Assembly: GCA_944391625.1 (NCBI GenBank)
Contig: CALXUG010000007.1
Span: forward strand, 1-64,000
DNA from: an uncultured Clostridia bacterium
GTDB taxonomy: Bacteria; Bacillota; Peptococcia; Peptococcales; Peptococcaceae
Length of the DNA: 64,000 bases
Reading direction: 5' to 3'
This document shows, piece after piece, positions 1-64,000 of this stretch. The translations under genes were made by a program, and so were the position numbers. The notes beneath the pieces are model-generated. The model did not search any database. It saw only the letters and a list, made by a program, of their open reading frames with translations, and was not told where the DNA came from. The first letter of the stretch is position 1, and every line of letters starts with the position of its first letter.

Positions 1-408
1 TGTAGGGACGGCCTGAAAAAAGTTTCCCTCATTTCTTCTCGCAAGGGAAAAAATGAGGGAAAAGGGCCAAACCGAGGTGGCGAAAACGCTGGAAACACCA
101 GTGTTTTCAAGGGGTATAGAAATTTTAACTGAGAAATAGGAATTTGTTGAAGGTGAAGCGGTGTTTGTTGATAATCTATCAATATTACACGAACTTTTTG
201 TTTCAAAGATAAGTAAAAAATGTTTGAGATGTTAAATAATACATAACGGATAGAGTTTTGCGTTTAATAAGTAAGACTTTTGTAACACATAAATGAAGAT
301 TATAATATAGCCAAGGAATAAGAGATATCTCAAGACATAAATCCCTACTTGCAAGAGAGGAAAACCATAAAAAATGAAAACTAGTATGATGAAGGAGATG
401 CTTTAAAA
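1..408. other. Gene-free left edge with two hairpins and a promoter
   Basis: No convincing coding sequence. Two inverted repeats lie near the edge: a perfect 12-bp stem (23-34 with 51-62) and an 11-bp stem with one G-U pair (82-92 with 98-108). Neither is followed by a T-run, so they are not typical terminators. From about 231 the sequence is the duplicated regulatory region described separately. A clean AAGGAG ribosome binding site sits just before the amidohydrolase-like gene at 409. Confidence 0.6.
231..355 (+). promoter_or_regulatory. Duplicated regulatory region, copy A
   Basis: Nearly the same succession of motifs occurs at 5987-6111. In order: GTTAAATAATACATAAC (231-247), whose ends form a GTTA-N9-TAAC dyad containing a T-N11-A core like LysR-type operators; a weak -35 around 279-284 and a -10 TATAAT at 301-306; the 10-bp palindrome GAGATATCTC (322-331); and the 8-bp palindrome CTTGCAAG (348-355). 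The last two are 16 bp apart in both copies. The promoter assignment is inferred from motif similarity. The regulator is probably one of the nearby LysR proteins (inference). Confidence 0.65.
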
Positions 409-1227
409 ATGGCAAAACGCAGAGTAATTGACTGGAGATTAAGACCACCTTTTGGTTCTTTTAAAGAAAATAAAATTTATGATTTTGATCCACGTGTGCC
501 AGCGCCAGAAGCAGCAAAGCAGTTTTCTATGGATTTAATGATTAAAGAGATGGATGAAGCTGGTGTAGAAATCGGTATGGTTCCATTTAGAAAAGGACAG
601 GATACTACGGACATTGCTAAATTGGCTGAGTTGTATCCAAATCGGTTCTATTGTATGGCGCATATCGACCCATATGCGGAAGATCCAGTAAAAGATATTG
701 ATGATATGATTGTAAATGGTCCTGCTAAAATTGGTATTGTTGAACCAGGCCAATTCTTTATAAAAAAACCAGTGCCAGCAAATGACAAAATCATGTATCC
801 AATTTATGAAAAATTCCAGAAAGAAAATATCGTATTAACCATTACATTTGGCGGGTTATTTAGCAATGACTTGGAATTGTATAATCCAATTTATATTGAA
901 CGTGTTGCAAAAGATTTTCCTGATTTGAAAATGGTATTGACCCATGGTGGTTGGCCTTATGTGGTTCCAATCATGCAGGTTTGTTATCAGCACAGCAATG
1001 TATTCTTATCCCCAGATTTTTACTTAACACCAATCAATCCAGGGCATCAGGATTACGCGCTAGCAGCAAGTTACTTATTACAGGATCAGATGATTTTTGG
1101 CTCGTCTTATCCAGCACAATATCTACAGGCTGCTATTGATGGACATATTGCCAGTGGTATTGCTAATGAAGTAGCACAAGAAAAAATCTTCTGGTCTAAT
1201 GCCGCTAAACTATTAGGCGTTGAATAA
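409..1227 (+). CDS. Amidohydrolase-2 family protein lacking canonical metal ligands
   Basis: A 272-residue protein with the TIM-barrel layout of the amidohydrolase-2 (ACMSD-like) family. The N-terminal strand reads IDWRLRPP (residues 7-14), where active members have a D-x-H-x-H pair that binds metal; both histidines are arginine here. THGGWP (His179) is retained. The late metal-binding motif FGSDYP is FGSSYP, with Ser233 in place of Asp. The protein should therefore bind no zinc in the usual way, and its reaction is unknown; it may be a metal-independent lyase or hydrolase or a binding protein. It is the first gene of the 0.4-5.9 kb block and is followed by a terminator. The ATG has a good AAGGAG site. 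Family call is firm, function is not. Confidence 0.8.
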   Translation: MAKRRVIDWRLRPPFGSFKENKIYDFDPRVPAPEAAKQFSMDLMIKEMDEAGVEIGMVPFRKGQDTTDIAKLAELYPNRFYCMAHIDPYAEDPVKDIDDMIVNGPAKIGIVEPGQFFIKKPVPANDKIMYPIYEKFQKENIVLTITFGGLFSNDLELYNPIYIERVAKDFPDLKMVLTHGGWPYVVPIMQVCYQHSNVFLSPDFYLTPINPGHQDYALAASYLLQDQMIFGSSYPAQYLQAAIDGHIASGIANEVAQEKIFWSNAAKLLGVE

Positions 1228-1265
1228 TAGAGTAATACAAAGTATAAATAGTAGATTATTAGTTG

Positions 1266-1311
1266 TCCCAGAGAACGATTCAAATTGAATATAGTTTTCT
1301 GGGATATTTTT
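1266..1311 (+). terminator. Intrinsic terminator after amidohydrolase gene
   Basis: An 11-bp stem (1266-1276 with 1294-1304, one mismatch) is followed by ATATTTTTT. It separates the amidohydrolase-like gene from the permease. Confidence 0.75.
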
Positions 1312-1449
1312 TATGAAAAAAGAGTTTTGGATCATGCACCATGTAGATCAATCAATAACAGTATAACCAGGGTAATAAATGAAGAAAAGATGATTAAAAA
1401 TTTTAATTTGATTTTTCAAATGTAGGTTAAGAGTGAAGGGGGAAAAAGT

Positions 1450-2901
1450 ATGGGAACGAATGTAAGTAAAAAAGGTGGAATTACTAAACGTACAATCCAT
1501 GTTATTGTTATGTTTATACTGATGTTTGGTATAGGAATGTTGCCAGCGCCGGGAGCAATTACTGCTGATGGCATGAAAATTTTGGGTGCTTTTGCCGGAA
1601 TGATTTATGGTTGGATTTTTGTTGAGGTCGGCGCACCTAGTTTAATGGGCTTAACAACACTTGTTTTAACAGGTACTATTACCATGAATGAATTGGTGGC
1701 AGGTGTTTATGGTAGCCAAATAGGGATTATGTTCTTAATGATTTTCTTGTTTACAGCCTTTATTGAAGAAAAGAATTTAGGGGAAGTAGCTGCTTATTGG
1801 ATTTTATCCCGTAAAGTTTTAAAAGGTAAACCATGGTTAATGTTTTTATTTTTCATGATTGCCTGTTATATTGTAGGGATTTTAACCGTTGGTTTAGTTG
1901 CTGTTGTTATCATGTTCTCCATCTTAAGATCCATTGCCGAGATTGCTGATTTTAAACCTTACAGCAAAGAAATTTTGGCTTTCGTTTTAGGTATTGGTTT
2001 TACAGCTGTACTTGGTGAAATGAGCTTACCAACCAAAGGCACAGGTCTTGTTTATGTCGGTATCTATACCGCTCAAACAGGAATGCCTTTTGATATGATT
2101 GGTTATATCTTAGTCAGCGTACCAATGAGCTTATTTATTATGATTTGCTTTATGTTCTTATGCAAGTTTATTTTCAGAGTAGATTTCAGTGGATTAGCTA
2201 ATGCCCAAGAACAGTTAGCTACAAAAGCAGTTGCTGCTACAAAAGAACAAAAAATAGCTTTGATCTGTATTGCTGCTTACATGGGTGTTTTGCTTGTTCC
2301 ATCATTACCACAAACTAATGTCATTGTAACAACAATTTCTCAGTTCGGTGTTGGCGGTATTGCTCTTGTTTTGTTTGGCATCTTAATGCTGATTCATGTG
2401 GACCATGAACCAATTATCAATGTTGGTAAGATTGCTAAACATTTCGCATGGCCATTTTACTTCTTAACGACTTCTGTTGTCTTTATGGCTAACTTTTTAA
2501 CCAGAGAAGAAACTGGGGTAAAACAGTTCTTAACTGATACGATGTATCCAATTGTTTCTAATTTAGGGGAATTAGGATTGGTTATAGTATTGTTCTTCAT
2601 GATTGCTATTTTAACTAACTTCATCAACAACGTTGTTGCTGGTTCCTTAGGGGTTGCAATGGGTATTGCTCTTGCTGGGATGTTGCCTGGTTTAAATTTG
2701 CAAATGTTGACAATTATGATTGCTATGGCTGGTATGATGGCTGTTGCTACACCTGCAGCCAGTCCTAATGCAGCATACAGTTATGCTCAAAAAGATTTAG
2801 TTACAGCACGGGATATGCTTGTTTATGGTTGGATTTCTGTTTTCTTCCTCTCGCTTTGCACAAGCGTAGTTGGTTACTTTTATGCTAGCTTTATTCTCTA
2901 A
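1450..2901 (+). CDS. SLC13/DASS-type anion permease
   Basis: A 483-residue, very hydrophobic protein with about 12 predicted membrane spans. Its organisation resembles SLC13/DASS and related ion-transporter permeases, which import di- or tricarboxylates or other organic anions, usually with sodium. Two repeated halves are apparent. Hairpin-like motifs rich in Gly/Asn/Pro occur in the second half (NFINNVVAGSLG and TPAASPNAA). A GGGGGAAAAAGT site precedes the ATG. It lies between the amidohydrolase-like gene and the SDR, so it probably imports the substrate of the pathway (inference). It is more distant from the two other permeases in the window (8206 and 35880) than they are from each other. 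Substrate cannot be read from the sequence. Confidence 0.8.
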   Translation: MGTNVSKKGGITKRTIHVIVMFILMFGIGMLPAPGAITADGMKILGAFAGMIYGWIFVEVGAPSLMGLTTLVLTGTITMNELVAGVYGSQIGIMFLMIFLFTAFIEEKNLGEVAAYWILSRKVLKGKPWLMFLFFMIACYIVGILTVGLVAVVIMFSILRSIAEIADFKPYSKEILAFVLGIGFTAVLGEMSLPTKGTGLVYVGIYTAQTGMPFDMIGYILVSVPMSLFIMICFMFLCKFIFRVDFSGLANAQEQLATKAVAATKEQKIALICIAAYMGVLLVPSLPQTNVIVTTISQFGVGGIALVLFGILMLIHVDHEPIINVGKIAKHFAWPFYFLTTSVVFMANFLTREETGVKQFLTDTMYPIVSNLGELGLVIVLFFMIAILTNFINNVVAGSLGVAMGIALAGMLPGLNLQMLTIMIAMAGMMAVATPAASPNAAYSYAQKDLVTARDMLVYGWISVFFLSLCTSVVGYFYASFIL

Positions 2902-3086
2902 GATATCGCTCAAAAGTAGAGTGTGTTAAAGAAATAGAAAGAACTATTATTGAAAACTTTTCGTAGTTATTTTGTCAGATACATTGGTGGTTTCGTAAAA
3001 ATTTGATTAGGTATTAATTTGATATTTACTGCGGAACCACGTTATTTTAAATTTCAATTTTGGGTCTAAAAAGGGAGGAATAAAAA

Positions 3087-3911
3087 ATGAAACTTAAAGA
3101 TAAAGTAGCAATTATTACAGGTGGGAATGGTGTATTAGGACACGCTTTTGTAAAAGCGTATCTAAAAGAAGGGGCAAAGGTTGTTGTTGCCGGCAGAAGT
3201 CCAATGAAATCGGAAGTTGCTAAAGAATTAGATGAAATTGGTGGCGAATACTTAGAAGTACAATGCGATGTCAGCAACAGCGCACAAGTTAAAGAAATGT
3301 TTGAAAAAACCGTAGAAAGATTCGGTACAGTAGATATTTTGATTAATAATGCAGGTAAAGTACCTACAGATGAAGCGTGCACAAAACGGAAAGGTGATTT
3401 TCAAGAATTAAAAACAATGCCAGTGCCGCGTCATTCTTTAAATGTTACTGCAAATATCACGGATGAAGATTGGAAGAGTTATTTTGAAGTTAATGTTCAT
3501 GGCGCATTCTATTGTACTCGTGAAGCATTAAAAATTATGGAACCTAAAAAATCTGGTAGAATCATTAACATTTCTTCTGTTGCCGGTATTTCTGGTGAAG
3601 CGCCATTTGCCCCACACTACAGTGCATCAAAAGCGGCATTAGTTGGCTTTACCAAATCTGTAGCAGCAGAAGTAGCCGGCGCAGGCATCTCTGTTAATGC
3701 TATGGTTCCAGGTGCTGTTGCAACACCTGTTTATGAAAAGTTATTCGGTGCGATGACAGAAGAACAAAAAGCAGGATTTTTCCAATTGATTCCTTTGGGA
3801 AGAATTGGCACTCCGGACGAATATGCTTCCCTAGCAGTATGGCTTGGCTCAGACGATGGTGGTTATATGGTTGGTCAAGTGCTTAGCCAAAATGGTGGTT
3901 GGGTAATTTAA
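3087..3911 (+). CDS. Short-chain dehydrogenase/reductase
   Basis: A 274-residue classical SDR that oxidises or reduces an alcohol/ketone with NAD(P). It has the cofactor motif TGGNGVLG (residues 11-18), NNAG (87-90), the catalytic Ser near 163, and YSASK with Tyr178 and Lys182. About 30 extra residues follow NNAG (roughly 92-122), an insertion also seen in the fructuronate/mannonate-reductase-like branch of SDRs. It sits 20-30 bp upstream of the Fe-S flavoenzyme gene and is probably co-transcribed with it. The start has a GGGAGG site 7 bp upstream. Cytosolic; substrate unknown. Confidence 0.88.
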   Translation: MKLKDKVAIITGGNGVLGHAFVKAYLKEGAKVVVAGRSPMKSEVAKELDEIGGEYLEVQCDVSNSAQVKEMFEKTVERFGTVDILINNAGKVPTDEACTKRKGDFQELKTMPVPRHSLNVTANITDEDWKSYFEVNVHGAFYCTREALKIMEPKKSGRIINISSVAGISGEAPFAPHYSASKAALVGFTKSVAAEVAGAGISVNAMVPGAVATPVYEKLFGAMTEEQKAGFFQLIPLGRIGTPDEYASLAVWLGSDDGGYMVGQVLSQNGGWVI

Positions 3912-3940
3912 GAACATCAGTATGAAAGAGAGTGATACCA

Positions 3941-5851
3941 TTGAAACTATTTGAAAAAGGTAAAATTGGTAATATGACACTTAAAAACCGAGTTGCAATG
4001 GCGCCTATGGGTGCCCCTGCTGATGTTGATGGAGGTTTTACAGAAGGTAGTATTAATTTTTATGAAGCACGGGCAAAAGGTGGCGTTGGCCTGATTATCA
4101 CAGGCGGAACAATTGTTACCGATAAATTTGAGGCACGTGCAGGAAACATGCATAATCAATTCGGACACAATAACCGTTTAGGTAAATTAGCAGATAAGGT
4201 GCATGCTTACAACGCAAAACTTTGTATGCAACTTTCTCCCGGTTTAGGTCGGTTGAATACGATTGATGCTGTACCATATTCAGTTAGTGCAGTATCAAGT
4301 GCATTTTTCCCTGATGTGCTTTGCCAACCTTTATCAGTAGACCAAATTCATTATTTAGTTCACTGTATGGGCAAATCTGCTCGTTTGGCTAAAAACGCAG
4401 GTGTGGATATGGTTGAAATCCATGCTTACGGTGGATATTTGCTTGACCAATTTATGTCTTCCTACTGGAATAAACGTGACGATGAATACGGTGGAAGTTT
4501 GGAAAACAGAATGCGCTTCTTAATGGAAATCATTGCTGAGATCAGAAAAACATGCGGAAAAGATTTCCCAATCGCTGTAAAATATACTGTTGACGGTTTG
4601 ACTCCTGGTGAACGTACTTTGGAGGAAGGCTTAGAAGTTACCAGAATTTTAGATAATGCGCCAATTGATTTGTTGCATGTTTCCCGTGGTAGTTATGCTT
4701 GCCGTTACAGAATGGTTGGTAGTGTTTATCAACCAGCTGGGTTTGATATAGAAGTTTTAGCAGAGGTAAGAAAAAATGTTAAAAATTTGCCCATTATGAT
4801 TCATGGCAAGCTTAACCACCCTGAATTAGCAGAAAAAATTGTAGCAGATGGTTTAGCAGATTATGTAGCAATCGGCCGTGGGTTAATTGTGGAACCTGAT
4901 TGGGCAAACAAAACAAAATATCATAAATGGGATGAGATTACACCTTGCATTGGGTGTGGGGAATGTCATTATAATACCCATAGTGGTAGAAACTTAACCT
5001 GTGCAGTAAATCCCTGTGCAGGCTATGAAAAAGATTATGCGTTAATGCCAGCTGATCGTGACTTAAAAATTTTAGTTATTGGGGCAGGACCTGGTGGCAT
5101 GAAAGCAGCTATTACAGCAGCGCAAAGAGGATTTCAAGTTGCACTTTGGGAAAAAAATACTTACTTAGGTGGGTTACTTTGTGCTGCAGGTGCCCCGGCA
5201 GTGAAAAAAGATGTTGCTAATTTAGTTAAGTATCTGGAAAGACAAGTGAAAAAAGCGGATATTGATTTACAGTTAGGCAAAGAAGCTACCGTTGAGAAAA
5301 TAGAAAAATATAACCCTGATTTTGTAGTTGTAGCTACAGGTGCGACTCCAGTTGTAGTTCGTGTACCTGGTTATGATAAACCTCATGTTGTTTCAGCTGA
5401 ACGACTTTTGATTGGTGAAGAACATGTAGGGAAACGGGTAATTGTTATAGGTGGTGGCTTGGTTGGCTGTGAAACAGCAGTTGAGTTGGCTATGCAGGGA
5501 AAAGAAGTTACTGTGGTAGAAATGTTGGATGATATTTTAAAAGTTGCAAAGCATTTTGTGGCGAATGATCAGAATCTGCGCGCGCTTGTTGCCAAAGAAA
5601 AGATAAAACTTATGGTGGGAACTAAATTGGTGGGTATTTTAGATGATGGTGTTATTGTAGAAAAAAATGGAGAACAAGAAATCATTCATGGTGATAATGT
5701 AGTGTTTGCAGTTGGTTATCGTTCCGATCACACCTTAGTGGATAAAATTGAAGAGGCTGGGTTTGAGGTTATTAATATAGGAGATAACACAAAGCCAGGT
5801 AAAATTTTTGATGCTATCCACCAAGGTTTTCATGCAATCAGAACTTTATAA
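3941..5851 (+). CDS. Fe-S NADH:flavin oxidoreductase (enoate/dienoyl-CoA reductase type)
   Basis: A 636-residue protein with the three-part layout of 2,4-dienoyl-CoA reductase, enoate reductase and BaiCD/BaiH: an old-yellow-enzyme TIM barrel with FMN (about 1-330), a 4Fe-4S motif with Cys336, Cys339, Cys342 and Cys354, then a dinucleotide-binding half with GAGPGGM (FAD) and GGGLVGCE (NADH). Such enzymes reduce activated C=C bonds using NADH. The TTG at 3941 is preferred because GAGAG lies 8-10 bp upstream and the protein then begins MKLFEKG; a GTG at 3932 would add three residues. It follows the SDR closely and precedes a strong terminator. Family is secure; substrate is not known. Confidence 0.9.
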   Translation: MKLFEKGKIGNMTLKNRVAMAPMGAPADVDGGFTEGSINFYEARAKGGVGLIITGGTIVTDKFEARAGNMHNQFGHNNRLGKLADKVHAYNAKLCMQLSPGLGRLNTIDAVPYSVSAVSSAFFPDVLCQPLSVDQIHYLVHCMGKSARLAKNAGVDMVEIHAYGGYLLDQFMSSYWNKRDDEYGGSLENRMRFLMEIIAEIRKTCGKDFPIAVKYTVDGLTPGERTLEEGLEVTRILDNAPIDLLHVSRGSYACRYRMVGSVYQPAGFDIEVLAEVRKNVKNLPIMIHGKLNHPELAEKIVADGLADYVAIGRGLIVEPDWANKTKYHKWDEITPCIGCGECHYNTHSGRNLTCAVNPCAGYEKDYALMPADRDLKILVIGAGPGGMKAAITAAQRGFQVALWEKNTYLGGLLCAAGAPAVKKDVANLVKYLERQVKKADIDLQLGKEATVEKIEKYNPDFVVVATGATPVVVRVPGYDKPHVVSAERLLIGEEHVGKRVIVIGGGLVGCETAVELAMQGKEVTVVEMLDDILKVAKHFVANDQNLRALVAKEKIKLMVGTKLVGILDDGVIVEKNGEQEIIHGDNVVFAVGYRSDHTLVDKIEEAGFEVINIGDNTKPGKIFDAIHQGFHAIRTL

Positions 5852-5893
5852 GAAGAATATTTAATAAATAAAGAAATTAAATGCTTTAACAAG

Positions 5894-5957
5894 GAAACTC
5901 CTTTAATATAGATAGTTGTTCATGAAAACTATTTAATAAAGGAGTTTCTATTTTTTT
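5894..5957 (+). terminator. Intrinsic terminator of first catabolic block
   Basis: A long stem formed by 5894-5905 with 5937-5948, plus inner pairing, is followed by TATTTTTTTATT. It ends the unit containing the SDR and the first Fe-S flavoenzyme. Confidence 0.85.
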
Positions 5958-5986
5958 ATTTGTAAATGCAAGAAAACAAGGAATGT

Positions 5987-6111
5987 GTTAAATAATACAT
6001 AACAGATGAGATATGATGTTAAATAAGCAAGACTTTTACAACATATAAATTTGAATTATAATTTGGGTGTAGAGAAAGAGATATCTCAAAATATAAATTC
6101 CTACTTGCAAG
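5987..6111 (+). promoter_or_regulatory. Duplicated regulatory region, copy B
   Basis: Matches 231-355: GTTAAATAATACATAAC (5987-6003), a -35-like TTTACA (6035-6040) 16 bp before the -10 TATAAT (6057-6062), GAGATATCTC (6078-6087) and CTTGCAAG (6104-6111). The spacing of the two palindromes (16 bp) equals that of copy A. It drives the second Fe-S flavoenzyme gene at 6211. The remaining sequence to 6210 holds only a GGAGGAATTAT ribosome binding site. Confidence 0.68.
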
Positions 6112-6210
6112 AAAGAAAAACATATACTCAGGTTTTTTGTATGAAGTAATGAGTAAAAAATTATCGTAATTACAAATCATAATAAAACAATAATTTGGAG
6201 GAATTATCTT

Positions 6211-8130
6211 ATGTTAGAACATGTATTTAGTCCATTGACTATGAGAGGAAAAACACTGAAAAACCGTTTGACTGTACCAGCGATGGTAATGAATTTTTGT
6301 ACCACAGATGGTCAGGCTACAGAACGTTATATCGCTTATCATGAAGCCAAAGCGAAGGGCGGTTTCGGCATGATTGTTACCGAAGATTATGCAGTGGAAC
6401 CAGAAGGGAAAGGTTTCACCAATATCCCCGGTTTATGGAGTGATGATCAAATTCCAGGTCACACTGAATTGGCAAACCGTGTTCATAAATATGACACTGT
6501 ATTAATTGCACAGATTTATCATGCGGGTAGACAGACAAACTCTTTTATTACTGGTCACACACCATATGCTCCATCTGCAATTCCTTGTCCAGTTAATCAA
6601 GAAATGCCAGAACCTATGTCTATCGAAAGAGTTGAAGAAGTTATTGAAAAATTTGGTGATACTGCGTTAAGAGCAAAAAAATGTGGCTTTGACGGTGTAG
6701 AAATTCATGGTGCTCACGGATATCTGATTGCACAGTTTATGTCTCAGTACACCAATAAACGTACTGATAAATTTGGCGGCGATTTAGAAAACAGGCTGCG
6801 TTTCCCAGTTGAAATTATTAAAAATATCAGAACCAAAGTTGGCGAAGATTTTATTGTTGGTTTTAAAATTTCTTCCGATGAATATATGGACGGCGGCAGA
6901 ACATTGTTTGATACTTTGACTATCGTGCCATATCTGGAAGAAGCGGGCATTGATTACATCACTGTTTCCGCTGGTGTAAATGGTTCTGCTACAAAAATGA
7001 TGCCAACTTCTTACACAAAACATGCATGGAACGTAGATGCGGCAGAAGAAATTAAGAAAGTTTGCAATATTCCAGTTATCTCTGTAGGTCGTATTAATGA
7101 TGCACGAATTGCAGATACCTTGATTCGTGCAGGTAAAGTAGATATGGTTGCTATGGGGCGCGCATCTCTGGCTGATCCAGCTCTGCCAAATAAATCAAAA
7201 AATGGACAGCTGAAAGATGTAAGACGCTGTATTGGTTGTCTGATTGGTTGTGTAGGCAATGAACTGAAAGGCATTCCGTGTGCTTGTGCGTTGAACCCAA
7301 CGTTGGGACGTGAGTATGAAGGTGACGTAGAAAAGGCTGTCATTTCTAAAAAAGTGGCAGTGGTTGGTGCTGGCCCAGCCGGGTTACAGGCAGCTATTAC
7401 TGCAGCTGAAGCTGGACATAGCGTAAAAGTATATGAAAAATCTGCATATGCAGGTGGACAGTTTAGACTAGCAGCAGTTCCTCCATGCAAAGGTGAAATT
7501 ACTGAATTTATTAACTGGCAGACTACACAGTTGAATGAACTAAATGTAGAAGTGGCATATGAAACAGAAGTAACAGCAGATACTTTTGATACAGAAAAAC
7601 CAGATGTAATTGTGTTTGCAGCAGGTGCTACACCAGTAGTTCCACCAATCCCAGGTGCAGATCTTCCACATGTAGTTACTGCACAGGATCTTCTTGATGG
7701 TGAAGTGAACTACGGTAATTACTGTGTTGTAATTGGCGGTGGACAGGTTGGCGCTGAAACTGCTAACCATTTGGCATTAAACTGGAAGTCTGTAAATGTT
7801 GTAGAAATGCAGCCAGCAATTGCAGCGGAAGAGGTACTTGTAGTCAGGATGGAAATGATGGAAGATTTGGTTAAAAATCATGTAGGCATGCACACTGGTA
7901 CAACTGTTAAAAAGATTACAGAAACTGCAGTTGTATGTGAAAAAGATGGCGTAGAATTTGAACTGCCAGCTGATATGGTTGTGATTGCTGTTGGTTCCAG
8001 AGCAAACAATGTTTTAGCTGATGCGTTTACCGCAAAAGGGTTTGATGTGAAATTGATTGGTGATGCAGAAGGTTGTGGTAACGTTATGAAAGCTGTCACT
8101 CAAGGTTTTGATCTTGCAAAAACGTTGTAA
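6211..8130 (+). CDS. Fe-S NADH:flavin oxidoreductase (second enoate-reductase-type enzyme)
   Basis: A 639-residue paralogue of the product at 3941 with the same architecture: FMN barrel, cysteine cluster Cys340/Cys343/Cys347/Cys359 (C-x2-C-x3-C-x11-C, as in 2,4-dienoyl-CoA reductase), then GAGPAGL and GGGQVGAE dinucleotide folds. The barrel contains HGAHGYL with the catalytic His pair typical of old yellow enzymes. It has its own promoter region, duplicated from that of the first unit, so two non-identical reductases appear to be made under the same signal. A hairpin and the permease gene at 8206 follow. Expected to reduce a C=C bond with NADH; the substrate is unknown. Confidence 0.9.
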   Translation: MLEHVFSPLTMRGKTLKNRLTVPAMVMNFCTTDGQATERYIAYHEAKAKGGFGMIVTEDYAVEPEGKGFTNIPGLWSDDQIPGHTELANRVHKYDTVLIAQIYHAGRQTNSFITGHTPYAPSAIPCPVNQEMPEPMSIERVEEVIEKFGDTALRAKKCGFDGVEIHGAHGYLIAQFMSQYTNKRTDKFGGDLENRLRFPVEIIKNIRTKVGEDFIVGFKISSDEYMDGGRTLFDTLTIVPYLEEAGIDYITVSAGVNGSATKMMPTSYTKHAWNVDAAEEIKKVCNIPVISVGRINDARIADTLIRAGKVDMVAMGRASLADPALPNKSKNGQLKDVRRCIGCLIGCVGNELKGIPCACALNPTLGREYEGDVEKAVISKKVAVVGAGPAGLQAAITAAEAGHSVKVYEKSAYAGGQFRLAAVPPCKGEITEFINWQTTQLNELNVEVAYETEVTADTFDTEKPDVIVFAAGATPVVPPIPGADLPHVVTAQDLLDGEVNYGNYCVVIGGGQVGAETANHLALNWKSVNVVEMQPAIAAEEVLVVRMEMMEDLVKNHVGMHTGTTVKKITETAVVCEKDGVEFELPADMVVIAVGSRANNVLADAFTAKGFDVKLIGDAEGCGNVMKAVTQGFDLAKTL

Positions 8131-8155
8131 TTTGTAGAAATAAGGGGAAAATAGG

Positions 8156-8193
8156 CGAATACCCTTTTATAATAGTGTACAAAAGGGTATTCG
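8156..8193 (+). terminator. Hairpin between flavoenzyme and permease genes
   Basis: A perfect 13-bp inverted repeat (8156-8168 with 8181-8193) with a 12-nt loop. Only a short TTT follows and the permease ribosome binding site begins right after it. It may be a partial terminator or an mRNA-stability element that lowers permease expression relative to the upstream enzyme (inference). Confidence 0.6.
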
Positions 8194-8205
8194 TTTAAGA
8201 GAGAG

Positions 8206-9609
8206 GTGGCCTATATCTCTAGTGAAGTTCAAGGAAAATTAAGTAAGGGTACGTATGTGAAATGGGCTATCGTACTTGCTGTAGCAGTTATGCTTTCGCT
8301 CATTCCGGTTAATGATGTATTTACAAGTCAGATACGGTTATTTTTCATTATTACAATAACAACAATTTTAATTGTTGCATTTGAATTAGTAGATATCATC
8401 GTACCATCTATTTTGATGTTATTTGCATATTCTTTAACAGGTTTGGCCCCAACAGAAGTTGCATTTCAGGGTTTTACCTCGCCGACAACATTTGTTACAG
8501 TTGGTGTATTAGCGTTAATTGCTGCGTTAGAGGAATCAGGCTTATTGACCAGAGTGTCTTATTGGTGTATGGCGCGTTTAGGCGGTTCTTATAGAGGTAT
8601 GATCTGGGGAATGTTCCTTGTTGGTGTTGTTACAAGTGCGATTACCATGGGAAATTCGGCAGTTTTAGTTGGTGCATTCGCACTGGGGATTGTAGTTGCC
8701 ATGAAACTGGAAGGAACTAGAATGGCAGCAGCACTTGGTTTGGTTGTTTGTTTGGGCTCCTGTTCTGTTAGATGTATTATTTATTCTCCAACCTTAATTA
8801 TTGTTCAGGTAGCGCAATCTCAGTCTGTATTAGGTGCTGACTATGCGTTAACCCCAGCTGGTGTATTCCTGCATAACTGGCCGTTATTTATTCCTATTAT
8901 CTTTATGGTTTGGCTTGTTTCTAAAATGTATAAACCGGAAAGAACACTTGATGGTAAAGATTATTTCATCCAAAAATCTCGTGAATTAGGCATTGTGACT
9001 GCGAAAGAGAAGAAAACGATTGTCGTATTAACACTTATTGTTGCTTGGATGTTATTGGGTAGTAAGATGCCAATTCCAGGGGATTTTGCGTTAATTTTGT
9101 TACCATGGTTATTATATTTCCCTGGCATGCATATTGCGGATGCGAATACACTCAAGAAGATTAACTTTAGTTTGGTATTTTTTGTACCAGCTTGTTTTGG
9201 TATCGGTAGTGTAGCCAGTGCATTGGGGATTGGTGATTTAATTGCACAACAGATGATGCCAATGTTAGAAGGTTTTAGTTCCTATGGTGTGTTGATGATT
9301 TTCTATATTATTACTATGGTTTTGAATTTAATTATGACTCCTTATGCGCTTCATGCCAGTTTAACAATTCCTTTCCTACAAGTTGGTATGCCATTCGGTA
9401 TTGATCCATTAGCAATCAACTATATGTTAATGCATGGTGCTGACGCTATTTTTATGCCATATGAATATACGTTGTATTTAGTAATCTTTGCGTTTGGGAT
9501 GTTCAAAATGTCTGACTTTATCAAAGTTATGACTATCAAGGTAGTTGTTTATTTAATATTTATGGCAGTAGTTTTATTACCATATTGGAATTTGTTGGGT
9601 TTGTGGTAA
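8206..9609 (+). CDS. SLC13/DASS-type permease
   Basis: A 467-residue membrane protein with about 11-12 predicted spans, related to divalent-anion:Na+ symporters. It is clearly paralogous to the product at 35880: both begin with a short Ser/Lys-rich leader, then a first span ending in IP-x-ND, and share LGSC-x-x-R in the middle and an FMPYE/FLPYE motif near the C terminus. The GTG at 8206 touches its purine-rich GAGAGG site, so an internal GTG at 8257 behind AAGGG is an alternative start. It probably imports the organic acid handled by the upstream reductases (inference). Confidence 0.8.
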   Translation: MAYISSEVQGKLSKGTYVKWAIVLAVAVMLSLIPVNDVFTSQIRLFFIITITTILIVAFELVDIIVPSILMLFAYSLTGLAPTEVAFQGFTSPTTFVTVGVLALIAALEESGLLTRVSYWCMARLGGSYRGMIWGMFLVGVVTSAITMGNSAVLVGAFALGIVVAMKLEGTRMAAALGLVVCLGSCSVRCIIYSPTLIIVQVAQSQSVLGADYALTPAGVFLHNWPLFIPIIFMVWLVSKMYKPERTLDGKDYFIQKSRELGIVTAKEKKTIVVLTLIVAWMLLGSKMPIPGDFALILLPWLLYFPGMHIADANTLKKINFSLVFFVPACFGIGSVASALGIGDLIAQQMMPMLEGFSSYGVLMIFYIITMVLNLIMTPYALHASLTIPFLQVGMPFGIDPLAINYMLMHGADAIFMPYEYTLYLVIFAFGMFKMSDFIKVMTIKVVVYLIFMAVVLLPYWNLLGLW

Positions 9610-9640
9610 AAAATTAGATTAAAGTTATAGTATTTCAATC

Positions 9641-9692
9641 AAAAACTCCTTATTGTGTCATCATTAAAACTGTAACACAATGAGGAGTTTTT
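9641..9692. terminator. Bidirectional terminator
   Basis: An 18-bp near-perfect stem (9641-9658 with 9675-9692) with A-rich and T-rich ends on both sides. It serves the converging permease (+) and LysR (-) genes. Confidence 0.85.
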
Positions 9693-9693
9693 G

Positions 9694-10623
9694 CTAGTCA
9701 ATATGCCAAATCTCTGTTAAATAATCGGTAAAAAATTGGAGGAAGTATCTATTAATTGGAGATAGTTGTTGATTTCGATGACTTAAATAACCAAATTGGC
9801 AAGAAGCATCATCACTAATAGGGATGATTTTTAATGGGCTTATAGTACTTTTTGTTGCAGCGGTGGCATTGGGGAAATAATTTAAACCAATTCCTAGACC
9901 AGAAAGTAACATTTCATCATAAATTGCCTTGTTTCTTACAAACAGTGTTTGAAATGGCACATCAACACAGTCTAATAAATCATCGAAATATGAGCGTTCT
10001 TCTTGATTGCGATGAATGATTAGAATGGGATATTGTTGTAATGATTTTAAGGAAATTGATGCAGAAGATGCAATAGGAAAACTTGGATGTACTTGACAAT
10101 AAGGATACATTGTAAAAAGAGAATGGAATTCAAAAATCTTATGCATTTCGGTTGAGGGATAGTTACTAAAAAAACTATCATCTGTCAAAGCGAATTCTTT
10201 TGGCTCGTCCAACATCTTTTGGCAGGCCACCTCACTGCGGATGATTTCTGGATTTAAATAAATATTAGGATGTTTTTTTTGCAAGCGAACCGCTATTTGC
10301 GGCATAACAAGTTCGGATACCCAAAGACAGGAATAAAAAGAAAGCTCACCGGAAAAATTAGATGTGGTTTCCAGTTGCTGTGTCTTTTGCAGAGAATGGA
10401 TCAAATTAAAAAATGTTTGTGCACCATCAACAATTTTATTGCCTTCTTCAGTGAGCCAACTGCCGCGATGTGCCCGTTCTAAAAGTTGGATGCCCAATTC
10501 ATTTTCAAGAGATTTGATAGATAGGCTTAAGGCGGAACGTGTAAGATGTAAGCGTTCACTAGCTTCTGAAATAGAATGTGTTTTACTGATTTCAATTAAA
10601 TATTCGAGCTGTTCAGTACGCAT
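9694..10623 (-). CDS. LysR-type transcriptional regulator
   Basis: A 309-residue LysR regulator. The N-terminal winged helix-turn-helix (about residues 1-60) contains the usual A-S-x-x-L-x-x-(T/S)-x-x-x-x-S-x-x-I pattern; the rest is a periplasmic-binding-protein-like effector domain. It converges with the permease/reductase unit and is the nearest candidate for binding the T-N11-A boxes at 231 and 5987 (inference). It resembles the second LysR protein at 17327 in its N-terminal domain. Confidence 0.9.
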   Translation of the reverse strand: MRTEQLEYLIEISKTHSISEASERLHLTRSALSLSIKSLENELGIQLLERAHRGSWLTEEGNKIVDGAQTFFNLIHSLQKTQQLETTSNFSGELSFYSCLWVSELVMPQIAVRLQKKHPNIYLNPEIIRSEVACQKMLDEPKEFALTDDSFFSNYPSTEMHKIFEFHSLFTMYPYCQVHPSFPIASSASISLKSLQQYPILIIHRNQEERSYFDDLLDCVDVPFQTLFVRNKAIYDEMLLSGLGIGLNYFPNATAATKSTISPLKIIPISDDASCQFGYLSHRNQQLSPINRYFLQFFTDYLTEIWHID

Positions 10624-10818
10624 ATGTTTTCCTCCATAGTATTAGTATGAATATAACGAACTGTTAGAATACGATTCATAATATGAAACCCATTATAATA
10701 TATCTTGATGTACATATCAATGCAAAAATATAGTGAAAAATTAACTCAATTTATGGTATAGAATGCTGTATATAAATGGAACTATAATGTATTTATAAAA
10801 ACATGGAGGAAATACATT

Positions 10819-10998
10819 ATGGACAAATTTATTATAGTTCCCAAAGAAGAAAAAGCTGTTACCATGACGATTCGGATAGACAAAACTGTGCAGGAGCAGT
10901 ATAACGAGCTTTCTGCCAAGACCAATCGCTCAAGAAATGAGCTGATTAATTTAGCATTGCAATATGCGCTTAATAACATGGAAATTAAAGAAAAATAA
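10819..10998 (+). CDS. Ribbon-helix-helix (CopG/Arc-type) protein
   Basis: A 59-residue protein. Residues 15-20 (TMTIRI) would form the DNA-contacting beta strand, followed by helices 22-34 and 38-52, with the NRSRNELI turn typical of the fold. GGAGGA lies 8 bp before the ATG and a strong terminator follows, so it is a one-gene unit. No partner toxin gene is adjacent, which argues against a toxin-antitoxin pair; it is more likely a small DNA-binding repressor. Target unknown. Confidence 0.78.
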   Translation: MDKFIIVPKEEKAVTMTIRIDKTVQEQYNELSAKTNRSRNELINLALQYALNNMEIKEK

Positions 10999-11014
10999 TA
11001 AAGTTTATAAAAAC

Positions 11015-11057
11015 AAACAGGTCTTGACAGTATTAAAAATGTTGTCAAGACCTGTTT
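11015..11057 (+). terminator. Terminator-like hairpin
   Basis: A perfect 15-bp inverted repeat (11015-11029 with 11043-11057) ends with TTTGCTTTTG just after the ribbon-helix-helix gene. The RsiV-like pseudogene runs up to it from the other side. Confidence 0.75.
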
Positions 11058-11357
11058 GCTTTTGTCCTCTGCCATACGGATGTGCATTTGCTGGTGAATT
11101 TTTTTGCTGGTAGTAGTGACATGGCCATTGCCCAAGATATCCTGCAGGTTGAGCAGCTCATTGGTTTGCAAGTCGATATTGTAGTAATGCTACTCTGCCG
11201 AGGACGCATTCCAGTTACCGGTGGAAGTGACCACAAAAGACAAATACTGCTCATTTTAATCTATGGTAGTGCGCAGATCATGGGTTTTTCATTCAGCTTC
11301 TGTACCGCCGGTGGCAATAAATGCATCATGATAAAAAACAATACTTCCATACACAAA
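11043..11357 (-). pseudogene. RsiV/PdaC-like DUF3298 protein remnant
   Basis: The minus-strand frame that reads through this stretch gives a recognisable piece of the DUF3298 domain found in RsiV anti-sigma factors and PdaC-type deacetylases: EQYLSFVVTSTGNW, then HYYNIDLQTNELLNLQDILG, then the end of the helix that follows. The frame is broken by three in-frame stops: TGA (11289-11291), TAA (11256-11258) and TAG (11190-11192). Both ends of the gene are missing, with no start codon or signal peptide upstream and no C-terminal beta region. Clearly non-functional. The family assignment rests on recalled motif similarity. Confidence 0.65.
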
Positions 11358-11400
11358 TCCCCCTATCGACAGCATTCATTTGCCATCGAGAGGGGGTTTT
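11355..11400 (+). terminator. Terminator-like hairpin
   Basis: A 15-bp stem with two mismatches (11355-11369 with 11386-11400) is followed by GTTTTTTG on the plus strand. It lies between the pseudogene and the carbohydrate-binding lipoprotein gene and may also stop transcription arriving from the latter. Confidence 0.55.
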
Positions 11401-11449
11401 GTTTTTTGTCACTTTTATGCAATGGTGTAGTTACAGTATTATAATTTAT

Positions 11450-13006
11450 TTATCCTTCGTACGGGGCTACGTCTTGGAATACACGGCTGTCAGCAGTGAT
11501 GGTAAATTCAATGGATTGCTGAGCAGATGGGTCATAGTTGGTACCCGGTTTCTGCGGTGCTTGGTCCGGCTTGGCGCCATCGGCCGGCTGTTCCGGAGCA
11601 TTGTCCGGTTTGGCTCCGTCTGCTGGCGGTTCCGGTGCATCTTCAGGTTTTACGCCGTCAGCAGGGGCTTCTGGAGCAGCTTCTGCATCAGCGGCATCTG
11701 TTCCGGAAGCGGATGGGTTATCTGTCGCTTCTTGCTGTGCAGGCGGTTCAGGGCGCTGTGTGTCGGATGCTTGTTCTTCGCCGGCTTCTTTTGGTGGTTG
11801 ACCGCCAGGCTGACCGCCTGGTGTCATGGCGGTGCCGTCAGAAGTACCGCGGTGAGCCAGCTGGGTGCCGTTGGTGTAGTCGGACACCTCTGTGTAAATA
11901 CCGTTGGTGATATTGCCGGTTAATGTACCGCCGCTATATAAATAGTAGGTTTCGCCGTCTTTTAAGTCAGGAGATGAAAATTCCAGGATAGAAAACGCAT
12001 TGGCCGGTGTATAGGCCAACAGATAGTTTCCGTCTGCGTCGGTGATGACCAGCGGCGTGTTGGCTGTTTGCGCATCAGCAAAATAGAATTGGGCAAATTG
12101 CTGTGTGGATTCGTCAGAAATTTCCTCATACATATTGCCTGTTGCGCAGACGGTCCCACCATTGATGACAACTCCCAAATCAGCATCCAAACCGCTGTCC
12201 TGGCTGGTGCTATGGGCTTGCGCTGCCACAAAGCCGCCGTTGATATAAATATAACCGTTGGAGTCTATCCCGTCGCCTTCCTCACCGTTCTGCACAGAAC
12301 AGTTCAGGATACCGTCATTGATGGTAATGGCAGAAACGCCATCTTCACTGGCATTGAGGGTATCATCCTGAGACACAATTCCAATGGTGCCGTTATTTAT
12401 GGTCAAATGCAGTTTGGATTCGATTCCTTCTTTATCACCGGAAACCTGCAGCTCGCCTGTTCCGTCAATTTGCAGGGAAACATTGGAGGAGATGGCGCCA
12501 TCATTTTTAATTTCGGTGCCGGTTTCATCGGTATACTTGGCAATGTGAGAGCCGGTGATCTGATTTACCGAACCGTCAGCCAGTGTGATAGTTGCTCCGG
12601 CAGTTCCAACCTCCTGTTGGTCTGCTGCATCCTCAAAAAGAATTGCAGGAGCTGTTCGGCAGCTGATGCTGGCATTATCTAAAATCAGATTGACTTCTTG
12701 CTCCGGCGCGGTAACCCGAATCTGCGCGTCGGTAATGCTGCCGGACAATTGGTATGTGCCGGCCTGTGTGATATTGATAACGGTGTTGGCAATGTCCTGA
12801 TTATCTTCAGATACGTCATCATGGGTTTCTGTTTGGGTGGTCAGGTAAACTGCTTGACTGGTATCCTGGCTGATGGTTTGTCCCTCTACGGTAATTTCCG
12901 AATCGGAAAGGGCAATGGCGGTGGTATCGGATGCCGCTGTGCCTGTGCAGCCGCAGAAAAGCAATCCAACTGTCAGTAATGTTGGAACAAAAAATTGTTT
13001 TTTCAT
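11450..13006 (-). CDS. Carbohydrate-binding (Cthe_2159-like) lipoprotein
   Basis: A 518-residue secreted lipoprotein. The signal peptide ends at a lipobox with Cys20. Residues about 70-360 are rich in short beta repeats with INGG/INDG and D-G-I-D-S motifs (for example EGDGIDSNGYIYINGG), which match the PF14262 family. Its founder, Cthe_2159, is a calcium-containing beta-helix protein that binds cellulose-like and pectic polysaccharides. Residues about 395-495 are Pro/Ala/Glu-rich and hold about three imperfect copies of a PEPPADGAKPDNA unit, probably a wall-spanning linker. An AAAGGATC site precedes the ATG. It lies divergent from galE. The ligand is unknown. Confidence 0.82.
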   Translation of the reverse strand: MKKQFFVPTLLTVGLLFCGCTGTAASDTTAIALSDSEITVEGQTISQDTSQAVYLTTQTETHDDVSEDNQDIANTVINITQAGTYQLSGSITDAQIRVTAPEQEVNLILDNASISCRTAPAILFEDAADQQEVGTAGATITLADGSVNQITGSHIAKYTDETGTEIKNDGAISSNVSLQIDGTGELQVSGDKEGIESKLHLTINNGTIGIVSQDDTLNASEDGVSAITINDGILNCSVQNGEEGDGIDSNGYIYINGGFVAAQAHSTSQDSGLDADLGVVINGGTVCATGNMYEEISDESTQQFAQFYFADAQTANTPLVITDADGNYLLAYTPANAFSILEFSSPDLKDGETYYLYSGGTLTGNITNGIYTEVSDYTNGTQLAHRGTSDGTAMTPGGQPGGQPPKEAGEEQASDTQRPEPPAQQEATDNPSASGTDAADAEAAPEAPADGVKPEDAPEPPADGAKPDNAPEQPADGAKPDQAPQKPGTNYDPSAQQSIEFTITADSRVFQDVAPYEG

Positions 13007-13135
13007 AAATAAAGATCCTTTCTGTCTATTTGTAAAAGTTTTGTAAAGAATGAACTCAGTATAATAACCCTGTGTGATAATGCTGTGAAGAAACAGAAAA
13101 GTTTTTTTGAAATTTTCACAGAATACGAAATCCTG

Positions 13136-13164
13136 TTGGACAGGGCTGTGAATTATGATAAAAT
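13136..13164 (+). promoter_or_regulatory. Candidate sigma-A promoter of galE
   Basis: TTGGAC (13136-13141), a 17-bp spacer, TAAAAT (13159-13164), about 80 bp upstream of galE. Confidence 0.5.
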
Positions 13165-13247
13165 AGAATACAAGGGTTGTGTTAGCAGCCCATGATAAAA
13201 AATGTATTGTGAATTTTTTAGTTTGTTTTTAAAGAGAGGGTTTTTAT

Positions 13248-14261
13248 ATGCGTATTTTAGTAGCTGGAGGCGCTGGATATATTGGCAGTCATACTTGTCT
13301 TGTGCTGTTGGAGGCCGGCCATGATGTTATTGTGGCAGATAATCTGTGCAACAGCAAAGAGGAATCGCTGCGGCGGGTAGAAGCGTTAACCGGCAAAAAA
13401 ATTATTTTTTATCCGGTGGATGTAACAGAAGAAGCTGCTGTAGAAACGATTTTTTCCCAGCAGCAGATTGATGGTGTAATCCATTTTGCAGGACTAAAGG
13501 CAGTGGGCGAGTCGGTAGAACAGCCGGTACGGTATTATTATAATAATGTGGTCAGCACATTGACATTGTGCAAGGTGATGCAGCGTCATGGTGTCAATAA
13601 ATTTGTGTTCAGTTCGTCGGCCACAGTGTACGGCGAGAACCAAATTCCCTTTGTGGAAACCATGAATTTGCTGCCTACCACCAATCCTTATGGAGAAACC
13701 AAGGTGATGAGCGAACGCATTCTGCGCGATGTGGCAGCGGTTCAGCCGGAGTGGTCCGTTGCGCTGCTGCGGTATTTCAATCCCATTGGCGCCCATGAAA
13801 GCGGCAGAATCGGTGAAGATCCCCAGGGGATTCCCAATAATTTAATGCCTTATATCACCCAGGTGGCCAGCGGCAAACGGGAACGGCTGCGGGTGTGGGG
13901 CAATGATTATCCCACTGTAGACGGCACCGGTGTGCGGGATTATATCCATGTGATGGATCTGGCAGAGGGCCATGTGAAAGCGCTGGAAAAACTATGCGAG
14001 GAAAAAGGTGTGCAGATCTATAATCTAGGGACCGGCCATGGTGTCAGTGTGCTGGAACTGGTGCATGCCTTTGAAAAAGCCAATGGGTTGACTATTCCTT
14101 ATGATATTTGTCAGCGTCGTGCTGGTGACATTGCAGAATTTTATGCCGATGCTTCCAAAGCTGAACGGGAGATGAACTGGAAGGCTAAACGCACCATTGA
14201 GGATATGTGCCGCGATTCCTGGAACTGGCAAAAACAAAATCCGCAGGGCTATGTGGAATAA
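13248..14261 (+). CDS. galE: UDP-glucose 4-epimerase
   Basis: A 337-residue protein of usual GalE length. It has the NAD-binding GGAGYIGSH at residues 7-15, SSATVYG and the catalytic Tyr/Lys of YGETK (about 149-153), and FNPIGAH typical of GalE. It interconverts UDP-glucose and UDP-galactose in the cytosol, supplying galactose for surface polysaccharides or feeding galactose into glycolysis. Followed 69 bp later by pgi, with which it may share a transcript. GAGAGGG ribosome binding site. Confidence 0.95.
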   Translation: MRILVAGGAGYIGSHTCLVLLEAGHDVIVADNLCNSKEESLRRVEALTGKKIIFYPVDVTEEAAVETIFSQQQIDGVIHFAGLKAVGESVEQPVRYYYNNVVSTLTLCKVMQRHGVNKFVFSSSATVYGENQIPFVETMNLLPTTNPYGETKVMSERILRDVAAVQPEWSVALLRYFNPIGAHESGRIGEDPQGIPNNLMPYITQVASGKRERLRVWGNDYPTVDGTGVRDYIHVMDLAEGHVKALEKLCEEKGVQIYNLGTGHGVSVLELVHAFEKANGLTIPYDICQRRAGDIAEFYADASKAEREMNWKAKRTIEDMCRDSWNWQKQNPQGYVE

Positions 14262-14330
14262 AAGTTTGCACATGTGTTTCAAAAAGAAGATATATAACTA
14301 TATACGATGAAGAAAAAGGAGAGATTGAAC

Positions 14331-15620
14331 ATGTCTGAAATTAGAGTTGATATTTCTGATGCCATTGCGCAGCTGCCGGTGGCAGAGTATCAGGAAAAAA
14401 TAAATGCCATTCATGCGCAGCTGCACAGCGGTCAAGATGGCTACACCGGTTGGGTAGACTATCCAACACAGGTGGAAGGGGAACTGGTATGGCAGATTAT
14501 GACCACTGCCTGGAAAATTCAAAAGCAGTGTACTGCATTTGTAGTCATTGGTGTGGGCGGTTCTTATCTGGGCGCAAAAGCCTGCCTGGAATTGCTGCAA
14601 TCCCCATTTTACAATGAATTTTTTGCCAAAGAACGCAATCTGCCTAAAATTTATTTTGCCGGACATCATTTGAGCAGTGTATATTATCATGAGCTGTTCC
14701 ACCGTTTGCAGAAAGAGGAAGTGGCTGTGTGCGTTATCTCCCGTTCCGGTGCAACACTGGAGCCTATGGTTATTTTTGAAATGTTCAAAAAATTCATGGC
14801 AGATAAATACGGTGATGCTGCCAAAGACCGTATCTATGTAGTAACTGGCAGCAAAGGCAAGCTGCGGGACGAAGCAGTAGAAAAAGGATATACCACCTTT
14901 GATGTACCGGATGATATTGTAGGACGGTTTTCTGTTTTAACACCGGTAGGTTTGCTGCCTATTGCTGTAGCCGGCATTGATCTGGAAGCTGTGCTGCAGG
15001 GGGCTCGTCAGGCGCAGGCAGCCTGTATGGATACCGACCTCAATCACAATGATTGTTATCGGTATGCATTGACCCGGTATTTGTTAAAAGAAGAGCAGCA
15101 TAAAAATATGGAAGTATTTGAAGTATACGATGGTAAGCTGCGCTACTTTACCGAATGGCTGAAACAATTATTTGGTGAAAGCGAATGCCAAAACGGGCAA
15201 GGTGTGTTCCCGGTATCTATGCAGATGTCTACCGACCTGCATTCTCTGGGACAGTTCTTGCAGGACGGACGGCAGGACTTCTTTGAAACAGCGGTGATTA
15301 TTGAAGATGTCACCTACGATATTATGCTGCCGGAAGGCATTACTGACCACGCCAAAACATTGCATCAAATGAATCGGATGGTGCGGGAGAGTGTGAAGGA
15401 AGCCCATCTGGAAAATGGTACGCCTAATATTGTGATTACCTTGCCGGAGATTTCTTCCTATTCTTTTGGTAAGATGGTGTATTTCTTTGAAATGGCCTGC
15501 GCAGTTAGCTGTATGCTCAGCGGGCTGGACCCATTTGTGCAGCCGGGCGTAGAACGATACAAAGAAAAATTGCAGACATTATTGAAAAATGATACCATGC
15601 AGACAGCGGAAGTTGAATAA
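14331..15620 (+). CDS. pgi: Glucose-6-phosphate isomerase
   Basis: A 429-residue cytosolic enzyme interconverting glucose-6-phosphate and fructose-6-phosphate. GVGGSYLGAKA and ISRSGATLEP are the SIS-fold phosphosugar-binding motifs, and the length is that of the short bacterial Pgi group. The ATG at 14331 is chosen because AAAGGAGAG lies 8 bp upstream; an in-frame ATG at 14307 would place this site inside the gene. Downstream of galE. Confidence 0.95.
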   Translation: MSEIRVDISDAIAQLPVAEYQEKINAIHAQLHSGQDGYTGWVDYPTQVEGELVWQIMTTAWKIQKQCTAFVVIGVGGSYLGAKACLELLQSPFYNEFFAKERNLPKIYFAGHHLSSVYYHELFHRLQKEEVAVCVISRSGATLEPMVIFEMFKKFMADKYGDAAKDRIYVVTGSKGKLRDEAVEKGYTTFDVPDDIVGRFSVLTPVGLLPIAVAGIDLEAVLQGARQAQAACMDTDLNHNDCYRYALTRYLLKEEQHKNMEVFEVYDGKLRYFTEWLKQLFGESECQNGQGVFPVSMQMSTDLHSLGQFLQDGRQDFFETAVIIEDVTYDIMLPEGITDHAKTLHQMNRMVRESVKEAHLENGTPNIVITLPEISSYSFGKMVYFFEMACAVSCMLSGLDPFVQPGVERYKEKLQTLLKNDTMQTAEVE

Positions 15621-15632
15621 TATGTAATCTAT

Positions 15633-15773
15633 CGGACAATATCTGTTGCAGCGTCCACACGCTGGTCTGGAAATTTCTTGGACTGTCCATCTTAGTCAGA
15701 CTGCGTCTGCCACGATTTGGACAGTCAGCGGAAATCTCCATCCAGAGGTGGACTTTCTGCAAAGATATTGCCC
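15633..15773 (+). repeat. 141-bp long-hairpin repeat, copy 1
   Basis: Starts CGGACAATATCTGTTGCAG and ends CTGCAAAGATATTGCCC, which are imperfect reverse complements. Further nested complementarity (GTCCAC/GTGGAC, GGACTGTCC/GGACAGTC, AGAC-tgc-GTCT) lets the whole element fold as one long hairpin. A near-identical copy is at 18395-18535, and an inverted copy with a different centre is at 32725-32865. No coding function seen. MITE-like or a structured RNA; origin unknown. Confidence 0.85.
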
Positions 15774-15831
15774 TCATGGTGATTTTGAGAAAAGCTACTA
15801 TAAATGGAGTAAGACGATAATAAGATAAAAG

Positions 15832-15868
15832 AAAGCAGGCATTGTCATTGGACAGTGCCTGCTTTTTT
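15832..15868 (+). terminator. Intrinsic terminator
   Basis: A 14-15 bp stem AAAGCAGGCA-TTGTC with its complement, 4-nt loop, ending in TTTTTT. It terminates the galE-pgi unit after the repeat. From here to 16025 the sequence is AT-rich and holds only the MFS gene's upstream region. Confidence 0.85.
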
Positions 15869-16025
15869 GCGCCAATTTTTAATTCAGTGGGGAAACAGCA
15901 GGGGGATAACTTTTTTTTATTATCATATAGAGCAGAAAAGAAATTAATATTGGGAAAATGAACAAATATTAAGTATAATTTATTTAATATATAAATAAAA
16001 TTTTCTAAATAAGGAGGGAACGTAT

Positions 16026-17270
16026 ATGAAACAACATAATTATTTTTATTATGGCATTATCTTTTATTGTTTTGTGCTGATGTTTTTTATTTTTGCCATT
16101 ATAAAAAGCCTGCACAGTCTTTTTTTAGTACCTGTTACAGAGAGTTTGCAGATGGGACGCAGCGACTTTTCTCTCATTTTTACAATTTCCGGCCTTTCTG
16201 TGGCAATTGCGTTGCCGATGATAAGCAAATTGCTGCGCAAGTATTCGGCCAAGTTAATTATCTCCTGCAGTATTTTTATGGTGGCGGGCGGTTTCAGCGC
16301 TTATGCGCTGGCCAGTAAAAGTTGGCATTTCTATTTGATTGCTTTGGTTGTAGGTGCAGGCACGGCGGGCTGTACCAATATGGTGGCATCTTTGCTGATC
16401 AATAATTGGTTTGAAGATAGAAAAGGATTTGCCCTGGGTGTTGCATTTACAGGCAGTGGATTTGGCGCTGCGTTGATTTCACCAATTATGACAAAGCTAC
16501 TGGCGGAATATGGTTGGCAGTTTAGCTATGTTTTTTGGGGCAGTGTGATTGGTATTATTTGTTTACCGTTAACGTGGCTGCTGGCTTATCAAAAACCTGC
16601 CGAACGAGGTGTGCTTCCTTATCGGCAGGAACAAAAGGCAAAGGTGGTAAACCAAACTGTATCAGAAACCGGATTTTTATTGCAGGATATTAAAACAAAA
16701 AGTTTTTTCTGGCTATATCTGGCGGCTATGTTTTTTTGGTCTTTGGCGCTGGGAGGTGTTCATATACATATCCCGGCATATTTGACTGATTTGGGGCACA
16801 GTGCTTCTTTTGTGGCCTTTATATACTCTGCGCAGGCTGTTTGTCTGATTGGTGGAAAATTGGTATTGGGTGTTATTTTTGATGAAAAAGGAAGCAGAGC
16901 AGGTATTTTGTTTATGGCAAGCACCTTTTTGTTGGCTTTGATCTGTTTGTTTCTGTCCCGGCAGTCTGTTTTGGCAATTCTGTTTGCGTTGTTGTATGGA
17001 TGCGGCTCCACTTTTACCAGTGTGGGAATTCCGTATCTGGCCGGGAGTTTTTTTGGTCAGCGTAATTATGCAGAGATTCTCAGCATCGTAAATATGGTTT
17101 ATGTGCTGGGCGCAGCATTAGGTCCTTTTATTTCTGGCAAAATGTATGATATCACAGGCGGCTATGTGCTTATTTGGAAAATAGAACTGGTCCTGTTTGT
17201 GTTATCTGTCATTTTATTATTGTATTTGAAAAATTATCTGGAAAAGCAATCTCAAAAAGGGTTGAAATAG
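16026..17270 (+). CDS. MFS transporter (OFA/MCT-like)
   Basis: A 414-residue major facilitator protein with about 12 predicted spans. Overall arrangement resembles the oxalate/formate antiporter or monocarboxylate-type MFS group: GAGTAGCTNM in span 4 and FGAALISPIM in span 5. A central basic loop follows span 6. Strong AAGGAGGG site. A LysR regulator gene converges on it from downstream and may control it (inference). Probably moves small organic acids; the substrate is not determined. Confidence 0.8.
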   Translation: MKQHNYFYYGIIFYCFVLMFFIFAIIKSLHSLFLVPVTESLQMGRSDFSLIFTISGLSVAIALPMISKLLRKYSAKLIISCSIFMVAGGFSAYALASKSWHFYLIALVVGAGTAGCTNMVASLLINNWFEDRKGFALGVAFTGSGFGAALISPIMTKLLAEYGWQFSYVFWGSVIGIICLPLTWLLAYQKPAERGVLPYRQEQKAKVVNQTVSETGFLLQDIKTKSFFWLYLAAMFFWSLALGGVHIHIPAYLTDLGHSASFVAFIYSAQAVCLIGGKLVLGVIFDEKGSRAGILFMASTFLLALICLFLSRQSVLAILFALLYGCGSTFTSVGIPYLAGSFFGQRNYAEILSIVNMVYVLGAALGPFISGKMYDITGGYVLIWKIELVLFVLSVILLLYLKNYLEKQSQKGLK

Positions 17271-17316
17271 AAAAAAGCAGATAGGCGGTGCAGGATTGCC
17301 GCTTATCTGCTTTTTT
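17271..17316. terminator. Bidirectional terminator
   Basis: AAAAAAGCAGATA pairs with TATCTGC-TTTTTT around a GCGG/CCGC extension. It lies between the converging MFS and LysR genes. Confidence 0.85.
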
Positions 17317-17326
17317 AGAATACGGT

Positions 17327-18265
17327 TTAAAGCTGTGAAAAGCAAAGTTGGAAATATTGTAAAATCATTTGATGGATGGATTCCGGCAGCTCTCGGTTAG
17401 AGAATAATACCAGAGAACATTTTTTATCAGCTTTGATAGGGGTAAATGTAAGCTGCTTTCGGTCCATACTGGTTATATAAACATTTACGCCAAGTTTTAG
17501 AACGATTCCTGCAGCAAGCCCCTGAGAAACATAAGCATTGAATAAATGGGGAACAGATGCCTGAAAAACAGGTTGGACGATTTTTTTATTCAATAATTCC
17601 TGCTGTACATAGTTGGTTACAAAGGTATTTTCAGTGTAAGAAATATATGGAATAAGTGCTTGAGAAAAAGCCTCCTGTGTTAAATCAATTTCATCCGGCA
17701 TTGAAAAAGCAGCGGTTTTGACAGATGCCAGGTGAAAAGAAATTTTAAAAAGATGCATTGCTTTCATCGCCGGATATTCTTGCAATATGGCTTGGTATTC
17801 ATCGTCCCACACATAAAAGAAGCCGATGCTGTATGGATTCTCTGTAGCGAAAGGTAAAAAATCATGGTATGTTTGGGTGAGAAACGAAAACTTGGTATTT
17901 GGAAAATCTCTATATAATAGCGGTAAAAGGTTTGGCATAATGATAGAAGAAAAAGATGGAACAGAAAAGATATTCAATTCTTCTAATGCAAATTCTTTTT
18001 CTTCAGTATGTGTGCAGCAAAGCTGATAAAGCATATCCATATCACTGAGAATTGTTTTGGCCTGTTGAATGACTTTTTTGCCAATCTCTGTAGGATAAAC
18101 GCCAGAAGGTGTTCGTTCAAATAATGCTACGCCCAGCTCTTTTTCAAGATTGCGAATAGAAAGACTGATAGCCGGCTGAGAAAGATAAAGGTTTTCTGCG
18201 CATTTATGGAACGAATTGGATTTTCCCAGTTCTACTAAATATCGAAGTTGTTCAGTTTTAATCAT
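17327..18265 (-). CDS. LysR-type transcriptional regulator
   Basis: A 312-residue LysR protein: N-terminal helix-turn-helix with the LSQPAISLSIRNLEKELG signature (about residues 28-45) and a C-terminal effector domain. It sits between the MFS gene and the GltS-type symporter gene, and either could be its target. The start ATG is preceded by AAGGA. Confidence 0.9.
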   Translation of the reverse strand: MIKTEQLRYLVELGKSNSFHKCAENLYLSQPAISLSIRNLEKELGVALFERTPSGVYPTEIGKKVIQQAKTILSDMDMLYQLCCTHTEEKEFALEELNIFSVPSFSSIIMPNLLPLLYRDFPNTKFSFLTQTYHDFLPFATENPYSIGFFYVWDDEYQAILQEYPAMKAMHLFKISFHLASVKTAAFSMPDEIDLTQEAFSQALIPYISYTENTFVTNYVQQELLNKKIVQPVFQASVPHLFNAYVSQGLAAGIVLKLGVNVYITSMDRKQLTFTPIKADKKCSLVLFSNRELPESIHQMILQYFQLCFSQL

Positions 18266-18394
18266 AAGTACATTCCTTCTATCCGTTTAATTATACTTTT
18301 CAGCACAACAAAAAAAGTGGATATATAGTAATATAATCACTATATATCCACTAAATATGTACCAAAAAATCATATCTGAAAGAGTATAGTTCAC

Positions 18395-18535
18395 CGGACA
18401 ATATCTGTTGCAGCGTCCACACGCTGCTCTGGACATTTCTTAGCCTGTCCATCTTAGTCAGACTGCGTCTGCCACGATTTGGACAGTCAGCAGAAATCTC
18501 CATCCAGAGGTGGACTTTCTGCAAAGATATTGCCC
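18395..18535 (+). repeat. 141-bp long-hairpin repeat, copy 2
   Basis: Same length and orientation as copy 1 (15633-15773), with roughly ten substitutions. It lies directly upstream of the LysR gene at 17327, between it and the GltS-type gene. Ends and nested stems are preserved. Confidence 0.85.
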
Positions 18536-18953
18536 TCGTGGCAATTTTGAGAAATGCTATTATCAAGGGGGCAAAACTATACATTTCAAATATCCGTAGA
18601 CTGTATTTCTCATATTTTAACAGAAAAACAGAAAAAAGAAAATAAGTTGAAGGATAATTTTGCCAGAGTGATAAAAATATTTTATTGATGTAGCCACGGC
18701 ATAAATTTTTGATTCTTCACAGTAAACTGCCTTTTTGGTATAGTATCAATAAAGATAATTTATCTAATTTATTTGATCAAATAACAATATGACAGACGAT
18801 CGGTTCAGTATAAATATACATGAGCTTGCAGGCTGTTATACAGTATGTAAAGGTTTTATAAGCAGGGAAATTGGAATTTTTATATGGTTTGGACTTTTAG
18901 AGTGTTATTAAAAAGAATCAGGCAAGTATGATATGGATGGGAGCGTGAATGAT
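18536..18953. other. Gene-free upstream region of the GltS-type symporter
   Basis: AT-rich, with no open frame worth calling. It holds the 5' region of the symporter gene. No clear operator was recognised. Confidence 0.5.
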
Positions 18954-20351
18954 ATGGATCAGTATAAATTGTTAGTATATTTTGGCTGGTTGGGTGCTAT
19001 GTTGCTTGTTGGTATGGTTCTGCGGGCAAAAATTCCAATATTGCGAAATATGTTGATGCCCAGCTGTGTAATTGGTGGTACAATTGGTTTCTTTCTAATC
19101 AATTTTGGCGTATTGGATCTGGATGTAAGTTTGTTCAGTGCCATCGCTGCGCAATTGTTTACCCTTTCCTTTATTTCAATTGGTCTAACCGCACCGGATA
19201 AAGCTTCTGATGGTAAAAAACAAGCCAAAGAAATTGTAACTGGTTCTTTGGGTATTGGGATGGCTTGGTGTATTTTATTTATCCTACAGACTATTCTGGG
19301 CTGTGCAGTTTTCCAAGGTTGGAAATTATTAGATGCTGACGGTATTGACCCGGTTTATGGGATGTTATTGGCTCGTGCCTATGCACAAGGGCCTGGACAG
19401 GCAGCAGCTAACGGTTTGATTTTTGAAAGCTTTGGTTGGGAAAATGCGACCATGGTTGGTATGACCTTTGCTGCGTTTGGCTTCTTATTTGCGTTCTTAT
19501 TTGGGGTTCCATTGGCTCGCTGGGGTCTGAAACGCAACCTGACCCGGTATCAGGAAGAAATCTCCAAAGACGTTTTAGTTGGGATTTTTTCCAAAGGTGC
19601 TGATAAGCCGAGCGCAGGCAAACAGACAACACACAGTGGTAATATTGACTCCATGGCGTTTCATGTAGCAGTGCTGATGGTATCTTATCTGATTACCTAT
19701 CATTGGACATTCTGGGCGGCTTCTCATTTGAACGAAACCTGGTCAAGAGTTTGCATTGGTATGATCTTTATTTGGGGTATGGTAATTGGGTATCTTGTGA
19801 GATTTGTTTTAACAAAATTGAATTTGATTCATATGTTAGATAATAATACCCAAAAACGGTTGACAGGCTGGTCTACTGACTTTCTGATCGTGGCAGCATT
19901 TATGGCTGTATCGGTAAAAATGCTGGGCGCATGGTTTATTCCAATTTTAGTAGTTTGTATTATTGGTGCTATTGTCACATTTGTTGTTTGTCTGTTCTTT
20001 GGGCAGCGGTTTGGCGCCAAGCATGACTTTGAACGGACCTTGGGTTTGTATGGTATGGCCACCGGTACTGCGCCAAGTGGGATTGCGTTGATCCGTATCG
20101 TTGACCCGGAACTGAAAACTACTTCGGCAGTAGAAATTGGCGGTAGTAACATCTTTATGAATTTCAATTTGTTGTTGGTTCCAATTAATATTGCAGCAAT
20201 TTCCGGCGCTATGGGATTATGGCCTGCCTGCGGTATTTTGGCAGCATTCTTTATTCCGTTAATGATTATATTGAAACTTGGCGGCGCATTTAATAAGAAA
20301 ACTTTCGTTTTAAACAATAAATGCGACCCTCCGGGAAATTGTGACGTATAA
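18954..20351 (+). CDS. GltS-type sodium/glutamate symporter family protein
   Basis: A 465-residue inner-membrane protein with about 12 predicted spans, related to sodium:glutamate symporters (GltS). The Gly-rich GLYGMATGTAPSGIALIRI in the C-terminal half and GPGQAAANG in the N-terminal half correspond to the two substrate-binding repeats. It is longer than the 400-residue E. coli GltS because of a longer central loop. Start at 18954 is chosen because GGGAG lies 10 bp upstream; an ATG at 18933 lacks a good site. Probably imports glutamate or a related dicarboxylate. Confidence 0.8.
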   Translation: MDQYKLLVYFGWLGAMLLVGMVLRAKIPILRNMLMPSCVIGGTIGFFLINFGVLDLDVSLFSAIAAQLFTLSFISIGLTAPDKASDGKKQAKEIVTGSLGIGMAWCILFILQTILGCAVFQGWKLLDADGIDPVYGMLLARAYAQGPGQAAANGLIFESFGWENATMVGMTFAAFGFLFAFLFGVPLARWGLKRNLTRYQEEISKDVLVGIFSKGADKPSAGKQTTHSGNIDSMAFHVAVLMVSYLITYHWTFWAASHLNETWSRVCIGMIFIWGMVIGYLVRFVLTKLNLIHMLDNNTQKRLTGWSTDFLIVAAFMAVSVKMLGAWFIPILVVCIIGAIVTFVVCLFFGQRFGAKHDFERTLGLYGMATGTAPSGIALIRIVDPELKTTSAVEIGGSNIFMNFNLLLVPINIAAISGAMGLWPACGILAAFFIPLMIILKLGGAFNKKTFVLNNKCDPPGNCDV

Positions 20352-20364
20352 ATTTTGAAAACCA

Positions 20365-20402
20365 TAAAAAGGATCGTGCCGACTCAGGTATGGTCCTTTT
20401 TT
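20365..20402 (+). terminator. Intrinsic terminator
   Basis: A 14-bp stem with G-U pairs beginning AAAAGGATC and closing GGTCC, followed by TTTTTT. It ends the symporter transcript. Confidence 0.75.
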
Positions 20403-20418
20403 AGTTTGCAAACAAAAT

Positions 20419-20434
20419 TGTTTCACGTGAAACA
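20419..20434. promoter_or_regulatory. parS-type ParB-binding site
   Basis: TGTTTCACGTGAAACA is a perfect 16-bp palindrome and matches the Bacillota parS consensus TGTTNCACGTGAAACA. Such sites nucleate ParB spreading and SMC loading and cluster near the chromosomal origin. A second identical site is at 46971. It is intergenic. Confidence 0.9.
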
Positions 20435-20594
20435 TAGTTATTAACCAAATAAAATGGCAAACAGCAAGATGGTATACGTTATTTTGTTATTTCAATGAAG
20501 CGAATCTTGTTGTAAACGTTTTCTTGGGGCTTTTTTCTATGGCTGAAATATGATATGGTAATAGTATAAAATTATCGGGAAAGAAGATGTTTTT

Positions 20595-22040
20595 ATGACC
20601 AATCAGGCGGAAGTGATTACAGAGGAGCGGCGGCATAAACTTTTTCTGGCGGCTGTGTTGTTGACCAATATTATGACAATGCTGAATACAACAACAGTTA
20701 CCATATCCTTGCCCAGTTATATGACCATTTTTGGTGTGGACATCAATGCTGTGCAGTGGGTGTCGGTAGGGTATTTACTGCCCTTGGGGATGGTAATGCC
20801 GTTGTCCGAATACTTATGTGAACGATACAGTTACCGAAGGGTGTTTTTGCTCAGTGTTGCTGCCATGGGGATTTGTTCCCTGTGCTGTGCTTGCTCGGTA
20901 ACATTTTTTATGCTGGTGTTTTTCCGGTTCTTGAAAGGGATTGCCGGCGGCCTGGTTATTCCTTGCACCATGGCTATGCTGTATCGCTACATTCCTAAGC
21001 AGCTGCAGGCCAATTATCTGGGCAATGCTGTGCTGTTTCAATCTATAGGGGTTGCCATTGGGCCTACTTTGGCAGGTATTTTGCTGCAGATTTCCAGTTG
21101 GCATATGTTATTTTTGGTGAATTTGCCGTTGGTTCTGCTTGTATTGTGGGCAGGCCAAAAAAGTATTCCGGCGGAAACAGGCAATCAGGCGGACAGTTTT
21201 GATTTTGTGGGCATTTTGCAAGTTTCTGTGGGAACAGGCATGGTGATGGTGGCCTTTACAGAAGGTGATGCATGGGGTTGGACTTCACCGTTATTTCTAA
21301 GCTGTTTTGGAGTCGGCCTGGCTTTGGTGCTGCTGTTCATTTTCCGGCAAACCCATACCACCCATCCATTGTTGAACTTTGCGGTGCTGAAATATCGTCC
21401 GTTTGTGCTGGCGTTGTTGATTCAGTGTACGCTGGCCATGACGTTGGGGATTACTGCTATTTTGGCGCAAATTTATTTTCAGACAGTGCGGGGATATTCT
21501 CCGGCAGCGGTGGGGATATTTTTGCTGTTCCCGTCATTGATGATGCTGATTGGCAATAAAGCTGCCAATGGCCTGCATAAAAAAGGGGTATCCCGCTGGC
21601 TGATTATGATCGGTATGGGTGTGGCAGCTTTAGGAAACATCGGGCTATGCGGTTTGTCGCTGGATACCGGCATTGTTTATTTACTGTTTTGTTTTTGCCT
21701 GCGGTATTTGGGAATGGGCGTTTTACAGATGCCCTTGACAGATTATGGGCTCAGCTCGGTTCCGCCCCATTTATCAGGGCATGCTTCTTCTATGTATAAC
21801 TGGGGAAAACAGCTGACGCAGGTGGTATCTACCAATGTGCTTACGGTGCTGTTGAGCTTGAATCTGACGCGCTATTACCTGACTGCCGGTAATACGGGAA
21901 CGCCTGTGGAAGGAACTGCTGCTTATAATATTGCAGCTACACAGGCTGTAAACAGCGACTTTTTCTATTTGAGCATATTTTTAGTAATCTCATTTTTATG
22001 CACATTTATGATTCGGCCGCAAAATAAGAAAATGGGATGA
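20595..22040 (+). CDS. DHA2-family MFS drug efflux transporter
   Basis: A 481-residue protein with about 14 predicted spans, the size and layout of the EmrB/QacA (DHA2) proton-coupled efflux family. N-terminal TTVTISLPSY resembles the span-1 motif (usually D-x-T-I-V-N-V-A-L-P) but lacks the usual acidic residue, since the sequence begins at NTTTV. The span-4 and span-5 motifs (GGLVIPCTMAML, GVAIGPTLAGIL) are typical. Exports drugs or metabolites. Followed by a strong terminator. Confidence 0.85.
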   Translation: MTNQAEVITEERRHKLFLAAVLLTNIMTMLNTTTVTISLPSYMTIFGVDINAVQWVSVGYLLPLGMVMPLSEYLCERYSYRRVFLLSVAAMGICSLCCACSVTFFMLVFFRFLKGIAGGLVIPCTMAMLYRYIPKQLQANYLGNAVLFQSIGVAIGPTLAGILLQISSWHMLFLVNLPLVLLVLWAGQKSIPAETGNQADSFDFVGILQVSVGTGMVMVAFTEGDAWGWTSPLFLSCFGVGLALVLLFIFRQTHTTHPLLNFAVLKYRPFVLALLIQCTLAMTLGITAILAQIYFQTVRGYSPAAVGIFLLFPSLMMLIGNKAANGLHKKGVSRWLIMIGMGVAALGNIGLCGLSLDTGIVYLLFCFCLRYLGMGVLQMPLTDYGLSSVPPHLSGHASSMYNWGKQLTQVVSTNVLTVLLSLNLTRYYLTAGNTGTPVEGTAAYNIAATQAVNSDFFYLSIFLVISFLCTFMIRPQNKKMG

Positions 22041-22080
22041 TAGAAATGTAAGTTATCATAGACTGTTCAGATATACAGAT

Positions 22081-22122
22081 AAAAAAATCCAGTTGGCGTA
22101 GGCGCTGACTGGATTTTTTTAT
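22081..22122. terminator. Bidirectional terminator
   Basis: AAAAAAATCCAGT pairs with ACTGGATTTTTTT around a short GC-rich inner stem. It separates the converging efflux (+) and lipoprotein (-) genes. Confidence 0.85.
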
Positions 22123-22142
22123 CTTTGATTAAGCGCTGATTA

Positions 22143-22856
22143 TTATGCTGCGTTGGTTTCTGAATCTGTTTCTTGTGCAGTTTCATCTGATGGGGCAGAG
22201 GCTGCGTTGTCTTCTTCCGGCAGCGGATTGTTTCCCAGTTGATTGCGGGAAAAGCGTACTGTTAAGGCATATACCTGATGAATGCCTTGCTGGGTGAATC
22301 GTTCTGGGTGTTCAAAATCAGTTGTATTGAAGGCAGTATATTCATTTTTTGGCATAACGCATTGCAGCACCAGCGGGATTTCCTGCTCATAGGTGATTGA
22401 CTGCGGTGCGGCAGTAAATGTTTGCAGCGTCATATCTTCCGGCACTGCGGTCTGCTGCGGAAAATGGGAAGCGGAGGACACTGCGCCGCCGGCTGATTGA
22501 AAGCAGACTCTGCCGCCGTTGGCCAGATGCTGAAAGTTTAATGCCAGCCGTCCGTCAGCGCTGCTTACGTTATATTTTCCGCCGCCGCTGAGCTGCTGCC
22601 ACTGATTATTTTCATCCAGCTGATAAAATGTGACTGCAGCTGATTGCAGGTCATCATCGGCGCAATAGGAAAAAATCAGGTCAGATGAACCGATCAGAGC
22701 CAACAAACGTCGTTCTTCCTGGGTAAGAGCTGCCTGCTGAATGGTCATAGACAGGTCAACCGGTTCGGTTTGCTGTTGTTGGGGCTGTTGTTGATTTTGG
22801 CAGCCGCTCAGCAGCAACAGGCAGCAGAGAATCAGAAAAATACGGAATGGTTTCAT
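22143..22856 (-). CDS. Lipoprotein of unknown function
   Basis: A 237-residue predicted lipoprotein: a hydrophobic signal ends at LLLSGC with Cys19, followed by a Gln-rich linker (about 20-35). The remainder looks like a soluble, mostly beta domain; the C terminus is acidic and low-complexity. I do not recognise the family. ATG at 22856 has a GGAG site 10 bp upstream; a TTG three codons earlier is less likely. It lies directly downstream of cinA on the same strand and may share its transcript. Confidence 0.7.
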   Translation of the reverse strand: MKPFRIFLILCCLLLLSGCQNQQQPQQQQTEPVDLSMTIQQAALTQEERRLLALIGSSDLIFSYCADDDLQSAAVTFYQLDENNQWQQLSGGGKYNVSSADGRLALNFQHLANGGRVCFQSAGGAVSSASHFPQQTAVPEDMTLQTFTAAPQSITYEQEIPLVLQCVMPKNEYTAFNTTDFEHPERFTQQGIHQVYALTVRFSRNQLGNNPLPEEDNAASAPSDETAQETDSETNAA

Positions 22857-22887
22857 AACGGGCAATCTCCTTTTATGTTCACTGTAC

Positions 22888-24141
22888 CTATCGTTTCAAT
22901 CGTTTGGCAGCCTGCAATAATTGATACAGCGCATGTTTGGTGGCTCGCTGCCGGATCATGCTGCGAGTGGTAAGCTCTCCGTAAGAGATGTTCAATTTTT
23001 CTACATGCTGATAGTTTTCTCCGGCGACCGCTACATAAACCAAGCCAACCGGTTTTTCTGCAGTACCGCCGTCCGGTCCGGCTACACCGGTAGTGCTGAC
23101 CCCCAAATCTGATCCGGTGGCCTGGCGGATTCCCTGTGCCATTTCCAGCGCCGTTTCTTCTGATACAGCGCCATGGATTTGCAGTGTGGCAGGGCTTACA
23201 TGTAGCCATTTCATTTTCATTTCGTTGGAATAGGAGCATACACCGCCCGGATAAATGTCTGAACAGCCGGGAATATCGGTGATAGATTTGGACACCAGTC
23301 CGCCGGTGCAGCTTTCCGCTGCGGAAACGGTAATATGATGTTCTAACAGGTAAGTGACCAGAGCCGTTTGCAGATCGGGCACATCAATGCCGTAAATATA
23401 TTGCCCTACCAGCTTGTTGATTTTTTCCATCAACGGCTCCATCATGGCATATCCTTCGGCTTGGGTAGCTGCGCTGGCTGTGATGCGCAGATTAACCTCG
23501 CCTTCTTTGGCATAGGGCGCCAATGTGGGATTGACACTGCTGGTCATCAAATCTTTGAGCAATGCTTCTGTCAACGATTCGCCAATGCCGAATAATTGTA
23601 AATCGCGGGAAACGATCACGTGGTCGGAGAATTTCTGCAAATAAGGCAGAACCTCCCGTTCAAACATCAGCTTCATTTCACGCGGAGGGCCGGGCAGCAT
23701 AATGGCAACTTTACCATCCTGCTCGATGGCTGCGCCGGGCGCAGTGCCGCTGTGATTGGTGAACACTACAGCCCCTTCCGGCTGATACGCCTGTTTTTCG
23801 TTGTTGGGCACCATGCTGTAAGGGCGTTTGGCAAAAAATTCATGGATTTTTTCCAAAGAAGGTTGATGTAATACCAATTGGCGGTTAAAATAATTAGATA
23901 CAGTTTCTTTTGATAAATCATCATAAGTGGGCCCCAGGCCGCCGGTGGTAATTACCAGGTCGGCGCGGTCAAATGCAATTTGAAGCGCTTCTTCCAGCCG
24001 TTGGCTGTTGTCTCCCACTACGGTATGATGAAATACATTGATACCCAGCCGGGCTAATTGTTGTGACAGCCATGCTGCATTGGTGTTTACCACATTGCCC
24101 AATAACAGTTCGGTGCCGATACATAAAATTTCTGCATTCAT
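22888..24141 (-). CDS. cinA: CinA family protein
   Basis: A 417-residue CinA, the usual full length. Residues about 1-170 form the MoCF-biosynthesis-like domain (IGTELLLG near the N terminus and TTGGLGPTYDDLSKE). Residues about 255-410 form the CinA C-terminal nicotinamide-nucleotide amidohydrolase domain with SAAESCTGG and TTGVAGPDGG. It salvages pyridine nucleotides by deamidating NMN and, in competent species, is DNA-damage or competence induced. Cytosolic. Confidence 0.93.
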   Translation of the reverse strand: MNAEILCIGTELLLGNVVNTNAAWLSQQLARLGINVFHHTVVGDNSQRLEEALQIAFDRADLVITTGGLGPTYDDLSKETVSNYFNRQLVLHQPSLEKIHEFFAKRPYSMVPNNEKQAYQPEGAVVFTNHSGTAPGAAIEQDGKVAIMLPGPPREMKLMFEREVLPYLQKFSDHVIVSRDLQLFGIGESLTEALLKDLMTSSVNPTLAPYAKEGEVNLRITASAATQAEGYAMMEPLMEKINKLVGQYIYGIDVPDLQTALVTYLLEHHITVSAAESCTGGLVSKSITDIPGCSDIYPGGVCSYSNEMKMKWLHVSPATLQIHGAVSEETALEMAQGIRQATGSDLGVSTTGVAGPDGGTAEKPVGLVYVAVAGENYQHVEKLNISYGELTTRSMIRQRATKHALYQLLQAAKRLKR

Positions 24142-24480
24142 AAATATCCTCCTCCCAAAAACGGGTGTTATGACTGATAGTTTGTGTTATTTGTTTTCTT
24201 ATTATATAAAATGCTACTGCAAAATGGAAACAGATGCAAGAAATTTTTATAAAAAATGGTTTCTATTCCTGCAGCTGTATGAAAATAGATTATCAGCGCA
24301 ACTGTTCTTTATCTTGGAATCGGTAAACCCCAATAATATCTTTGCAGGATAATGCGGTGTTATTGTTGACAGTATCAAAGAAAGAATGCCTATAAAATTT
24401 GTAAATTTTCACAAAAACGTATTGCATAAGTATGCGTGCAGATGTATACTTATTTTTGATATTTTAAGGAGGGACTAATC
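24142..24480. other. cinA-argC divergent intergenic region
   Basis: Holds the argC promoter and candidate ARG boxes (24422-24456). A second, weaker promoter-like pair lies upstream: TTGACA (24366-24371) and TATAAA (24391-24396), 19-bp spacer. No coding sequence seen. Confidence 0.6.
24422..24456 (+). promoter_or_regulatory. argC promoter with ArgR-type boxes
   Basis: TTGCAT (24422-24427), a 17-bp spacer, TATACT (24445-24450). TGCATAAGTATGCG (24423-24436) matches 12 of 14 positions of the ARG-box consensus TGMATWWWWATKCA and overlaps the -35. A weaker half-match (TGTATACTTATTTT) starts 20 bp later over the -10. This is the spacing expected of paired ArgR sites, so arginine-dependent repression of argCJBD is likely (inference). 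Confidence 0.6.
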
Positions 24481-25524
24481 ATGTCTGTAAAAGTTGGTAT
24501 TGTAGGTGTAACTGGTTATACTGGCGGCGAACTGATTCGTCTGCTGTTAAATCATCCGGAAGCCCAGGTGGTGGCGGCATCGTCCCGCAGCAATGTGGGC
24601 AATCCGGTTTCACAGGTGCATCGACAATTGTTTGAATATATGAACTTGATAGAATGTGAAATAAAGGCAGAAAATTATGCAGATTGCGACGTTGTATTTT
24701 TGGCGCTGCCGCACGGTGCATCTTCCGGTATGGCCAAAGAACTGATTGCCATGGGCAAAAAGGTTATCGACCTTGGTGCCGATTTCCGTCTGCGTGATTA
24801 TGCCGTATATCAGCAATGGTACGGCGCAGAGCATCAATGGCCGGAAGTATTGCCGCAAACGGTGTACGGTCTGCCCGAATTATATCGGGAACAGATTAAA
24901 GGCTCCAGTTTGATCGCCAATCCCGGCTGTTATCCAACCAGCATTATTTTAGGACTGGCGCCGCTGTTGAAAAAAGGGTGGGTAAAGCTGGATACCATTG
25001 TTTGCGACAGCAAATCCGGCGTCACCGGCTCAGGCAAAAGCCTGACACAAAATACCCATTTTCCGGATTGCAATGATAATATGTCTGCTTATAAGGTGGC
25101 GGCTCATCGGCATACACCGGAAATTGAGCAGGAGCTGGGCGCATTGGCCGGCCAATCGCTTTTGATTAGCTTTAATCCCCATTTGATTCCGCTTAATCGG
25201 GGCATTTTGTCTACCATTACCATGCAGGCCTCCAAGCAGGATTTAACCCAGGACATGCTGGATGCAGCCTATGCTGAATTTTATGCCAACGAAGAATTTG
25301 TGCGTGTGCGCAATCAGGCAAACATGCCTTGCACAAAATTGGTACAGGGCTCCAATTATTGTGATGTAGCGCCAATCTGGGATGCGCGCACCAAACGGAT
25401 TGTAGTGGTATCTTGCATTGACAATCTGGTAAAAGGCGCCAGTGGGCAGGCCATTCAGAATATGAATTTGATGATGGGGCTGGACGAAGGTATGGGATTG
25501 CGTTACGGCGTTATGTATCCGTGA
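24481..25524 (+). CDS. argC: N-acetyl-gamma-glutamyl-phosphate reductase
   Basis: A 347-residue enzyme catalysing NADPH reduction of N-acetylglutamyl-5-phosphate, the third step of arginine synthesis. N-terminal GVTGYTGGELIRLL binds NADP; catalytic Cys150 lies in NPGCYPTS; the HRHTPEIEQEL motif is typical. First gene of argCJBD, behind a candidate ARG box. GGAGGG site. Confidence 0.96.
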   Translation: MSVKVGIVGVTGYTGGELIRLLLNHPEAQVVAASSRSNVGNPVSQVHRQLFEYMNLIECEIKAENYADCDVVFLALPHGASSGMAKELIAMGKKVIDLGADFRLRDYAVYQQWYGAEHQWPEVLPQTVYGLPELYREQIKGSSLIANPGCYPTSIILGLAPLLKKGWVKLDTIVCDSKSGVTGSGKSLTQNTHFPDCNDNMSAYKVAAHRHTPEIEQELGALAGQSLLISFNPHLIPLNRGILSTITMQASKQDLTQDMLDAAYAEFYANEEFVRVRNQANMPCTKLVQGSNYCDVAPIWDARTKRIVVVSCIDNLVKGASGQAIQNMNLMMGLDEGMGLRYGVMYP

Positions 25525-25550
25525 TAGGAAAGAGCAGGGGGAACTTAAAA

Positions 25551-26756
25551 ATGGAACAATTAGAAAATGGTTCAATTACCAGTCCGCGGGGATTTACAGC
25601 GGCGGCAGTGGCTGCCGAAATCAAATATATCGGCCGGACTGATTTAACAATTGTATATTCCAAAGTGCCGGCACAGGCAGCGGCTGTATATACGTTAAAT
25701 AAATTTAAAGCTGCACCATTGCAGGTGACAGAGCAGAATATTGCCAATGGTATTGCGCAGGCCATTGTGGTAAACAGCGGCATTGCCAATGCCGGTATGG
25801 GCAGTGAAGGTATGCGGCAGGCCCGTGAGGTATCTGACTGGACTGCTGATGCGTTGAACATTGCCAAAGATGATGTGATAGTGGCATCTACCGGTGTGAT
25901 TGGCATGCCGTTGCCGATGGATAAAGTAAAGGCAGGCATTGATAAAGTGTCCAAGGCGTTATATGCCGATGGCGGTCATGATGCAGCCAAAGCCATTATG
26001 ACTACCGATACCGTTTGTAAAGAGATGGCGGTTCAGCTGCGTATCGGCGGCAAAGTGGTCACCATTGGCGCTATGGCCAAGGGATCCGGCATGATTCATC
26101 CCAATATGGCCACCATGTTGGGCTTTATCACAACCGATATCAACATTGACCACCAAGCATTGCAGGTTGCATTTAAGACCAATATTGATGACAGCTTCAA
26201 TATGGTATCAGTAGATGGCGATACCAGCACCAATGACATGGTGGTGATTTTGGCTAACGGGCAGGCAGGCAATGATATTTTAACAGTAGATAGTCCGGAT
26301 TTTCCGGTTTTCCAGCAGGCATTGCGAGAAATTTGCATTGCTATGGCGCAAAAAATTGCCGGTGATGGCGAGGGCGCTACCAAACTGATTGAATGCACCG
26401 TTACCGGAGCAGCCACTATGGAAGATGCCCGATTAGCTGCCAAAGCGATCATTGCGTCCAGTCTGGTGAAAACGGCTGTTTACGGCAATGATGCCAACTG
26501 GGGCCGTATTGCCTGTGCAGCTGGCTATTCCGGCGCGCAGTTTGATCCGGATAAAGTGAATATCTTTATCGGTGACGTGCAGGTAGCGCAGAATGGCATG
26601 GGGCTGGAATTTGATGAAGCAAAGGCCACCGAAACCTTAAAGCAGAAAAAAGTAAAAATTTTAGTAAAATTTAATATTGGTCAGGCAGAAGCTACAGCTT
26701 GGGGTTGCGATTTGACCTACGATTACGTTAAAATAAATGCAGACTACAGAAGTTAA
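25551..26756 (+). CDS. argJ: Bifunctional ornithine acetyltransferase/N-acetylglutamate synthase
   Basis: A 401-residue ArgJ. It transfers acetyl from acetylornithine to glutamate (cyclic pathway) and may also use acetyl-CoA. The self-cleavage site Ala187-Thr188 in NMATMLG yields two chains, with Thr188 as nucleophile. KGSGMIHP and GNDANWGRI are family motifs. ATG at 25551 follows a GGGGGAAC site. Second gene of the operon, 26 bp after argC. Its presence means ornithine is made without ArgE-type deacetylation. Confidence 0.95.
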   Translation: MEQLENGSITSPRGFTAAAVAAEIKYIGRTDLTIVYSKVPAQAAAVYTLNKFKAAPLQVTEQNIANGIAQAIVVNSGIANAGMGSEGMRQAREVSDWTADALNIAKDDVIVASTGVIGMPLPMDKVKAGIDKVSKALYADGGHDAAKAIMTTDTVCKEMAVQLRIGGKVVTIGAMAKGSGMIHPNMATMLGFITTDINIDHQALQVAFKTNIDDSFNMVSVDGDTSTNDMVVILANGQAGNDILTVDSPDFPVFQQALREICIAMAQKIAGDGEGATKLIECTVTGAATMEDARLAAKAIIASSLVKTAVYGNDANWGRIACAAGYSGAQFDPDKVNIFIGDVQVAQNGMGLEFDEAKATETLKQKKVKILVKFNIGQAEATAWGCDLTYDYVKINADYRS

Positions 26757-26796
26757 TCAACAATAAAAATTAAATGATGAATAGGGAGCTGATCTT

Positions 26797-27663
26797 TTGG
26801 AAAAGGCAATGAAAACAGCGCAGGTATTGGTGGAAGCATTACCGTATATTAAGAAATTTTCCGGTAAAACAGTGGTAATCAAATACGGCGGTCATGCTAT
26901 GACCAATGATATCATGAAAGAAAAAGTGATTTCTGATATTGTGTTAATGAAATTTGTTGGTATCAATCCGGTGATTGTCCATGGCGGCGGTCCTGCTATC
27001 AACTATTGGGTAGAAAAAAACGGCGGGCAGCCGGAATTTATCAATGGCTTGCGTGTGACAGATAAAGAAACCGTAGATATTGCCCAAATGGTGCTGGTTG
27101 GTCAGATTAATCAGGAAATCGTATCCATGATTCAGAAACTGGGCGGCAAAGCCATGGGTATCAGCGGTGTAGACGGCGGTACCATTCTGGCGCGGAAAAA
27201 AGAACTGGAAGTCGATGGTGAAGAAATTGATTTGGGTTATGTGGGCGAAGTGGAAGCTATCAATACAGATTTAATCAATCAGGCCATTGAGCATGACTAT
27301 ATTCCTGTTATTTCACCAATTGGCTGCGGCGCTGACGGACAGATTTATAATATCAATGCCGACTCTGCTGCCGGCAGTATTGCGGCCAGCCTGCAGGCGG
27401 ATAAAATGTTCCTGCTGACCGATATCAACGGTGTGCAGGATGATAATGACAACGTAATTTCTGTTTTGGATTTTGCCAAAGCAGAAGACTACAAAAAGAA
27501 AGGCGTTATCCGCGGCGGCATGATTCCAAAAGTGAATTGCTGTATGGATGCAATCCGCGGCGGCGTTAACAGTGTGCATATCGTTGACGGCTGTTTGGAA
27601 CACAGTATGCTGTTAGAATTATTTACCGATGAAGGTATCGGTACCATGGTAGTAAAGGAGTAG
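26797..27663 (+). CDS. argB: N-acetylglutamate kinase
   Basis: A 288-residue amino-acid-kinase-family protein that phosphorylates N-acetylglutamate with ATP. KYGGHAM (phosphate binding) and VHGGGPAI (substrate binding) are diagnostic. The TTG start at 26797 has GGGAG about 9 bp upstream and gives the N-terminal helix (LVEALPYIKKF) characteristic of hexameric, arginine-inhibited NAGKs. Feedback control by arginine is therefore likely (inference). Third gene of argCJBD. Confidence 0.94.
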   Translation: MEKAMKTAQVLVEALPYIKKFSGKTVVIKYGGHAMTNDIMKEKVISDIVLMKFVGINPVIVHGGGPAINYWVEKNGGQPEFINGLRVTDKETVDIAQMVLVGQINQEIVSMIQKLGGKAMGISGVDGGTILARKKELEVDGEEIDLGYVGEVEAINTDLINQAIEHDYIPVISPIGCGADGQIYNINADSAAGSIAASLQADKMFLLTDINGVQDDNDNVISVLDFAKAEDYKKKGVIRGGMIPKVNCCMDAIRGGVNSVHIVDGCLEHSMLLELFTDEGIGTMVVKE

Positions 27664-27676
27664 AGGAGCCATGAGC

Positions 27677-28861
27677 ATGTCTACAGAAGAAGTCATTGCA
27701 GCTGGACAAAAATATGTGATGAATACCTATGGGCGGCTCCCCATTGTGATAGACAGAGGGGAAGGCTGTTATGTGTGGGATCTGGACGGTAACCGTTATC
27801 TGGATTTGGTGGCCGGTATTGCAGTAAATTCATTGGGACACAGTCATCCCGCTGTTACCAGGGCAATTCAGGAGCAATGCGGAAAATTGCTGCACTGTTC
27901 CAATCTATATTGGATTGAAAATCAGGTGAAACTGGCCAAACTGCTGGTGGAAAAAAGCGGACTGGGCAAAGCCTTTTTCTGCAACAGCGGCGCAGAGGCC
28001 AATGAAGCCGCTATCAAACTGGCTCGCAAATGGGGCAACGGTGAAAAATATCATATCATCACCATGCAGAAATCCTTTCACGGCCGCACACTAGGTTCGC
28101 TGGCAGCGACTGCGCAGGAAAAATATCAAAAAGCGTTCCGTCCTTTGCCGGAAGGGTTTTCAGCAGTGCCGCTGGGCGATTTAGAAGCGTTGGAAAAAGA
28201 AATCCGTCCGGAAACCTGCGCCATCATGCTGGAACCCATTCAGGGGGAAAGCGGTATCCATGTGCCGAGCAAGGAATATATGCAGGGCGTGCAGGCGCTG
28301 TGCCGCAAGCATAATATTCTGCTGATTCTGGACGAGGTACAAACAGGCTTAGGCCGTACCGGAAAAGCTTTTGCATTCCAGAATTTTGATTTGGAGCCGG
28401 ATATCATTTCTCTGGCAAAAGCCATTGCCAATGGGGTGCCTATGGGCGCTATTGTGGCAAAAACAGAGGTTGCCGATTGCTTTCAACCGGGTGATCACGC
28501 TACTACCTTTGGCGGTACACCGATTGCAAGTGCTGCCGGGTTTGCTGCCTGCAGTATTTTGTTGGAAGATGACTTTTTAGCCAATGTACAGGAAACAGGC
28601 CAATATTTTCGGGAGCAGCTGCAAGGCATTGCCGAGCGGCATTCTGGCATGATTCAGGAAGTGCGCGGTATGGGTCTGATGATTGGCTGTGAGCTGACCG
28701 GCTCTGCCAAAGATGCGGCAGCCCGTTTGCTGGAGCAGGGCGTATTGGTAAACAGTATTGGCGACCATGTGCTGCGTTTTGTGCCGCCGCTGGTTATCAG
28801 CAAAGAACAGATTGATGAATTTATTGCCGTATTAGAACCAATCCTGGTCGAGCAGGCGTAA
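27677..28861 (+). CDS. argD: Acetylornithine aminotransferase
   Basis: A 394-residue class-III PLP aminotransferase converting N-acetylglutamate semialdehyde to N-acetylornithine with glutamate. Motifs: CNSGAEANEAAIKLARKW, a DEVQTGLGRTG cofactor Asp, and SLAKAIANG with the PLP lysine. GAGGAG lies 8 bp before the ATG at 27677; an ATG at 27671 is only 2 bp from it. Last gene of argCJBD; argF and carAB are not nearby. Confidence 0.94.
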   Translation: MSTEEVIAAGQKYVMNTYGRLPIVIDRGEGCYVWDLDGNRYLDLVAGIAVNSLGHSHPAVTRAIQEQCGKLLHCSNLYWIENQVKLAKLLVEKSGLGKAFFCNSGAEANEAAIKLARKWGNGEKYHIITMQKSFHGRTLGSLAATAQEKYQKAFRPLPEGFSAVPLGDLEALEKEIRPETCAIMLEPIQGESGIHVPSKEYMQGVQALCRKHNILLILDEVQTGLGRTGKAFAFQNFDLEPDIISLAKAIANGVPMGAIVAKTEVADCFQPGDHATTFGGTPIASAAGFAACSILLEDDFLANVQETGQYFREQLQGIAERHSGMIQEVRGMGLMIGCELTGSAKDAAARLLEQGVLVNSIGDHVLRFVPPLVISKEQIDEFIAVLEPILVEQA

Positions 28862-28947
28862 CTGTCGGCATGTGGAAACGGCCTATACTGACACGATAAA
28901 TGGGTAGAAGGCTTTCTGAACAGAAAGAAATTTTAATATGAATGCAG

Positions 28948-28997
28948 AGCTGTCTGTATCACTGATAGATGATAATCAGTATGCAGACAGCTTTTTT
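28948..28997 (+). terminator. Terminator of argCJBD
   Basis: AGCTGTCTG pairs with CAGACAGCT, extended by an inner ACTGAT/ATCAGT stem, and is followed by TTTTTT. Confidence 0.85.
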
Positions 28998-29328
28998 AGA
29001 ACGTAAGCATGCTTGTTGCAGAAAGCTATGAAAATGACCTGACAAAAATAAACAGCGGCATAGAAAGAGAAGCACAATGGTATCATAGAACGATAGATGC
29101 CCAATGTAAAAATCAAGCATGGAGGTATTTGCTCAAAAACGGTTGCCAAATATACAGTTCTATATTAAACTACTAACCATAAATAACGAAAACATATTGA
29201 AAGAGATGCACAAAAGAGTCTATGCAACGATTGTATAGACAACGATTGTATGGACAGCAATCTGACCCAGTAGACCGATTTTGATAAAAACAGAGTCAGA
29301 TTGGAGATTTTAACGAGGTGACAGAAGC
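28998..29328. other. Gene-free stretch upstream of prephenate dehydrogenase
   Basis: No coding sequence seen. Contains two tandem copies of a 15-bp CAACGATTGTATRGA unit (about 29224-29255) and a hairpin of AATCTGAC with GTCAGATT (about 29261-29307) just before the next gene's GAGGTGAC ribosome binding site. It could shape expression of tyrA. Confidence 0.5.
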
Positions 29329-30186
29329 ATGAAAATCGCAGTAGTAGGTTTGGGATTGATTGGCGGTTCTTTTTGTAAAGCGATAAAAGCATATACCCAC
29401 CATACCTGTCTTGGTGTGGGGCGGGACTTAAACAGCAAATCGGTGCAGATGGCGCTGCATGTTGATGCTATTGACCAGGCCATTATACCGGAAGAGCTTG
29501 GCCAGGCTGATTTGTCCATTATTTGTTTACATCCGCAGGGGATTATTGATTTTATTTTAGAGAATCAGCAGTATTTTCGTCCGGGCAGTATTGTTATTGA
29601 CGCCGGTGGTGTAAAAGAAAGCATTGTCAGCGCTGTGCATGATGTGTTAAAAGAACGGGGTGTTATTTTTATTGGCTGTCATCCTATGGCAGGGCGGGAA
29701 TTTTCCGGTTTTCTTTATTCGCTGCCGGATTTGTTTAAAGGCGCCAGCATGATTTTAACACCGTTGGGTGATGTGCCGGAAGCTGCGCAAAAAACAGTGG
29801 AGCAGCTGGCGCGGGATTTAAAATTTGGACGAATTGTATATACTACACCGCAGGAGCATGATAAAACCATCGCTTTCACTTCTCAGCTGGCCCATGTGGT
29901 ATCCAATGCTTATATCAAAAGTCCTACTGTGAAAAATGAAAGTGGATTCAGCGCAGGCAGCTTTAGAGATTTAACCCGGGTTGCCAAATTGAATGAAGAT
30001 ATGTGGACAGAGTTATTTTTGATGAATCAGCCCGCACTGTTATATGAAGTAGATGTAATTATAGAAGCATTGCAGCAATATCGGGATGCCTTGCAGAATA
30101 AAGACGCTGAAACGCTGCGCAATTTGCTGCGCGAGGGACGTATTTTAAAAGAATGGAGTTTGGAGCATTCTTTCAAAGAATCGTGA
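29329..30186 (+). CDS. tyrA: Prephenate dehydrogenase family protein
   Basis: A 285-residue TyrA-type enzyme: NAD-binding GLGLIGGS (residues 7-14) and the family motif GCHPMAGRE, followed by the helical dimerisation domain with SQLAHVVSNAY and FRDLTRVA. It oxidatively decarboxylates prephenate to 4-hydroxyphenylpyruvate in tyrosine synthesis. No ACT regulatory domain is present. No other aromatic-pathway gene is adjacent. Confidence 0.88.
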   Translation: MKIAVVGLGLIGGSFCKAIKAYTHHTCLGVGRDLNSKSVQMALHVDAIDQAIIPEELGQADLSIICLHPQGIIDFILENQQYFRPGSIVIDAGGVKESIVSAVHDVLKERGVIFIGCHPMAGREFSGFLYSLPDLFKGASMILTPLGDVPEAAQKTVEQLARDLKFGRIVYTTPQEHDKTIAFTSQLAHVVSNAYIKSPTVKNESGFSAGSFRDLTRVAKLNEDMWTELFLMNQPALLYEVDVIIEALQQYRDALQNKDAETLRNLLREGRILKEWSLEHSFKES

Positions 30187-30364
30187 AAAGAGCATTGAGG
30201 CGTAAAGTGACGTTTATAAAAACAAAAAATATATTTTATTTTGGCATAAAGTATGCTATTATGAATATAATGATAAGATAGGTATTACAAAAAATAATTT
30301 TGAAAATGATATCTGCTTATATCAAAAAATGGAATGCAATAAACGATCGAGTGAGGGTAAGCAT

Positions 30365-31198
30365 ATGGTGCAAATTATAACAGACTCGTCAACTTTAATG
30401 ACGGAAGCGGAAGGTCAAGAGCTGGGGATTGATGTAATTCCGCTGTGTATCAATATTTTAGATGAAGAACATCGCGATCTGCAGATAGATATGGACAGCT
30501 TTTATGCCAAAATTGCGCAGGGAGGTATTCCCAGAAGTTCGCAGCCGCCTATTGGAGAAATTATGGAGGCGTATAAACGTCATCAGGGCGATAAGATTTT
30601 AAATATCACCATGGCAGACGGATTGTCAGGAACCTATCACACTGCCTGCGGCGCTAAAGAAATGGCCGAAAACAAAGATGATATTGTAGTATATAATAGC
30701 AGAACGCTGTGCGGTCCGCATCGGTACATGGTGCAAAAGGCTCGCATGCTGGCAAAGCAGGGCGCTGCGCTGGAAGAAATTGTGGCAGCATTAGATGAAT
30801 GCAGACGGCATTGTGAATCTTTTTTGATTGCGCAGGATTTTGATTTTTTGCGCAGAGGCGGCAGATTAACGCCATTGGCTGCTAAATTTGGCGCTACATT
30901 GCAAGTAAAACCGATTATGCAGCAAACACCGGACGGCACCCGCATAGATGCTTATGGCATCAGCCGTACCATCAAAGGCGCAGCTAAAAAAGTGATGCAC
31001 CATTTGCAGAAAAAGCATGTAGGCGAAGGATATCTAATCTCCATTGCCCATGCCAGAGCTGCCCAGGATGCGTTGGACATTGCCCACATTATGAAAGAAG
31101 CTTTCGGCAAGGCAAAAGTCGAAATTTTAGATTTGTCACCAGCATTTGTAACACAGGGCGGCCCGCAATGTATTGCCATTCAGTACGTTAAATTATAA
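30365..31198 (+). CDS. DegV family fatty-acid-binding protein
   Basis: A 277-residue DegV protein. N-terminal IITDSSTLM and the PRSSQPPIGE segment line the lipid-carboxylate site; the C terminus has FVTQGGPQC. DegV/FakB proteins hold a fatty acid for phosphorylation by FakA, feeding phospholipid synthesis. The ATG at 30365 has GAGGG 8 bp upstream; an ATG 36 bp earlier is less suited. Stands alone with its own terminator. Confidence 0.88.
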   Translation: MVQIITDSSTLMTEAEGQELGIDVIPLCINILDEEHRDLQIDMDSFYAKIAQGGIPRSSQPPIGEIMEAYKRHQGDKILNITMADGLSGTYHTACGAKEMAENKDDIVVYNSRTLCGPHRYMVQKARMLAKQGAALEEIVAALDECRRHCESFLIAQDFDFLRRGGRLTPLAAKFGATLQVKPIMQQTPDGTRIDAYGISRTIKGAAKKVMHHLQKKHVGEGYLISIAHARAAQDALDIAHIMKEAFGKAKVEILDLSPAFVTQGGPQCIAIQYVKL

Positions 31199-31215
31199 TA
31201 TATTTTTGCAGAATT

Positions 31216-31259
31216 AACTGCCGTGGAAATCCGTTTTGGAGAATCCATGGCAGTTTTTT
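31216..31259 (+). terminator. Intrinsic terminator
   Basis: AACTGCCGTGGA pairs with TCCATGGCAGTT and is followed by a T-run, directly after the DegV gene. Confidence 0.85.
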
Positions 31260-32724
31260 GTGTTTTTATAAGGGCCGTATAAAGTTTTTGAAAGCTGTTT
31301 ATCAGAAATTGCAAGAAGATGATGTATGAATAATTATTCAATATCCGCCTTTAAAAAAAACCTTGATTTCGGCAATAAAAAATTAAGTGTAGTCTGTAGA
31401 CGGCAGGTAATTTTGAAGTTGGCTCGTTGGAAATATCAACAGGTGACGAATGCCACTTGACAATGCTGTAGTCTAAAATCCCTTTGCAGAGCCGATTACA
31501 GCATATCAGGAAAAAGGTGTAGCTTGGAGAATACACCTATTGTTTTGTCCGTTGTGCAGCTCAAAACGAGAGTGATAACAGGAGATGGATAAGGGAAGAT
31601 GATATGCAGGGAAACGGTGTTATCTTGCCGTAAAAGACGCGAAGTTGGAACCAATGGCAAGGAGTATGGGAAAATTGCTTTGGGCTGTTAAAACGCCATA
31701 TAAAGCCTTGTGCAAGGATATTGGAAAAGGGTGTAGTCTGTAGGCTGCACCTATTTTTTGTGCGGCAAAAGATTGAATTATGGCTGTTAAAAGAATACCT
31801 CCAAAAGAGCGGATAAAACAGAATTTGCTGTGATTCACAGACAGAAAAACAAACAGGGAAAAGCAGAATGATTGCATTGGTTGTCTTGGTTTTGTCAGAA
31901 CCGGAGCAGTTATTATTTTCATTCTACAAACGCTTATATAACGCTTATATATATAATATATATACTGCTGTAAAAACATATAAAACATTGCTAAAACATT
32001 AAAACATACAAACACTGAAAAACATCAAAACCGTATATATAAAACAAAAAACAAATAAAACACCCATAAACATAACAAACATGGAAAACAAGAAAAACGG
32101 CAGTGCTGTTAAAAAATAAAAATTAATAAAAAAGCTGTCAGGTTCATTGGCTGAAAAGGCAAAAAGTAAAGCTGCGGTACAAAAAGCAACGCAGCGCAAA
32201 AGAAAAAACAGCGCAATCCTGTAGATATAATGGCAATAAAGCCTGTGACAAACAGCATTACAGACGCTTTTGAAAAATAAATTCTGTAAGTTTTGCAAAG
32301 AAATCTGCCGATTTGCACCTGTACTTCCGGCAGTGTTATCCATCTGAGAAGCGGCATAATTGGTTTTAAGAGCAGAAATACCACTCTCAGGCAACAGTGT
32401 TCCATCGGGGAGAAAACCATAGCTTAAAAACAAAAATACGGCTTCTCAGCAATTTGGATAATTATTTACTCAGCAGCCGCAGTGAAAAGTGAGATCAGCA
32501 GGAATAATAATCAGTGAAAAAACAATGCGAAATATGATTAAATATACGTATTATTGAATATATTGTTTGTTTGAATTTATTGCTTCTCTGCCAAGAAAGA
32601 CTAGAAAGCAGAACGAAAAAATACTGCTTTCATTTGTAGAAAATTGTGACAAGACAAATTGTTACATGCAAAGAAAACGATATATCTATTTCATTTGTAA
32701 TAGCCTTTCTCCAAATCACCAGAA
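31260..32724. other. Gene-poor, decayed-looking region
   Basis: About 1.5 kb with no open frame I would call. Three similar stretches contain GTGTAGYYTGNAG near 31387, 31517 and 31730; the last two fold as hairpins closing with CACCT and followed by T-rich tails. An AT alternation (31932-31966) precedes five AAAACAT copies (31973-32025). A minus-strand frame at 31999-32433 with hydrophobic stretches is possible but unsupported. The region looks like remains of an element or old genes. Confidence 0.5.
31973..32025 (+). repeat. Short direct repeats AAAACAT
   Basis: Five copies of AAAACAT start at 31973, 31982, 31993, 32001 and 32019, just after an AT-rich alternating stretch. Irregular spacing makes a true iteron array doubtful; low-complexity A-rich DNA is the simpler explanation. 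Confidence 0.5.
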
Positions 32725-32865
32725 GGACAATCTCTTTGCAGAAAGTCCACCTCTGGATGGACTGTGGCAAACGTATTTTATGGAGCTGGACGCAGTCCAA
32801 AGCGACAAAAATACGTGCAGCTACTGTCCAGAGCAGCGTGTGGACGCTGCAACAGATATTGTCCG
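32725..32865 (-). repeat. 141-bp long-hairpin repeat, inverted copy with different centre
   Basis: Read on the minus strand, the first 40 bases match copy 2 (18395) almost exactly, and the last 40 match copies 1 and 2. The central 60 bases differ completely yet are still self-complementary (CGTATTTT with AAAATACG, GGAC with GTCC). Total length is again 141 bp. It lies upstream of the alcohol dehydrogenase promoter. Confidence 0.85.
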
Positions 32866-32958
32866 ATAGTCATGTGCCAATAGAAAACCGATTGTACCTT
32901 AGGATTGGTCTGCTTTTTTCCTACAGTAAATTTACACTATCAAATCAAGTTTTGGTGC

Positions 32959-32987
32959 TTGACAAAACAAAAAGAATGACTTATACT
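32959..32987 (+). promoter_or_regulatory. Strong sigma-A-type promoter
   Basis: TTGACA (32959-32964), exactly 17 bp, TATACT (32982-32987). It would start an mRNA about 280 nt upstream of the alcohol dehydrogenase gene, leaving a long leader. Confidence 0.75.
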
Positions 32988-32993
32988 ATGTAT

Positions 32994-33158
32994 AAATCGA
33001 GCGGCGAATGAATATATAAGCTGTAAGACATACATTAAAAGAATATTGTTGGCAAGTTGCCCGGTGTTGATGTAACCCATCGGCATTAACAAGTAACTAT
33101 GGACCAAACGTATCAGTAATCCTTTTGTAGGATACTGTATTGCGTTTGGTCTTTTTTG
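32994..33158 (+). promoter_or_regulatory. Structured leader with intrinsic terminator (attenuator/riboswitch candidate)
   Basis: The leader contains a stem CCGGTG/CATCGG (33061-33082) and then a strong terminator: GACCAAACG (33102-33110) pairs with CGTTTGGTC (33143-33151), with an extra inner stem, followed by TTTTTT. The coding start is at 33275, so the terminator lies between promoter and gene and can only act conditionally. No known riboswitch class was recognised by eye. Confidence 0.6.
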
Positions 33159-33274
33159 TTTCCGTAGGGAGGGCGGTTCGTTTAAAGCGAGCAAGATGGT
33201 AAGCGCAAGTAAAGTAATATCCATTAAGAATTTAATTAAAAAATTATATATAAAAACAAAGGAGCGATTTTATT

Positions 33275-34453
33275 ATGAAAGCATTCAATTATTTAATTCC
33301 AACACAGATTATTTTTGGGGAAGGCAAAATTTCTGCCTTACATGACCAGATTGCAAAATACGGCAAGAAAGTATTGCTGGTTTACAGCGGTGATGTTGTA
33401 AAAATTACCGGTATTTATGATCAGATTATGGAAATCTTCAAAGAAGAAGGCGTATCTTTCTGGGAAGTGGGCGATGTAGCACCTAACCCACGTGTTGACT
33501 CTGTAAACAAAGGCGGCGCTTTATGTAAAGAACATGACATTGACTGGATTTTAGGGATTGGCGGCGGCAGCGCAATCGACTGTTCCAAAGCAATTGCAGC
33601 GGCAGCAAAATATGAAGGCGATGATGCTTGGGATATGGTAATGGATATCAGCTTACTGAAAGATGCACTGCCAATTGGTAATATCTCTACTGTAGCTGCA
33701 ACTGGTTCTGAAATTGACCCAATCAGCGGTATCAATAACGACGCAACAAACGAAAAGAAGGGGTTAGTACATCCACTGCTGTATCCTAAATTCAGCATTC
33801 AGGACCCACTGTACACCTTCACCGTTCCAAAATTCCAGACAGCAGTTGGTACTATCGATATGATGTGCCACATCTTAGAAAACTATCTGACCATGGACAT
33901 CACGGAAGCAGTAGCTCCAACTTACATGGCTGAAGGGTTATTGAAGGCTATCATTGAAATGGGCCCGGTTGCTTACAATGATCCAAAGAACTACAAAGCT
34001 CGTTCCAACCTGATGTGGGCTGCTGGCCAGGCAATGTGTGGTCTGCTGGAAGTTGGTAAAGTAAGAACAAGAACAGTTCACCCAATTGAACACGCAGTAA
34101 GTGGTATGTATCCATCTGTTGTTCATGGTGAAGGTCTGGCAATTCTGATGCCAAGATATATGGAATATGCATTGTCTCCTGAGACAGCTCATGTATTGGC
34201 GCAGTATGGCCGCAATGTTTGGGGTGTAGAAGGCGAAGACAATATGGAAGTTGCAAAAGCAGCTATCGAAAAAACAAAAGAATTCTTTGCTTCCTTCGGT
34301 GTAAGAACAAGACTGCGTGATGTTGGCGTTCCAGAAGAATCATTGCCAGAAATGGCTAAAATCGTAATCAAGGACGTTGGCGGCGTATCTGTAAAAGGCT
34401 TACATGAAATGTTTGAAGAAGATGTGCTGAAACTGTATCAGATGGCCTGGTAA
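33275..34453 (+). CDS. Iron-containing alcohol dehydrogenase
   Basis: A 392-residue group-III alcohol dehydrogenase, closest in layout to butanol/YqhD-type enzymes. GGGSAIDCSKAI binds NAD(P). Metal ligands by alignment to FucO are Asp195, His199, His269 and His284, with His273 as the catalytic histidine; all are present. It reduces an aldehyde or oxidises an alcohol in the cytosol. First gene after the conditional leader. About 110 bp upstream of a flavoenzyme gene, likely one operon with it and perhaps the permease. AAAGGAG site. Confidence 0.93.
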   Translation: MKAFNYLIPTQIIFGEGKISALHDQIAKYGKKVLLVYSGDVVKITGIYDQIMEIFKEEGVSFWEVGDVAPNPRVDSVNKGGALCKEHDIDWILGIGGGSAIDCSKAIAAAAKYEGDDAWDMVMDISLLKDALPIGNISTVAATGSEIDPISGINNDATNEKKGLVHPLLYPKFSIQDPLYTFTVPKFQTAVGTIDMMCHILENYLTMDITEAVAPTYMAEGLLKAIIEMGPVAYNDPKNYKARSNLMWAAGQAMCGLLEVGKVRTRTVHPIEHAVSGMYPSVVHGEGLAILMPRYMEYALSPETAHVLAQYGRNVWGVEGEDNMEVAKAAIEKTKEFFASFGVRTRLRDVGVPEESLPEMAKIVIKDVGGVSVKGLHEMFEEDVLKLYQMAW

Positions 34454-34564
34454 GAGAACCGAATATTCAGATATTTATGTGAAAGTATAAGTTGCTGCGA
34501 AGTAGTGCTGATAAATTGTTTCGCAGCAATCTATCAATAGCGATTAACATGGGAGGAATAAAAA

Positions 34565-35629
34565 ATGGATATTTTAACACAGAAAAAAATGTTGGGAAAA
34601 CATGAACTGAAAAACCCTGTAACAGGTGTGGCAATCAACCTGCGTATGTTTGCACGTTGCGACGGTATGGTAGCAGACAGCCATCGTAAAATGTATGAAG
34701 AATATGGCAACAGTGGCATGGGTATGGTTGTAACCGACGCAATGAACGTAAATCCGGAATGCCAGAGCTTCCGTACTACATTGGGCTGCTGGAGCGATGA
34801 TCAGATTCCTGGCCTGAGCGAACTGGCTGGTCTGATTAAAAAGAACGGTACAAAAGCAATTGTACAGATTGCTCACCGCGGTGCTCACTGCTTTGGCGGC
34901 AAAAAACTGTCTGAAGCACCACTGGTACGTCTGTTGGATGTACAGCAGGACTTTATTGATGCAGCAGTTCGTATTCAGAAAGCAGGCTTTGACGGCGTAG
35001 AAGTACACTGCGTACACGTATTCCTGTTAAGCCAGATTTTATCCCCAATCACCAATGATATTACTTGGAAATATAACGGTTCCGTTGAAAAACGTGCCCA
35101 ATATGTAGTAGAAATTATCAAAGGCATTCGTGAAAAATGCGGTGATGACTTCATCGTTGGTTGTCGTTTAGGTTGTAATGAACCGGATATTCAGACCAGT
35201 ATCAAACTGGCTCAGATGTTTGAAGAAGCCGGCGTAGAATATATCTCTGTATCTACTGGCGTAGATGAACGTGTTGAACAGGGTAATATGGACGATACCT
35301 TTGACTTGGGCATTGAAGTACCGGAAGGCTGGCCATACACCAAACGTGTATTAGGTGCATGGCAGATTAAACAGAATGTAAACATCCCGGTTATTGCTGC
35401 CGATGGTGTTAAAAATGCAGAAATCGCCAGAGATATTCTGGAAAAAGGTTATGCAGACTTTGTAGGTATTGGCCGTGCCAGAATGGCTGATCCAAACTGG
35501 TATAACAAAATTGTAAAAGGGGAAGAACCGGTTTACTGTTTCCATTGTCCAGTTTGCTTTTGGCTGTTTGATGAAACAAGATGTCCTGCCCGTAGAAAAT
35601 TAGCGAAAATGGCAGAGGAAAGTAAATAA
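34565..35629 (+). CDS. Short old-yellow-enzyme protein with retained cysteine cluster
   Basis: A 354-residue NADH:flavin oxidoreductase comprising only the FMN TIM barrel. It ends shortly after a C-x2-C-x2-C-x8-C cluster (Cys325, 328, 331, 340) that corresponds to the 4Fe-4S motif of the long enzymes at 3941 and 6211. The FAD/NADH half found there is absent with no sign of a frameshift. The barrel has HCVHVFLLSQILSP at the usual HGAHGYLL-QFLSP position, keeping both His but not the Gly-Ala. It probably takes electrons from a separate partner (inference). Follows the alcohol dehydrogenase. Confidence 0.85.
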   Translation: MDILTQKKMLGKHELKNPVTGVAINLRMFARCDGMVADSHRKMYEEYGNSGMGMVVTDAMNVNPECQSFRTTLGCWSDDQIPGLSELAGLIKKNGTKAIVQIAHRGAHCFGGKKLSEAPLVRLLDVQQDFIDAAVRIQKAGFDGVEVHCVHVFLLSQILSPITNDITWKYNGSVEKRAQYVVEIIKGIREKCGDDFIVGCRLGCNEPDIQTSIKLAQMFEEAGVEYISVSTGVDERVEQGNMDDTFDLGIEVPEGWPYTKRVLGAWQIKQNVNIPVIAADGVKNAEIARDILEKGYADFVGIGRARMADPNWYNKIVKGEEPVYCFHCPVCFWLFDETRCPARRKLAKMAEESK

Positions 35630-35879
35630 CAGTAAAAACAGATTAGCTTTTAAGGGTGCGGCTGTTGTTTCGTTGAAGACACAGATGATACAGCAGCCCC
35701 AATATCCATGGCAATGGCTATCATACTATAACGAAATAGAATACTTCTTAATAACAGTGGTTGTTTTTTAATGTTAGTTTTGCGTAGAGTAAAGTTGTGT
35801 GGTCAGTATAAGAATGAAACGATATTGTATAGTATTTACAGAGTTGTTTTTGAATTTATGATAACAGGGGGCGAAACTT

Positions 35880-37265
35880 ATGGCAGAGTCAACAATGAGC
35901 AAAGCTACAAAAATAAAATGGATTGTGACTATCGTACTGACAGTGGCAGTTTATTTGATACCCACCAATGATATCTATACCAAACAAATTTCATTATTCT
36001 TTACAGTAACCGTTTTTGGACTTCTTTTAATGGCATTTGAGTTTTTTGATCCACTGGTTGTTTCTGTTGTGATGCCAATGGGTTGGGTATTATTTGGTGT
36101 TACCAACGCCGCTGGCGCAATGAGTGGGTGGACCAATAGTATTATTTACATGTGTGTGGGCGCATATTTTATGGCTAACGCATTAGAGGAAACAGGACTT
36201 TTAAGACGAGTTGCAGTTGCTATTTTATCTAAGATGGGCAATGGCTGGACAGTTTTATTATTTGGTATCTTTTTTGCTTCACTGGTATTGACCATTATGA
36301 CTTTTGGTATGGCTTATATCATTATGGCAACATTGTGTGTAGGTATGATTAAGAGTTTAGACTTAAAATTACAGAGCAGAGAAGCGGCGTTGATCGGGTT
36401 TGCATGCCTGCTGGGTTCCTGTTGTACCCGCAGTGCTGTATATACACCGGCAAACTACGGGATGACCATTGCGCAGGCACAGTTGGTAGATCCAACCTTT
36501 ATGGTATCACCACTACAGGCAATGATGCACAACTGGCCGATGATTTTAGTATGTATGATTTCCTTATTTGTTGTAAGTAAAATTTGGAAAGTGGATATTA
36601 GTTTAAAGGGCAGCGAATATTTTAAAGCAGAATTAAAAGATATGGGTAAAATGAGTGTGAAAGAGAAAAAATCCAGTATATTTATGGTAATCTTCTTTGC
36701 ACTGTTGATTGCAACTCCGGTTTTGAAAGTCGATCCCAACCTGCTGTTTGCGCTGGCCCCGTGGGTGCTGTTGCTTCCGGGCATCAATGTAGCGACAGAA
36801 CATAGCATACGTCATTTAAACTGGCAGAGTGTATTCTTTATTGGAGCTTGTATGGCCATCGGGAATGTAGCGACACAATTGGGGATTGGTGATATTATTG
36901 CGAAAGTTGCAATGCCCATTATGACCAATTTAAGTACATTGGGATTTTTCGGCATGGAATTTGCTATGACCTTCGTTTTGAACTTCTTTATGACACCATT
37001 GGCAATCTGGTCCTTAACTACAGTTCCAATGTGTCAGATTGCATTGGAAGCAGGGATGAGTCTTTATCCGGTAGTATACGGCTTGATTGTTTCCTCTGAA
37101 GCAATTTTCCTGCCATATGAGTTTATTCCGTACTTGGTTGTATATTCTTTTGGTATGATGTCTATGAGTGACTTCATTAAATTTAATTTAGTTCGTTGCG
37201 TGATATTTTTACTGGGAATTTTGTTCTTGTTGGTTCCGTATTGGATGATAATTGGTCTATTGTAA
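35880..37265 (+). CDS. SLC13/DASS-type permease
   Basis: A 461-residue membrane protein with about 11-12 predicted spans, paralogous to the permease at 8206 (shared IP-T/V-ND after span 1, LLGSCCTRSAVY matching LGSCSVRCIIY, and FLPYEF matching FMPYEY). Expected to import an organic anion with sodium. Upstream 35630-35879 is non-coding with a weak GGCTG-type hairpin. A GGGGGCG site precedes the ATG. It completes the second dehydrogenase/flavoenzyme/permease set. Confidence 0.82.
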   Translation: MAESTMSKATKIKWIVTIVLTVAVYLIPTNDIYTKQISLFFTVTVFGLLLMAFEFFDPLVVSVVMPMGWVLFGVTNAAGAMSGWTNSIIYMCVGAYFMANALEETGLLRRVAVAILSKMGNGWTVLLFGIFFASLVLTIMTFGMAYIIMATLCVGMIKSLDLKLQSREAALIGFACLLGSCCTRSAVYTPANYGMTIAQAQLVDPTFMVSPLQAMMHNWPMILVCMISLFVVSKIWKVDISLKGSEYFKAELKDMGKMSVKEKKSSIFMVIFFALLIATPVLKVDPNLLFALAPWVLLLPGINVATEHSIRHLNWQSVFFIGACMAIGNVATQLGIGDIIAKVAMPIMTNLSTLGFFGMEFAMTFVLNFFMTPLAIWSLTTVPMCQIALEAGMSLYPVVYGLIVSSEAIFLPYEFIPYLVVYSFGMMSMSDFIKFNLVRCVIFLLGILFLLVPYWMIIGLL

Positions 37266-37302
37266 TAATGAGAACTGACAGAAAGTATATTTTCAATATA
37301 GG

Positions 37303-37340
37303 GGTGGAGTCTGTTCAAAATAGATTCCGCCTGTTTTTTA
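37303..37340 (+). terminator. Intrinsic terminator
   Basis: GGTGGAGTCT pairs with AGATTCCGCC (G-U pairs included), then TGTTTTTTATTT. It ends the second catabolic block's permease transcript. Confidence 0.75.
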
Positions 37341-37456
37341 TTTAATATATAATAGATATTTTATAAATGCTTAGGCCGAAAAGGAGTTGGGCTAAATGTA
37401 TAGAATTATTTATAAAAGTACATTTACGTCAAATTATTGAGAAAAGGGGAATGAAA

Positions 37457-37798
37457 ATGAACAAAGAAACAATTACCGATTATCGGCAGTATATTTTGGT
37501 GAGCGGCGCAGCAAAAGTGACCAAAGAATCTATTGTATATACAACCAGTGAGTATATTGGTGTTAGTTTTATGATAGATAAAGAAAGCCATTGTGTTGCA
37601 GATGCGGATTTCAATACATTATCTGATATGCACAGCATGTATTTGCGGCAGATTGTAGTGGGATTTTGTATGGATGATCCGATTGAACAATTATTGCAGG
37701 AGATAAAACAGCATGTCTATATTGCCATTTCCGGTTCAGTTTTACAGGCAATTCGCAATCTGGCAGAACGGTATAAGACCATAGAGGGATTTGCATGA
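37457..37798 (+). CDS. DUF3870 domain protein
   Basis: A 113-residue protein matching the DUF3870 pattern: an opening strand (YILVSGAAKV), VSFMIDKESHCVADADF, then IVVGFCMDDPIEQLLQEI and a C-terminal helix ending in ERYK. The function of the family is unknown to me; small size and no signal suggest a cytosolic accessory protein. The ATG at 37457 sits 7 bp after AGGGG; another ATG two codons earlier is possible. It follows the permease after a terminator. Confidence 0.7.
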   Translation: MNKETITDYRQYILVSGAAKVTKESIVYTTSEYIGVSFMIDKESHCVADADFNTLSDMHSMYLRQIVVGFCMDDPIEQLLQEIKQHVYIAISGSVLQAIRNLAERYKTIEGFA

Positions 37799-37865
37799 AA
37801 CAAATAACATAAACCTATTCTTTGAGTAGTTATTCTGAAACCTGTCATGTGGGGAGAGGACTTAT

Positions 37866-38654
37866 ATGGAATACGATGCAGGGGTATGGGCAATCGGCAG
37901 CTTGTTTATACTGAGTCTGGGATTGATTATGGGCAGTTTCTGCAACGCTTTTGCATGGCGGTTTGTGCGGCAGCAATCTATTTTACAGGGCCGTTCCCGC
38001 TGTGCGGTCTGTGAGCATGTGCTATCGGTCAAAGAGCTGATTCCGGTGGTTAGCTGGCTGGTGCAAAAAGGGCGCTGCCGTCACTGCGGCGCGGTCATAT
38101 CCTGGCGATATCCTCTGGTAGAGGTTTTGACAGCAGGCATATTCTTTTCGTTAGCAGTATGCTATACCAATTGGCAGCAACTGCTGCCGTTGTTGTGCTT
38201 AAGCTGCTTGTTAGTATTGATTGCTTTGGTGGATTATGAAAGCTGGCTTATTCCCGATGTCTTTATTATAGCCGGTACTGTACTGTATCTGTTATTGCAG
38301 ATACTTGCCGGCGCTGCATTGCAACCCCTTGTGCTTTCAAGTTTATTGCGGGCCTGCTCGGTGGCGGTGCCGCTGCTTATCTTTGTGCTGATTGGAGAAA
38401 AATTTTGGAAAAAGCCAGTCATGGGCGGCGGAGATATCAAACTGTTCTTTCTGCTGGGGCTGTATTTGGGGCCGATGATGACAGCGCTGACCCTATTCTG
38501 CTCCTGTTTGGTGGGCCTTTTGTGGCAGGGTATACAGCACCAGCTGCACTGGGCCAAGCCTTTTCCCTTTGCGCCGTCCATCGCCATTGCTGCCTGGTTG
38601 GTAGTACTATGGGGACAACCGATGATGGACTGGTATTTGCAGCAGTTTATCTGA
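37866..38654 (+). CDS. Prepilin peptidase (A24 family)
   Basis: A 262-residue polytopic membrane protease that cleaves and often N-methylates type IV pilin-like precursors. N-terminal MGSFCNAFAWR; a zinc-type cluster Cys46/Cys49/Cys71/Cys74; catalytic aspartates in VDYESWLIPD and in GGGDIKL. All bifunctional-type features are present. No pilin or assembly genes lie nearby, so its substrates are encoded elsewhere. GGGAGAGG site. Confidence 0.92.
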   Translation: MEYDAGVWAIGSLFILSLGLIMGSFCNAFAWRFVRQQSILQGRSRCAVCEHVLSVKELIPVVSWLVQKGRCRHCGAVISWRYPLVEVLTAGIFFSLAVCYTNWQQLLPLLCLSCLLVLIALVDYESWLIPDVFIIAGTVLYLLLQILAGAALQPLVLSSLLRACSVAVPLLIFVLIGEKFWKKPVMGGGDIKLFFLLGLYLGPMMTALTLFCSCLVGLLWQGIQHQLHWAKPFPFAPSIAIAAWLVVLWGQPMMDWYLQQFI

Positions 38655-38846
38655 ATGAAATTTGTCAGCGTGTCAGCGTATGGTTGTAGTGATTCATGAT
38701 GAATCCGCATTGCATGAAAAATTCTCCTGAATATTTTATAAATTAGAAATAAAATTGTTGTTTACTCTATAAAAATCTGTTATAGTTATATTAAAGGGAA
38801 GTATGGTTTAACTGTAATAAGGATAAAAGAGAAAGAGGCGATTTGT

Positions 38847-40490
38847 ATGAAGGAGAAAAAGAAATACTATCGATTATTGGCGTGTATTGTGTTGCTATTG
38901 TTTATGTTGCCGCAAATGGTATTGGCAGAACCATTACCGCATGAGAATGATGCTGAGTATGGTGTAATTGGATATGTGTATGTTGATGGTTTGCGTGTAC
39001 CGACAAATTATAATTCTGCTAATTATATATTTCCAGATGGTCGCATTTTGGTAGATCTTGAAATTTACGCGAAGTTTTTTGGCTATACAGTAGATTACAA
39101 CGAAACTACGGGACAAGTTATTGTATCGGAAAATGGTAAAGAAAAATGGAAATTAAAAGTAGGTTCTAAGGACTATTATGTAAATGGTGAAAAAAAAGCA
39201 ATGAATAGCGTTGTAGTAGTTTATGAACAAACTGAAAAAACCTATAAAGATGTATATGTGCCGTTAGAGCTGTTCGTAGATGAGTTGCAAGCCACCACAA
39301 AGCTATCAGGGGAAACAGAACGAGAATGGGCAAAACGTGCATATGGTGCTAAAAAACCAATGGTGTATCAAGGTATCGTGATGAATGCAGCAAGTCGGTT
39401 GGATATTTATACCGTTAACCGAGAAAAAGAAGAATTATGGGGCGAGTACAATGTAGACGAGTGGGCAAAAGGTATGGGTGCCATCATTATGAAAGTGAAT
39501 GGTGATGACTCGAAAAATCTATATTTGGAACCAGGTGATATTCCCCAAAATAAACAAATTAGAAATGGCTATGAAATTATGTTAAGTAGCTATGGTAGCG
39601 AAAACAGAGAGGATGCTTTGTCCAGTTTAGCATGGTTAGCACTGGAAGGTCACCGTACAGATTTTGCGATGGATAGCATGTATTTTAAATCTTTGACCAA
39701 AGAACAATATGATCAGATAATGGCACAAGCAGAAGGTATGGATAAATATATGATTCCGTATACTATGGAATTAGCGGATAAATGGGGCGACAGAGGGATT
39801 TTGTGTTGGGATATGTTCCGTCTGTCCCATGTAGCCTGTTGGTCTTATCATGCTGGTTACATCACTAAGGGAGAAGCATTGGATATGATTGAACTAGCTG
39901 CAAATGTTGTTCATGATAATTTTAGCAGTTGGGATGAAGCTATGGAGAATTATATGGATGGTTATGCTTGGTGGGGACGTACTGATGTGAGCAAGGAAAA
40001 TACAAATTATAAAAAACGCTGTGCTTTGTATGAGCAGATCAAAGTTAGTCAGAATGCCAGTAATCTCTATTTTGACGACAGTTTGTTTAAAAAACCAGTA
40101 GTAGGCCGTCCGCAGAGTATTCTTACTTGTGTGCTTAATGGCAAGAATGTGCCAATTGCAGCTGATGATGGTAAAATTTATATTGATAGCAATAACCGCA
40201 CTATGGTACCGTTACGTACATTAGCAGAAGCTATGCAATTTACTGTGAGTTGGAATGCTGTTGATAAGAGTATTACGATTGTAGATGGACCTAAGGGTAC
40301 AGTTGTGTTCCGTTTGGATTCACCGGAATATACCATTGATGGTAGTTCATATACAATGGATACTGCTGCTGTATCTATTCCACCAGGACGTACTCATGTA
40401 CCATTGCGTTACGTAGCTGAAAGTTTGGGTGCAAAGGTACAGGCTGTGCAGACTTCGGATGGTATGTGTATTGAAATTACAACGGAATGA
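38847..40490 (+). CDS. Secreted stalk-domain protein with embedded DUF1266
   Basis: A 547-residue protein with a signal peptide (about 1-27, cleavage after VLA). Residues about 40-155 form a first copper-amine-oxidase-N-like stalk domain. Residues about 165-405 match DUF1266: ENREDALSSLAWLALEGHR, then WDMFRLSHVACWSYHAGY and SSWDEAMENYMDGYAWWG. Residues about 425-545 form a second stalk domain with TMVPLRTLAEAM and HVPLRYVAESLGA. Stalk domains are common surface modules in Clostridia and Negativicutes; DUF1266 has no known function. GAGGCGAT site. The 40491-40777 gap holds only a terminator. Confidence 0.8.
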   Translation: MKEKKKYYRLLACIVLLLFMLPQMVLAEPLPHENDAEYGVIGYVYVDGLRVPTNYNSANYIFPDGRILVDLEIYAKFFGYTVDYNETTGQVIVSENGKEKWKLKVGSKDYYVNGEKKAMNSVVVVYEQTEKTYKDVYVPLELFVDELQATTKLSGETEREWAKRAYGAKKPMVYQGIVMNAASRLDIYTVNREKEELWGEYNVDEWAKGMGAIIMKVNGDDSKNLYLEPGDIPQNKQIRNGYEIMLSSYGSENREDALSSLAWLALEGHRTDFAMDSMYFKSLTKEQYDQIMAQAEGMDKYMIPYTMELADKWGDRGILCWDMFRLSHVACWSYHAGYITKGEALDMIELAANVVHDNFSSWDEAMENYMDGYAWWGRTDVSKENTNYKKRCALYEQIKVSQNASNLYFDDSLFKKPVVGRPQSILTCVLNGKNVPIAADDGKIYIDSNNRTMVPLRTLAEAMQFTVSWNAVDKSITIVDGPKGTVVFRLDSPEYTIDGSSYTMDTAAVSIPPGRTHVPLRYVAESLGAKVQAVQTSDGMCIEITTE

Positions 40491-40622
40491 TAGTAGTGAG
40501 ATGAATAAGCTTATCCTGATGACAAAAGTGGAATGAAATTACATTTTGTACTATCAGTAAAAATGGGCGACTGGTGTAGATACTTAATAAAGTTTTGTAT
40601 CAGGTTCTTACACAACATATGG

Positions 40623-40657
40623 AAGCGATTGCGGTTAATCAGGCGCAGTCGCTTTTT
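40623..40657 (+). terminator. Intrinsic terminator
   Basis: AAGCGATTGCG pairs with CGCAGTCGCTT and is followed by TTTT. It lies between the stalk protein gene and rapZ. Confidence 0.75.
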
Positions 40658-40777
40658 GCTGTGCGGCGGTTTCTTTGCAACGGGATATCAGATTATGATA
40701 TCTTGGCTTGTCTCTCGGGTGAAACTCTGCTATGATAAAAAGCAGTAGTATGTGTTTTTTAGAAGGGAGCGGTTGCA

Positions 40778-41629
40778 ATGAATGGTTCAAATTTTGTAAT
40801 TATCACCGGGTTATCCGGTGCAGGGAAAAGTAATGCTGTAAAAGTATTTGAAGATATGGGATATTTTTGTGTAGATAATCTACCGGCGCCGCTGATTCCT
40901 AAGTTTGCCGAGCTTTGCCGTCAGTCGGATGGAAAGGTAAGTAAAATTGCCTTGGTAATTGATATTCGCGGCGATTTATTTTTAGATGAATTGCATCACA
41001 ATCTGAAAGAGTTGAACGATATGGAAATCAACTATCAGATTATATTTTTGGAAGCTTCTGATGATGTTCTGATTCAGCGGTTTAAAGAAACCCGCCGCAA
41101 TCATCCGCTAAATCCGCAGGGAACCATTAGCGAAGGGATCCGGCTGGAACGGCAGAAATTAAGCGAGCTGCGGGGAAGGGCTGATAAAATTATTGATACC
41201 TCTCGCCTGAAAGCCAGCGAACTGCGTCAGGAGTTGCGGACCCAGTGGGCAGAGTTCAGCGATACGCTGTCAATCAGCATTATTACCTTTGGTTATAAAC
41301 ACGGCATTCCGATTGATACAGATTTATTAATGGATGTAAGATTCATTCCCAATCCTTTTTATATTCCGGAGCTGCGTCCATTGACCGGCAGAGATCCGGC
41401 TGTGCAGGATTATGTATTTCGTTCTGCTGAGTGCCAGGAATTTTTGCAGAAATATATGGATTTGTTAAAATTTTTGCTGCCCAATTACAGCAAAGAGGGA
41501 AAAACCCATCTTACCATTGGGATTGGCTGCACGGGCGGGCAGCACCGTTCTATTGCATTGGGCATTAAAATTGGGCAGTTGCTGCAGCAGGAAGGCTATG
41601 CAGTCAATGTAAAACACAGGGACAATTAA
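40778..41629 (+). CDS. rapZ: RapZ/YvcJ nucleotide-binding protein
   Basis: A 283-residue protein. P-loop GLSGAGKS (residues 11-18) with the family signature MGYFCVDNLP just after it, and the C-terminal GIGCTGGQHRS-type motif. In Bacillota this protein hydrolyses nucleotides and affects competence; in enterobacteria RapZ is an RNA adaptor controlling GlmS. First gene of the conserved rapZ-yvcK-whiA cluster. Confidence 0.95.
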   Translation: MNGSNFVIITGLSGAGKSNAVKVFEDMGYFCVDNLPAPLIPKFAELCRQSDGKVSKIALVIDIRGDLFLDELHHNLKELNDMEINYQIIFLEASDDVLIQRFKETRRNHPLNPQGTISEGIRLERQKLSELRGRADKIIDTSRLKASELRQELRTQWAEFSDTLSISIITFGYKHGIPIDTDLLMDVRFIPNPFYIPELRPLTGRDPAVQDYVFRSAECQEFLQKYMDLLKFLLPNYSKEGKTHLTIGIGCTGGQHRSIALGIKIGQLLQQEGYAVNVKHRDN

Positions 41630-41733
41630 TCTGCTTGCCATGGTGAGCAGAGGAGGGGATTGTAATCGGATATCAGGGCTATAAACCAGGAAGAAAAAAG
41701 CAGAGCCACAAAGAGTACGGTCATTGGCGGCGG

Positions 41734-42801
41734 TTGCAGCAGGGGCCTCATATTGTTGTGATTGGCGGCGGTACGGGCCTGTCGGTATTGCTGCGGGGAT
41801 TAAAAGAATACACCAGCAATATTACGGCCATTGTATCAGTGGGGGATGACGGCGGCAGCTCCGGACGCATTCGTGAACAGTTTGATATGGTGCCGGTTGG
41901 TGATGTGCGAAACTGTATCGTTGCATTATCGGACAGAGAAGATTTGATGGAGCAGATTTTTGATTACCGTTTTGAACGGGGCGAAGGTCTGGATGGTCAT
42001 AGTCTGGGCAATTTGCTGCTGGTGGCCATGTCTTATCTGACCGGCAGCTTTCATGATGCTGTTTCTGATATTAACGAGGTGCTGCAAATTCGCGGACGGG
42101 TATTGCCGGTGAGCGATGTGCCCATTACGCTGAAAGCTATTTTGGATGATGATACAGAAATTGTGGGGGAAAGCTGCGTATCGCAGGCAGACAGACCTAT
42201 TGTGCGGCTTACTATAGAGCCGGAGGATGTGCAGCCGCCGGATGAGGCGCTGGAAGCCATTGCTTCGGCAGAGGCGATTGTGTTGGGGCCGGGCAGTCTG
42301 TTTACCAGTATTATTCCTAATTTACTGGTGGATGGTATCGTAGAAGCGATTTTGCAGAGTAAAGCCATGAAATTTTATGTTTGCAATGTGATGACGCAGG
42401 CCGGCGAGACGGATAATTTTACCGCTGAAGATCATTTGTTTTCCATGCTGGAGCATGGGCGCAAGGGCATTGTAGATTATATTGTTGTAAATAACCATGA
42501 AACCTTGGATCAGGATATTTTGCAGCGCTATGCAGAGGAAGGCGCCATACCGGTAAAATATCATAAAGATAAGCTGGAACAGCTGGAGGCTAAGGTGATA
42601 GAAGCCGATCTGCTCAATGAGCAGCATGTGCTGCGTCATGATTCTGCTCGGCTGGCAGAAACCATTATGGATCAAATGTACAGTCAGAACGGTTTTTGGA
42701 ATACCTTAGGCTGGAAACGCAATTACAAGCTGGTTAAGAAAAAGAATGATAAAGCAAAAAAGATGGCAGATAAAAAACGAAAGCTGTCTGGAAGAAAGTA
42801 A
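41734..42801 (+). CDS. yvcK: YvcK/gluconeogenesis factor
   Basis: A 355-residue protein of the YvcK/CofD-like family. IGGGTGLS near the N terminus and VSVGDDGGSSGRIR bind UDP-sugar; GDVRNCI and GPGSLFTSI are typical. It supports peptidoglycan synthesis on gluconeogenic carbon sources. The start is uncertain. The TTG at 41734 gives the normal domain edge but has only a weak GGCGG site. The strong AGGAGGGG at 41651-41658 lies at the head of an open in-frame extension with no ATG, GTG or TTG, so a rare ATT (41659) or ATC (41665) start is possible. Middle gene of the cluster. Confidence 0.9.
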   Translation: MQQGPHIVVIGGGTGLSVLLRGLKEYTSNITAIVSVGDDGGSSGRIREQFDMVPVGDVRNCIVALSDREDLMEQIFDYRFERGEGLDGHSLGNLLLVAMSYLTGSFHDAVSDINEVLQIRGRVLPVSDVPITLKAILDDDTEIVGESCVSQADRPIVRLTIEPEDVQPPDEALEAIASAEAIVLGPGSLFTSIIPNLLVDGIVEAILQSKAMKFYVCNVMTQAGETDNFTAEDHLFSMLEHGRKGIVDYIVVNNHETLDQDILQRYAEEGAIPVKYHKDKLEQLEAKVIEADLLNEQHVLRHDSARLAETIMDQMYSQNGFWNTLGWKRNYKLVKKKNDKAKKMADKKRKLSGRK

Positions 42802-42813
42802 AGGGGATGGACC

Positions 42814-43785
42814 ATGTCTTTTTCCAATGAAATAAAAAATGAATTAGCACATTTGGAGCAGAAAAAAAAATGCTGTGAGATTGCAGAGTTGGCCGGTCTG
42901 GTTCGTATGGACGGCACCATATTGATTGGCAGCCGTCAGGGAATCGGTCTGGAATTAACAACAGAAAATGCAGCAGTAGCCAGAAAAGCATTTAAAGGCT
43001 TAAAAAAGCTGTTTCAGGTAGAAACCGAGATTACCGTACAGCGGCGCAATCGGTTAAAGAAAAATAATGTATATCTGGTTCGTGTTCCCGGGCAGCCTAA
43101 GGTGATGGAAGTGCTGGATTGCTTAGGGCTGATGAAGGACGGCCTGATGTATAATCCGGAAATCAGTGAGGATTTGGTGAAAAAGGACTGCTGTAAACGC
43201 AGTTATCTGCGCGGTGTCTTTTTGGGCGCCGGTTCTCTCAGTGATCCGATGAACAGTTATCATCTGGAAATTGTGGCCAACAGTGAAGAATATGCCGATT
43301 CGCTGGTGAAGCTGATAGAAACTTTTGGTCTGCATCCTAAAATCAGCGGCCGAAAAAATGTGCTGCTGGTATATTTAAAAGAAAGTGAACAGATTGCGGA
43401 TTTTTTAAATATCATCGGGGCCCATCAGGCTTTGCTGGAGCTGGAAAATATTCGGATTCAAAAGGAGATGCGCAATCAGGTCAATCGGCTGGTCAACTGT
43501 GAAAGCGCCAATATGAACAAGACCATTGATGCCGCTGTGCGTCAGAAGAATAATATTGAATTTGTGCAAAAATATTATGGATTGGAACAACTGAATGATG
43601 GATTGCGGGCTGTGGCAGAGGCGCGGCTGGAATATCCAGAAGTCAGTTTAAAAGAGTTGGGAATGCTGATGGATCCGCCATTGGGAAAATCGGGAATCAA
43701 TCACCGTATGCGCAAATTGGAGGAACTGGCTGATGAGCTGCGCAGCAAAGGATATGGCGATGGATGGGAACCATCTGTTCAGTAA
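42814..43785 (+). CDS. whiA: WhiA DNA-binding protein
   Basis: A 323-residue WhiA: N-terminal degenerate LAGLIDADG-homing-endonuclease-like domain (about 1-210; ELAGLVRMDGT, SYLRGVFLGAGS) and C-terminal helix-turn-helix (about 225-315; KELGMLMDPPLGKSGINHRMRKL, quoted in part). It influences cell division and chromosome segregation in Bacillota and sporulation in actinomycetes. Ends the rapZ-yvcK-whiA run; overlaps nothing, 12 bp gap to yvcK. Confidence 0.95.
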   Translation: MSFSNEIKNELAHLEQKKKCCEIAELAGLVRMDGTILIGSRQGIGLELTTENAAVARKAFKGLKKLFQVETEITVQRRNRLKKNNVYLVRVPGQPKVMEVLDCLGLMKDGLMYNPEISEDLVKKDCCKRSYLRGVFLGAGSLSDPMNSYHLEIVANSEEYADSLVKLIETFGLHPKISGRKNVLLVYLKESEQIADFLNIIGAHQALLELENIRIQKEMRNQVNRLVNCESANMNKTIDAAVRQKNNIEFVQKYYGLEQLNDGLRAVAEARLEYPEVSLKELGMLMDPPLGKSGINHRMRKLEELADELRSKGYGDGWEPSVQ

Positions 43786-43796
43786 GGAGGCCGCCA

Positions 43797-44096
43797 ATGT
43801 ATAATTGGAGAAAAGCCTGTACAGTGCTGACCGTTGTGGTATTGCTTGCAGTGATTTTGCTTAGTCAGTTTGGTTCTCCGCTTACCAGACTGCAGATGAA
43901 ACGGCAGGTAGCGCAATATCTGCAGGAGCAGGGTTATACTGTGGAGCAATTGGCAGAAGTGCAGACTGTATATGACAAAAGAGAGCAAAATGAGTATCTG
44001 GTAAAGGTTGTATTTGCTGATGCACCGGAGAAAGCGCATTATTATTTTTATGACGAGGACAAACAGATTCAGGAGCTGGAAAAATTAGAGCAGTAA
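43797..44096 (+). CDS. Small membrane-anchored DUF3139-like protein
   Basis: A 99-residue protein with one N-terminal membrane span (about 7-26) and a soluble outside domain. The domain contains YLQEQGYT and a strand-turn-strand ending in YYFYDEDKQI, like the DUF3139 family, whose function is unknown. GGAGG lies 8 bp before the ATG, 12 bp after whiA, so it probably belongs to the same transcript. Confidence 0.68.
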   Translation: MYNWRKACTVLTVVVLLAVILLSQFGSPLTRLQMKRQVAQYLQEQGYTVEQLAEVQTVYDKREQNEYLVKVVFADAPEKAHYYFYDEDKQIQELEKLEQ

Positions 44097-44103
44097 AAGC
44101 AGG

Positions 44104-44146
44104 CGTTTCCATGGCGTACAAAATACGTTGATGGGAACGCTTTTTA
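44104..44146 (+). terminator. Intrinsic terminator after whiA unit
   Basis: GCGTTTCCAT pairs with ATGGGAACGC and is followed by TTTTTATTTTT. Confidence 0.8.
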
Positions 44147-44273
44147 TTTTTAGAAATGTTGATTTGCAGATGTTATATTGTTATAAATGTATCGTTGTTT
44201 TTTGATGATTGGCGATGCGCCTCCCCCTCCTCTATTTATATTTAATCAGTCTGATTCTTCTCAGTCTTATTAC

Positions 44274-44336
44274 CTCGTAAAAATTCCGTATCCAGACTCG
44301 TAATAGTTCCGGTTCTGGATACGGAATTTTTACGAG
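44274..44336. repeat. Perfect 23-bp inverted repeat
   Basis: Bases 44274-44296 are the exact reverse complement of 44314-44336, with a 17-nt loop that repeats the stem's CTCGTAA start. It lies in an otherwise empty 302-bp gap, 63 bp beyond the stop of the minus-strand gene at 44399. The T-run is inside the stem, so it is an unusual terminator, or a small palindromic element. Confidence 0.75.
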
Positions 44337-44398
44337 TCCGAGAAATAGATTGCCGATAAGCTTTATCTGTATGAAACGTTTGGAGCAGATAAAATCGT

Positions 44399-44872
44399 TT
44401 AAGGTTCATCAGGTAAATGGATTTGTTCTGCTGAAATAGATGCAGTTATTTCCCATACACCGGGGAGAGAGATTGTTTCGTCAAATACATAACAAATATT
44501 TTCGTGTGATACACTTCCTGCAAATAATTTATGATTTTTGAAAAAACATAAATCTTCTGGTATCTTCCATGGGGAAGTTAAGAAAAGGCTATCATAGTTA
44601 GACAAAAGAATTTCTTTCGCTTCCAGAGCAGCGTGAAATAGATAAACCTCTATTTCATAATTACTGGGAACACGGTAGCAAAACCAATGATTGGTGTGTA
44701 AAGTGCGAATATGATATGGAGCAAGAAGTTGAAGAAACCGCTGTTCCTCCATATTCTTTTCAGCAGTGAACCAACCGTTTCGGGTTAATGAAAAGATATC
44801 GGCAATGTGAAAACATGTAGAGATATATTCAATAAAATCTTGTCCTGTTAGATTTTCTGAAAGAGATAACAT
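44399..44872 (-). CDS. Hypothetical protein
   Basis: A 157-residue protein that I do not recognise. Soluble, no signal peptide, rich in aromatic residues and His, with an acidic C terminus; the middle (EVYLFHAALEAKEILLS) looks helical. AAAGGAAA lies 9 bp before the ATG, which supports translation. It is alone between the whiA and spoIIA units. Confidence 0.65.
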   Translation of the reverse strand: MLSLSENLTGQDFIEYISTCFHIADIFSLTRNGWFTAEKNMEEQRFLQLLAPYHIRTLHTNHWFCYRVPSNYEIEVYLFHAALEAKEILLSNYDSLFLTSPWKIPEDLCFFKNHKLFAGSVSHENICYVFDETISLPGVWEITASISAEQIHLPDEP

Positions 44873-45195
44873 AATCTAAGTTTCCTTTCACTTTAGTATA
44901 GTAATACGAATGATTCCACTTTCTAGTTGAAAAATCAATCCGTATTTCGTTAAGTCTATAGAATATTATAGCAAAGTCGGTTAGAAATCTACAGTTGAAA
45001 TGCTATTTTTAGTCAGAGCCAGCGCAGATAGTTGCATCTTGTGTTGGTTCTGTTTTTATGCTGCAGGAGATTGAACGTATAGAAGCTATGTTACCACGCA
45101 GAGATATTTTTATAAAAAGTTTTCTTCTGTTTGGAAGGAATTGGGATAGCTATCACGAAAGATACTTTAACTGGAATAAAAAGGAAGTGATTGCT
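44873..45195. other. Gene-free upstream region of spoIIA
   Basis: Holds the divergent 5' ends of the 44399 gene and of the spoIIA operon. No sigma-H promoter could be assigned with confidence. The open frame from 45058 is an upstream extension of spoIIAA, not a separate gene. Confidence 0.5.
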
Positions 45196-45549
45196 TTGGA
45201 TTGGAAAATGGAAAAAGATACGCTGACCATATATCCGCAGGGAGATTTGGACATGGTAACCGCTAAAAAAGTGAAAGACAGCCTGGATGCCATTTTATAT
45301 AATCGCAGCGGTCTTAAAAATCTGATTATTAATTTGGGGGATATCAGTTTTATTGACAGTTCCGGATTGGGCATGCTCATTGGCTGTTATAAGGTTATGC
45401 ATGGACGGCAGGGAAAAATGATGCTTTGCGATGCCAATGATACTGTGTACCGATTGCTGGAATTATCAGGTATGAAGAAGCTGATGCCGGTGATGCGGCT
45501 GGAGTCTCAGAGAACTGCGAGGGGTGAAGGATATGGTAAAAGACAATAG
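45196..45549 (+). CDS. spoIIAA: Anti-sigma F factor antagonist
   Basis: A 117-residue STAS-domain protein, exactly the length of B. subtilis SpoIIAA. The motif FIDSSGLGMLIG contains the serine phosphorylated by SpoIIAB. Unphosphorylated SpoIIAA releases sigma-F in the forespore. The TTG at 45196 is chosen: AAGGAAG lies 8-10 bp upstream, and the longer frame from 45058 would add an atypical N-terminal tail. Overlaps spoIIAB by 17 bp. Confidence 0.92.
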   Translation: MDWKMEKDTLTIYPQGDLDMVTAKKVKDSLDAILYNRSGLKNLIINLGDISFIDSSGLGMLIGCYKVMHGRQGKMMLCDANDTVYRLLELSGMKKLMPVMRLESQRTARGEGYGKRQ

Positions 45550-45982
45550 TGTGACATTAAAGGTAAAAAGCATTGGGGAAAATGTTTCTTTGGTGCGGAT
45601 GGTGGTCAGTGGTTTCTTGTTTCCCTATGATCTTACCTTTGAGGCATTGGATGAGATTAAGATTGCTTTGTCAGAAGCGGTATCCAACTGCATCATTCAT
45701 GGCTATGAAAATGCTGAAGATCAGGAAGTTACTGTCAAGATGGAGGTGAAAGAGCATCAGCTGACCATACAGGTGATAGATACCGGAATTGGGATTGCGG
45801 ATATTGAGCAGGCTATGGAACCAGCTTTTTCCACCAGAGAGGAGCATATGGGGCTGGGGTTTGTGTTTATGCAGACGTTCATGGACCGCATAGAGGTGTA
45901 TTCTCAGCCTGGGCAGGGGACAACGGTTTTGCTGCATAAAACATTGCCTGCCGGAGAACAAAAAATTGATGAAGTGGGGTAA
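45533..45982 (+). CDS. spoIIAB: Anti-sigma F factor, serine kinase
   Basis: A 149-residue GHKL-type kinase: N box ALSEAVSNCIIHGY, G1 box DTGIGI, G2 box HMGLGFVFM. It binds and holds sigma-F and phosphorylates SpoIIAA. The ATG at 45533 has GGGG 9 bp upstream; a GTG at 45524 is too near this site. Translationally coupled to spoIIAA; sigF follows 9 bp later. Confidence 0.95.
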   Translation: MVKDNSVTLKVKSIGENVSLVRMVVSGFLFPYDLTFEALDEIKIALSEAVSNCIIHGYENAEDQEVTVKMEVKEHQLTIQVIDTGIGIADIEQAMEPAFSTREEHMGLGFVFMQTFMDRIEVYSQPGQGTTVLLHKTLPAGEQKIDEVG

Positions 45983-45991
45983 GGTGGTTTT

Positions 45992-46759
45992 ATGGCAGGT
46001 AGATTAAATGAAATGAATTTACCTCGTTTTCCATTATTACCAAACAACGAAGTACAAGCTCTATTAGTGCAGGCAAAAGCTGGAGATGAGGCAGCGAGAG
46101 AGCGTATCATCAACTGTAATTTACGGTTGGTATTTAATTTGATTCAGCGATTTTCTAACAGAGGCTACGACATGGAGGATTTGTTTCAGATTGGCACCAT
46201 TGGACTAATCAAAGCAATCGACAAATTTGACCTGTCTTATCAGGTGCGTTTTTCTACCTATGCGGTGCCGATGGTGATTGGTGAAATCCGCCGATTTTTG
46301 CGGGATGACGGCCCTATGAAGATCAGCCGCTCTTTAAAGGAAACCGGCATTCGCATCCGGTATACTCAAGAGCAGCTAACCAAAGAATTGGGACGGGAGC
46401 CAAAGCTGTCAGAAGTAGCAGAAAAATTGGAATTGACACTGGAACAGCTGACAGAGGCCATGGAAGCTACCCAATACCTGACATCCATTCATGAAGAATT
46501 GTATCAGGATGATGGAGATGCCATTTATGTGATTGATCAGTTGGCGGATCGGCAGGAAGATAATCAATTTTTAGATCATATGGCGCTGGAAGAAGTGATG
46601 GGCCGTTTGCCGGACAGAGAAAAAAATATTTTGTATCTGCGGTTTTATCGCGACCAAACACAGACAGAAGTAGCCCAAAAAATAGGTATCTCGCAGGTGC
46701 AGGTGTCCCGTTTGGAGCGCAGTGCGCTGAAAAAAGTGCGGGAAATGTTGTCTGGGTGA
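45992..46759 (+). CDS. sigF: RNA polymerase sigma-F factor
   Basis: A 255-residue sporulation sigma factor. Region 2 has DMEDLFQIGTIGLIKAIDKFD and FSTYAVPMVIGEIRRFLRDDG; region 4 has the QTEVAQKIGISQVQVSRLER helix-turn-helix. Directs forespore-specific transcription once released by the SpoIIA switch. Third gene of spoIIAA-spoIIAB-sigF. Confidence 0.96.
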   Translation: MAGRLNEMNLPRFPLLPNNEVQALLVQAKAGDEAARERIINCNLRLVFNLIQRFSNRGYDMEDLFQIGTIGLIKAIDKFDLSYQVRFSTYAVPMVIGEIRRFLRDDGPMKISRSLKETGIRIRYTQEQLTKELGREPKLSEVAEKLELTLEQLTEAMEATQYLTSIHEELYQDDGDAIYVIDQLADRQEDNQFLDHMALEEVMGRLPDREKNILYLRFYRDQTQTEVAQKIGISQVQVSRLERSALKKVREMLSG

Positions 46760-46814
46760 TAGAAAAGGATTATCAGAGTGGTCGGCTATCCTTATGCGCA
46801 TAAATTAGGGAGAT

Positions 46815-46937
46815 GTTTTGTTGCCGTTGTCGACATTGAAGCGGACAGTTTGACCAGCTGTTCCAACCGTGGCGGACGTAGTCCGACTAAGGGGAACAGT
46901 GGTAAAACTGTCCACTGAAGGAGGGCAGGCAACAAAC
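46815..46937. repeat. Long-hairpin repeat related to the 141-bp family
   Basis: GTTTTGTTGCC (46815-46825) pairs with GGCAACAAAC (46928-46937); inner stems GGACAGTTT-ACCA/TGGT-AAACTGTCC, CTGTTCC/GGAACAG and GGAC-gta-GTCC complete a long hairpin. Its apex, GTGGCGGACGTAGTCC, differs by only a few bases from the apex of copies 1 and 2 (minus-strand reading), although the arms are unrelated. It lies 34 bp from a parS-type site. Confidence 0.7.
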
Positions 46938-46970
46938 AATCTCCCGATGATGGAGCATTACAATCAAAAT

Positions 46971-46986
46971 TGTTTCACGTGAAACA
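46971..46986. promoter_or_regulatory. parS-type ParB-binding site
   Basis: TGTTTCACGTGAAACA, identical to the site at 20419 and to the Bacillota parS consensus. Intergenic, downstream of sigF. Confidence 0.9.
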
Positions 46987-46998
46987 ATAAATAAAAAA

Positions 46999-47035
46999 AT
47001 TATACCGTTGGTCATTTTGACTGACGGTATTTTTA
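46999..47035 (+). terminator. Terminator-like hairpin
   Basis: ATACCGTTGGTCA pairs with TGA-CGGTAT and is followed by TTTTTAT. May end the spoIIA transcript. Confidence 0.6.
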
Positions 47036-47054
47036 TACGATGAAAATACAAAAG

Positions 47055-47099
47055 AAAAACTCTATGCGAAAGATTTGGTGGTCGCATAGAGTTTTTTGT
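47055..47099. terminator. Bidirectional terminator
   Basis: AAAAACTCTATGCGA pairs with TCGCATAGAGTTTTTT. It lies just beyond the stop of the minus-strand MerR gene. Confidence 0.85.
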
Positions 47100-47110
47100 T
47101 TGGAAACGGT

Positions 47111-47509
47111 TTATTTTTTTGGTTGTATTAAATTGCTCACATACGGTCTTTTCCCGGAAAGAACTTCATCATAAAAGTTTTGCTTCCAATCAATGTAGGC
47201 AACGCTATCCTCTAATTCTTTGATGGAAGCCCGCAATGCTTCCTGTTTCTCTGCCAGCATTTCTTTTCGTGGAATAATGGTGGATTCGCCCTGCATGCAC
47301 AATGCGAGATATTCTTTCATCTCTTGAATACTCAAGCCGCACTTTTTTAGACAAGTAAGATCTTTAATCCACTTCACATCTTTTTCGTCAAAAATCCGGC
47401 GATTGTTTCCATCTCGTTTGACATTAGGGACTAGCCCTTCATTACAATAAAATTTTAAGGTTTGGTAGGTCATATTCAACTCTCGGCAAACCTGCATCAT
47501 CGTATACAT
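47111..47509 (-). CDS. MerR family transcriptional regulator
   Basis: A 132-residue MerR-type regulator: N-terminal winged helix (residues 1-70) with YQTLKFYCNEGLVPNVKRDGN and RRIFDEKDVKWI, then a coiled-coil dimerisation helix (about 80-115). No metal-binding cysteine loop is present, which places it nearer to the aldehyde/redox-responsive AdhR-YyaN group than to metal sensors (inference). Transcribed away from the alcohol dehydrogenase unit; its probable operator is 47571-47585. Confidence 0.88.
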   Translation of the reverse strand: MYTMMQVCRELNMTYQTLKFYCNEGLVPNVKRDGNNRRIFDEKDVKWIKDLTCLKKCGLSIQEMKEYLALCMQGESTIIPRKEMLAEKQEALRASIKELEDSVAYIDWKQNFYDEVLSGKRPYVSNLIQPKK

Positions 47510-47565
47510 ACTGAAACTCCTCCTGCATTGTTCACGAAAAATTCAAAAATATGTTCAAAAAACTC

Positions 47566-47596
47566 TTGACCGATAGTAACTACCGTAAATTATAAT
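47566..47596 (+). promoter_or_regulatory. MerR-type promoter with 19-bp spacer and operator
   Basis: TTGACC (47566-47571), a 19-bp spacer, TATAAT (47591-47596). Inside the spacer is the dyad CGATAGT-A-ACTACCG (47571-47585), matching in 6 of 7 pairs. An over-long spacer holding a dyad is the hallmark of promoters that MerR proteins untwist. It would drive the unit starting at 47677/47923. Confidence 0.75.
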
Positions 47597-47676
47597 CGGT
47601 TGTACCAAGCGGTTGAAACAATCGCATTATAGCATGAAAATAATAAAATTGCAAATATTCAAGGAGGAGATTACCA

Positions 47677-47906
47677 ATGAAAGTATTACTTGTAAACGGC
47701 AGTTTCATGCCTATCGTTTTGCAACCTATTGGAATCAGGTTTACGGTGCGCAGCCGGAACAGATTTCAGAGGACAGGGAGGGGCTTATGACGATGTATAG
47801 CATCGGAAAAAACATGGCATGGGTGATGAACTGTCTGGAGCTTGGAAAAGAACACGGACTGATCTATCCAGAAAACGAAAAAGTTTTAACAAATTTTATA
47901 AAATAA
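47677..47906 (+). pseudogene. Flavodoxin/NADPH-dependent FMN reductase remnant
   Basis: Starts like a family member (ribosome binding site AGGAGG, then MKVLLVNGS), but about 47700 the match jumps by a frame change to the family's C-terminal end: ATYWNQVYGAQPEQISEDRE and then MAWVMNCLELGKEHGLIYPE. Roughly 120-130 central residues are deleted. Intact relatives are at 55285 and 57380. The reading frame from the ATG stops after about 37 codons. It sits first in the MerR-controlled unit. Confidence 0.8.
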
Positions 47907-47922
47907 GTGATTGGAGGCTGCA

Positions 47923-49068
47923 ATGAACAAATTTACGTATTCATATCCTACAAAAGTATATTTCGGTCAGAAGGTCGTAAAGAAAGCGTTTGACGAAGAA
48001 CTGCCGAAGGTGGGTAAAACCATTATGCTGGCTTACGGTGGTGGTTCTATTAAGAAAAACGGCATTTATGATGAGCTGATAACCCTGCTGAAAAAGGCAG
48101 GAAAAGAAATTGTGGAGTTTTATGGTATTATGCCGAATCCGACTTATGCCAAAGTACAGGAAGGCGCTGCTCTTGTAAGAGAGCGGCAAGTAGAGTTTAT
48201 TTTAGCGGTTGGCGGCGGCAGTGTTATTGACTGCTGTAAGGTGATTTCGGCACAGGCTGTTTTGGATGAAGATATTTGGGAACTGGAATATAACAAAGGT
48301 AGATTTCCCACTTCCGGGATTCCAGTCGGCGCAGTGGTGACAGCTTCCGGTACCGGAGCTGAAATGAACAACGGCGCGGTCATCACTCACGAAGATAAAC
48401 TGTGGAAAGGTGGTATCTTTGGAACACCGGCTTCCTTTGCTGTTCTTGATCCAGATTATACAATGTCGGTGCCGCCCATGCAGGTGCTTTCCGGTACGTT
48501 TGACACTTTGAGCCACGCCATGGAAACCTATCTTGGCGATTCCGATGCGGACAATGTATCAGACGATGTTGCACTGGCTGTCATGCGAAACACTGTGGTT
48601 AATATGCGCCGTCTGCTTGCAGACATCAATGACATTCAAGCGAGAAGCAACCTAATGTGGGATTCCGCCATGGCTGAAAACGGAATTCTGAAAGCCGGAC
48701 GATTGACCGATTTTCAGGTGCATCAGATTGAACACCAGCTTGGAGCTTACACCGACTGTAACCATGGTCAGGGACTTGCTGTCATTCAACCGATATACTA
48801 TCGGCATATTCTGGAAGCTGCCAGAGAAAAATTTACTCGGTTTGCAAAGGTGGTCTTTGGGGCAGATACGGCGGAGGCCGGTTTGGATGAATTGGAAAAA
48901 CTGATTAGAGATTGTGGTCTTCCCACGAAAATGGGTGAATTAAAATCCATTGTAGAAATTACTCCAGAATTGCTGCGTCAAGTAGCAGATACTTGCAACA
49001 TTATTAAGTCCGGTCCTCGTGAACTTACCCGAAATGAGATTTATGATATTCTCAATGAGGCGTGTTAA
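47923..49068 (+). CDS. Iron-containing alcohol dehydrogenase
   Basis: A 381-residue group-III (BdhA/YqhD-like) alcohol dehydrogenase. GGGSVIDCCKVI binds NADP; metal-site motifs GTFDTLSHAMETY (Asp, His) and HQIEHQLGAYTDCNHGQGLA (His residues) are intact. It likely reduces aldehydes with NADPH and detoxifies or ferments them. GGAGG lies 8 bp before the ATG at 47923. Downstream of the MerR-type promoter, which fits aldehyde-responsive control (inference). Confidence 0.93.
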   Translation: MNKFTYSYPTKVYFGQKVVKKAFDEELPKVGKTIMLAYGGGSIKKNGIYDELITLLKKAGKEIVEFYGIMPNPTYAKVQEGAALVRERQVEFILAVGGGSVIDCCKVISAQAVLDEDIWELEYNKGRFPTSGIPVGAVVTASGTGAEMNNGAVITHEDKLWKGGIFGTPASFAVLDPDYTMSVPPMQVLSGTFDTLSHAMETYLGDSDADNVSDDVALAVMRNTVVNMRRLLADINDIQARSNLMWDSAMAENGILKAGRLTDFQVHQIEHQLGAYTDCNHGQGLAVIQPIYYRHILEAAREKFTRFAKVVFGADTAEAGLDELEKLIRDCGLPTKMGELKSIVEITPELLRQVADTCNIIKSGPRELTRNEIYDILNEAC

Positions 49069-49113
49069 TCTTTTTTAGTGGAAAACTAGAATATGGAAAG
49101 TGAGGAAATCAAT

Positions 49114-49791
49114 ATGCTCAAAAAAATTCTTGGTTTGCTGATGGCCGCAACTATGATTTTTGCTCTTGCAGCTTGCGGTCAGACGCCCGCACAAAACAGT
49201 GACAATTCGGCTTCTTCTGACTCTGTTGTCAGCAGTAAAACTTCCCAAACACAATCATCTGAGGCTAAAACGTCCGCTTCTATTGGGGAAGCTCAAACAG
49301 AATCAACAGACAACAAAACACTGGTGGCTTATTTCTCCTGGTCGGGGAACACAGAAGAAATGGCGTCATATATTGCTGAACAGACAGGCGGCGATTTGTT
49401 GGAAATAGAACCGAAGGCAGCTTATCCTGCTGATTACAATGAAACGGGCGATATTGCAAAGGTTGAGCGTGACGAAAATGCCCGACCGGAAATTGCAAAT
49501 CTCCCTGCTTCTATTGATGCATATGATACCATTCTGGTGGGTTACCCCATTTGGTGGCATACAGCGCCTATGATTATTGGCACATTTTTGGAGAGTTATG
49601 ACTTGAGCGGCAAAGAGGTTTATCCGTTTACCCAGTCGGCTTCCATGGATACGGAGCAGTTTAACCAGTCTATTGAATTTGTCCGTGAAGTTTCGGAGGG
49701 GGCGACGGTTCATAATGGATTGTTTGCAAGGCCGTCTGATACCGGTGCTATTGACGACTATTTAGAAGAGGTATTAGGCAATAACAAGTGA
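49114..49791 (+). CDS. Flavodoxin lipoprotein
   Basis: A 225-residue predicted lipoprotein. Signal ends at ALAAC (Cys21); a Ser/Thr-rich linker follows to about residue 65; then a flavodoxin_4-type domain with FMN phosphate loop SWSGNT and the YPIWWHTAP aromatic loop. It would carry electrons on the outer face of the membrane. The ATG at 49114 follows GAGGAAA by 8 bp. The DNA of the flavodoxin domain (49321-49762) recurs almost unchanged in the next gene. Confidence 0.85.
   Translation: MLKKILGLLMAATMIFALAACGQTPAQNSDNSASSDSVVSSKTSQTQSSEAKTSASIGEAQTESTDNKTLVAYFSWSGNTEEMASYIAEQTGGDLLEIEPKAAYPADYNETGDIAKVERDENARPEIANLPASIDAYDTILVGYPIWWHTAPMIIGTFLESYDLSGKEVYPFTQSASMDTEQFNQSIEFVREVSEGATVHNGLFARPSDTGAIDDYLEEVLGNNK
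49321..49762 (+). repeat. Flavodoxin-domain duplication, copy 1
   Basis: About 442 bp repeated at 50482-50923, offset exactly 1161 bp (a multiple of three). I count about two differing bases (a silent C/T near the left edge and a G/A near the right end). This implies recent duplication or gene conversion. Confidence 0.92.
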
Positions 49792-49821
49792 TAGATTGAT
49801 TTTAGAAAGGGGTCGGTTTTC

Positions 49822-50949
49822 ATGAAGAAATTTAGAACAATTTTTTCGGTGATTTTTAGCATGGTGATGGTTCTGACTTGTGCCATGCCCGCTATGGCGG
49901 CAGAAATTTTTTCGGATGTGTCTGCAGATGCGTATTATGCCGAAGCTGTAACATATGCTTCGGAAAATGGTTTGATTTCTGGAACGGAGCAAGGAGTATT
50001 TTCTCCTGATATTCCCTTAAGTCGAGGAATGTTAGTGACCATATTATGGCGAAATGAGGGACAACCGCAAGCTGCTCCATCTATTTTTACGGATGTACCG
50101 TCGGATTCTTATTATGCAGCTGCTATTGATTGGGCAGCAGAAAATGGGATTGTTGCTGGTTATGGAGAAAATCGTTTTGGTCCGAATGATCCGATAGAGC
50201 GTCAGCAACTTGCCGTTATATTATACCGATATGCGGCATATCAGGGCAATGATGTGACTGTGGCAGGCAATACATCATTTATAGATTCCGCTGAAATTGC
50301 AGCTTATGCCGAAACTGCGGTAACATGGGCGCAAAAAAATGGTATTATAGCTGGAAAAAGTGGAAATGTTTTTGACCCAACCGGACAAACAACCCGTGCA
50401 GAGGCCGTTACCATACTGTACCGTTATATCACAAAAAATGCACAGGAAAATCCTAATATTCCTGAAGTTGATAAAGATACGCTGGTGGTTTATTTCTCCT
50501 GGTCGGGGAACACAGAAGAAATGGCGTCATATATTGCTGAACAGACAGGCGGCGATTTGTTGGAAATAGAACCGAAGGCAGCTTATCCTGCTGATTACAA
50601 TGAAACGGGCGATATTGCAAAGGTTGAGCGTGACGAAAATGCCCGACCGGAAATTGCAAATCTCCCTGCTTCTATTGATGCATATGATACCATTCTGGTG
50701 GGTTACCCCATTTGGTGGCATACAGCGCCTATGATTATTGGCACATTTTTGGAGAGTTATGACTTGAGCGGCAAAGAGGTTTATCCGTTTACCCAGTCGG
50801 CTTCCATGGATACGGAGCAGTTTAACCAGTCTATTGAATTTGTCCGTGAAGTTTCGGAGGGGGCGACGGTTCATAATGGATTATTTGCAAGGCCGTCTGA
50901 TACCGGTGCTATTGACGACTATCTTTCTGAAAATGGGCTTATAAAATAA
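49822..50949 (+). CDS. SLH-domain protein fused to flavodoxin
   Basis: A 375-residue exported protein. Signal peptide about 1-27 (cleavage in the MAA region). Three S-layer homology domains at about 28-82, 88-142 and 150-207 (each with F-x-D-V/S...YY/YA and a closing R-x-x-x-V-x-I-L-Y/W-R). A flavodoxin_4 domain fills 217-375 with SWSGNT. SLH domains bind pyruvylated wall polymers or, in Negativicutes, tether to peptidoglycan, so this is a wall-anchored flavodoxin. Its flavodoxin half is a near-exact DNA copy of the preceding gene. AAAGGGG site. Confidence 0.9.
   Translation: MKKFRTIFSVIFSMVMVLTCAMPAMAAEIFSDVSADAYYAEAVTYASENGLISGTEQGVFSPDIPLSRGMLVTILWRNEGQPQAAPSIFTDVPSDSYYAAAIDWAAENGIVAGYGENRFGPNDPIERQQLAVILYRYAAYQGNDVTVAGNTSFIDSAEIAAYAETAVTWAQKNGIIAGKSGNVFDPTGQTTRAEAVTILYRYITKNAQENPNIPEVDKDTLVVYFSWSGNTEEMASYIAEQTGGDLLEIEPKAAYPADYNETGDIAKVERDENARPEIANLPASIDAYDTILVGYPIWWHTAPMIIGTFLESYDLSGKEVYPFTQSASMDTEQFNQSIEFVREVSEGATVHNGLFARPSDTGAIDDYLSENGLIK
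50482..50923 (+). repeat. Flavodoxin-domain duplication, copy 2
   Basis: Second copy of 49321-49762, here fused in frame behind three SLH domains. The two genes diverge again at their last codons (EEVLGNNK against SENGLIK). Confidence 0.92.
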
Positions 50950-50965
50950 AAAACAGGAGAATGAT

Positions 50966-51718
50966 ATGATGAAAAAACAAACAAAAAAATGGGTTTCACT
51001 GTTCACCATATGTGTCCTCGGCATTGCTGCTGTTTTCTCTCTGACTGCTTGTTCAGGACAAACACCTTCATCATCCAGAGGCGATGTTACAACATCTTCG
51101 ACAGATACCGGAAGTTCTACGAATGAGAGTAAGCCCACAGACAACGCCGGTTCTACTGGCGATACAGCCGATTTAACAAACGAGGATAGCAATACACTTG
51201 TTGTTTATTTTTCTGTTCCCGATGACCGTGACAACAGCTATGTGGAAGTGGATGGTGAGCATCTCGGCAATACACAATATATGGCGCAGGTTATTCAGCA
51301 AAATACAGGCGCAGATATGTTCCGCATTGAACCTGCTACTCCCTATCCTACCGATCACGAAGAGCTTTTGGAAGCAGCACAGGATGAGATTCGTACAAAC
51401 GCACGTCCTGAAATTAACGATACAATCCAGAATTTTGATTCTTATGATGTAGTGTTTGTGGGTTATCCCAACTGGAATGCCGATATGCCGTACATTCTGT
51501 ATTCGTTTTTTGAAAGCTATGATTTTTCCGGAAAAACCATCGTTCCGTTTATGACCCATGGCGGCAGTGGTTTTTCGGGAACACCGGGAACAATTGCTGA
51601 GTTGGAACCTGATGCGGCAATGCTGGATGGAAAAGCCATTTCAAGAAGCAGTATCGAGGATGCAGAACAGGAAATTATCGATTGGATTGACGAGATTGGA
51701 CTGCTGAAGACGAACTGA
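50966..51718 (+). CDS. Flavodoxin lipoprotein
   Basis: A 250-residue predicted lipoprotein. Lipobox SLTAC with Cys29, a Ser/Thr-rich linker to about 75, then a flavodoxin_4 domain that begins TLVVYFSVPDDRD. It carries an insertion in the FMN phosphate loop where neighbours have SWSGNT, so FMN binding may differ. YPNWNADMPYI is the aromatic loop. 17 bp after the SLH-flavodoxin gene and 10 bp before the DUF4405 gene, clearly one operon. Confidence 0.85.
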   Translation: MMKKQTKKWVSLFTICVLGIAAVFSLTACSGQTPSSSRGDVTTSSTDTGSSTNESKPTDNAGSTGDTADLTNEDSNTLVVYFSVPDDRDNSYVEVDGEHLGNTQYMAQVIQQNTGADMFRIEPATPYPTDHEELLEAAQDEIRTNARPEINDTIQNFDSYDVVFVGYPNWNADMPYILYSFFESYDFSGKTIVPFMTHGGSGFSGTPGTIAELEPDAAMLDGKAISRSSIEDAEQEIIDWIDEIGLLKTN

Positions 51719-51728
51719 GGTGAGCAGC

Positions 51729-52424
51729 ATGAAACCAACGGCAATTATGAAACTATGCGTTGATGTGATGATGTACCTTCTGTTTCTGCTGCTTATGGGA
51801 CAATATCTTTTGCGGGATGCGCCTCACGAATGGCTGGGGCTTACTGCCGGAATGTTTTTCGTTTTGCACAATGTGCTTAACTACAAATGGTATAAGGCTA
51901 TGTTCAGAGGCAGATACAATGCAATGCGTATTGTGCAGACGGCGGTGAATATTCTTCTTTTGCTTGCTGTATTGGGATGTGTACTCAGCGGAATTTTTGC
52001 TTCGCAGTATATCTTCTCTGTCGGAAACGGCAGCACCATAGAGCTTGGCAGATTTCTGCATCTTGTAACAACAGCGTGGGCGTTTATCCTTATGTCGATA
52101 CATTTGGGACTGCACTGGACAAAATTGATAGGGCTGGCCAAAAAAGTCCCCATGAACCCTAGAGTTAAAACGGCTCTGTGCCCATTTTTTCAGATACTCG
52201 TGCTTGCGATATGCATATATGGTGTGTATTTGTTTATAGACAGGCGGTTTTGGGAGGAACTGTTTCATCTGATTGACTATCAGAAGGAATATGATGAATC
52301 CAAAACATTCTTGGTGTATCTTATGGAGTCCGTCATTATGTCATCCCTGTTTGTTGCCGTAACGTATTATGCTAAAAAACTTGCTTTATATAAAAAGCAA
52401 GTACACAGAAAGGAGGCACCATGA
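51729..52424 (+). CDS. DUF4405 membrane protein, predicted diheme cytochrome b
   Basis: A 231-residue membrane protein with about six predicted spans; the N-terminal four match DUF4405 (HEWLGL, HNVLNYKWYK, then RFLHLVTTAWAFILMSIHLGLHW in part). His33 and His47, and His111 and His125, are each separated by 13 residues, the spacing of the paired heme ligands in cytochrome b. A bis-heme b four-helix core is therefore predicted. It would pass electrons from the cytosol or quinone pool to the surface flavodoxins encoded upstream (inference). GAGG lies 9 bp before the ATG. Confidence 0.75.
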   Translation: MKPTAIMKLCVDVMMYLLFLLLMGQYLLRDAPHEWLGLTAGMFFVLHNVLNYKWYKAMFRGRYNAMRIVQTAVNILLLLAVLGCVLSGIFASQYIFSVGNGSTIELGRFLHLVTTAWAFILMSIHLGLHWTKLIGLAKKVPMNPRVKTALCPFFQILVLAICIYGVYLFIDRRFWEELFHLIDYQKEYDESKTFLVYLMESVIMSSLFVAVTYYAKKLALYKKQVHRKEAP

Positions 52425-52537
52425 ATCGACCTTATATTGTTTGCCATATCTTAAGTGCTTTGGAGGGAAAAATTACCGGAGCGTTTATGGGAACGCCGGC
52501 AGCACAGGCGGTTAGCGGCGAGTATGCTCGCATCTAA
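52421..52537 (+). pseudogene. RibD C-terminal/dihydrofolate-reductase-like N-terminal fragment
   Basis: A 38-codon frame that overlaps the DUF4405 gene by ATGA and reads MNRPYIVCHILSALEGKITG, the typical start of RibD-C/DHFR-like reductases, then GAFMGTPAAQ, then stops. The rest of the roughly 230-residue family length is missing. Its stop lies 24 bp before the 61-bp direct repeat at 52562, suggesting that the truncation happened at that boundary. AGGAGG site retained. Confidence 0.72.
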
Positions 52538-52561
52538 GATAAAATAGGATAAAAAATCTGC

Positions 52562-52622
52562 AGAAAGCATTTATATTTGTTTTGTGTTGGCAATCCGCTG
52601 CTTTATTTTAACTGTTGGTTAA
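52562..52622 (+). repeat. 61-bp direct repeat, left copy
   Basis: Identical over 61 bp to 59574-59634. Begins AGAAAGCATTTATATTTG and ends ACTGTTGGTTAA. The two copies enclose about 7 kb from the LysR gene to the flavodoxin/aldo-keto-reductase fusion. Confidence 0.93.
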
Positions 52623-52702
52623 GATACTACACCAAATATGACGAACTCACGCTTAAACATTCTCAGCTATGATATTTTATTGAATAATAATATAAGAAAA
52701 CT

Positions 52703-52749
52703 AAAAGGGACAGCGTTACAGTTACAAGACTGCAATCGCTGCCCCTTTT
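52703..52749 (-). terminator. Intrinsic terminator
   Basis: AAAAGGGACAGCG pairs with CGCTGCCCCTTTT, with an inner ACAGT/ACTG stem. It lies just beyond the stop of the minus-strand LysR gene. Confidence 0.75.
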
Positions 52750-52800
52750 GCGTAGGTTATCTTTTGATGCCAGAGTATTTATATTTTGACAATATTACAA

Positions 52801-53691
52801 TCAATTATCAGGCAATTCAAATTCAAGTCGAAGTTTCTGCAAAAATCGCCCCGCCGCTCTTGAAAAAACCTGATATTTTTTCCATACGATACATAATCCT
52901 GCTTCTGAAACGGGAGACAGCGGTCGGAAGCAAAGATTGCTGTCTCCACTTGTGTTGATTAGTTTATCTAAAGCGATTGCGTAACCAAATCCCATTTTTA
53001 CAAAACGGGAAGCATTATACAGAAGATCGTAGGTCGCAACGATATTTAATTGCGATATATCTTTTCGCAGCCAAGCAATCATATCGCTGCTGATTGCTGT
53101 TTGATGTGATAAGATGAGGGGCTTATCCCATAAATCTTCGGCACAAACAGATTCCTTTTCAGCTAAAGGACTATCCTTTCGCATTAGAACTCCCCAAGTA
53201 TCTTTTACCGGAAGCCTGATAAAATCATACTTTGAAATATCAAAAGGTTCTACTAACAGACCGAAATCAATCAGACCTTTATCTAATCGTTCTACGATAT
53301 GTTCAGCGTCGCCGCTATAGATGTGATAGCGAATCAGGGGATATTCTCCCTGTAAATCTTTTGCTACTTTCGCAATCGTGGAAACGGCTTCGGTTTCGCC
53401 GCTGCCCATATAAATTTCACCGCTGATATTTTCGTCAGAGGAAGAAAGTTCAGATTTTGTTTTTTCCATTAGAGCAATCATTTCTTCGGCTCTTTTACGA
53501 AGCAGCATACCGTCCTCTGTTAAGGTGACTTTTTTACTTCCTCTGATAAGAAGCTGCTTTCCAACTTCATCTTCTAAATCCTTTAATTGTCTTGATAGCG
53601 GAGGCTGCGTCATATGCAAAGCTTCTGCTGCCTTTGTAATACTCTCTTCTCTTGCGACTGCAAGAAAGTATTGTAATACTCGAATATCCAA
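52801..53691 (-). CDS. LysR-type transcriptional regulator
   Basis: A 296-residue LysR protein with the classical N-terminal helix-turn-helix (ITKAAEALHMTQPPLSRQLK) and effector domain. It is divergent from the dehydrogenase/flavodoxin operon starting at 53834, the normal arrangement for LysR control of a neighbouring operon. The dyad at 53743-53765 is its likely operator and also overlaps its own promoter. Confidence 0.93.
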   Translation of the reverse strand: MDIRVLQYFLAVAREESITKAAEALHMTQPPLSRQLKDLEDEVGKQLLIRGSKKVTLTEDGMLLRKRAEEMIALMEKTKSELSSSDENISGEIYMGSGETEAVSTIAKVAKDLQGEYPLIRYHIYSGDAEHIVERLDKGLIDFGLLVEPFDISKYDFIRLPVKDTWGVLMRKDSPLAEKESVCAEDLWDKPLILSHQTAISSDMIAWLRKDISQLNIVATYDLLYNASRFVKMGFGYAIALDKLINTSGDSNLCFRPLSPVSEAGLCIVWKKYQVFSRAAGRFLQKLRLEFELPDN

Positions 53692-53728
53692 AAGAGCTTT
53701 CCCCTCCTTGATTTTTGTTTACGGCTTT

Positions 53729-53765
53729 ATTATAGTACACACTTGCATACCTTTCAAGTATGCAA
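53729..53765 (-). promoter_or_regulatory. LysR promoter with overlapping dyad operator
   Basis: On the minus strand: TTGAAA (53757-53752), 17-bp spacer, TATAAT (53734-53729). The perfect dyad TTGCATAC-N7-GTATGCAA (53743-53765) overlaps the -35 and the spacer. It contains the T-N11-A core of LysR boxes and is placed for autorepression and activation of the divergent operon. Confidence 0.75.
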
Positions 53766-53833
53766 AGCCATTCAATATATATATTTGATATTCTGCACTT
53801 CTGAATTTATACTACAGGCAAGGAGGTAAAGCA

Positions 53834-54064
53834 ATGGCGGAAGCACACGATACCTATAAAAATATTTATCAAAATTTGATTGATGCAGGTTGTGATAAAA
53901 GTATTACAGAAAAATGCATGCTTCTTGTGAAAGAAGGACGGATTTTTGATATGCTCCCTATTCTCACAAAACATCGTAAATGCCTGCTTGATTCAGTGCA
54001 CAAAAGTCAAAAGCAAATTGATTGCCTGGACTACTTAATCTATTCACTAAAAAAACAAAAATAA
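53834..54064 (+). CDS. Small protein of unknown function
   Basis: A 76-residue, Lys/Cys-containing, helical protein with an excellent AAGGAGG site. It resembles small clostridial proteins with a C-D/S-K-x(4)-C segment, the LP-x-L-x-x-HRK block and a C-terminal QKQIDCLDYLIY helix, but I know no function. First gene of the LysR-divergent operon, 15 bp before the alcohol dehydrogenase gene. Confidence 0.75.
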   Translation: MAEAHDTYKNIYQNLIDAGCDKSITEKCMLLVKEGRIFDMLPILTKHRKCLLDSVHKSQKQIDCLDYLIYSLKKQK

Positions 54065-54079
54065 ACGGAGGAAACCATT

Positions 54080-55252
54080 ATGAACGATTTTATTTTTCAC
54101 AATCCCGACAAGGTATATTTCGGAAAAAACCAACTTGAACATCTCTCTGAGGAATTATTGAAATTCGGAAAAAAGGTTTTGCTGGTCTATGGCGGCGGCT
54201 CTATTAAAAAGAATGGTCTTTACGACAGTATCGTAACCATTGCCAAGAACAGCGACATTGAGCTGTTCGAGCTTTCCGGCGTTGAGCCGAATCCAAGACA
54301 TTCCACGGTCAATAAAGGGGCGGCAATTTGCAAAAAAGAAAATATCAGCGTTGTTCTTGCTGCGGGCGGCGGCTCGACAATCGACTGCGCCAAAGGAATT
54401 GCCGCAGCCGCACTTACCGAAAATGCCGATGTGTGGCCGCTTGTATCTAACGGAGTATGGGTAACGGAAGCTCTGCCCGTTGTCGCTATTCTTACAAATG
54501 CTGCAACCGGCTCGGAAATGGACGCTTGGAGCGTTATTTCCAATATGGATACAAACGAAAAAATAGGTCTTGGCGGTACTGCTCTTATTCCGAGAGTCGC
54601 ATTTGAAAATCCCGAATACAGCTATACGCTTCCGTCTTATCAAACTGCCTGCGGTGCTTTTGATATATTCAATCACATTTTGGATAACTACTACCTTGCA
54701 GGAGAAGCGACTTTTGATCTGCTGCTTGAAATGCAAGAGGCAGTTATGCGTACCGTAGTAAAATGGACGCCTGTTGCAATGAAAGAACCTGAAAATTATG
54801 AGGCAAGAGCAAATCTGATGTGGGCGTCCTCTATGGCATTAAACTCAATTCTTGACGGAGGAACGGTACACGGCTGTGCTTGCCACTTTATGGAGCACGA
54901 GCTTTCCGCTTACTATGATATTACACACGGACACGGGCTTGCGATTGTAACCCCTCGTTGGCTTACTTATATTCTGGATGAAGCCACTGCTCCCGCAATT
55001 TACCGCCTTGGCGTAAAGGTGTTCGGTATTCCCGAAAATCTCTCTGCAATGGACGGAGCGAAAAAAGCGATTGAAGCAGTTACAGATTTCTGCTTTAACA
55101 CGCTCGGTTTACAGCCTAACCTTTCCGATTTAGGCATTGATGAAAAGCACTTTAAGGTTATGGCGGAACACGCCTGTGCCGCCGGCTCGATAACAGGTCC
55201 GAAAGAGCTAACCCCGGCTGATGTTGAGGAAATTTTCAAGATGTGCTTATAA
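54080..55252 (+). CDS. Iron-containing alcohol dehydrogenase
   Basis: A 390-residue group-III (butanol dehydrogenase-like) enzyme. GGGSTIDCAKGI binds the cofactor; GAFDIFNHILDNY and HFMEHELSAYYDITHGHG hold the metal ligands. It is a third paralogue in the window, similar in length to those at 33275 and 47923. Cytosolic aldehyde reductase/alcohol dehydrogenase. GC content is higher than that of the upstream flavodoxin genes. GGAGGAAA site. Confidence 0.93.
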   Translation: MNDFIFHNPDKVYFGKNQLEHLSEELLKFGKKVLLVYGGGSIKKNGLYDSIVTIAKNSDIELFELSGVEPNPRHSTVNKGAAICKKENISVVLAAGGGSTIDCAKGIAAAALTENADVWPLVSNGVWVTEALPVVAILTNAATGSEMDAWSVISNMDTNEKIGLGGTALIPRVAFENPEYSYTLPSYQTACGAFDIFNHILDNYYLAGEATFDLLLEMQEAVMRTVVKWTPVAMKEPENYEARANLMWASSMALNSILDGGTVHGCACHFMEHELSAYYDITHGHGLAIVTPRWLTYILDEATAPAIYRLGVKVFGIPENLSAMDGAKKAIEAVTDFCFNTLGLQPNLSDLGIDEKHFKVMAEHACAAGSITGPKELTPADVEEIFKMCL

Positions 55253-55284
55253 AGGGGCGCAAGCAATGAAAAGGTGAATAGAAT

Positions 55285-55818
55285 ATGAAGATTTTAGTGT
55301 TAAATGGCAGTCCAAGGCCGGAAGGAAATACAAAAAGGATGATAAATGCTTTTCGGGAAGGTGCAGAAAGTTCCGGTCATAAGGTTGATATTATTGATGT
55401 ATGCAAAAAAAGAATTTCGGGATGTCTTGCCTGTGAATACTGCCATACCAAGAGTGGCGGGGAATGCGTTCAAAAAGATGATATGCGGGAAATATACACC
55501 TTGCTCCGGGACGCAGAAATGCTGATAATCGCTTCGCCCATTTATTATCATGGGATTACAGGGCAACTTAAATGTGTGATTGACCGCTTTTATGCGGCAG
55601 CATACCCCCAAAAGCCTCCGCACCTGAAAAAAGTAGCGATGATATTAAGTTCCGGTGATGCTGACATGTATGACGGTGCAATGTTTTCTTTTCAGGGAGA
55701 TTTTTTGGATTATCTTGGTTTGGAAAATGCAGGAGTTTTTACAGCACATGGCGCCGAAAATGGTTCAGGCAAAAAAACAGACGAACTTTATCATTTCGGA
55801 AAAACTCTAGCGGACTAA
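55285..55818 (+). CDS. Flavodoxin family FMN reductase
   Basis: A 177-residue NADPH-dependent FMN-reductase/iron-sulfur-flavoprotein-type protein. NGSPRPEGNTKRM binds FMN phosphate; CLACEYCHTKSGGECVQKDD is the short Cys-rich loop seen in Isf-like relatives; SPIYYHGITGQLKC is the third flavin loop. Probably passes electrons between NAD(P)H, flavin and small acceptors in the cytosol. Second enzyme gene of the operon. Confidence 0.88.
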   Translation: MKILVLNGSPRPEGNTKRMINAFREGAESSGHKVDIIDVCKKRISGCLACEYCHTKSGGECVQKDDMREIYTLLRDAEMLIIASPIYYHGITGQLKCVIDRFYAAAYPQKPPHLKKVAMILSSGDADMYDGAMFSFQGDFLDYLGLENAGVFTAHGAENGSGKKTDELYHFGKTLAD

Positions 55819-55856
55819 AAACAGAACAGAAATAGGAAAAACAGGAGGAATAAATT

Positions 55857-56801
55857 ATGGATACAAAAACACCTAAAATCGCATTGGGCGCTTGGTCTTG
55901 GGGTGCTGGAGCAGCTGGTGGCGATCAAGTATTCGGAAATCATTTATCTGAAAGTGATTTACAGCCTGTGTTTAATAGGGCTATGGAATGTGGTTTAACT
56001 TTATGGGATACCGCTGCCGTTTACGGTGAGGGAAGTTCTGAGCGTATTCTCGGAACTTTCCTAAAAGATGTACGCCGGGAAGAGGTCATTCTTTCCACAA
56101 AATTTACGCCGCAGATTGCCAGCGATTCACCGGACGCAATGCAGGAAATGCTGGACGGAAGCAAAGAACGTCTGCATGTAGATGTGATTGATCTCTATTG
56201 GATTCACAATCCTTTTGATGTGGAGAAGTGGACACCGAAGCTAATTCCGCTGGTAAAGAGCGGCCAGATCAAGGCGATTGGTGTTTCCAATCACAACCTT
56301 GCGGAAATTAAGCGGGCAAATGAAATTTTGAATGAAGCGGGTTTGAAAATCTCCGCTGTGCAAAACCACTTCAGTCTGTTACATCGATCTTCAGAGCGCG
56401 CCGGGATTCTGGACTATTGCAAGGAAAACGGCATTACTTTTTATGCCTATATGGTATTGGAACAGGGCGCTTTGACAGGCAAATACAACAAAGAGCACCC
56501 GTTCTCCGCCGGGACAGGTCGGGGAGATTCCTACAACCCGCATTTAGCAGAGATTGAAGTATTAGTAACCGAACTGAAAAAGGTCGGTGAAAAATATAAC
56601 GCCAGCCCCGCACAAATCGCAACGGCTTGGGCAATCGCAAAAGGTACGCTTCCGATTATCGGCGTTACAAAAGTAAAGCAGGTGGAAGAAGCGGCGGTTT
56701 CTGCTCGAATTACATTGACTGCTGATGAAATTGACCGCTTAGAAAAATTGGGCGATGGATCGGGCGTTCATACTCTGCGTGAATGGGAAAAGGAGATGTA
56801 A
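55857..56801 (+). CDS. Aldo/keto reductase
   Basis: A 314-residue NADPH-dependent reductase with a TIM barrel. The catalytic tetrad is visible: Asp and Tyr in LWDTAAVYGEGSSE, Lys in STKFTP and His in YWIHNP; the C-terminal cofactor loop is present (PIIGVTKVKQVEEA). Reduces aldehydes or ketones. Cytosolic. GGAGGAA site. Follows the FMN reductase gene and is 3 bp from the acetyltransferase gene. Confidence 0.92.
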   Translation: MDTKTPKIALGAWSWGAGAAGGDQVFGNHLSESDLQPVFNRAMECGLTLWDTAAVYGEGSSERILGTFLKDVRREEVILSTKFTPQIASDSPDAMQEMLDGSKERLHVDVIDLYWIHNPFDVEKWTPKLIPLVKSGQIKAIGVSNHNLAEIKRANEILNEAGLKISAVQNHFSLLHRSSERAGILDYCKENGITFYAYMVLEQGALTGKYNKEHPFSAGTGRGDSYNPHLAEIEVLVTELKKVGEKYNASPAQIATAWAIAKGTLPIIGVTKVKQVEEAAVSARITLTADEIDRLEKLGDGSGVHTLREWEKEM

Positions 56802-56804
56802 ATT

Positions 56805-57383
56805 TTGAATGCCGAAGAAATAATCAAGTGTTTTACCGATAACATTGAGCCGGACGAAGAAAAGAAATTAACCGCCGATGAATTGTTTCAGGAAGCGATA
56901 AAAATAACAATGGAAATGAACAATCAGTACCATACGCCGGAGGAGCTTCGGGAGATTATGAGCCGTTTGACGGGAAAGCAAATTGATGATACTTTCCGCT
57001 TGTTTCCCCCGTTTTACACAGACTTTGGAAAAAACATTTCTATCGGGAAAGATGTGTTTATCAACTCCGGCTGCCATTTTCAAGATCAAGGCGGTATTTC
57101 AATCGGGGACGGTACGCTGATCGGTCATAATGTGGTATTGGCTACTATCAATCACGATTTGATACCAGGCAACGGTAGAAAAAATCATTATGCACCTATT
57201 AAATTGGGTAAAAATGTGTGGATTGGTTCAAATGCAACCGTCTTACCGGGGGTAACAGTTGGCGATTGGGCGGTTATCGCAGCAGGTGCAGTTGTTACAA
57301 AAGATGTGCCGCCCTACACGGTTGTAGGCGGTACACCTGCAAAATTTATCAAAAAAGTGAAAGATGAGGCGGTGTCTAAATGA
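56805..57383 (+). CDS. Hexapeptide-repeat sugar O-acetyltransferase-like protein
   Basis: A 192-residue left-handed beta-helix acetyltransferase of the maltose/galactoside acetyltransferase (LacA/Maa) type: ECF-like N-terminal helices, then hexapeptide repeats from about 70 to 180, with catalytic His in [17 protein letters not shown] and [17 protein letters not shown]. Transfers acetyl from acetyl-CoA to a sugar or other hydroxyl. TTG start behind GGAG. Overlaps the next gene by ATGA. Confidence 0.87.
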
Positions 57384-57958
57384 AAAAAGTATTAGCAATC
57401 AACGGAAGTGCAAGAAAGGACGGCAATACGGCTATTCTTATCAATACAATATTTGAAAAACTGAATAAAGCGGGAATCGAAACAGAAATGGTACAGTTTT
57501 CCGGTAATGTGATAGAACCCTGCAAAGCGTGTTGGGCATGTGGTGGACAGAAAAATTGCGTTCACCGCAAGGATATGTTTCGGGAAGTATTTGATAAGAT
57601 GAAGAATGCAGACGGAATTATTCTCGGCTCTCCGGTTTATTCCGCAAATATATCGGCAAATATGCAGGCGTTTTTAGAGCGTGCAGCGGTTGTCTGTGAT
57701 ATGAATCCCGGTTTGCTGAAACATAAAGCAGGAGCCTCCGTTGCCGCAGCAAGGCGAGGCGGTGCATTGAACGCTATTGATTCAATGAATCACTTCTTTC
57801 TGAATCACGAAATGTTTGTGGTAGGAAGCACCTATTGGAATATGGCATACGGACAAATGCCCGGTGATATTCAGCAAGACGAAGAAGCCCTTTCTAATAT
57901 GAGCAATCTTGCAGAAAACATGATTTGGCTTCTTAAAAAAATTAAGAGGGAGGAATAG
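57380..57958 (+). CDS. Flavodoxin family FMN reductase (iron-sulfur flavoprotein-like)
   Basis: A 192-residue protein with [13 protein letters not shown] as FMN-phosphate loop, and [13 protein letters not shown], a compact cysteine motif as in Isf-type flavoproteins that hold a 4Fe-4S cluster. The C terminus ([20 protein letters not shown]) is the intact equivalent of the remnant at 47677-47906. Translationally coupled to the acetyltransferase gene and followed 2 bp later by the lipoprotein fusion gene. Confidence 0.88.
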
Positions 57959-57960
57959 AG

Positions 57961-59436
57961 ATGAAATGCCTTGAAACGCTTTTCCTCGTGCTTACTCTTT
58001 TGTTCAGTGCAGGTTGCGGTGAAAGTGCGGGAGAAGCACAACCGAATACACCGCCCAATAATGCAAATACAGAAATTGTAAGCGAGGATCAAACAATGGA
58101 AAGCAACGAAAACAACACATTGGTTGTGTATTTTTCGGCTACCGGTACAACAGAAAAGGTTGCCGAGTATGCCGCTGATATACTTCATGCAGATATTTAT
58201 GAAATCGTCCCCGAAGTCCCCTATACCGATAAAGATTTAGCCTATTATACAGGAGGTCGAGCTGACAGGGAGCAAGATGATTCATCCGCTCGCCCCGCCA
58301 TTTTAAGTGACGTTGAAAACATGGAGCAATATGACACTATACTTTTAGGCTATCCGATTTGGCACGGGCAAGCACCGAGAATTATCAGCACTTTTCTTGA
58401 AAGATATGATTTTTCCGGTAAGACAATTATCCCATTCTGTACTTCACACAGTAGCGGAATTGGAACGAGTGACACAAATCTGTATTCACTGGCAGCAAAT
58501 GCCGAATGGCTTAATGGAGAGCGCTTTTCGGCTGACACTTCAAGAGAAGAAGTACAAACATGGTTGGATTCGTTAGGCTTAATATCCGATACTACCGCAG
58601 AAGTCGGCGTATTCAACTTTGAGACTCATACTGTAATGCTCAACAGCGGCTATGAAATGCCGATCAATGGTTTGGGAACATACAGCCTTCACGGTGACGA
58701 GTGTATCAATTCTGTCAAATCTGCTCTATCTAATGGTGTACGGCTTATTGATACCGCTTCGGCTTACGGAAATGAGGAAGAAATCGGACAGGCAATTCGT
58801 GAAGCAATCGACGAGGGAATTATCAAAAGAGAGGATATTTTTGTTACCACAAAGCTCTATCCGGGAAGTGAAATGGAAAATCCAGAGGCTGCCATTCAAG
58901 ATTGCTTAGACAGGCTGAATATTGGTTATGTGGATATGATGTTGCTCCACCATCCTGACCCTAACGATGTGAAAGCATATAAAGCGATGGAAAAGTTTGT
59001 AGCGGACGGTAAGATTCGTTCTATTGGTCTTTCTAACTGGTATGTGGAGGAATTGACGGAATTTTTGCCGCAAGTAGATACTGTTCCTGCGCTGATACAG
59101 AACGAAATCCACCCCTATTATCAAGAAAATGAGGTCATTCCGTTTATCCAGGAAAAAGGCATTGTCGTTCAGGGCTGGTATCCCCTTGGAGGCAGAGGGC
59201 ATACAGGCGAGCTTTTGGGCGATTCGGTGATTTCTGAAATTGCTAACGCTCACGGCGTATCTTCCGCACAGGTCATTTTGCGTTGGAATCTGCAAAAAGG
59301 TGTTGTTGTAATTCCCGGTTCCAGCAATCCCGACCACATTAAGGAGAATACCGAACTGTATCATTTCGCCTTGACTGAGGACGAAATGAACCGTATAAAT
59401 GCTCTTGACCGTGGCGAAAAGCACGATTGGTATTAA
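57961..59436 (+). CDS. Lipoprotein fusion of flavodoxin and aldo/keto reductase
   Basis: A 491-residue predicted lipoprotein. Signal ends at FSAGC with Cys19; an Asn/Pro-rich linker runs to about 50; a flavodoxin_4 domain (about 55-205) has SATGTTEK as phosphate loop; an aldo/keto reductase domain (about 215-490) has all four catalytic residues: Asp and Tyr in LIDTASAYGNEEE, Lys in TTKLYPG, His in LLHHPDP. The continuous frame shows no join artefact. NADPH is not expected outside the cell, so the reductase may take electrons from the flavodoxin, or export may be incomplete (both inferred). Last gene of the operon. Confidence 0.87.
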   Translation: MKCLETLFLVLTLLFSAGCGESAGEAQPNTPPNNANTEIVSEDQTMESNENNTLVVYFSATGTTEKVAEYAADILHADIYEIVPEVPYTDKDLAYYTGGRADREQDDSSARPAILSDVENMEQYDTILLGYPIWHGQAPRIISTFLERYDFSGKTIIPFCTSHSSGIGTSDTNLYSLAANAEWLNGERFSADTSREEVQTWLDSLGLISDTTAEVGVFNFETHTVMLNSGYEMPINGLGTYSLHGDECINSVKSALSNGVRLIDTASAYGNEEEIGQAIREAIDEGIIKREDIFVTTKLYPGSEMENPEAAIQDCLDRLNIGYVDMMLLHHPDPNDVKAYKAMEKFVADGKIRSIGLSNWYVEELTEFLPQVDTVPALIQNEIHPYYQENEVIPFIQEKGIVVQGWYPLGGRGHTGELLGDSVISEIANAHGVSSAQVILRWNLQKGVVVIPGSSNPDHIKENTELYHFALTEDEMNRINALDRGEKHDWY

Positions 59437-59722
59437 ATTGCATTTTCTTTGAAAAAATTTGTGTGATAACACAGAGTACAAATTTGCAAATAGTAAAGAG
59501 GTGGTTTTCTGGGACGGTAGTTGTCTAATCCAATGGCTCTTGTAAGTGATGATTCATTCTTTCTTTTTGTCGTAGAAAGCATTTATATTTGTTTTGTGTT
59601 GGCAATCCGCTGCTTTATTTTAACTGTTGGTTAATTTTTGCAACCAATCATGTAACAATTGCTCCATTGTATCCCCAGGGTATCTTTGCTATGATGAAAA
59701 TATAAAACAGAACGGAGGTGCA
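59437..59722. other. Intergenic region with right copy of 61-bp repeat
   Basis: No gene seen. Contains the repeat at 59574-59634 and the promoter region of the XRE regulator. Confidence 0.6.
59574..59634 (+). repeat. 61-bp direct repeat, right copy
   Basis: Identical to 52562-52622. The sequences beyond the repeat differ on both sides. Marks the right boundary of the LysR-divergent operon segment. Confidence 0.93.
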
Positions 59723-60766
59723 ATGGTGAAGATTAATCAAATCATTCGTACAAAACGAAAAGAATTATCTTTGACTCAAGAGCAGATGGCAGAATCGTTA
59801 GGAGTGTCCGCTTCGGCGGTAAATAAATGGGAGAAAGGCAGCACATATCCCGATATTACATTGTTGCCGGCGTTGGCGCGATTGCTGAAAACAGACCTGA
59901 ATACACTGCTGTCATTTCATGATGATTTAACCGACAGTGAGATTGAAACATTTGTGAACGAGCTTGATCGTATGGTTCAGGAGCAGGATTATCAAAGTGC
60001 GTTTCAAGCAGCAATGGACAAGATTCATGATTATCCCACCTGTGATAATTTGATATATGCAATCATTATTTATTTAGAAGGGGCGTTATTTCTTTATACT
60101 GTACCAGAACCGGAGCAGTATAGAGAAATATTGCAGCCGTTTTATGAGCGGCTGGCGGCAAGTGAAATTCCGGAAATAAAGGATATGGCAGTTAGTATGT
60201 TGATTTCCTATGCCTGTAATCAGGGGGCATTTGCAAAAGCAGAGGAACTCATTCAGGGGTTGCCGTCTTCCTCTATTGACAAGGAAGAACGGTTAGCCAT
60301 TCTTTATCAGCAGCAGAAACAGTATCAGGATGCGGAAAAAATATGGGAGCATCGTATACGCCACGGTGTTACAGCTATACAGACTGCTTTGATGAATCTG
60401 TTGGAAATTGCGTTGTTGGAAAATGAGAATGATGCTGAATTTTTTGCAGATACATATGAAGCTGTTACCCGCCAATTTTGTTTACCGGAGTGGATGTACT
60501 ACAATGCGCATTTGCGACTTGCCATAGAAAAGAAAGATAAAGCGGCGAGCATGGCCATCCTTCAAAAAATGCTGCCTGCTATGAAACAAGACTGGAATCC
60601 GCAGGATTACCGATTGTACCGCAATACGGAATACAGTAATGCGGCATTTTTGACTGGCAGGTTAGCCGATATACTTTGTGATGAACTGCTTAGTGATAAA
60701 GAATATGTTTTTCTTGGTGATTGTCCTGAGCTGAAAACGCTGATTGAACAGGTGAAAGGCCAATGA
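59723..60766 (+). CDS. XRE-family regulator with TPR-like C terminus
   Basis: A 347-residue protein. Residues about 5-60 are a helix-turn-helix of the lambda-repressor type (LSLTQEQMAESLGVSASAVNKWE). The rest is all-helical with tetratricopeptide-like repeats (QQKQYQDAEKIWEHRI and similar), as in Rgg/PlcR-type sensors. It probably responds to a peptide or small molecule. ATG at 59723 has GGAGG 4-5 bp upstream. Target unknown; the redox island lies just upstream. Confidence 0.88.
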   Translation: MVKINQIIRTKRKELSLTQEQMAESLGVSASAVNKWEKGSTYPDITLLPALARLLKTDLNTLLSFHDDLTDSEIETFVNELDRMVQEQDYQSAFQAAMDKIHDYPTCDNLIYAIIIYLEGALFLYTVPEPEQYREILQPFYERLAASEIPEIKDMAVSMLISYACNQGAFAKAEELIQGLPSSSIDKEERLAILYQQQKQYQDAEKIWEHRIRHGVTAIQTALMNLLEIALLENENDAEFFADTYEAVTRQFCLPEWMYYNAHLRLAIEKKDKAASMAILQKMLPAMKQDWNPQDYRLYRNTEYSNAAFLTGRLADILCDELLSDKEYVFLGDCPELKTLIEQVKGQ

Positions 60767-60840
60767 TGTTTATAATATCTTCTATGTGAGCGAGTATAGA
60801 AACAGTAACCGTACAAACGGTTATCATACAAGCTGCATGA

Positions 60841-60898
60841 AAACCATCTGCCATAACAGCTGGATTTTGCACGGTTGATTGTTGCAGATGGTTTTTTA
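60841..60898 (+). terminator. Intrinsic terminator
   Basis: AAACCATCTGC pairs with GCAGATGGTTT, then TTTATA. It ends the XRE gene transcript. Confidence 0.8.
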
Positions 60899-60954
60899 TA
60901 TGGAGATATGGTAAGATTGAAAAAGACGATTAAATTTGGCGGGAGGGGTTACAC

Positions 60955-61347
60955 TTGATAACGGCAAGCATAAAGGCCACTTTACAAAGTGATATTCATA
61001 AAGTCTGGGAAGTGGTTTTGGATGTTGAGCATTATACTTGGCGCAGTGATTTGAGTAGGACAGAGCGCATCCATGAAAAACAGTTTATTGAATATACTAA
61101 GGATAACTATCCTACAACATTTACGGTTACTGCTGCAGAGCCTTATAAACGATGGGAGTTTGATATGGAAAATACCAGAATGAACGGCCATTGGGTAGGC
61201 ACGTTTGTTGCCAGAGGCGATGAAACGGAAGTAGAGTTTACAGAACATATCACGGTGAAAAAAATCTTTTTGAAGCCTTTTGTAAAAGCTTATCTGAAAA
61301 AGCAGCAAGCGCAATTTATTTCGGATTTGAAAAAAGCGTTGTCATAA
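60955..61347 (+). CDS. SRPBCC-fold protein
   Basis: A 130-residue START/Bet v1-like protein: an opening strand and helix (DIHKVWEVVLDVEHY), a central beta sheet (YKRWEFDMENTRMNGHWVG), and a long C-terminal helix that covers the hydrophobic pocket. Proteins of this fold bind lipids or other hydrophobic ligands. TTG start 6 bp after GGGAGGGG. Single-gene unit. Confidence 0.8.
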   Translation: MITASIKATLQSDIHKVWEVVLDVEHYTWRSDLSRTERIHEKQFIEYTKDNYPTTFTVTAAEPYKRWEFDMENTRMNGHWVGTFVARGDETEVEFTEHITVKKIFLKPFVKAYLKKQQAQFISDLKKALS

Positions 61348-61426
61348 TTAAAGAATATATCTGTTTTACTGTAACGTTATTTTGGTGAACATATTGCCGT
61401 GTTCAAATTTTTTACCATCGTTTATA

Positions 61427-61473
61427 AATAATGCCCCCAAGTGATTTTTGTAAACCATCTGGAGGCATTATTA
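61427..61473. terminator. Terminator-like hairpin
   Basis: AATAATGCC-CCCA pairs with TGGAGGCATTATT around a loop of about 20 nt. It lies between the SRPBCC (+) and lipoprotein (-) genes; T-runs are short. Confidence 0.55.
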
Positions 61474-61533
61474 TGGAATCGGTGTATTTTCTGTGTAGTT
61501 ATGTGATGGTGCAGTTCTATGCACAGTTTGTTT

Positions 61534-62019
61534 TTATGATTCTAAAAATTGAAAAGATTCTGTCACAACTGCAGATTGTTCCGGCCATGTTTCAAATAAA
61601 GTAAAGCTGTCACTTCCTTCTGCAAAAGGATTGGATTGCAGCCCATTCAGAATGATTACCCGATCATCAGCCGAGCGTCCTAATTCTGTGCCTGCCGGGC
61701 CGCCTTCTGCCTGCATCTGTTCCCATGCGGATAAACTCATTTCATCAAAGGATAAAACCTGTACAGGCTCTTCTTCATTTGTGTAATAAATGTGCAGTGT
61801 CTGAATGGTTTCTCCATAAGCATCTACGGTTGTGATTTCGCTGGTCATGTGTTCAGCCAGAAATGCAGGAAGTTGGGTAGAAAAGCCCAGTTCTGTGCTT
61901 TCAAACGGAACTGCGGACTGTTCTGCATCATTAGGTGCAGTGTCACCTCCACAGCCTGTCAAAGCAAGGCAGAATGCGGTGAAAACCGCAAGTACAAGAA
62001 GAATTTTTGATTTTTTCAT
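61534..62019 (-). CDS. Lipoprotein of unknown function
   Basis: A 161-residue predicted lipoprotein: signal ends at LALTGC with Cys23, then a compact acidic domain of about 130 residues beginning with a STELGFSTQLP strand. It may adopt a beta-sandwich fold, but no family was recognised. GGAGCGATGCC region gives a ribosome binding site before the ATG. Divergent from fhs. Confidence 0.7.
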   Translation of the reverse strand: MKKSKILLVLAVFTAFCLALTGCGGDTAPNDAEQSAVPFESTELGFSTQLPAFLAEHMTSEITTVDAYGETIQTLHIYYTNEEEPVQVLSFDEMSLSAWEQMQAEGGPAGTELGRSADDRVIILNGLQSNPFAEGSDSFTLFETWPEQSAVVTESFQFLES

Positions 62020-62249
62020 ATGGCATCGCTCCTAGTATAAAAGTAAAATATGATATATAGTTTAACATATTTTTTATAAAAAAGACATGGCGAACAGGGA
62101 TATGGATTGTTATGGACTGTATTTATATTATTTTTGTGAAAATTTTTTATTTAAGCGGGACAGAAGCCGATATTGTATGTTAAAATATGTGAGTAATAGA
62201 TACCGATATATATAAAATGATATAAATATTTAACAGGGAGCTGGGAATT

Positions 62250-63929
62250 ATGGGTTTTAAAAGCGATATTGAAATTGCACAGGAAACACAGATGACCGTC
62301 ATCAATGAAATTGCTGATGGATTAGAGATTCAAGATGATTATGTAGAAAACTATGGAAAATATAAAGCAAAAATTGATTATCGGATGCTGAAAGAATATC
62401 AGGACAAGCCTAATGGCAAGCTGATATTGGTAACTGCCATCAATCCAACACCGGCCGGTGAAGGGAAAACCACCACTACTGTTGGTCTGGGCGATGCGTT
62501 GTCCGCTATGGGTAAAAAGACGGTAATTGCGTTGCGGGAACCTTCCTTAGGGCCTGTATTTGGTGTAAAAGGCGGCGCTGCCGGCGGCGGTTATGCTCAG
62601 GTTGTGCCGATGGAAGATATCAATCTGCATTTTACCGGTGATATGCACGCTATTGGCGCAGCAAACAACCTGCTGGCTGCTATGATCGACAATCATATTC
62701 AACAGGGCAATGTGCTGAATATTGACCCGCGTAAAATTACCTGGAAACGCTGCGTGGATATGAATGACCGTCAGCTGCGTTATATTGTCAGCGGTCTGCA
62801 TGGCAAACCAAACGGAATGCCTAGAGAAGACGGCTTTGATATCACCGTTGCGTCCGAGATTATGGCTATTTTGTGCTTATCCAGCGATATCAATGATTTA
62901 AAAGATAAATTGGCCAGCATTGTTATCGGCTACAGTTTTAGTGATGAGCCAATCACTGCTGGGCAATTAAATGCGCAGGGCGCGATGGCGGCATTGCTGA
63001 AAGATGCGCTGAAACCAAATCTGGTACAGACACTGGAAAAAACACCAGCCTTTATTCATGGCGGTCCGTTTGCCAATATTGCTCATGGCTGCAATAGCAT
63101 CATGGCTACCAGTATGGCGTTGAAACTGGGTGACTATGTAGTAACAGAAGCTGGCTTTGGTGCTGACCTGGGGGCTGAGAAATTCCTGGATATTAAGTGC
63201 CGCAAAATGGATGTGCAGCCGGATGTGGTTGTTATCGTTGCAACTGTTCGCGCTTTAAAATATAACGGCGGTGTGGCCAAGGCTGATTTGGGCGCTGAAA
63301 ATCTGGAAGCGCTGGAAAAAGGTCTGCCAAACCTGCTGCGTCATATTGAAAATATTACAACCGTATTCGGTTTACCGGCTGTGGTTGCCATCAACCGATT
63401 CCCTACCGATACCGAAGCAGAATTGCAGCTGATTTATGACAAATGCAAAGAACTGGGCGTTCATGTGGCTTTATCGGAAGTTTGGGGCAAAGGCAGCGAA
63501 GGCGGCAAGGCCTTGGCAGAAGAAGTGGTTCGCTTGGCAGAAGCCAACACAGCCAAACTGCAGTACAGCTATGATGTTAATGACAGCATTATGGATAAAA
63601 TCAATGCTATTGTGACAAAGGTATACCATGGTGCCGGTGTTGATTATGCGCCAGCCGCCAAAAAAGAAATCAAACGGCTGGAAGAACTGGGCTATGATAA
63701 ACTGCCGATCTGTATGGCCAAAACCCAGTATTCTTTCTCTGATACGCCAACCTTGCTGGGTGCGCCGGAAGATTTCCGTGTTACCATCAGCAAAGTAAAA
63801 GTGTCTGCCGGTGCAGGTTTTGTGGTAGTTTATACCGGTGATATTATGACCATGCCAGGTTTGCCGAAGGTGCCGTCTGCAGAAAAGATTGATGTAGACA
63901 ACGATGGCAGAATTTCCGGTTTGTTCTAA
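62250..63929 (+). CDS. fhs: Formate-tetrahydrofolate ligase
   Basis: A 559-residue formyltetrahydrofolate synthetase of normal length. P-loop [14 protein letters not shown], the [21 protein letters not shown] folate/phosphate region (quoted in part), and [11 protein letters not shown] are diagnostic. It forms 10-formyl-THF from formate, ATP and THF, feeding purine synthesis and, in acetogens, the methyl branch of the Wood-Ljungdahl pathway. No other pathway gene is in view. GGGAGCTGGG site. Beyond it, 63930-64000 holds nothing recognisable. Confidence 0.96.
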
Positions 63930-64000
63930 TCTGTGAAAAAATAACGTAATGTAAGAAAAGTGCTTTTGCCTATTATATCTGTAAATGGTTAGACGGAGAG

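Follow-up and report, generated by a model that had tools for sequence, protein, structure and literature searches.

The locus at positions 49114 to 52424 of the window (the whole stretch of DNA analysed, 64,000 nucleotides) is probably an ApbE-independent variant, with non-covalently held FMN, of the known extracytosolic electron-transfer module built from DUF4405 and flavodoxins. Four adjacent co-directional genes, separated by 30, 16 and about 10 bp, encode a lipoprotein flavodoxin, an SLH-anchored flavodoxin, a second lipoprotein flavodoxin and a six-helix DUF4405 protein. This arrangement of three exported flavodoxins and DUF4405, as reported in the preliminary description, was confirmed by coordinates, profile matches and export signals. 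The genes and domains of the region are the following (the exported flavodoxins are designated w1 to w4).

47911 to 49068, forward strand: YqhD-like iron-containing alcohol/aldehyde dehydrogenase (Pfam Fe-ADH, E 6.5e-39)
49114 to 49791, forward strand: w1, flavodoxin lipoprotein (Flavodoxin_4, E 2.6e-31; lipobox LAAC; ribosome site GAGGAA upstream)
49321 to 49761, forward strand: flavodoxin-domain copy 1, in w1 (439/441 bp identical to copy 2)
49822 to 50949, forward strand: w2, signal peptide, three SLH repeats and Flavodoxin_4 (Flavodoxin_4, E 6.6e-30; SLH, E 1.5e-32)
50482 to 50922, forward strand: flavodoxin-domain copy 2, on the SLH scaffold of w2 (439/441 bp identical to copy 1)
50966 to 51718, forward strand: w3, flavodoxin lipoprotein of the PRK06934 type (Flavodoxin_4, E 6.6e-27; PRK06934, 192.3 bits against a cut-off of 172)
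51729 to 52424, forward strand: DUF4405 six-helix membrane protein, putative cytochrome b type (DUF4405 profile matches, histidines, AlphaFold model)
52801 to 53691, reverse strand: LysR-type regulator (profile match)
54080 to 55252, forward strand: second YqhD-like iron-containing dehydrogenase (profile matches)
55285 to 55818, forward strand: FMN_red family flavoprotein, export signal not seen (profile match)
55857 to 56801, forward strand: aldo-keto reductase, AKR (assigned by reading of the translation)
57380 to 57958, forward strand: FMN_red family flavoprotein, export signal not seen (profile match)
57961 to 59436, forward strand: w4, lipoprotein of 491 aa, exported Flavodoxin_4 fused to an aldo-keto reductase (Flavodoxin_4, E 5.5e-46; Aldo_ket_red, E 5.6e-50)

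The first dehydrogenase gene lies 45 bp 5' of the flavodoxin genes and likely shares their operon; its top NCBIfam model is PRK15138 (YqhD type), with a score under the cut-off of that model. An alternative GTG start of the DUF4405 gene is possible at 51720. Directly downstream, a 38-codon stub (52421-52537) represents a truncated gene, which hints that the locus is undergoing rearrangement, and a 7-kb block of the locus is bounded by 61-bp repeats found only here. Scanned for promoters and terminators, the region showed no more sites than shuffled sequence did. SpoIIAA-, SpoIIAB- and SigF-like genes, read from the sequence at 45058-46759, point to a spore-forming member of the Bacillota; the host is described as a gut-type bacterium.

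Each window flavodoxin has a single N-terminal hydrophobic segment and matches Flavodoxin_4 (PF12682) well above the curated cut-off of 24 bits (109, 104, 94 and 156 bits for w1 to w4). The whole genome (2.97 Mb) contains only 7 such matches, 4 of them at this locus, and the clustering is therefore far above chance. Export was assigned heuristically, from hydrophobicity and the lipobox (LAAC, LTAC and SAGC in the three lipoproteins w1, w3 and w4). The surface location proposed for these proteins holds only in part: w2, with its signal peptide and three SLH repeats, is likely placed at the wall or surface, but the lipoproteins w1, w3 and w4 would be at the outer face of the membrane. No match to LpxC was found in the genome, which favours a monoderm cell and disfavours a diderm one with a periplasmic SLH protein.

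The flavodoxins of w1 and w2 are best described as a single domain, recently duplicated and carried on two different anchors, since they differ at 2 of the 441 bp. The several exported flavodoxins of the preliminary description are thus present, including the fourth at 57961, but both this copying and the fusion of w4 to an AKR had been missed. The phosphate loop of w1 is the canonical SWSGNTE, and its PDB relatives are 3klb and 4j8p (E about 1e-24). The window proteins share with these cytosolic Flavodoxin_4 structures the domain and, in w1, w2 and w4, the short phosphate-binding loop; they differ in carrying export signals and anchors. The AlphaFold model of w2 (pLDDT 83.1) matches the flavoproteins 4j8p and 3klb and the SLH structure 3pyw, and also WrbA structures and 8g64. 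In w4 the AKR catalytic tetrad (D, Y, K, H) is present by reading, and a homologue of 500 aa in L081 is 78% identical over 302 aa. SLH-flavodoxin homologues of w2 occur in L083, L066, L086, L110/L114, L085, G410 and G009 (the last with two flavodoxin domains); DUF4405 adjoins them in L083, L066, L086 and L110/L114 and lies 5 kb apart in L085. A literature search for flavodoxins that are exported, secreted or SLH-bearing yielded PMC11334425 as the only relevant paper.

The putative assignment of 51729-52424 to DUF4405 (PF14358) is weak but real, with 25.9 bits by hmmscan against a cut-off of 26.7 and 29.6 bits in the genome search. The diheme-like histidines noted earlier were borne out: H33/H47 and H111/H125, each pair spaced by 14, are conserved without exception in 56 relatives. 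The AlphaFold model (pLDDT 89.8) consists of six long helices, with each histidine pair on one helix; comparison with the PDB, by fold and likewise by profile, gave no significant match. Haem b binding has been shown for an Oscillospiraceae relative, and the family has a relative in the ferrosome cytochrome FezC (PMC11334425); archaeal DUF4405 proteins had already been placed in the cytochrome b family (PMC5898192). The window protein presumably carries haem as well. Close relatives of it are missing from most of the host genus.

To follow the association in other genomes, 80 related loci were picked by DUF4405 similarity alone, 72 of which have at least 1.5 kb of upstream sequence. An exported Flavodoxin_4 lies within 4 kb of DUF4405 in 52 of these 72 loci, so that the adjacency is conserved, and within 100 bp in 30 of the 72. 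Among the best 30 DUF4405 matches ranked by the Pfam model, none has an exported Flavodoxin_4 within 1.5 kb. Three loci encode DUF4405-flavodoxin fusions, with two different helix arrangements: six helices and a seventh precede the flavodoxin in L054, helix 6 is lost before it in L174, and the order in L168 is DUF4405-FGE-flavodoxin. Helix counts and positive loops place the flavodoxin outside in all three. The adjacency, the fusions and the published haem binding of a DUF4405 support a conserved functional link between DUF4405 and exported flavodoxins, and chance proximity can be rejected from the 52/72 loci and the fusions.

The locus had been presented as a candidate new system, but the extracytosolic DUF4405-Flavodoxin_4 module was described in 2024: in clusters of Oscillospiraceae, Desulfosporosinus lacus and Anaerocolumna, DUF4405 is a haem-b cytochrome and co-localises with extracytosolic Flavodoxin_4 flavinylated by ApbE (Huang et al. 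2024, PMC11334425). A D. lacus locus was recovered among our related loci (L067). As in those clusters, a DUF4405 cytochrome gene adjoins extracytosolic Flavodoxin_4 genes in Bacillota, and four central histidines are set in six helices; in contrast to them, the window flavodoxins have no flavinylation site and the genome has no ApbE. SLH anchoring and the AKR fusion are unmentioned in the main text of PMC11334425. The opposition of bound FMN domains to flavin-based extracellular electron transfer (EET), drawn in the preliminary description, is blurred because in the published module this domain, too, has bound FMN, in covalent form; what truly sets the window locus apart is that both ApbE and the flavinylation motif are missing.

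In the alignment, the motif [SG]A[ST] was not found in w1-w4, and w1, w2 and w4 have no beta1-alpha1 insertion, the element that bears the flavinylation site. The insertion of w3 (VPDDRDNSYVEVDGEHL) contains no [SG]A[ST], and its nearest relatives, L050 and L052, likewise lack the motif. The window flavodoxins group among motif-less exported clades. In the related loci 58 of 106 exported flavodoxins are motif-less, which runs against the published view that extracytosolic flavodoxins are flavinylated. ApbE (PF02424) gave no match in the host genome (96% complete) or in seven congeners, while control genomes were positive; one ApbE-free genome among these 8 is 99% complete. ApbE is present in 41 of 47 genomes with the DUF4405-flavodoxin pair, and the ApbE-free state may therefore be a minor derived case. 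The association between the lack of ApbE and the lack of the motif is too weak to claim (Fisher p 0.04 to 0.21, by definition used).

From these data we infer FMN loading of the window flavodoxins, the donor, the direction of flow and the acceptor as follows. DUF4405 would act as a b-type cytochrome of the cytoplasmic membrane with two haems, supplied with electrons from the side of the membrane or of the cytosol, with menaquinol as the most plausible donor. MenA is present in the genome (412 bits, cut-off 277); Rnf/Nqr was rejected as the electron source, as NqrB/RnfD (PF03116) has no match there. Electrons would pass to exported flavodoxins with FMN held non-covalently, as in cytosolic flavodoxins, at two levels, at the face of the membrane through lipid anchors and in the wall through the SLH anchor, and these would reduce extracytoplasmic partners. 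A point against such a variant is the possible loss, outside the cell, of FMN that is not covalently held. The YqhD-type dehydrogenases, AKRs, LysR, FMN reductases and flavodoxin-AKR fusion suggest small-molecule or aldehyde reduction at least as much as mineral-type EET, and the physiological output may lie not in mineral respiration but in the reduction of small electrophiles, carbonyl compounds among them. The same neighbour families recur in the 80 related loci (AKR in 44, LysR in 32, Fe-ADH in 24, FMN_red in 17).

In Listeria, the FLEET system comprises Ndh2, EetA/B, PplA and FmnB, and the FMN-bind domains of PplA are flavinylated by an ApbE-type enzyme. The flow proposed here is similar, from membrane to surface via a flavin lipoprotein of a Gram-positive cell, but the window genome has no ApbE, and the cytochrome replaces EetA/B. 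The aldehyde-response cluster YqhC/YqhD/DkgA of E. coli likewise combines a YqhD-type dehydrogenase and a DkgA-type AKR under a dedicated regulator, of AraC type; in the window the regulator is of LysR type, and exported flavodoxins and DUF4405 are added.

The exported flavodoxins may instead be enzymes themselves (WrbA- or azoreductase-like, acting on quinones, dyes or electrophiles), which DUF4405 only keeps reduced, with neither onward carrier role nor extracellular respiration. The detoxification-type reductases among conserved neighbours, the enzyme-like exported fusions to AKR, FGE-like and abhydrolase domains and the WrbA matches of the flavodoxin model agree with this; however, the structurally characterised Flavodoxin_4 relatives are small FMN proteins for which no substrate is known, and the presence of several differently anchored carriers at a locus suits a relay, so we consider a purely enzymatic role unlikely. 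Acquisition of ferric iron or haem, with DUF4405 and the flavodoxins serving in Fe(III) reduction or haem handling on the cell surface, is improbable: the kinship with FezC (PMC11334425) and the existence of the haem-bound flavodoxin-fold protein FldH (8g64) speak for it, but the recurrent neighbours of the related loci included no recognised genes for iron transporters, siderophores or ferrosomes, and the closest structures are the flavoproteins 3klb (an FMN complex) and 4j8p.

If the flavodoxins did undergo flavinylation, through another transferase or an ApbE that the assembly failed to capture, the locus would simply be the published module; this is very improbable. The 96% completeness and the 41/47 genomes with ApbE leave some room for this, but none of the genus's 8 genomes has ApbE, and w1-w4 lack the motif and, save w3, the insertion carrying it. 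Equally little weight is given to a decaying mosaic without current function, to which the recent domain copy, the stub, the repeat-bounded block and the absence of close DUF4405 relatives from most of the genus could be attributed; all four genes are intact, the histidines and FMN loops are conserved, and the neighbour set agrees with other genomes.

The ApbE-independent variant preferred here can tentatively be extended, at odds we put below even, to some Bacillota, in which extracytosolic electron transfer would run on non-covalent FMN and DUF4405 would feed swappable flavodoxins on lipid, transmembrane and SLH anchors, as a membrane-to-wall relay without flavinylation. If true, this would contradict the general rule, as published, of flavinylation in exported flavodoxins. 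The SLH-anchored forms, of which no earlier description was found, would place a flavodoxin within the cell wall. The aldehyde-reductase genes shared among the loci suggest a physiological role that can be tested, and the naturally fused DUF4405-flavodoxin proteins provide a compact starting point for biochemical study. Should exported flavodoxins function with non-covalent FMN, covalent flavinylation would be dispensable for extracytosolic flavin electron transfer, and surveys with apbE as marker would miss such systems.

Exported Flavodoxin_4 proteins adjoin DUF4405 membrane proteins in other genomes as well. Scanning ~85,000 genomes with an alignment of DUF4405 proteins gave 80 loci, picked regardless of their neighbors, and adjacency was counted in the 72 with at least 1.5 kb of upstream sequence. 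An exported Flavodoxin_4 protein is found within 4 kb in 52/72 loci, within 1.5 kb in 47 and within 100 bp in 30, and two or more are found within 4 kb in 25. None was found within 1.5 kb in the 30 loci with the phylum's best matches to the Pfam model of DUF4405, mostly other subtypes. The pair, proposed in the preliminary description as a candidate new system, has as such been known since 2024 (Huang et al. 2024, PMC11334425). It is also plasmid-borne, in Ruminococcus albus pRUMAL02 (flavodoxin annotated at only ~83 codons). On a Pasteurella multocida plasmid (L131, 4658-5687) DUF4405 and a flavodoxin of short annotated length sit side by side, an IS1 transposase adjoining them, and Salmonella plasmids carry a similar DUF4405 match.

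The recurrent neighbors in the 80 loci are aldo-keto reductase (AKR, 44), LysR (32), YqhD-type iron-containing dehydrogenase (Fe-ADH, 24), cupin (20), FMN_red (17), MerR (17), DUF362 lipoprotein (13), CMD (13), cyclophilin-like lipoproteins (10, 7 and 5) and the flavin-attaching enzyme ApbE (9); the DUF362, cyclophilin-like, FGE and hydrolase clusters were named by Pfam, the others by reading or from window proteins. Much of this set is also present in the window, where the four adjacent genes described previously (49114 to 52424) proved real:

47911 and 54080, Fe-ADH
49114..49791, flavodoxin lipoprotein
49822..50949, SLH-anchored flavodoxin
50966..51718, flavodoxin lipoprotein
51729..52424 (+), DUF4405 protein
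52801, LysR
55285 and 57380, FMN_red
55857, AKR
57961..59436, flavodoxin-AKR fusion lipoprotein

A perfect 61-bp direct repeat (52562-52622 and 59574-59634; exactly two copies genome-wide) flanks the 7-kb block from LysR through flavodoxin-AKR and looks like the boundary of an insertion or duplication. Just ahead of it a 38-codon stub (52421-52537, MNRPYIVCHILSALEGKITG...) is broken off. It looks like the beginning of a RibD_C/DHFR-like gene, a type that occurs close to DUF4405 and flavodoxins in other loci, L118 among them. Elsewhere in the window, two flavoenzymes of the old-yellow-enzyme type (3932-8130; that at 3932-5851 nearest BaiCD and long bilirubin reductase, under their cut-offs) possibly serve the reductive metabolism of compounds from host or diet, and an MFS transporter (16026-17270) is nearest the conjugated bile salt transporter family, under its cut-off.

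In profile scans the first three flavodoxins score far above the Flavodoxin_4 cut-off, and the middle one carries three SLH repeats. Each window flavodoxin has one N-terminal hydrophobic segment (hydrophobicity scan), and the lipoproteins have lipoboxes. The 57961 protein is an exported flavodoxin as described, but its fusion to AKR means that it is no fourth simple carrier. Because AKRs use NADPH, not expected outside the cell, an exported one is odd; possibly the fused flavodoxin drives it, or it is inactive. The flavodoxin domains at 49114 and 49822 are identical at 439/441 bp, evidently one domain recently copied between lipid-anchored and SLH-anchored scaffolds. A domain replacement in the SLH protein would fit the tree, where other SLH proteins have flavodoxin domains that cluster with that of 57961 instead. 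Such SLH-flavodoxin proteins adjoin DUF4405 in Pseudoflavonifractor capillosus (L083) and loci L066, L086 and L110/L114, and one lies 5 kb away in L085; genome G009, from the same family as the window, has an SLH protein with two flavodoxin domains and no DUF4405 next to it. L086 also encodes a 651-aa SLH-FGE-flavodoxin protein (10207-12159) beside the SLH-flavodoxin and DUF4405 (several anchors in one locus).

The window DUF4405 protein is borderline in Pfam score (25.9 bits vs a cut-off of 26.7; 29.6 in another search). The diheme-like histidines reported previously are four, H33/H47 and H111/H125, invariant in 56 relatives; the AlphaFold model (six long helices, pLDDT 89.8) places each pair on a single helix, with a spacing of 14. 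A ribosome site, GAGGTGAG, precedes ATG 51729, a more likely start than GTG 51720. Haem b has been shown in a DUF4405 protein (Huang et al. 2024, PMC11334425). Three DUF4405-flavodoxin fusions either add a seventh helix ahead of the flavodoxin (L054, L168) or lose helix six (L174), and with an odd helix number the flavodoxin ends outside; helices 2 and 4 of L168, which carry their histidine motifs, escaped the hydrophobicity scan. That this topology is reached by two different helix routes is good evidence for a partner working on the outer side. The L168 protein (5101-7266) is a 721-aa DUF4405-FGE-flavodoxin triple fusion adjoining a flavodoxin lipoprotein. Further exported fusions in related loci join flavodoxin to FGE-like or abhydrolase domains.

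ApbE flavinylates Flavodoxin_4 at a Ser/Thr of an insertion that follows the first strand; extracytosolic flavodoxins were proposed to be flavinylated to prevent flavin loss (Huang et al. 2024, PMC11334425). Our own, approximate motif expression, D-x(2-4)-[SGTR]-A-[ST], matches 41/106 exported flavodoxins of DUF4405 loci, a proline variant 7 and neither 58 (38 of these with an ordinary short loop); it was found in no window flavodoxin. ApbE was not found in the window genome, in 7/7 congeners, in 11/13 genomes of the family, or in 6/47 genomes with a nearby pair; one of these six, Lachnospiraceae bacterium NE2001 (L119), has no MAG label. The link between absence of ApbE and lack of the motif (p 0.04 to 0.21) is suggestive at best.

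The window genome encodes a true MenA, and RnfD/NqrB were not found in it, which makes menaquinol the most plausible electron source; as LpxC was not found there either, the host cell is probably monoderm. The best interpretation is that electrons would pass from menaquinol or a cytosolic source to the two haems of DUF4405, from there to the exported FMN flavodoxins and on to extracytoplasmic acceptors; the donor step, FMN occupancy and acceptor are putative. Its rivals are that the exported flavodoxins are enzymes themselves, that the cluster has an iron or haem role, that flavinylation is cryptic, or that the locus is decaying.

A literature search, with most subscription journals outside it, found no prior report of what is new here: the ApbE-free, motif-less variant, SLH anchoring, domain exchange between anchors, the DUF4405-flavodoxin fusions with their topology evidence, and the aldehyde-reductase neighborhood. 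On the genomes surveyed we regard it as firm that the window genome is without known means to flavinylate its flavodoxins, and that exported, apparently non-flavinylated flavodoxins beside DUF4405 are common.
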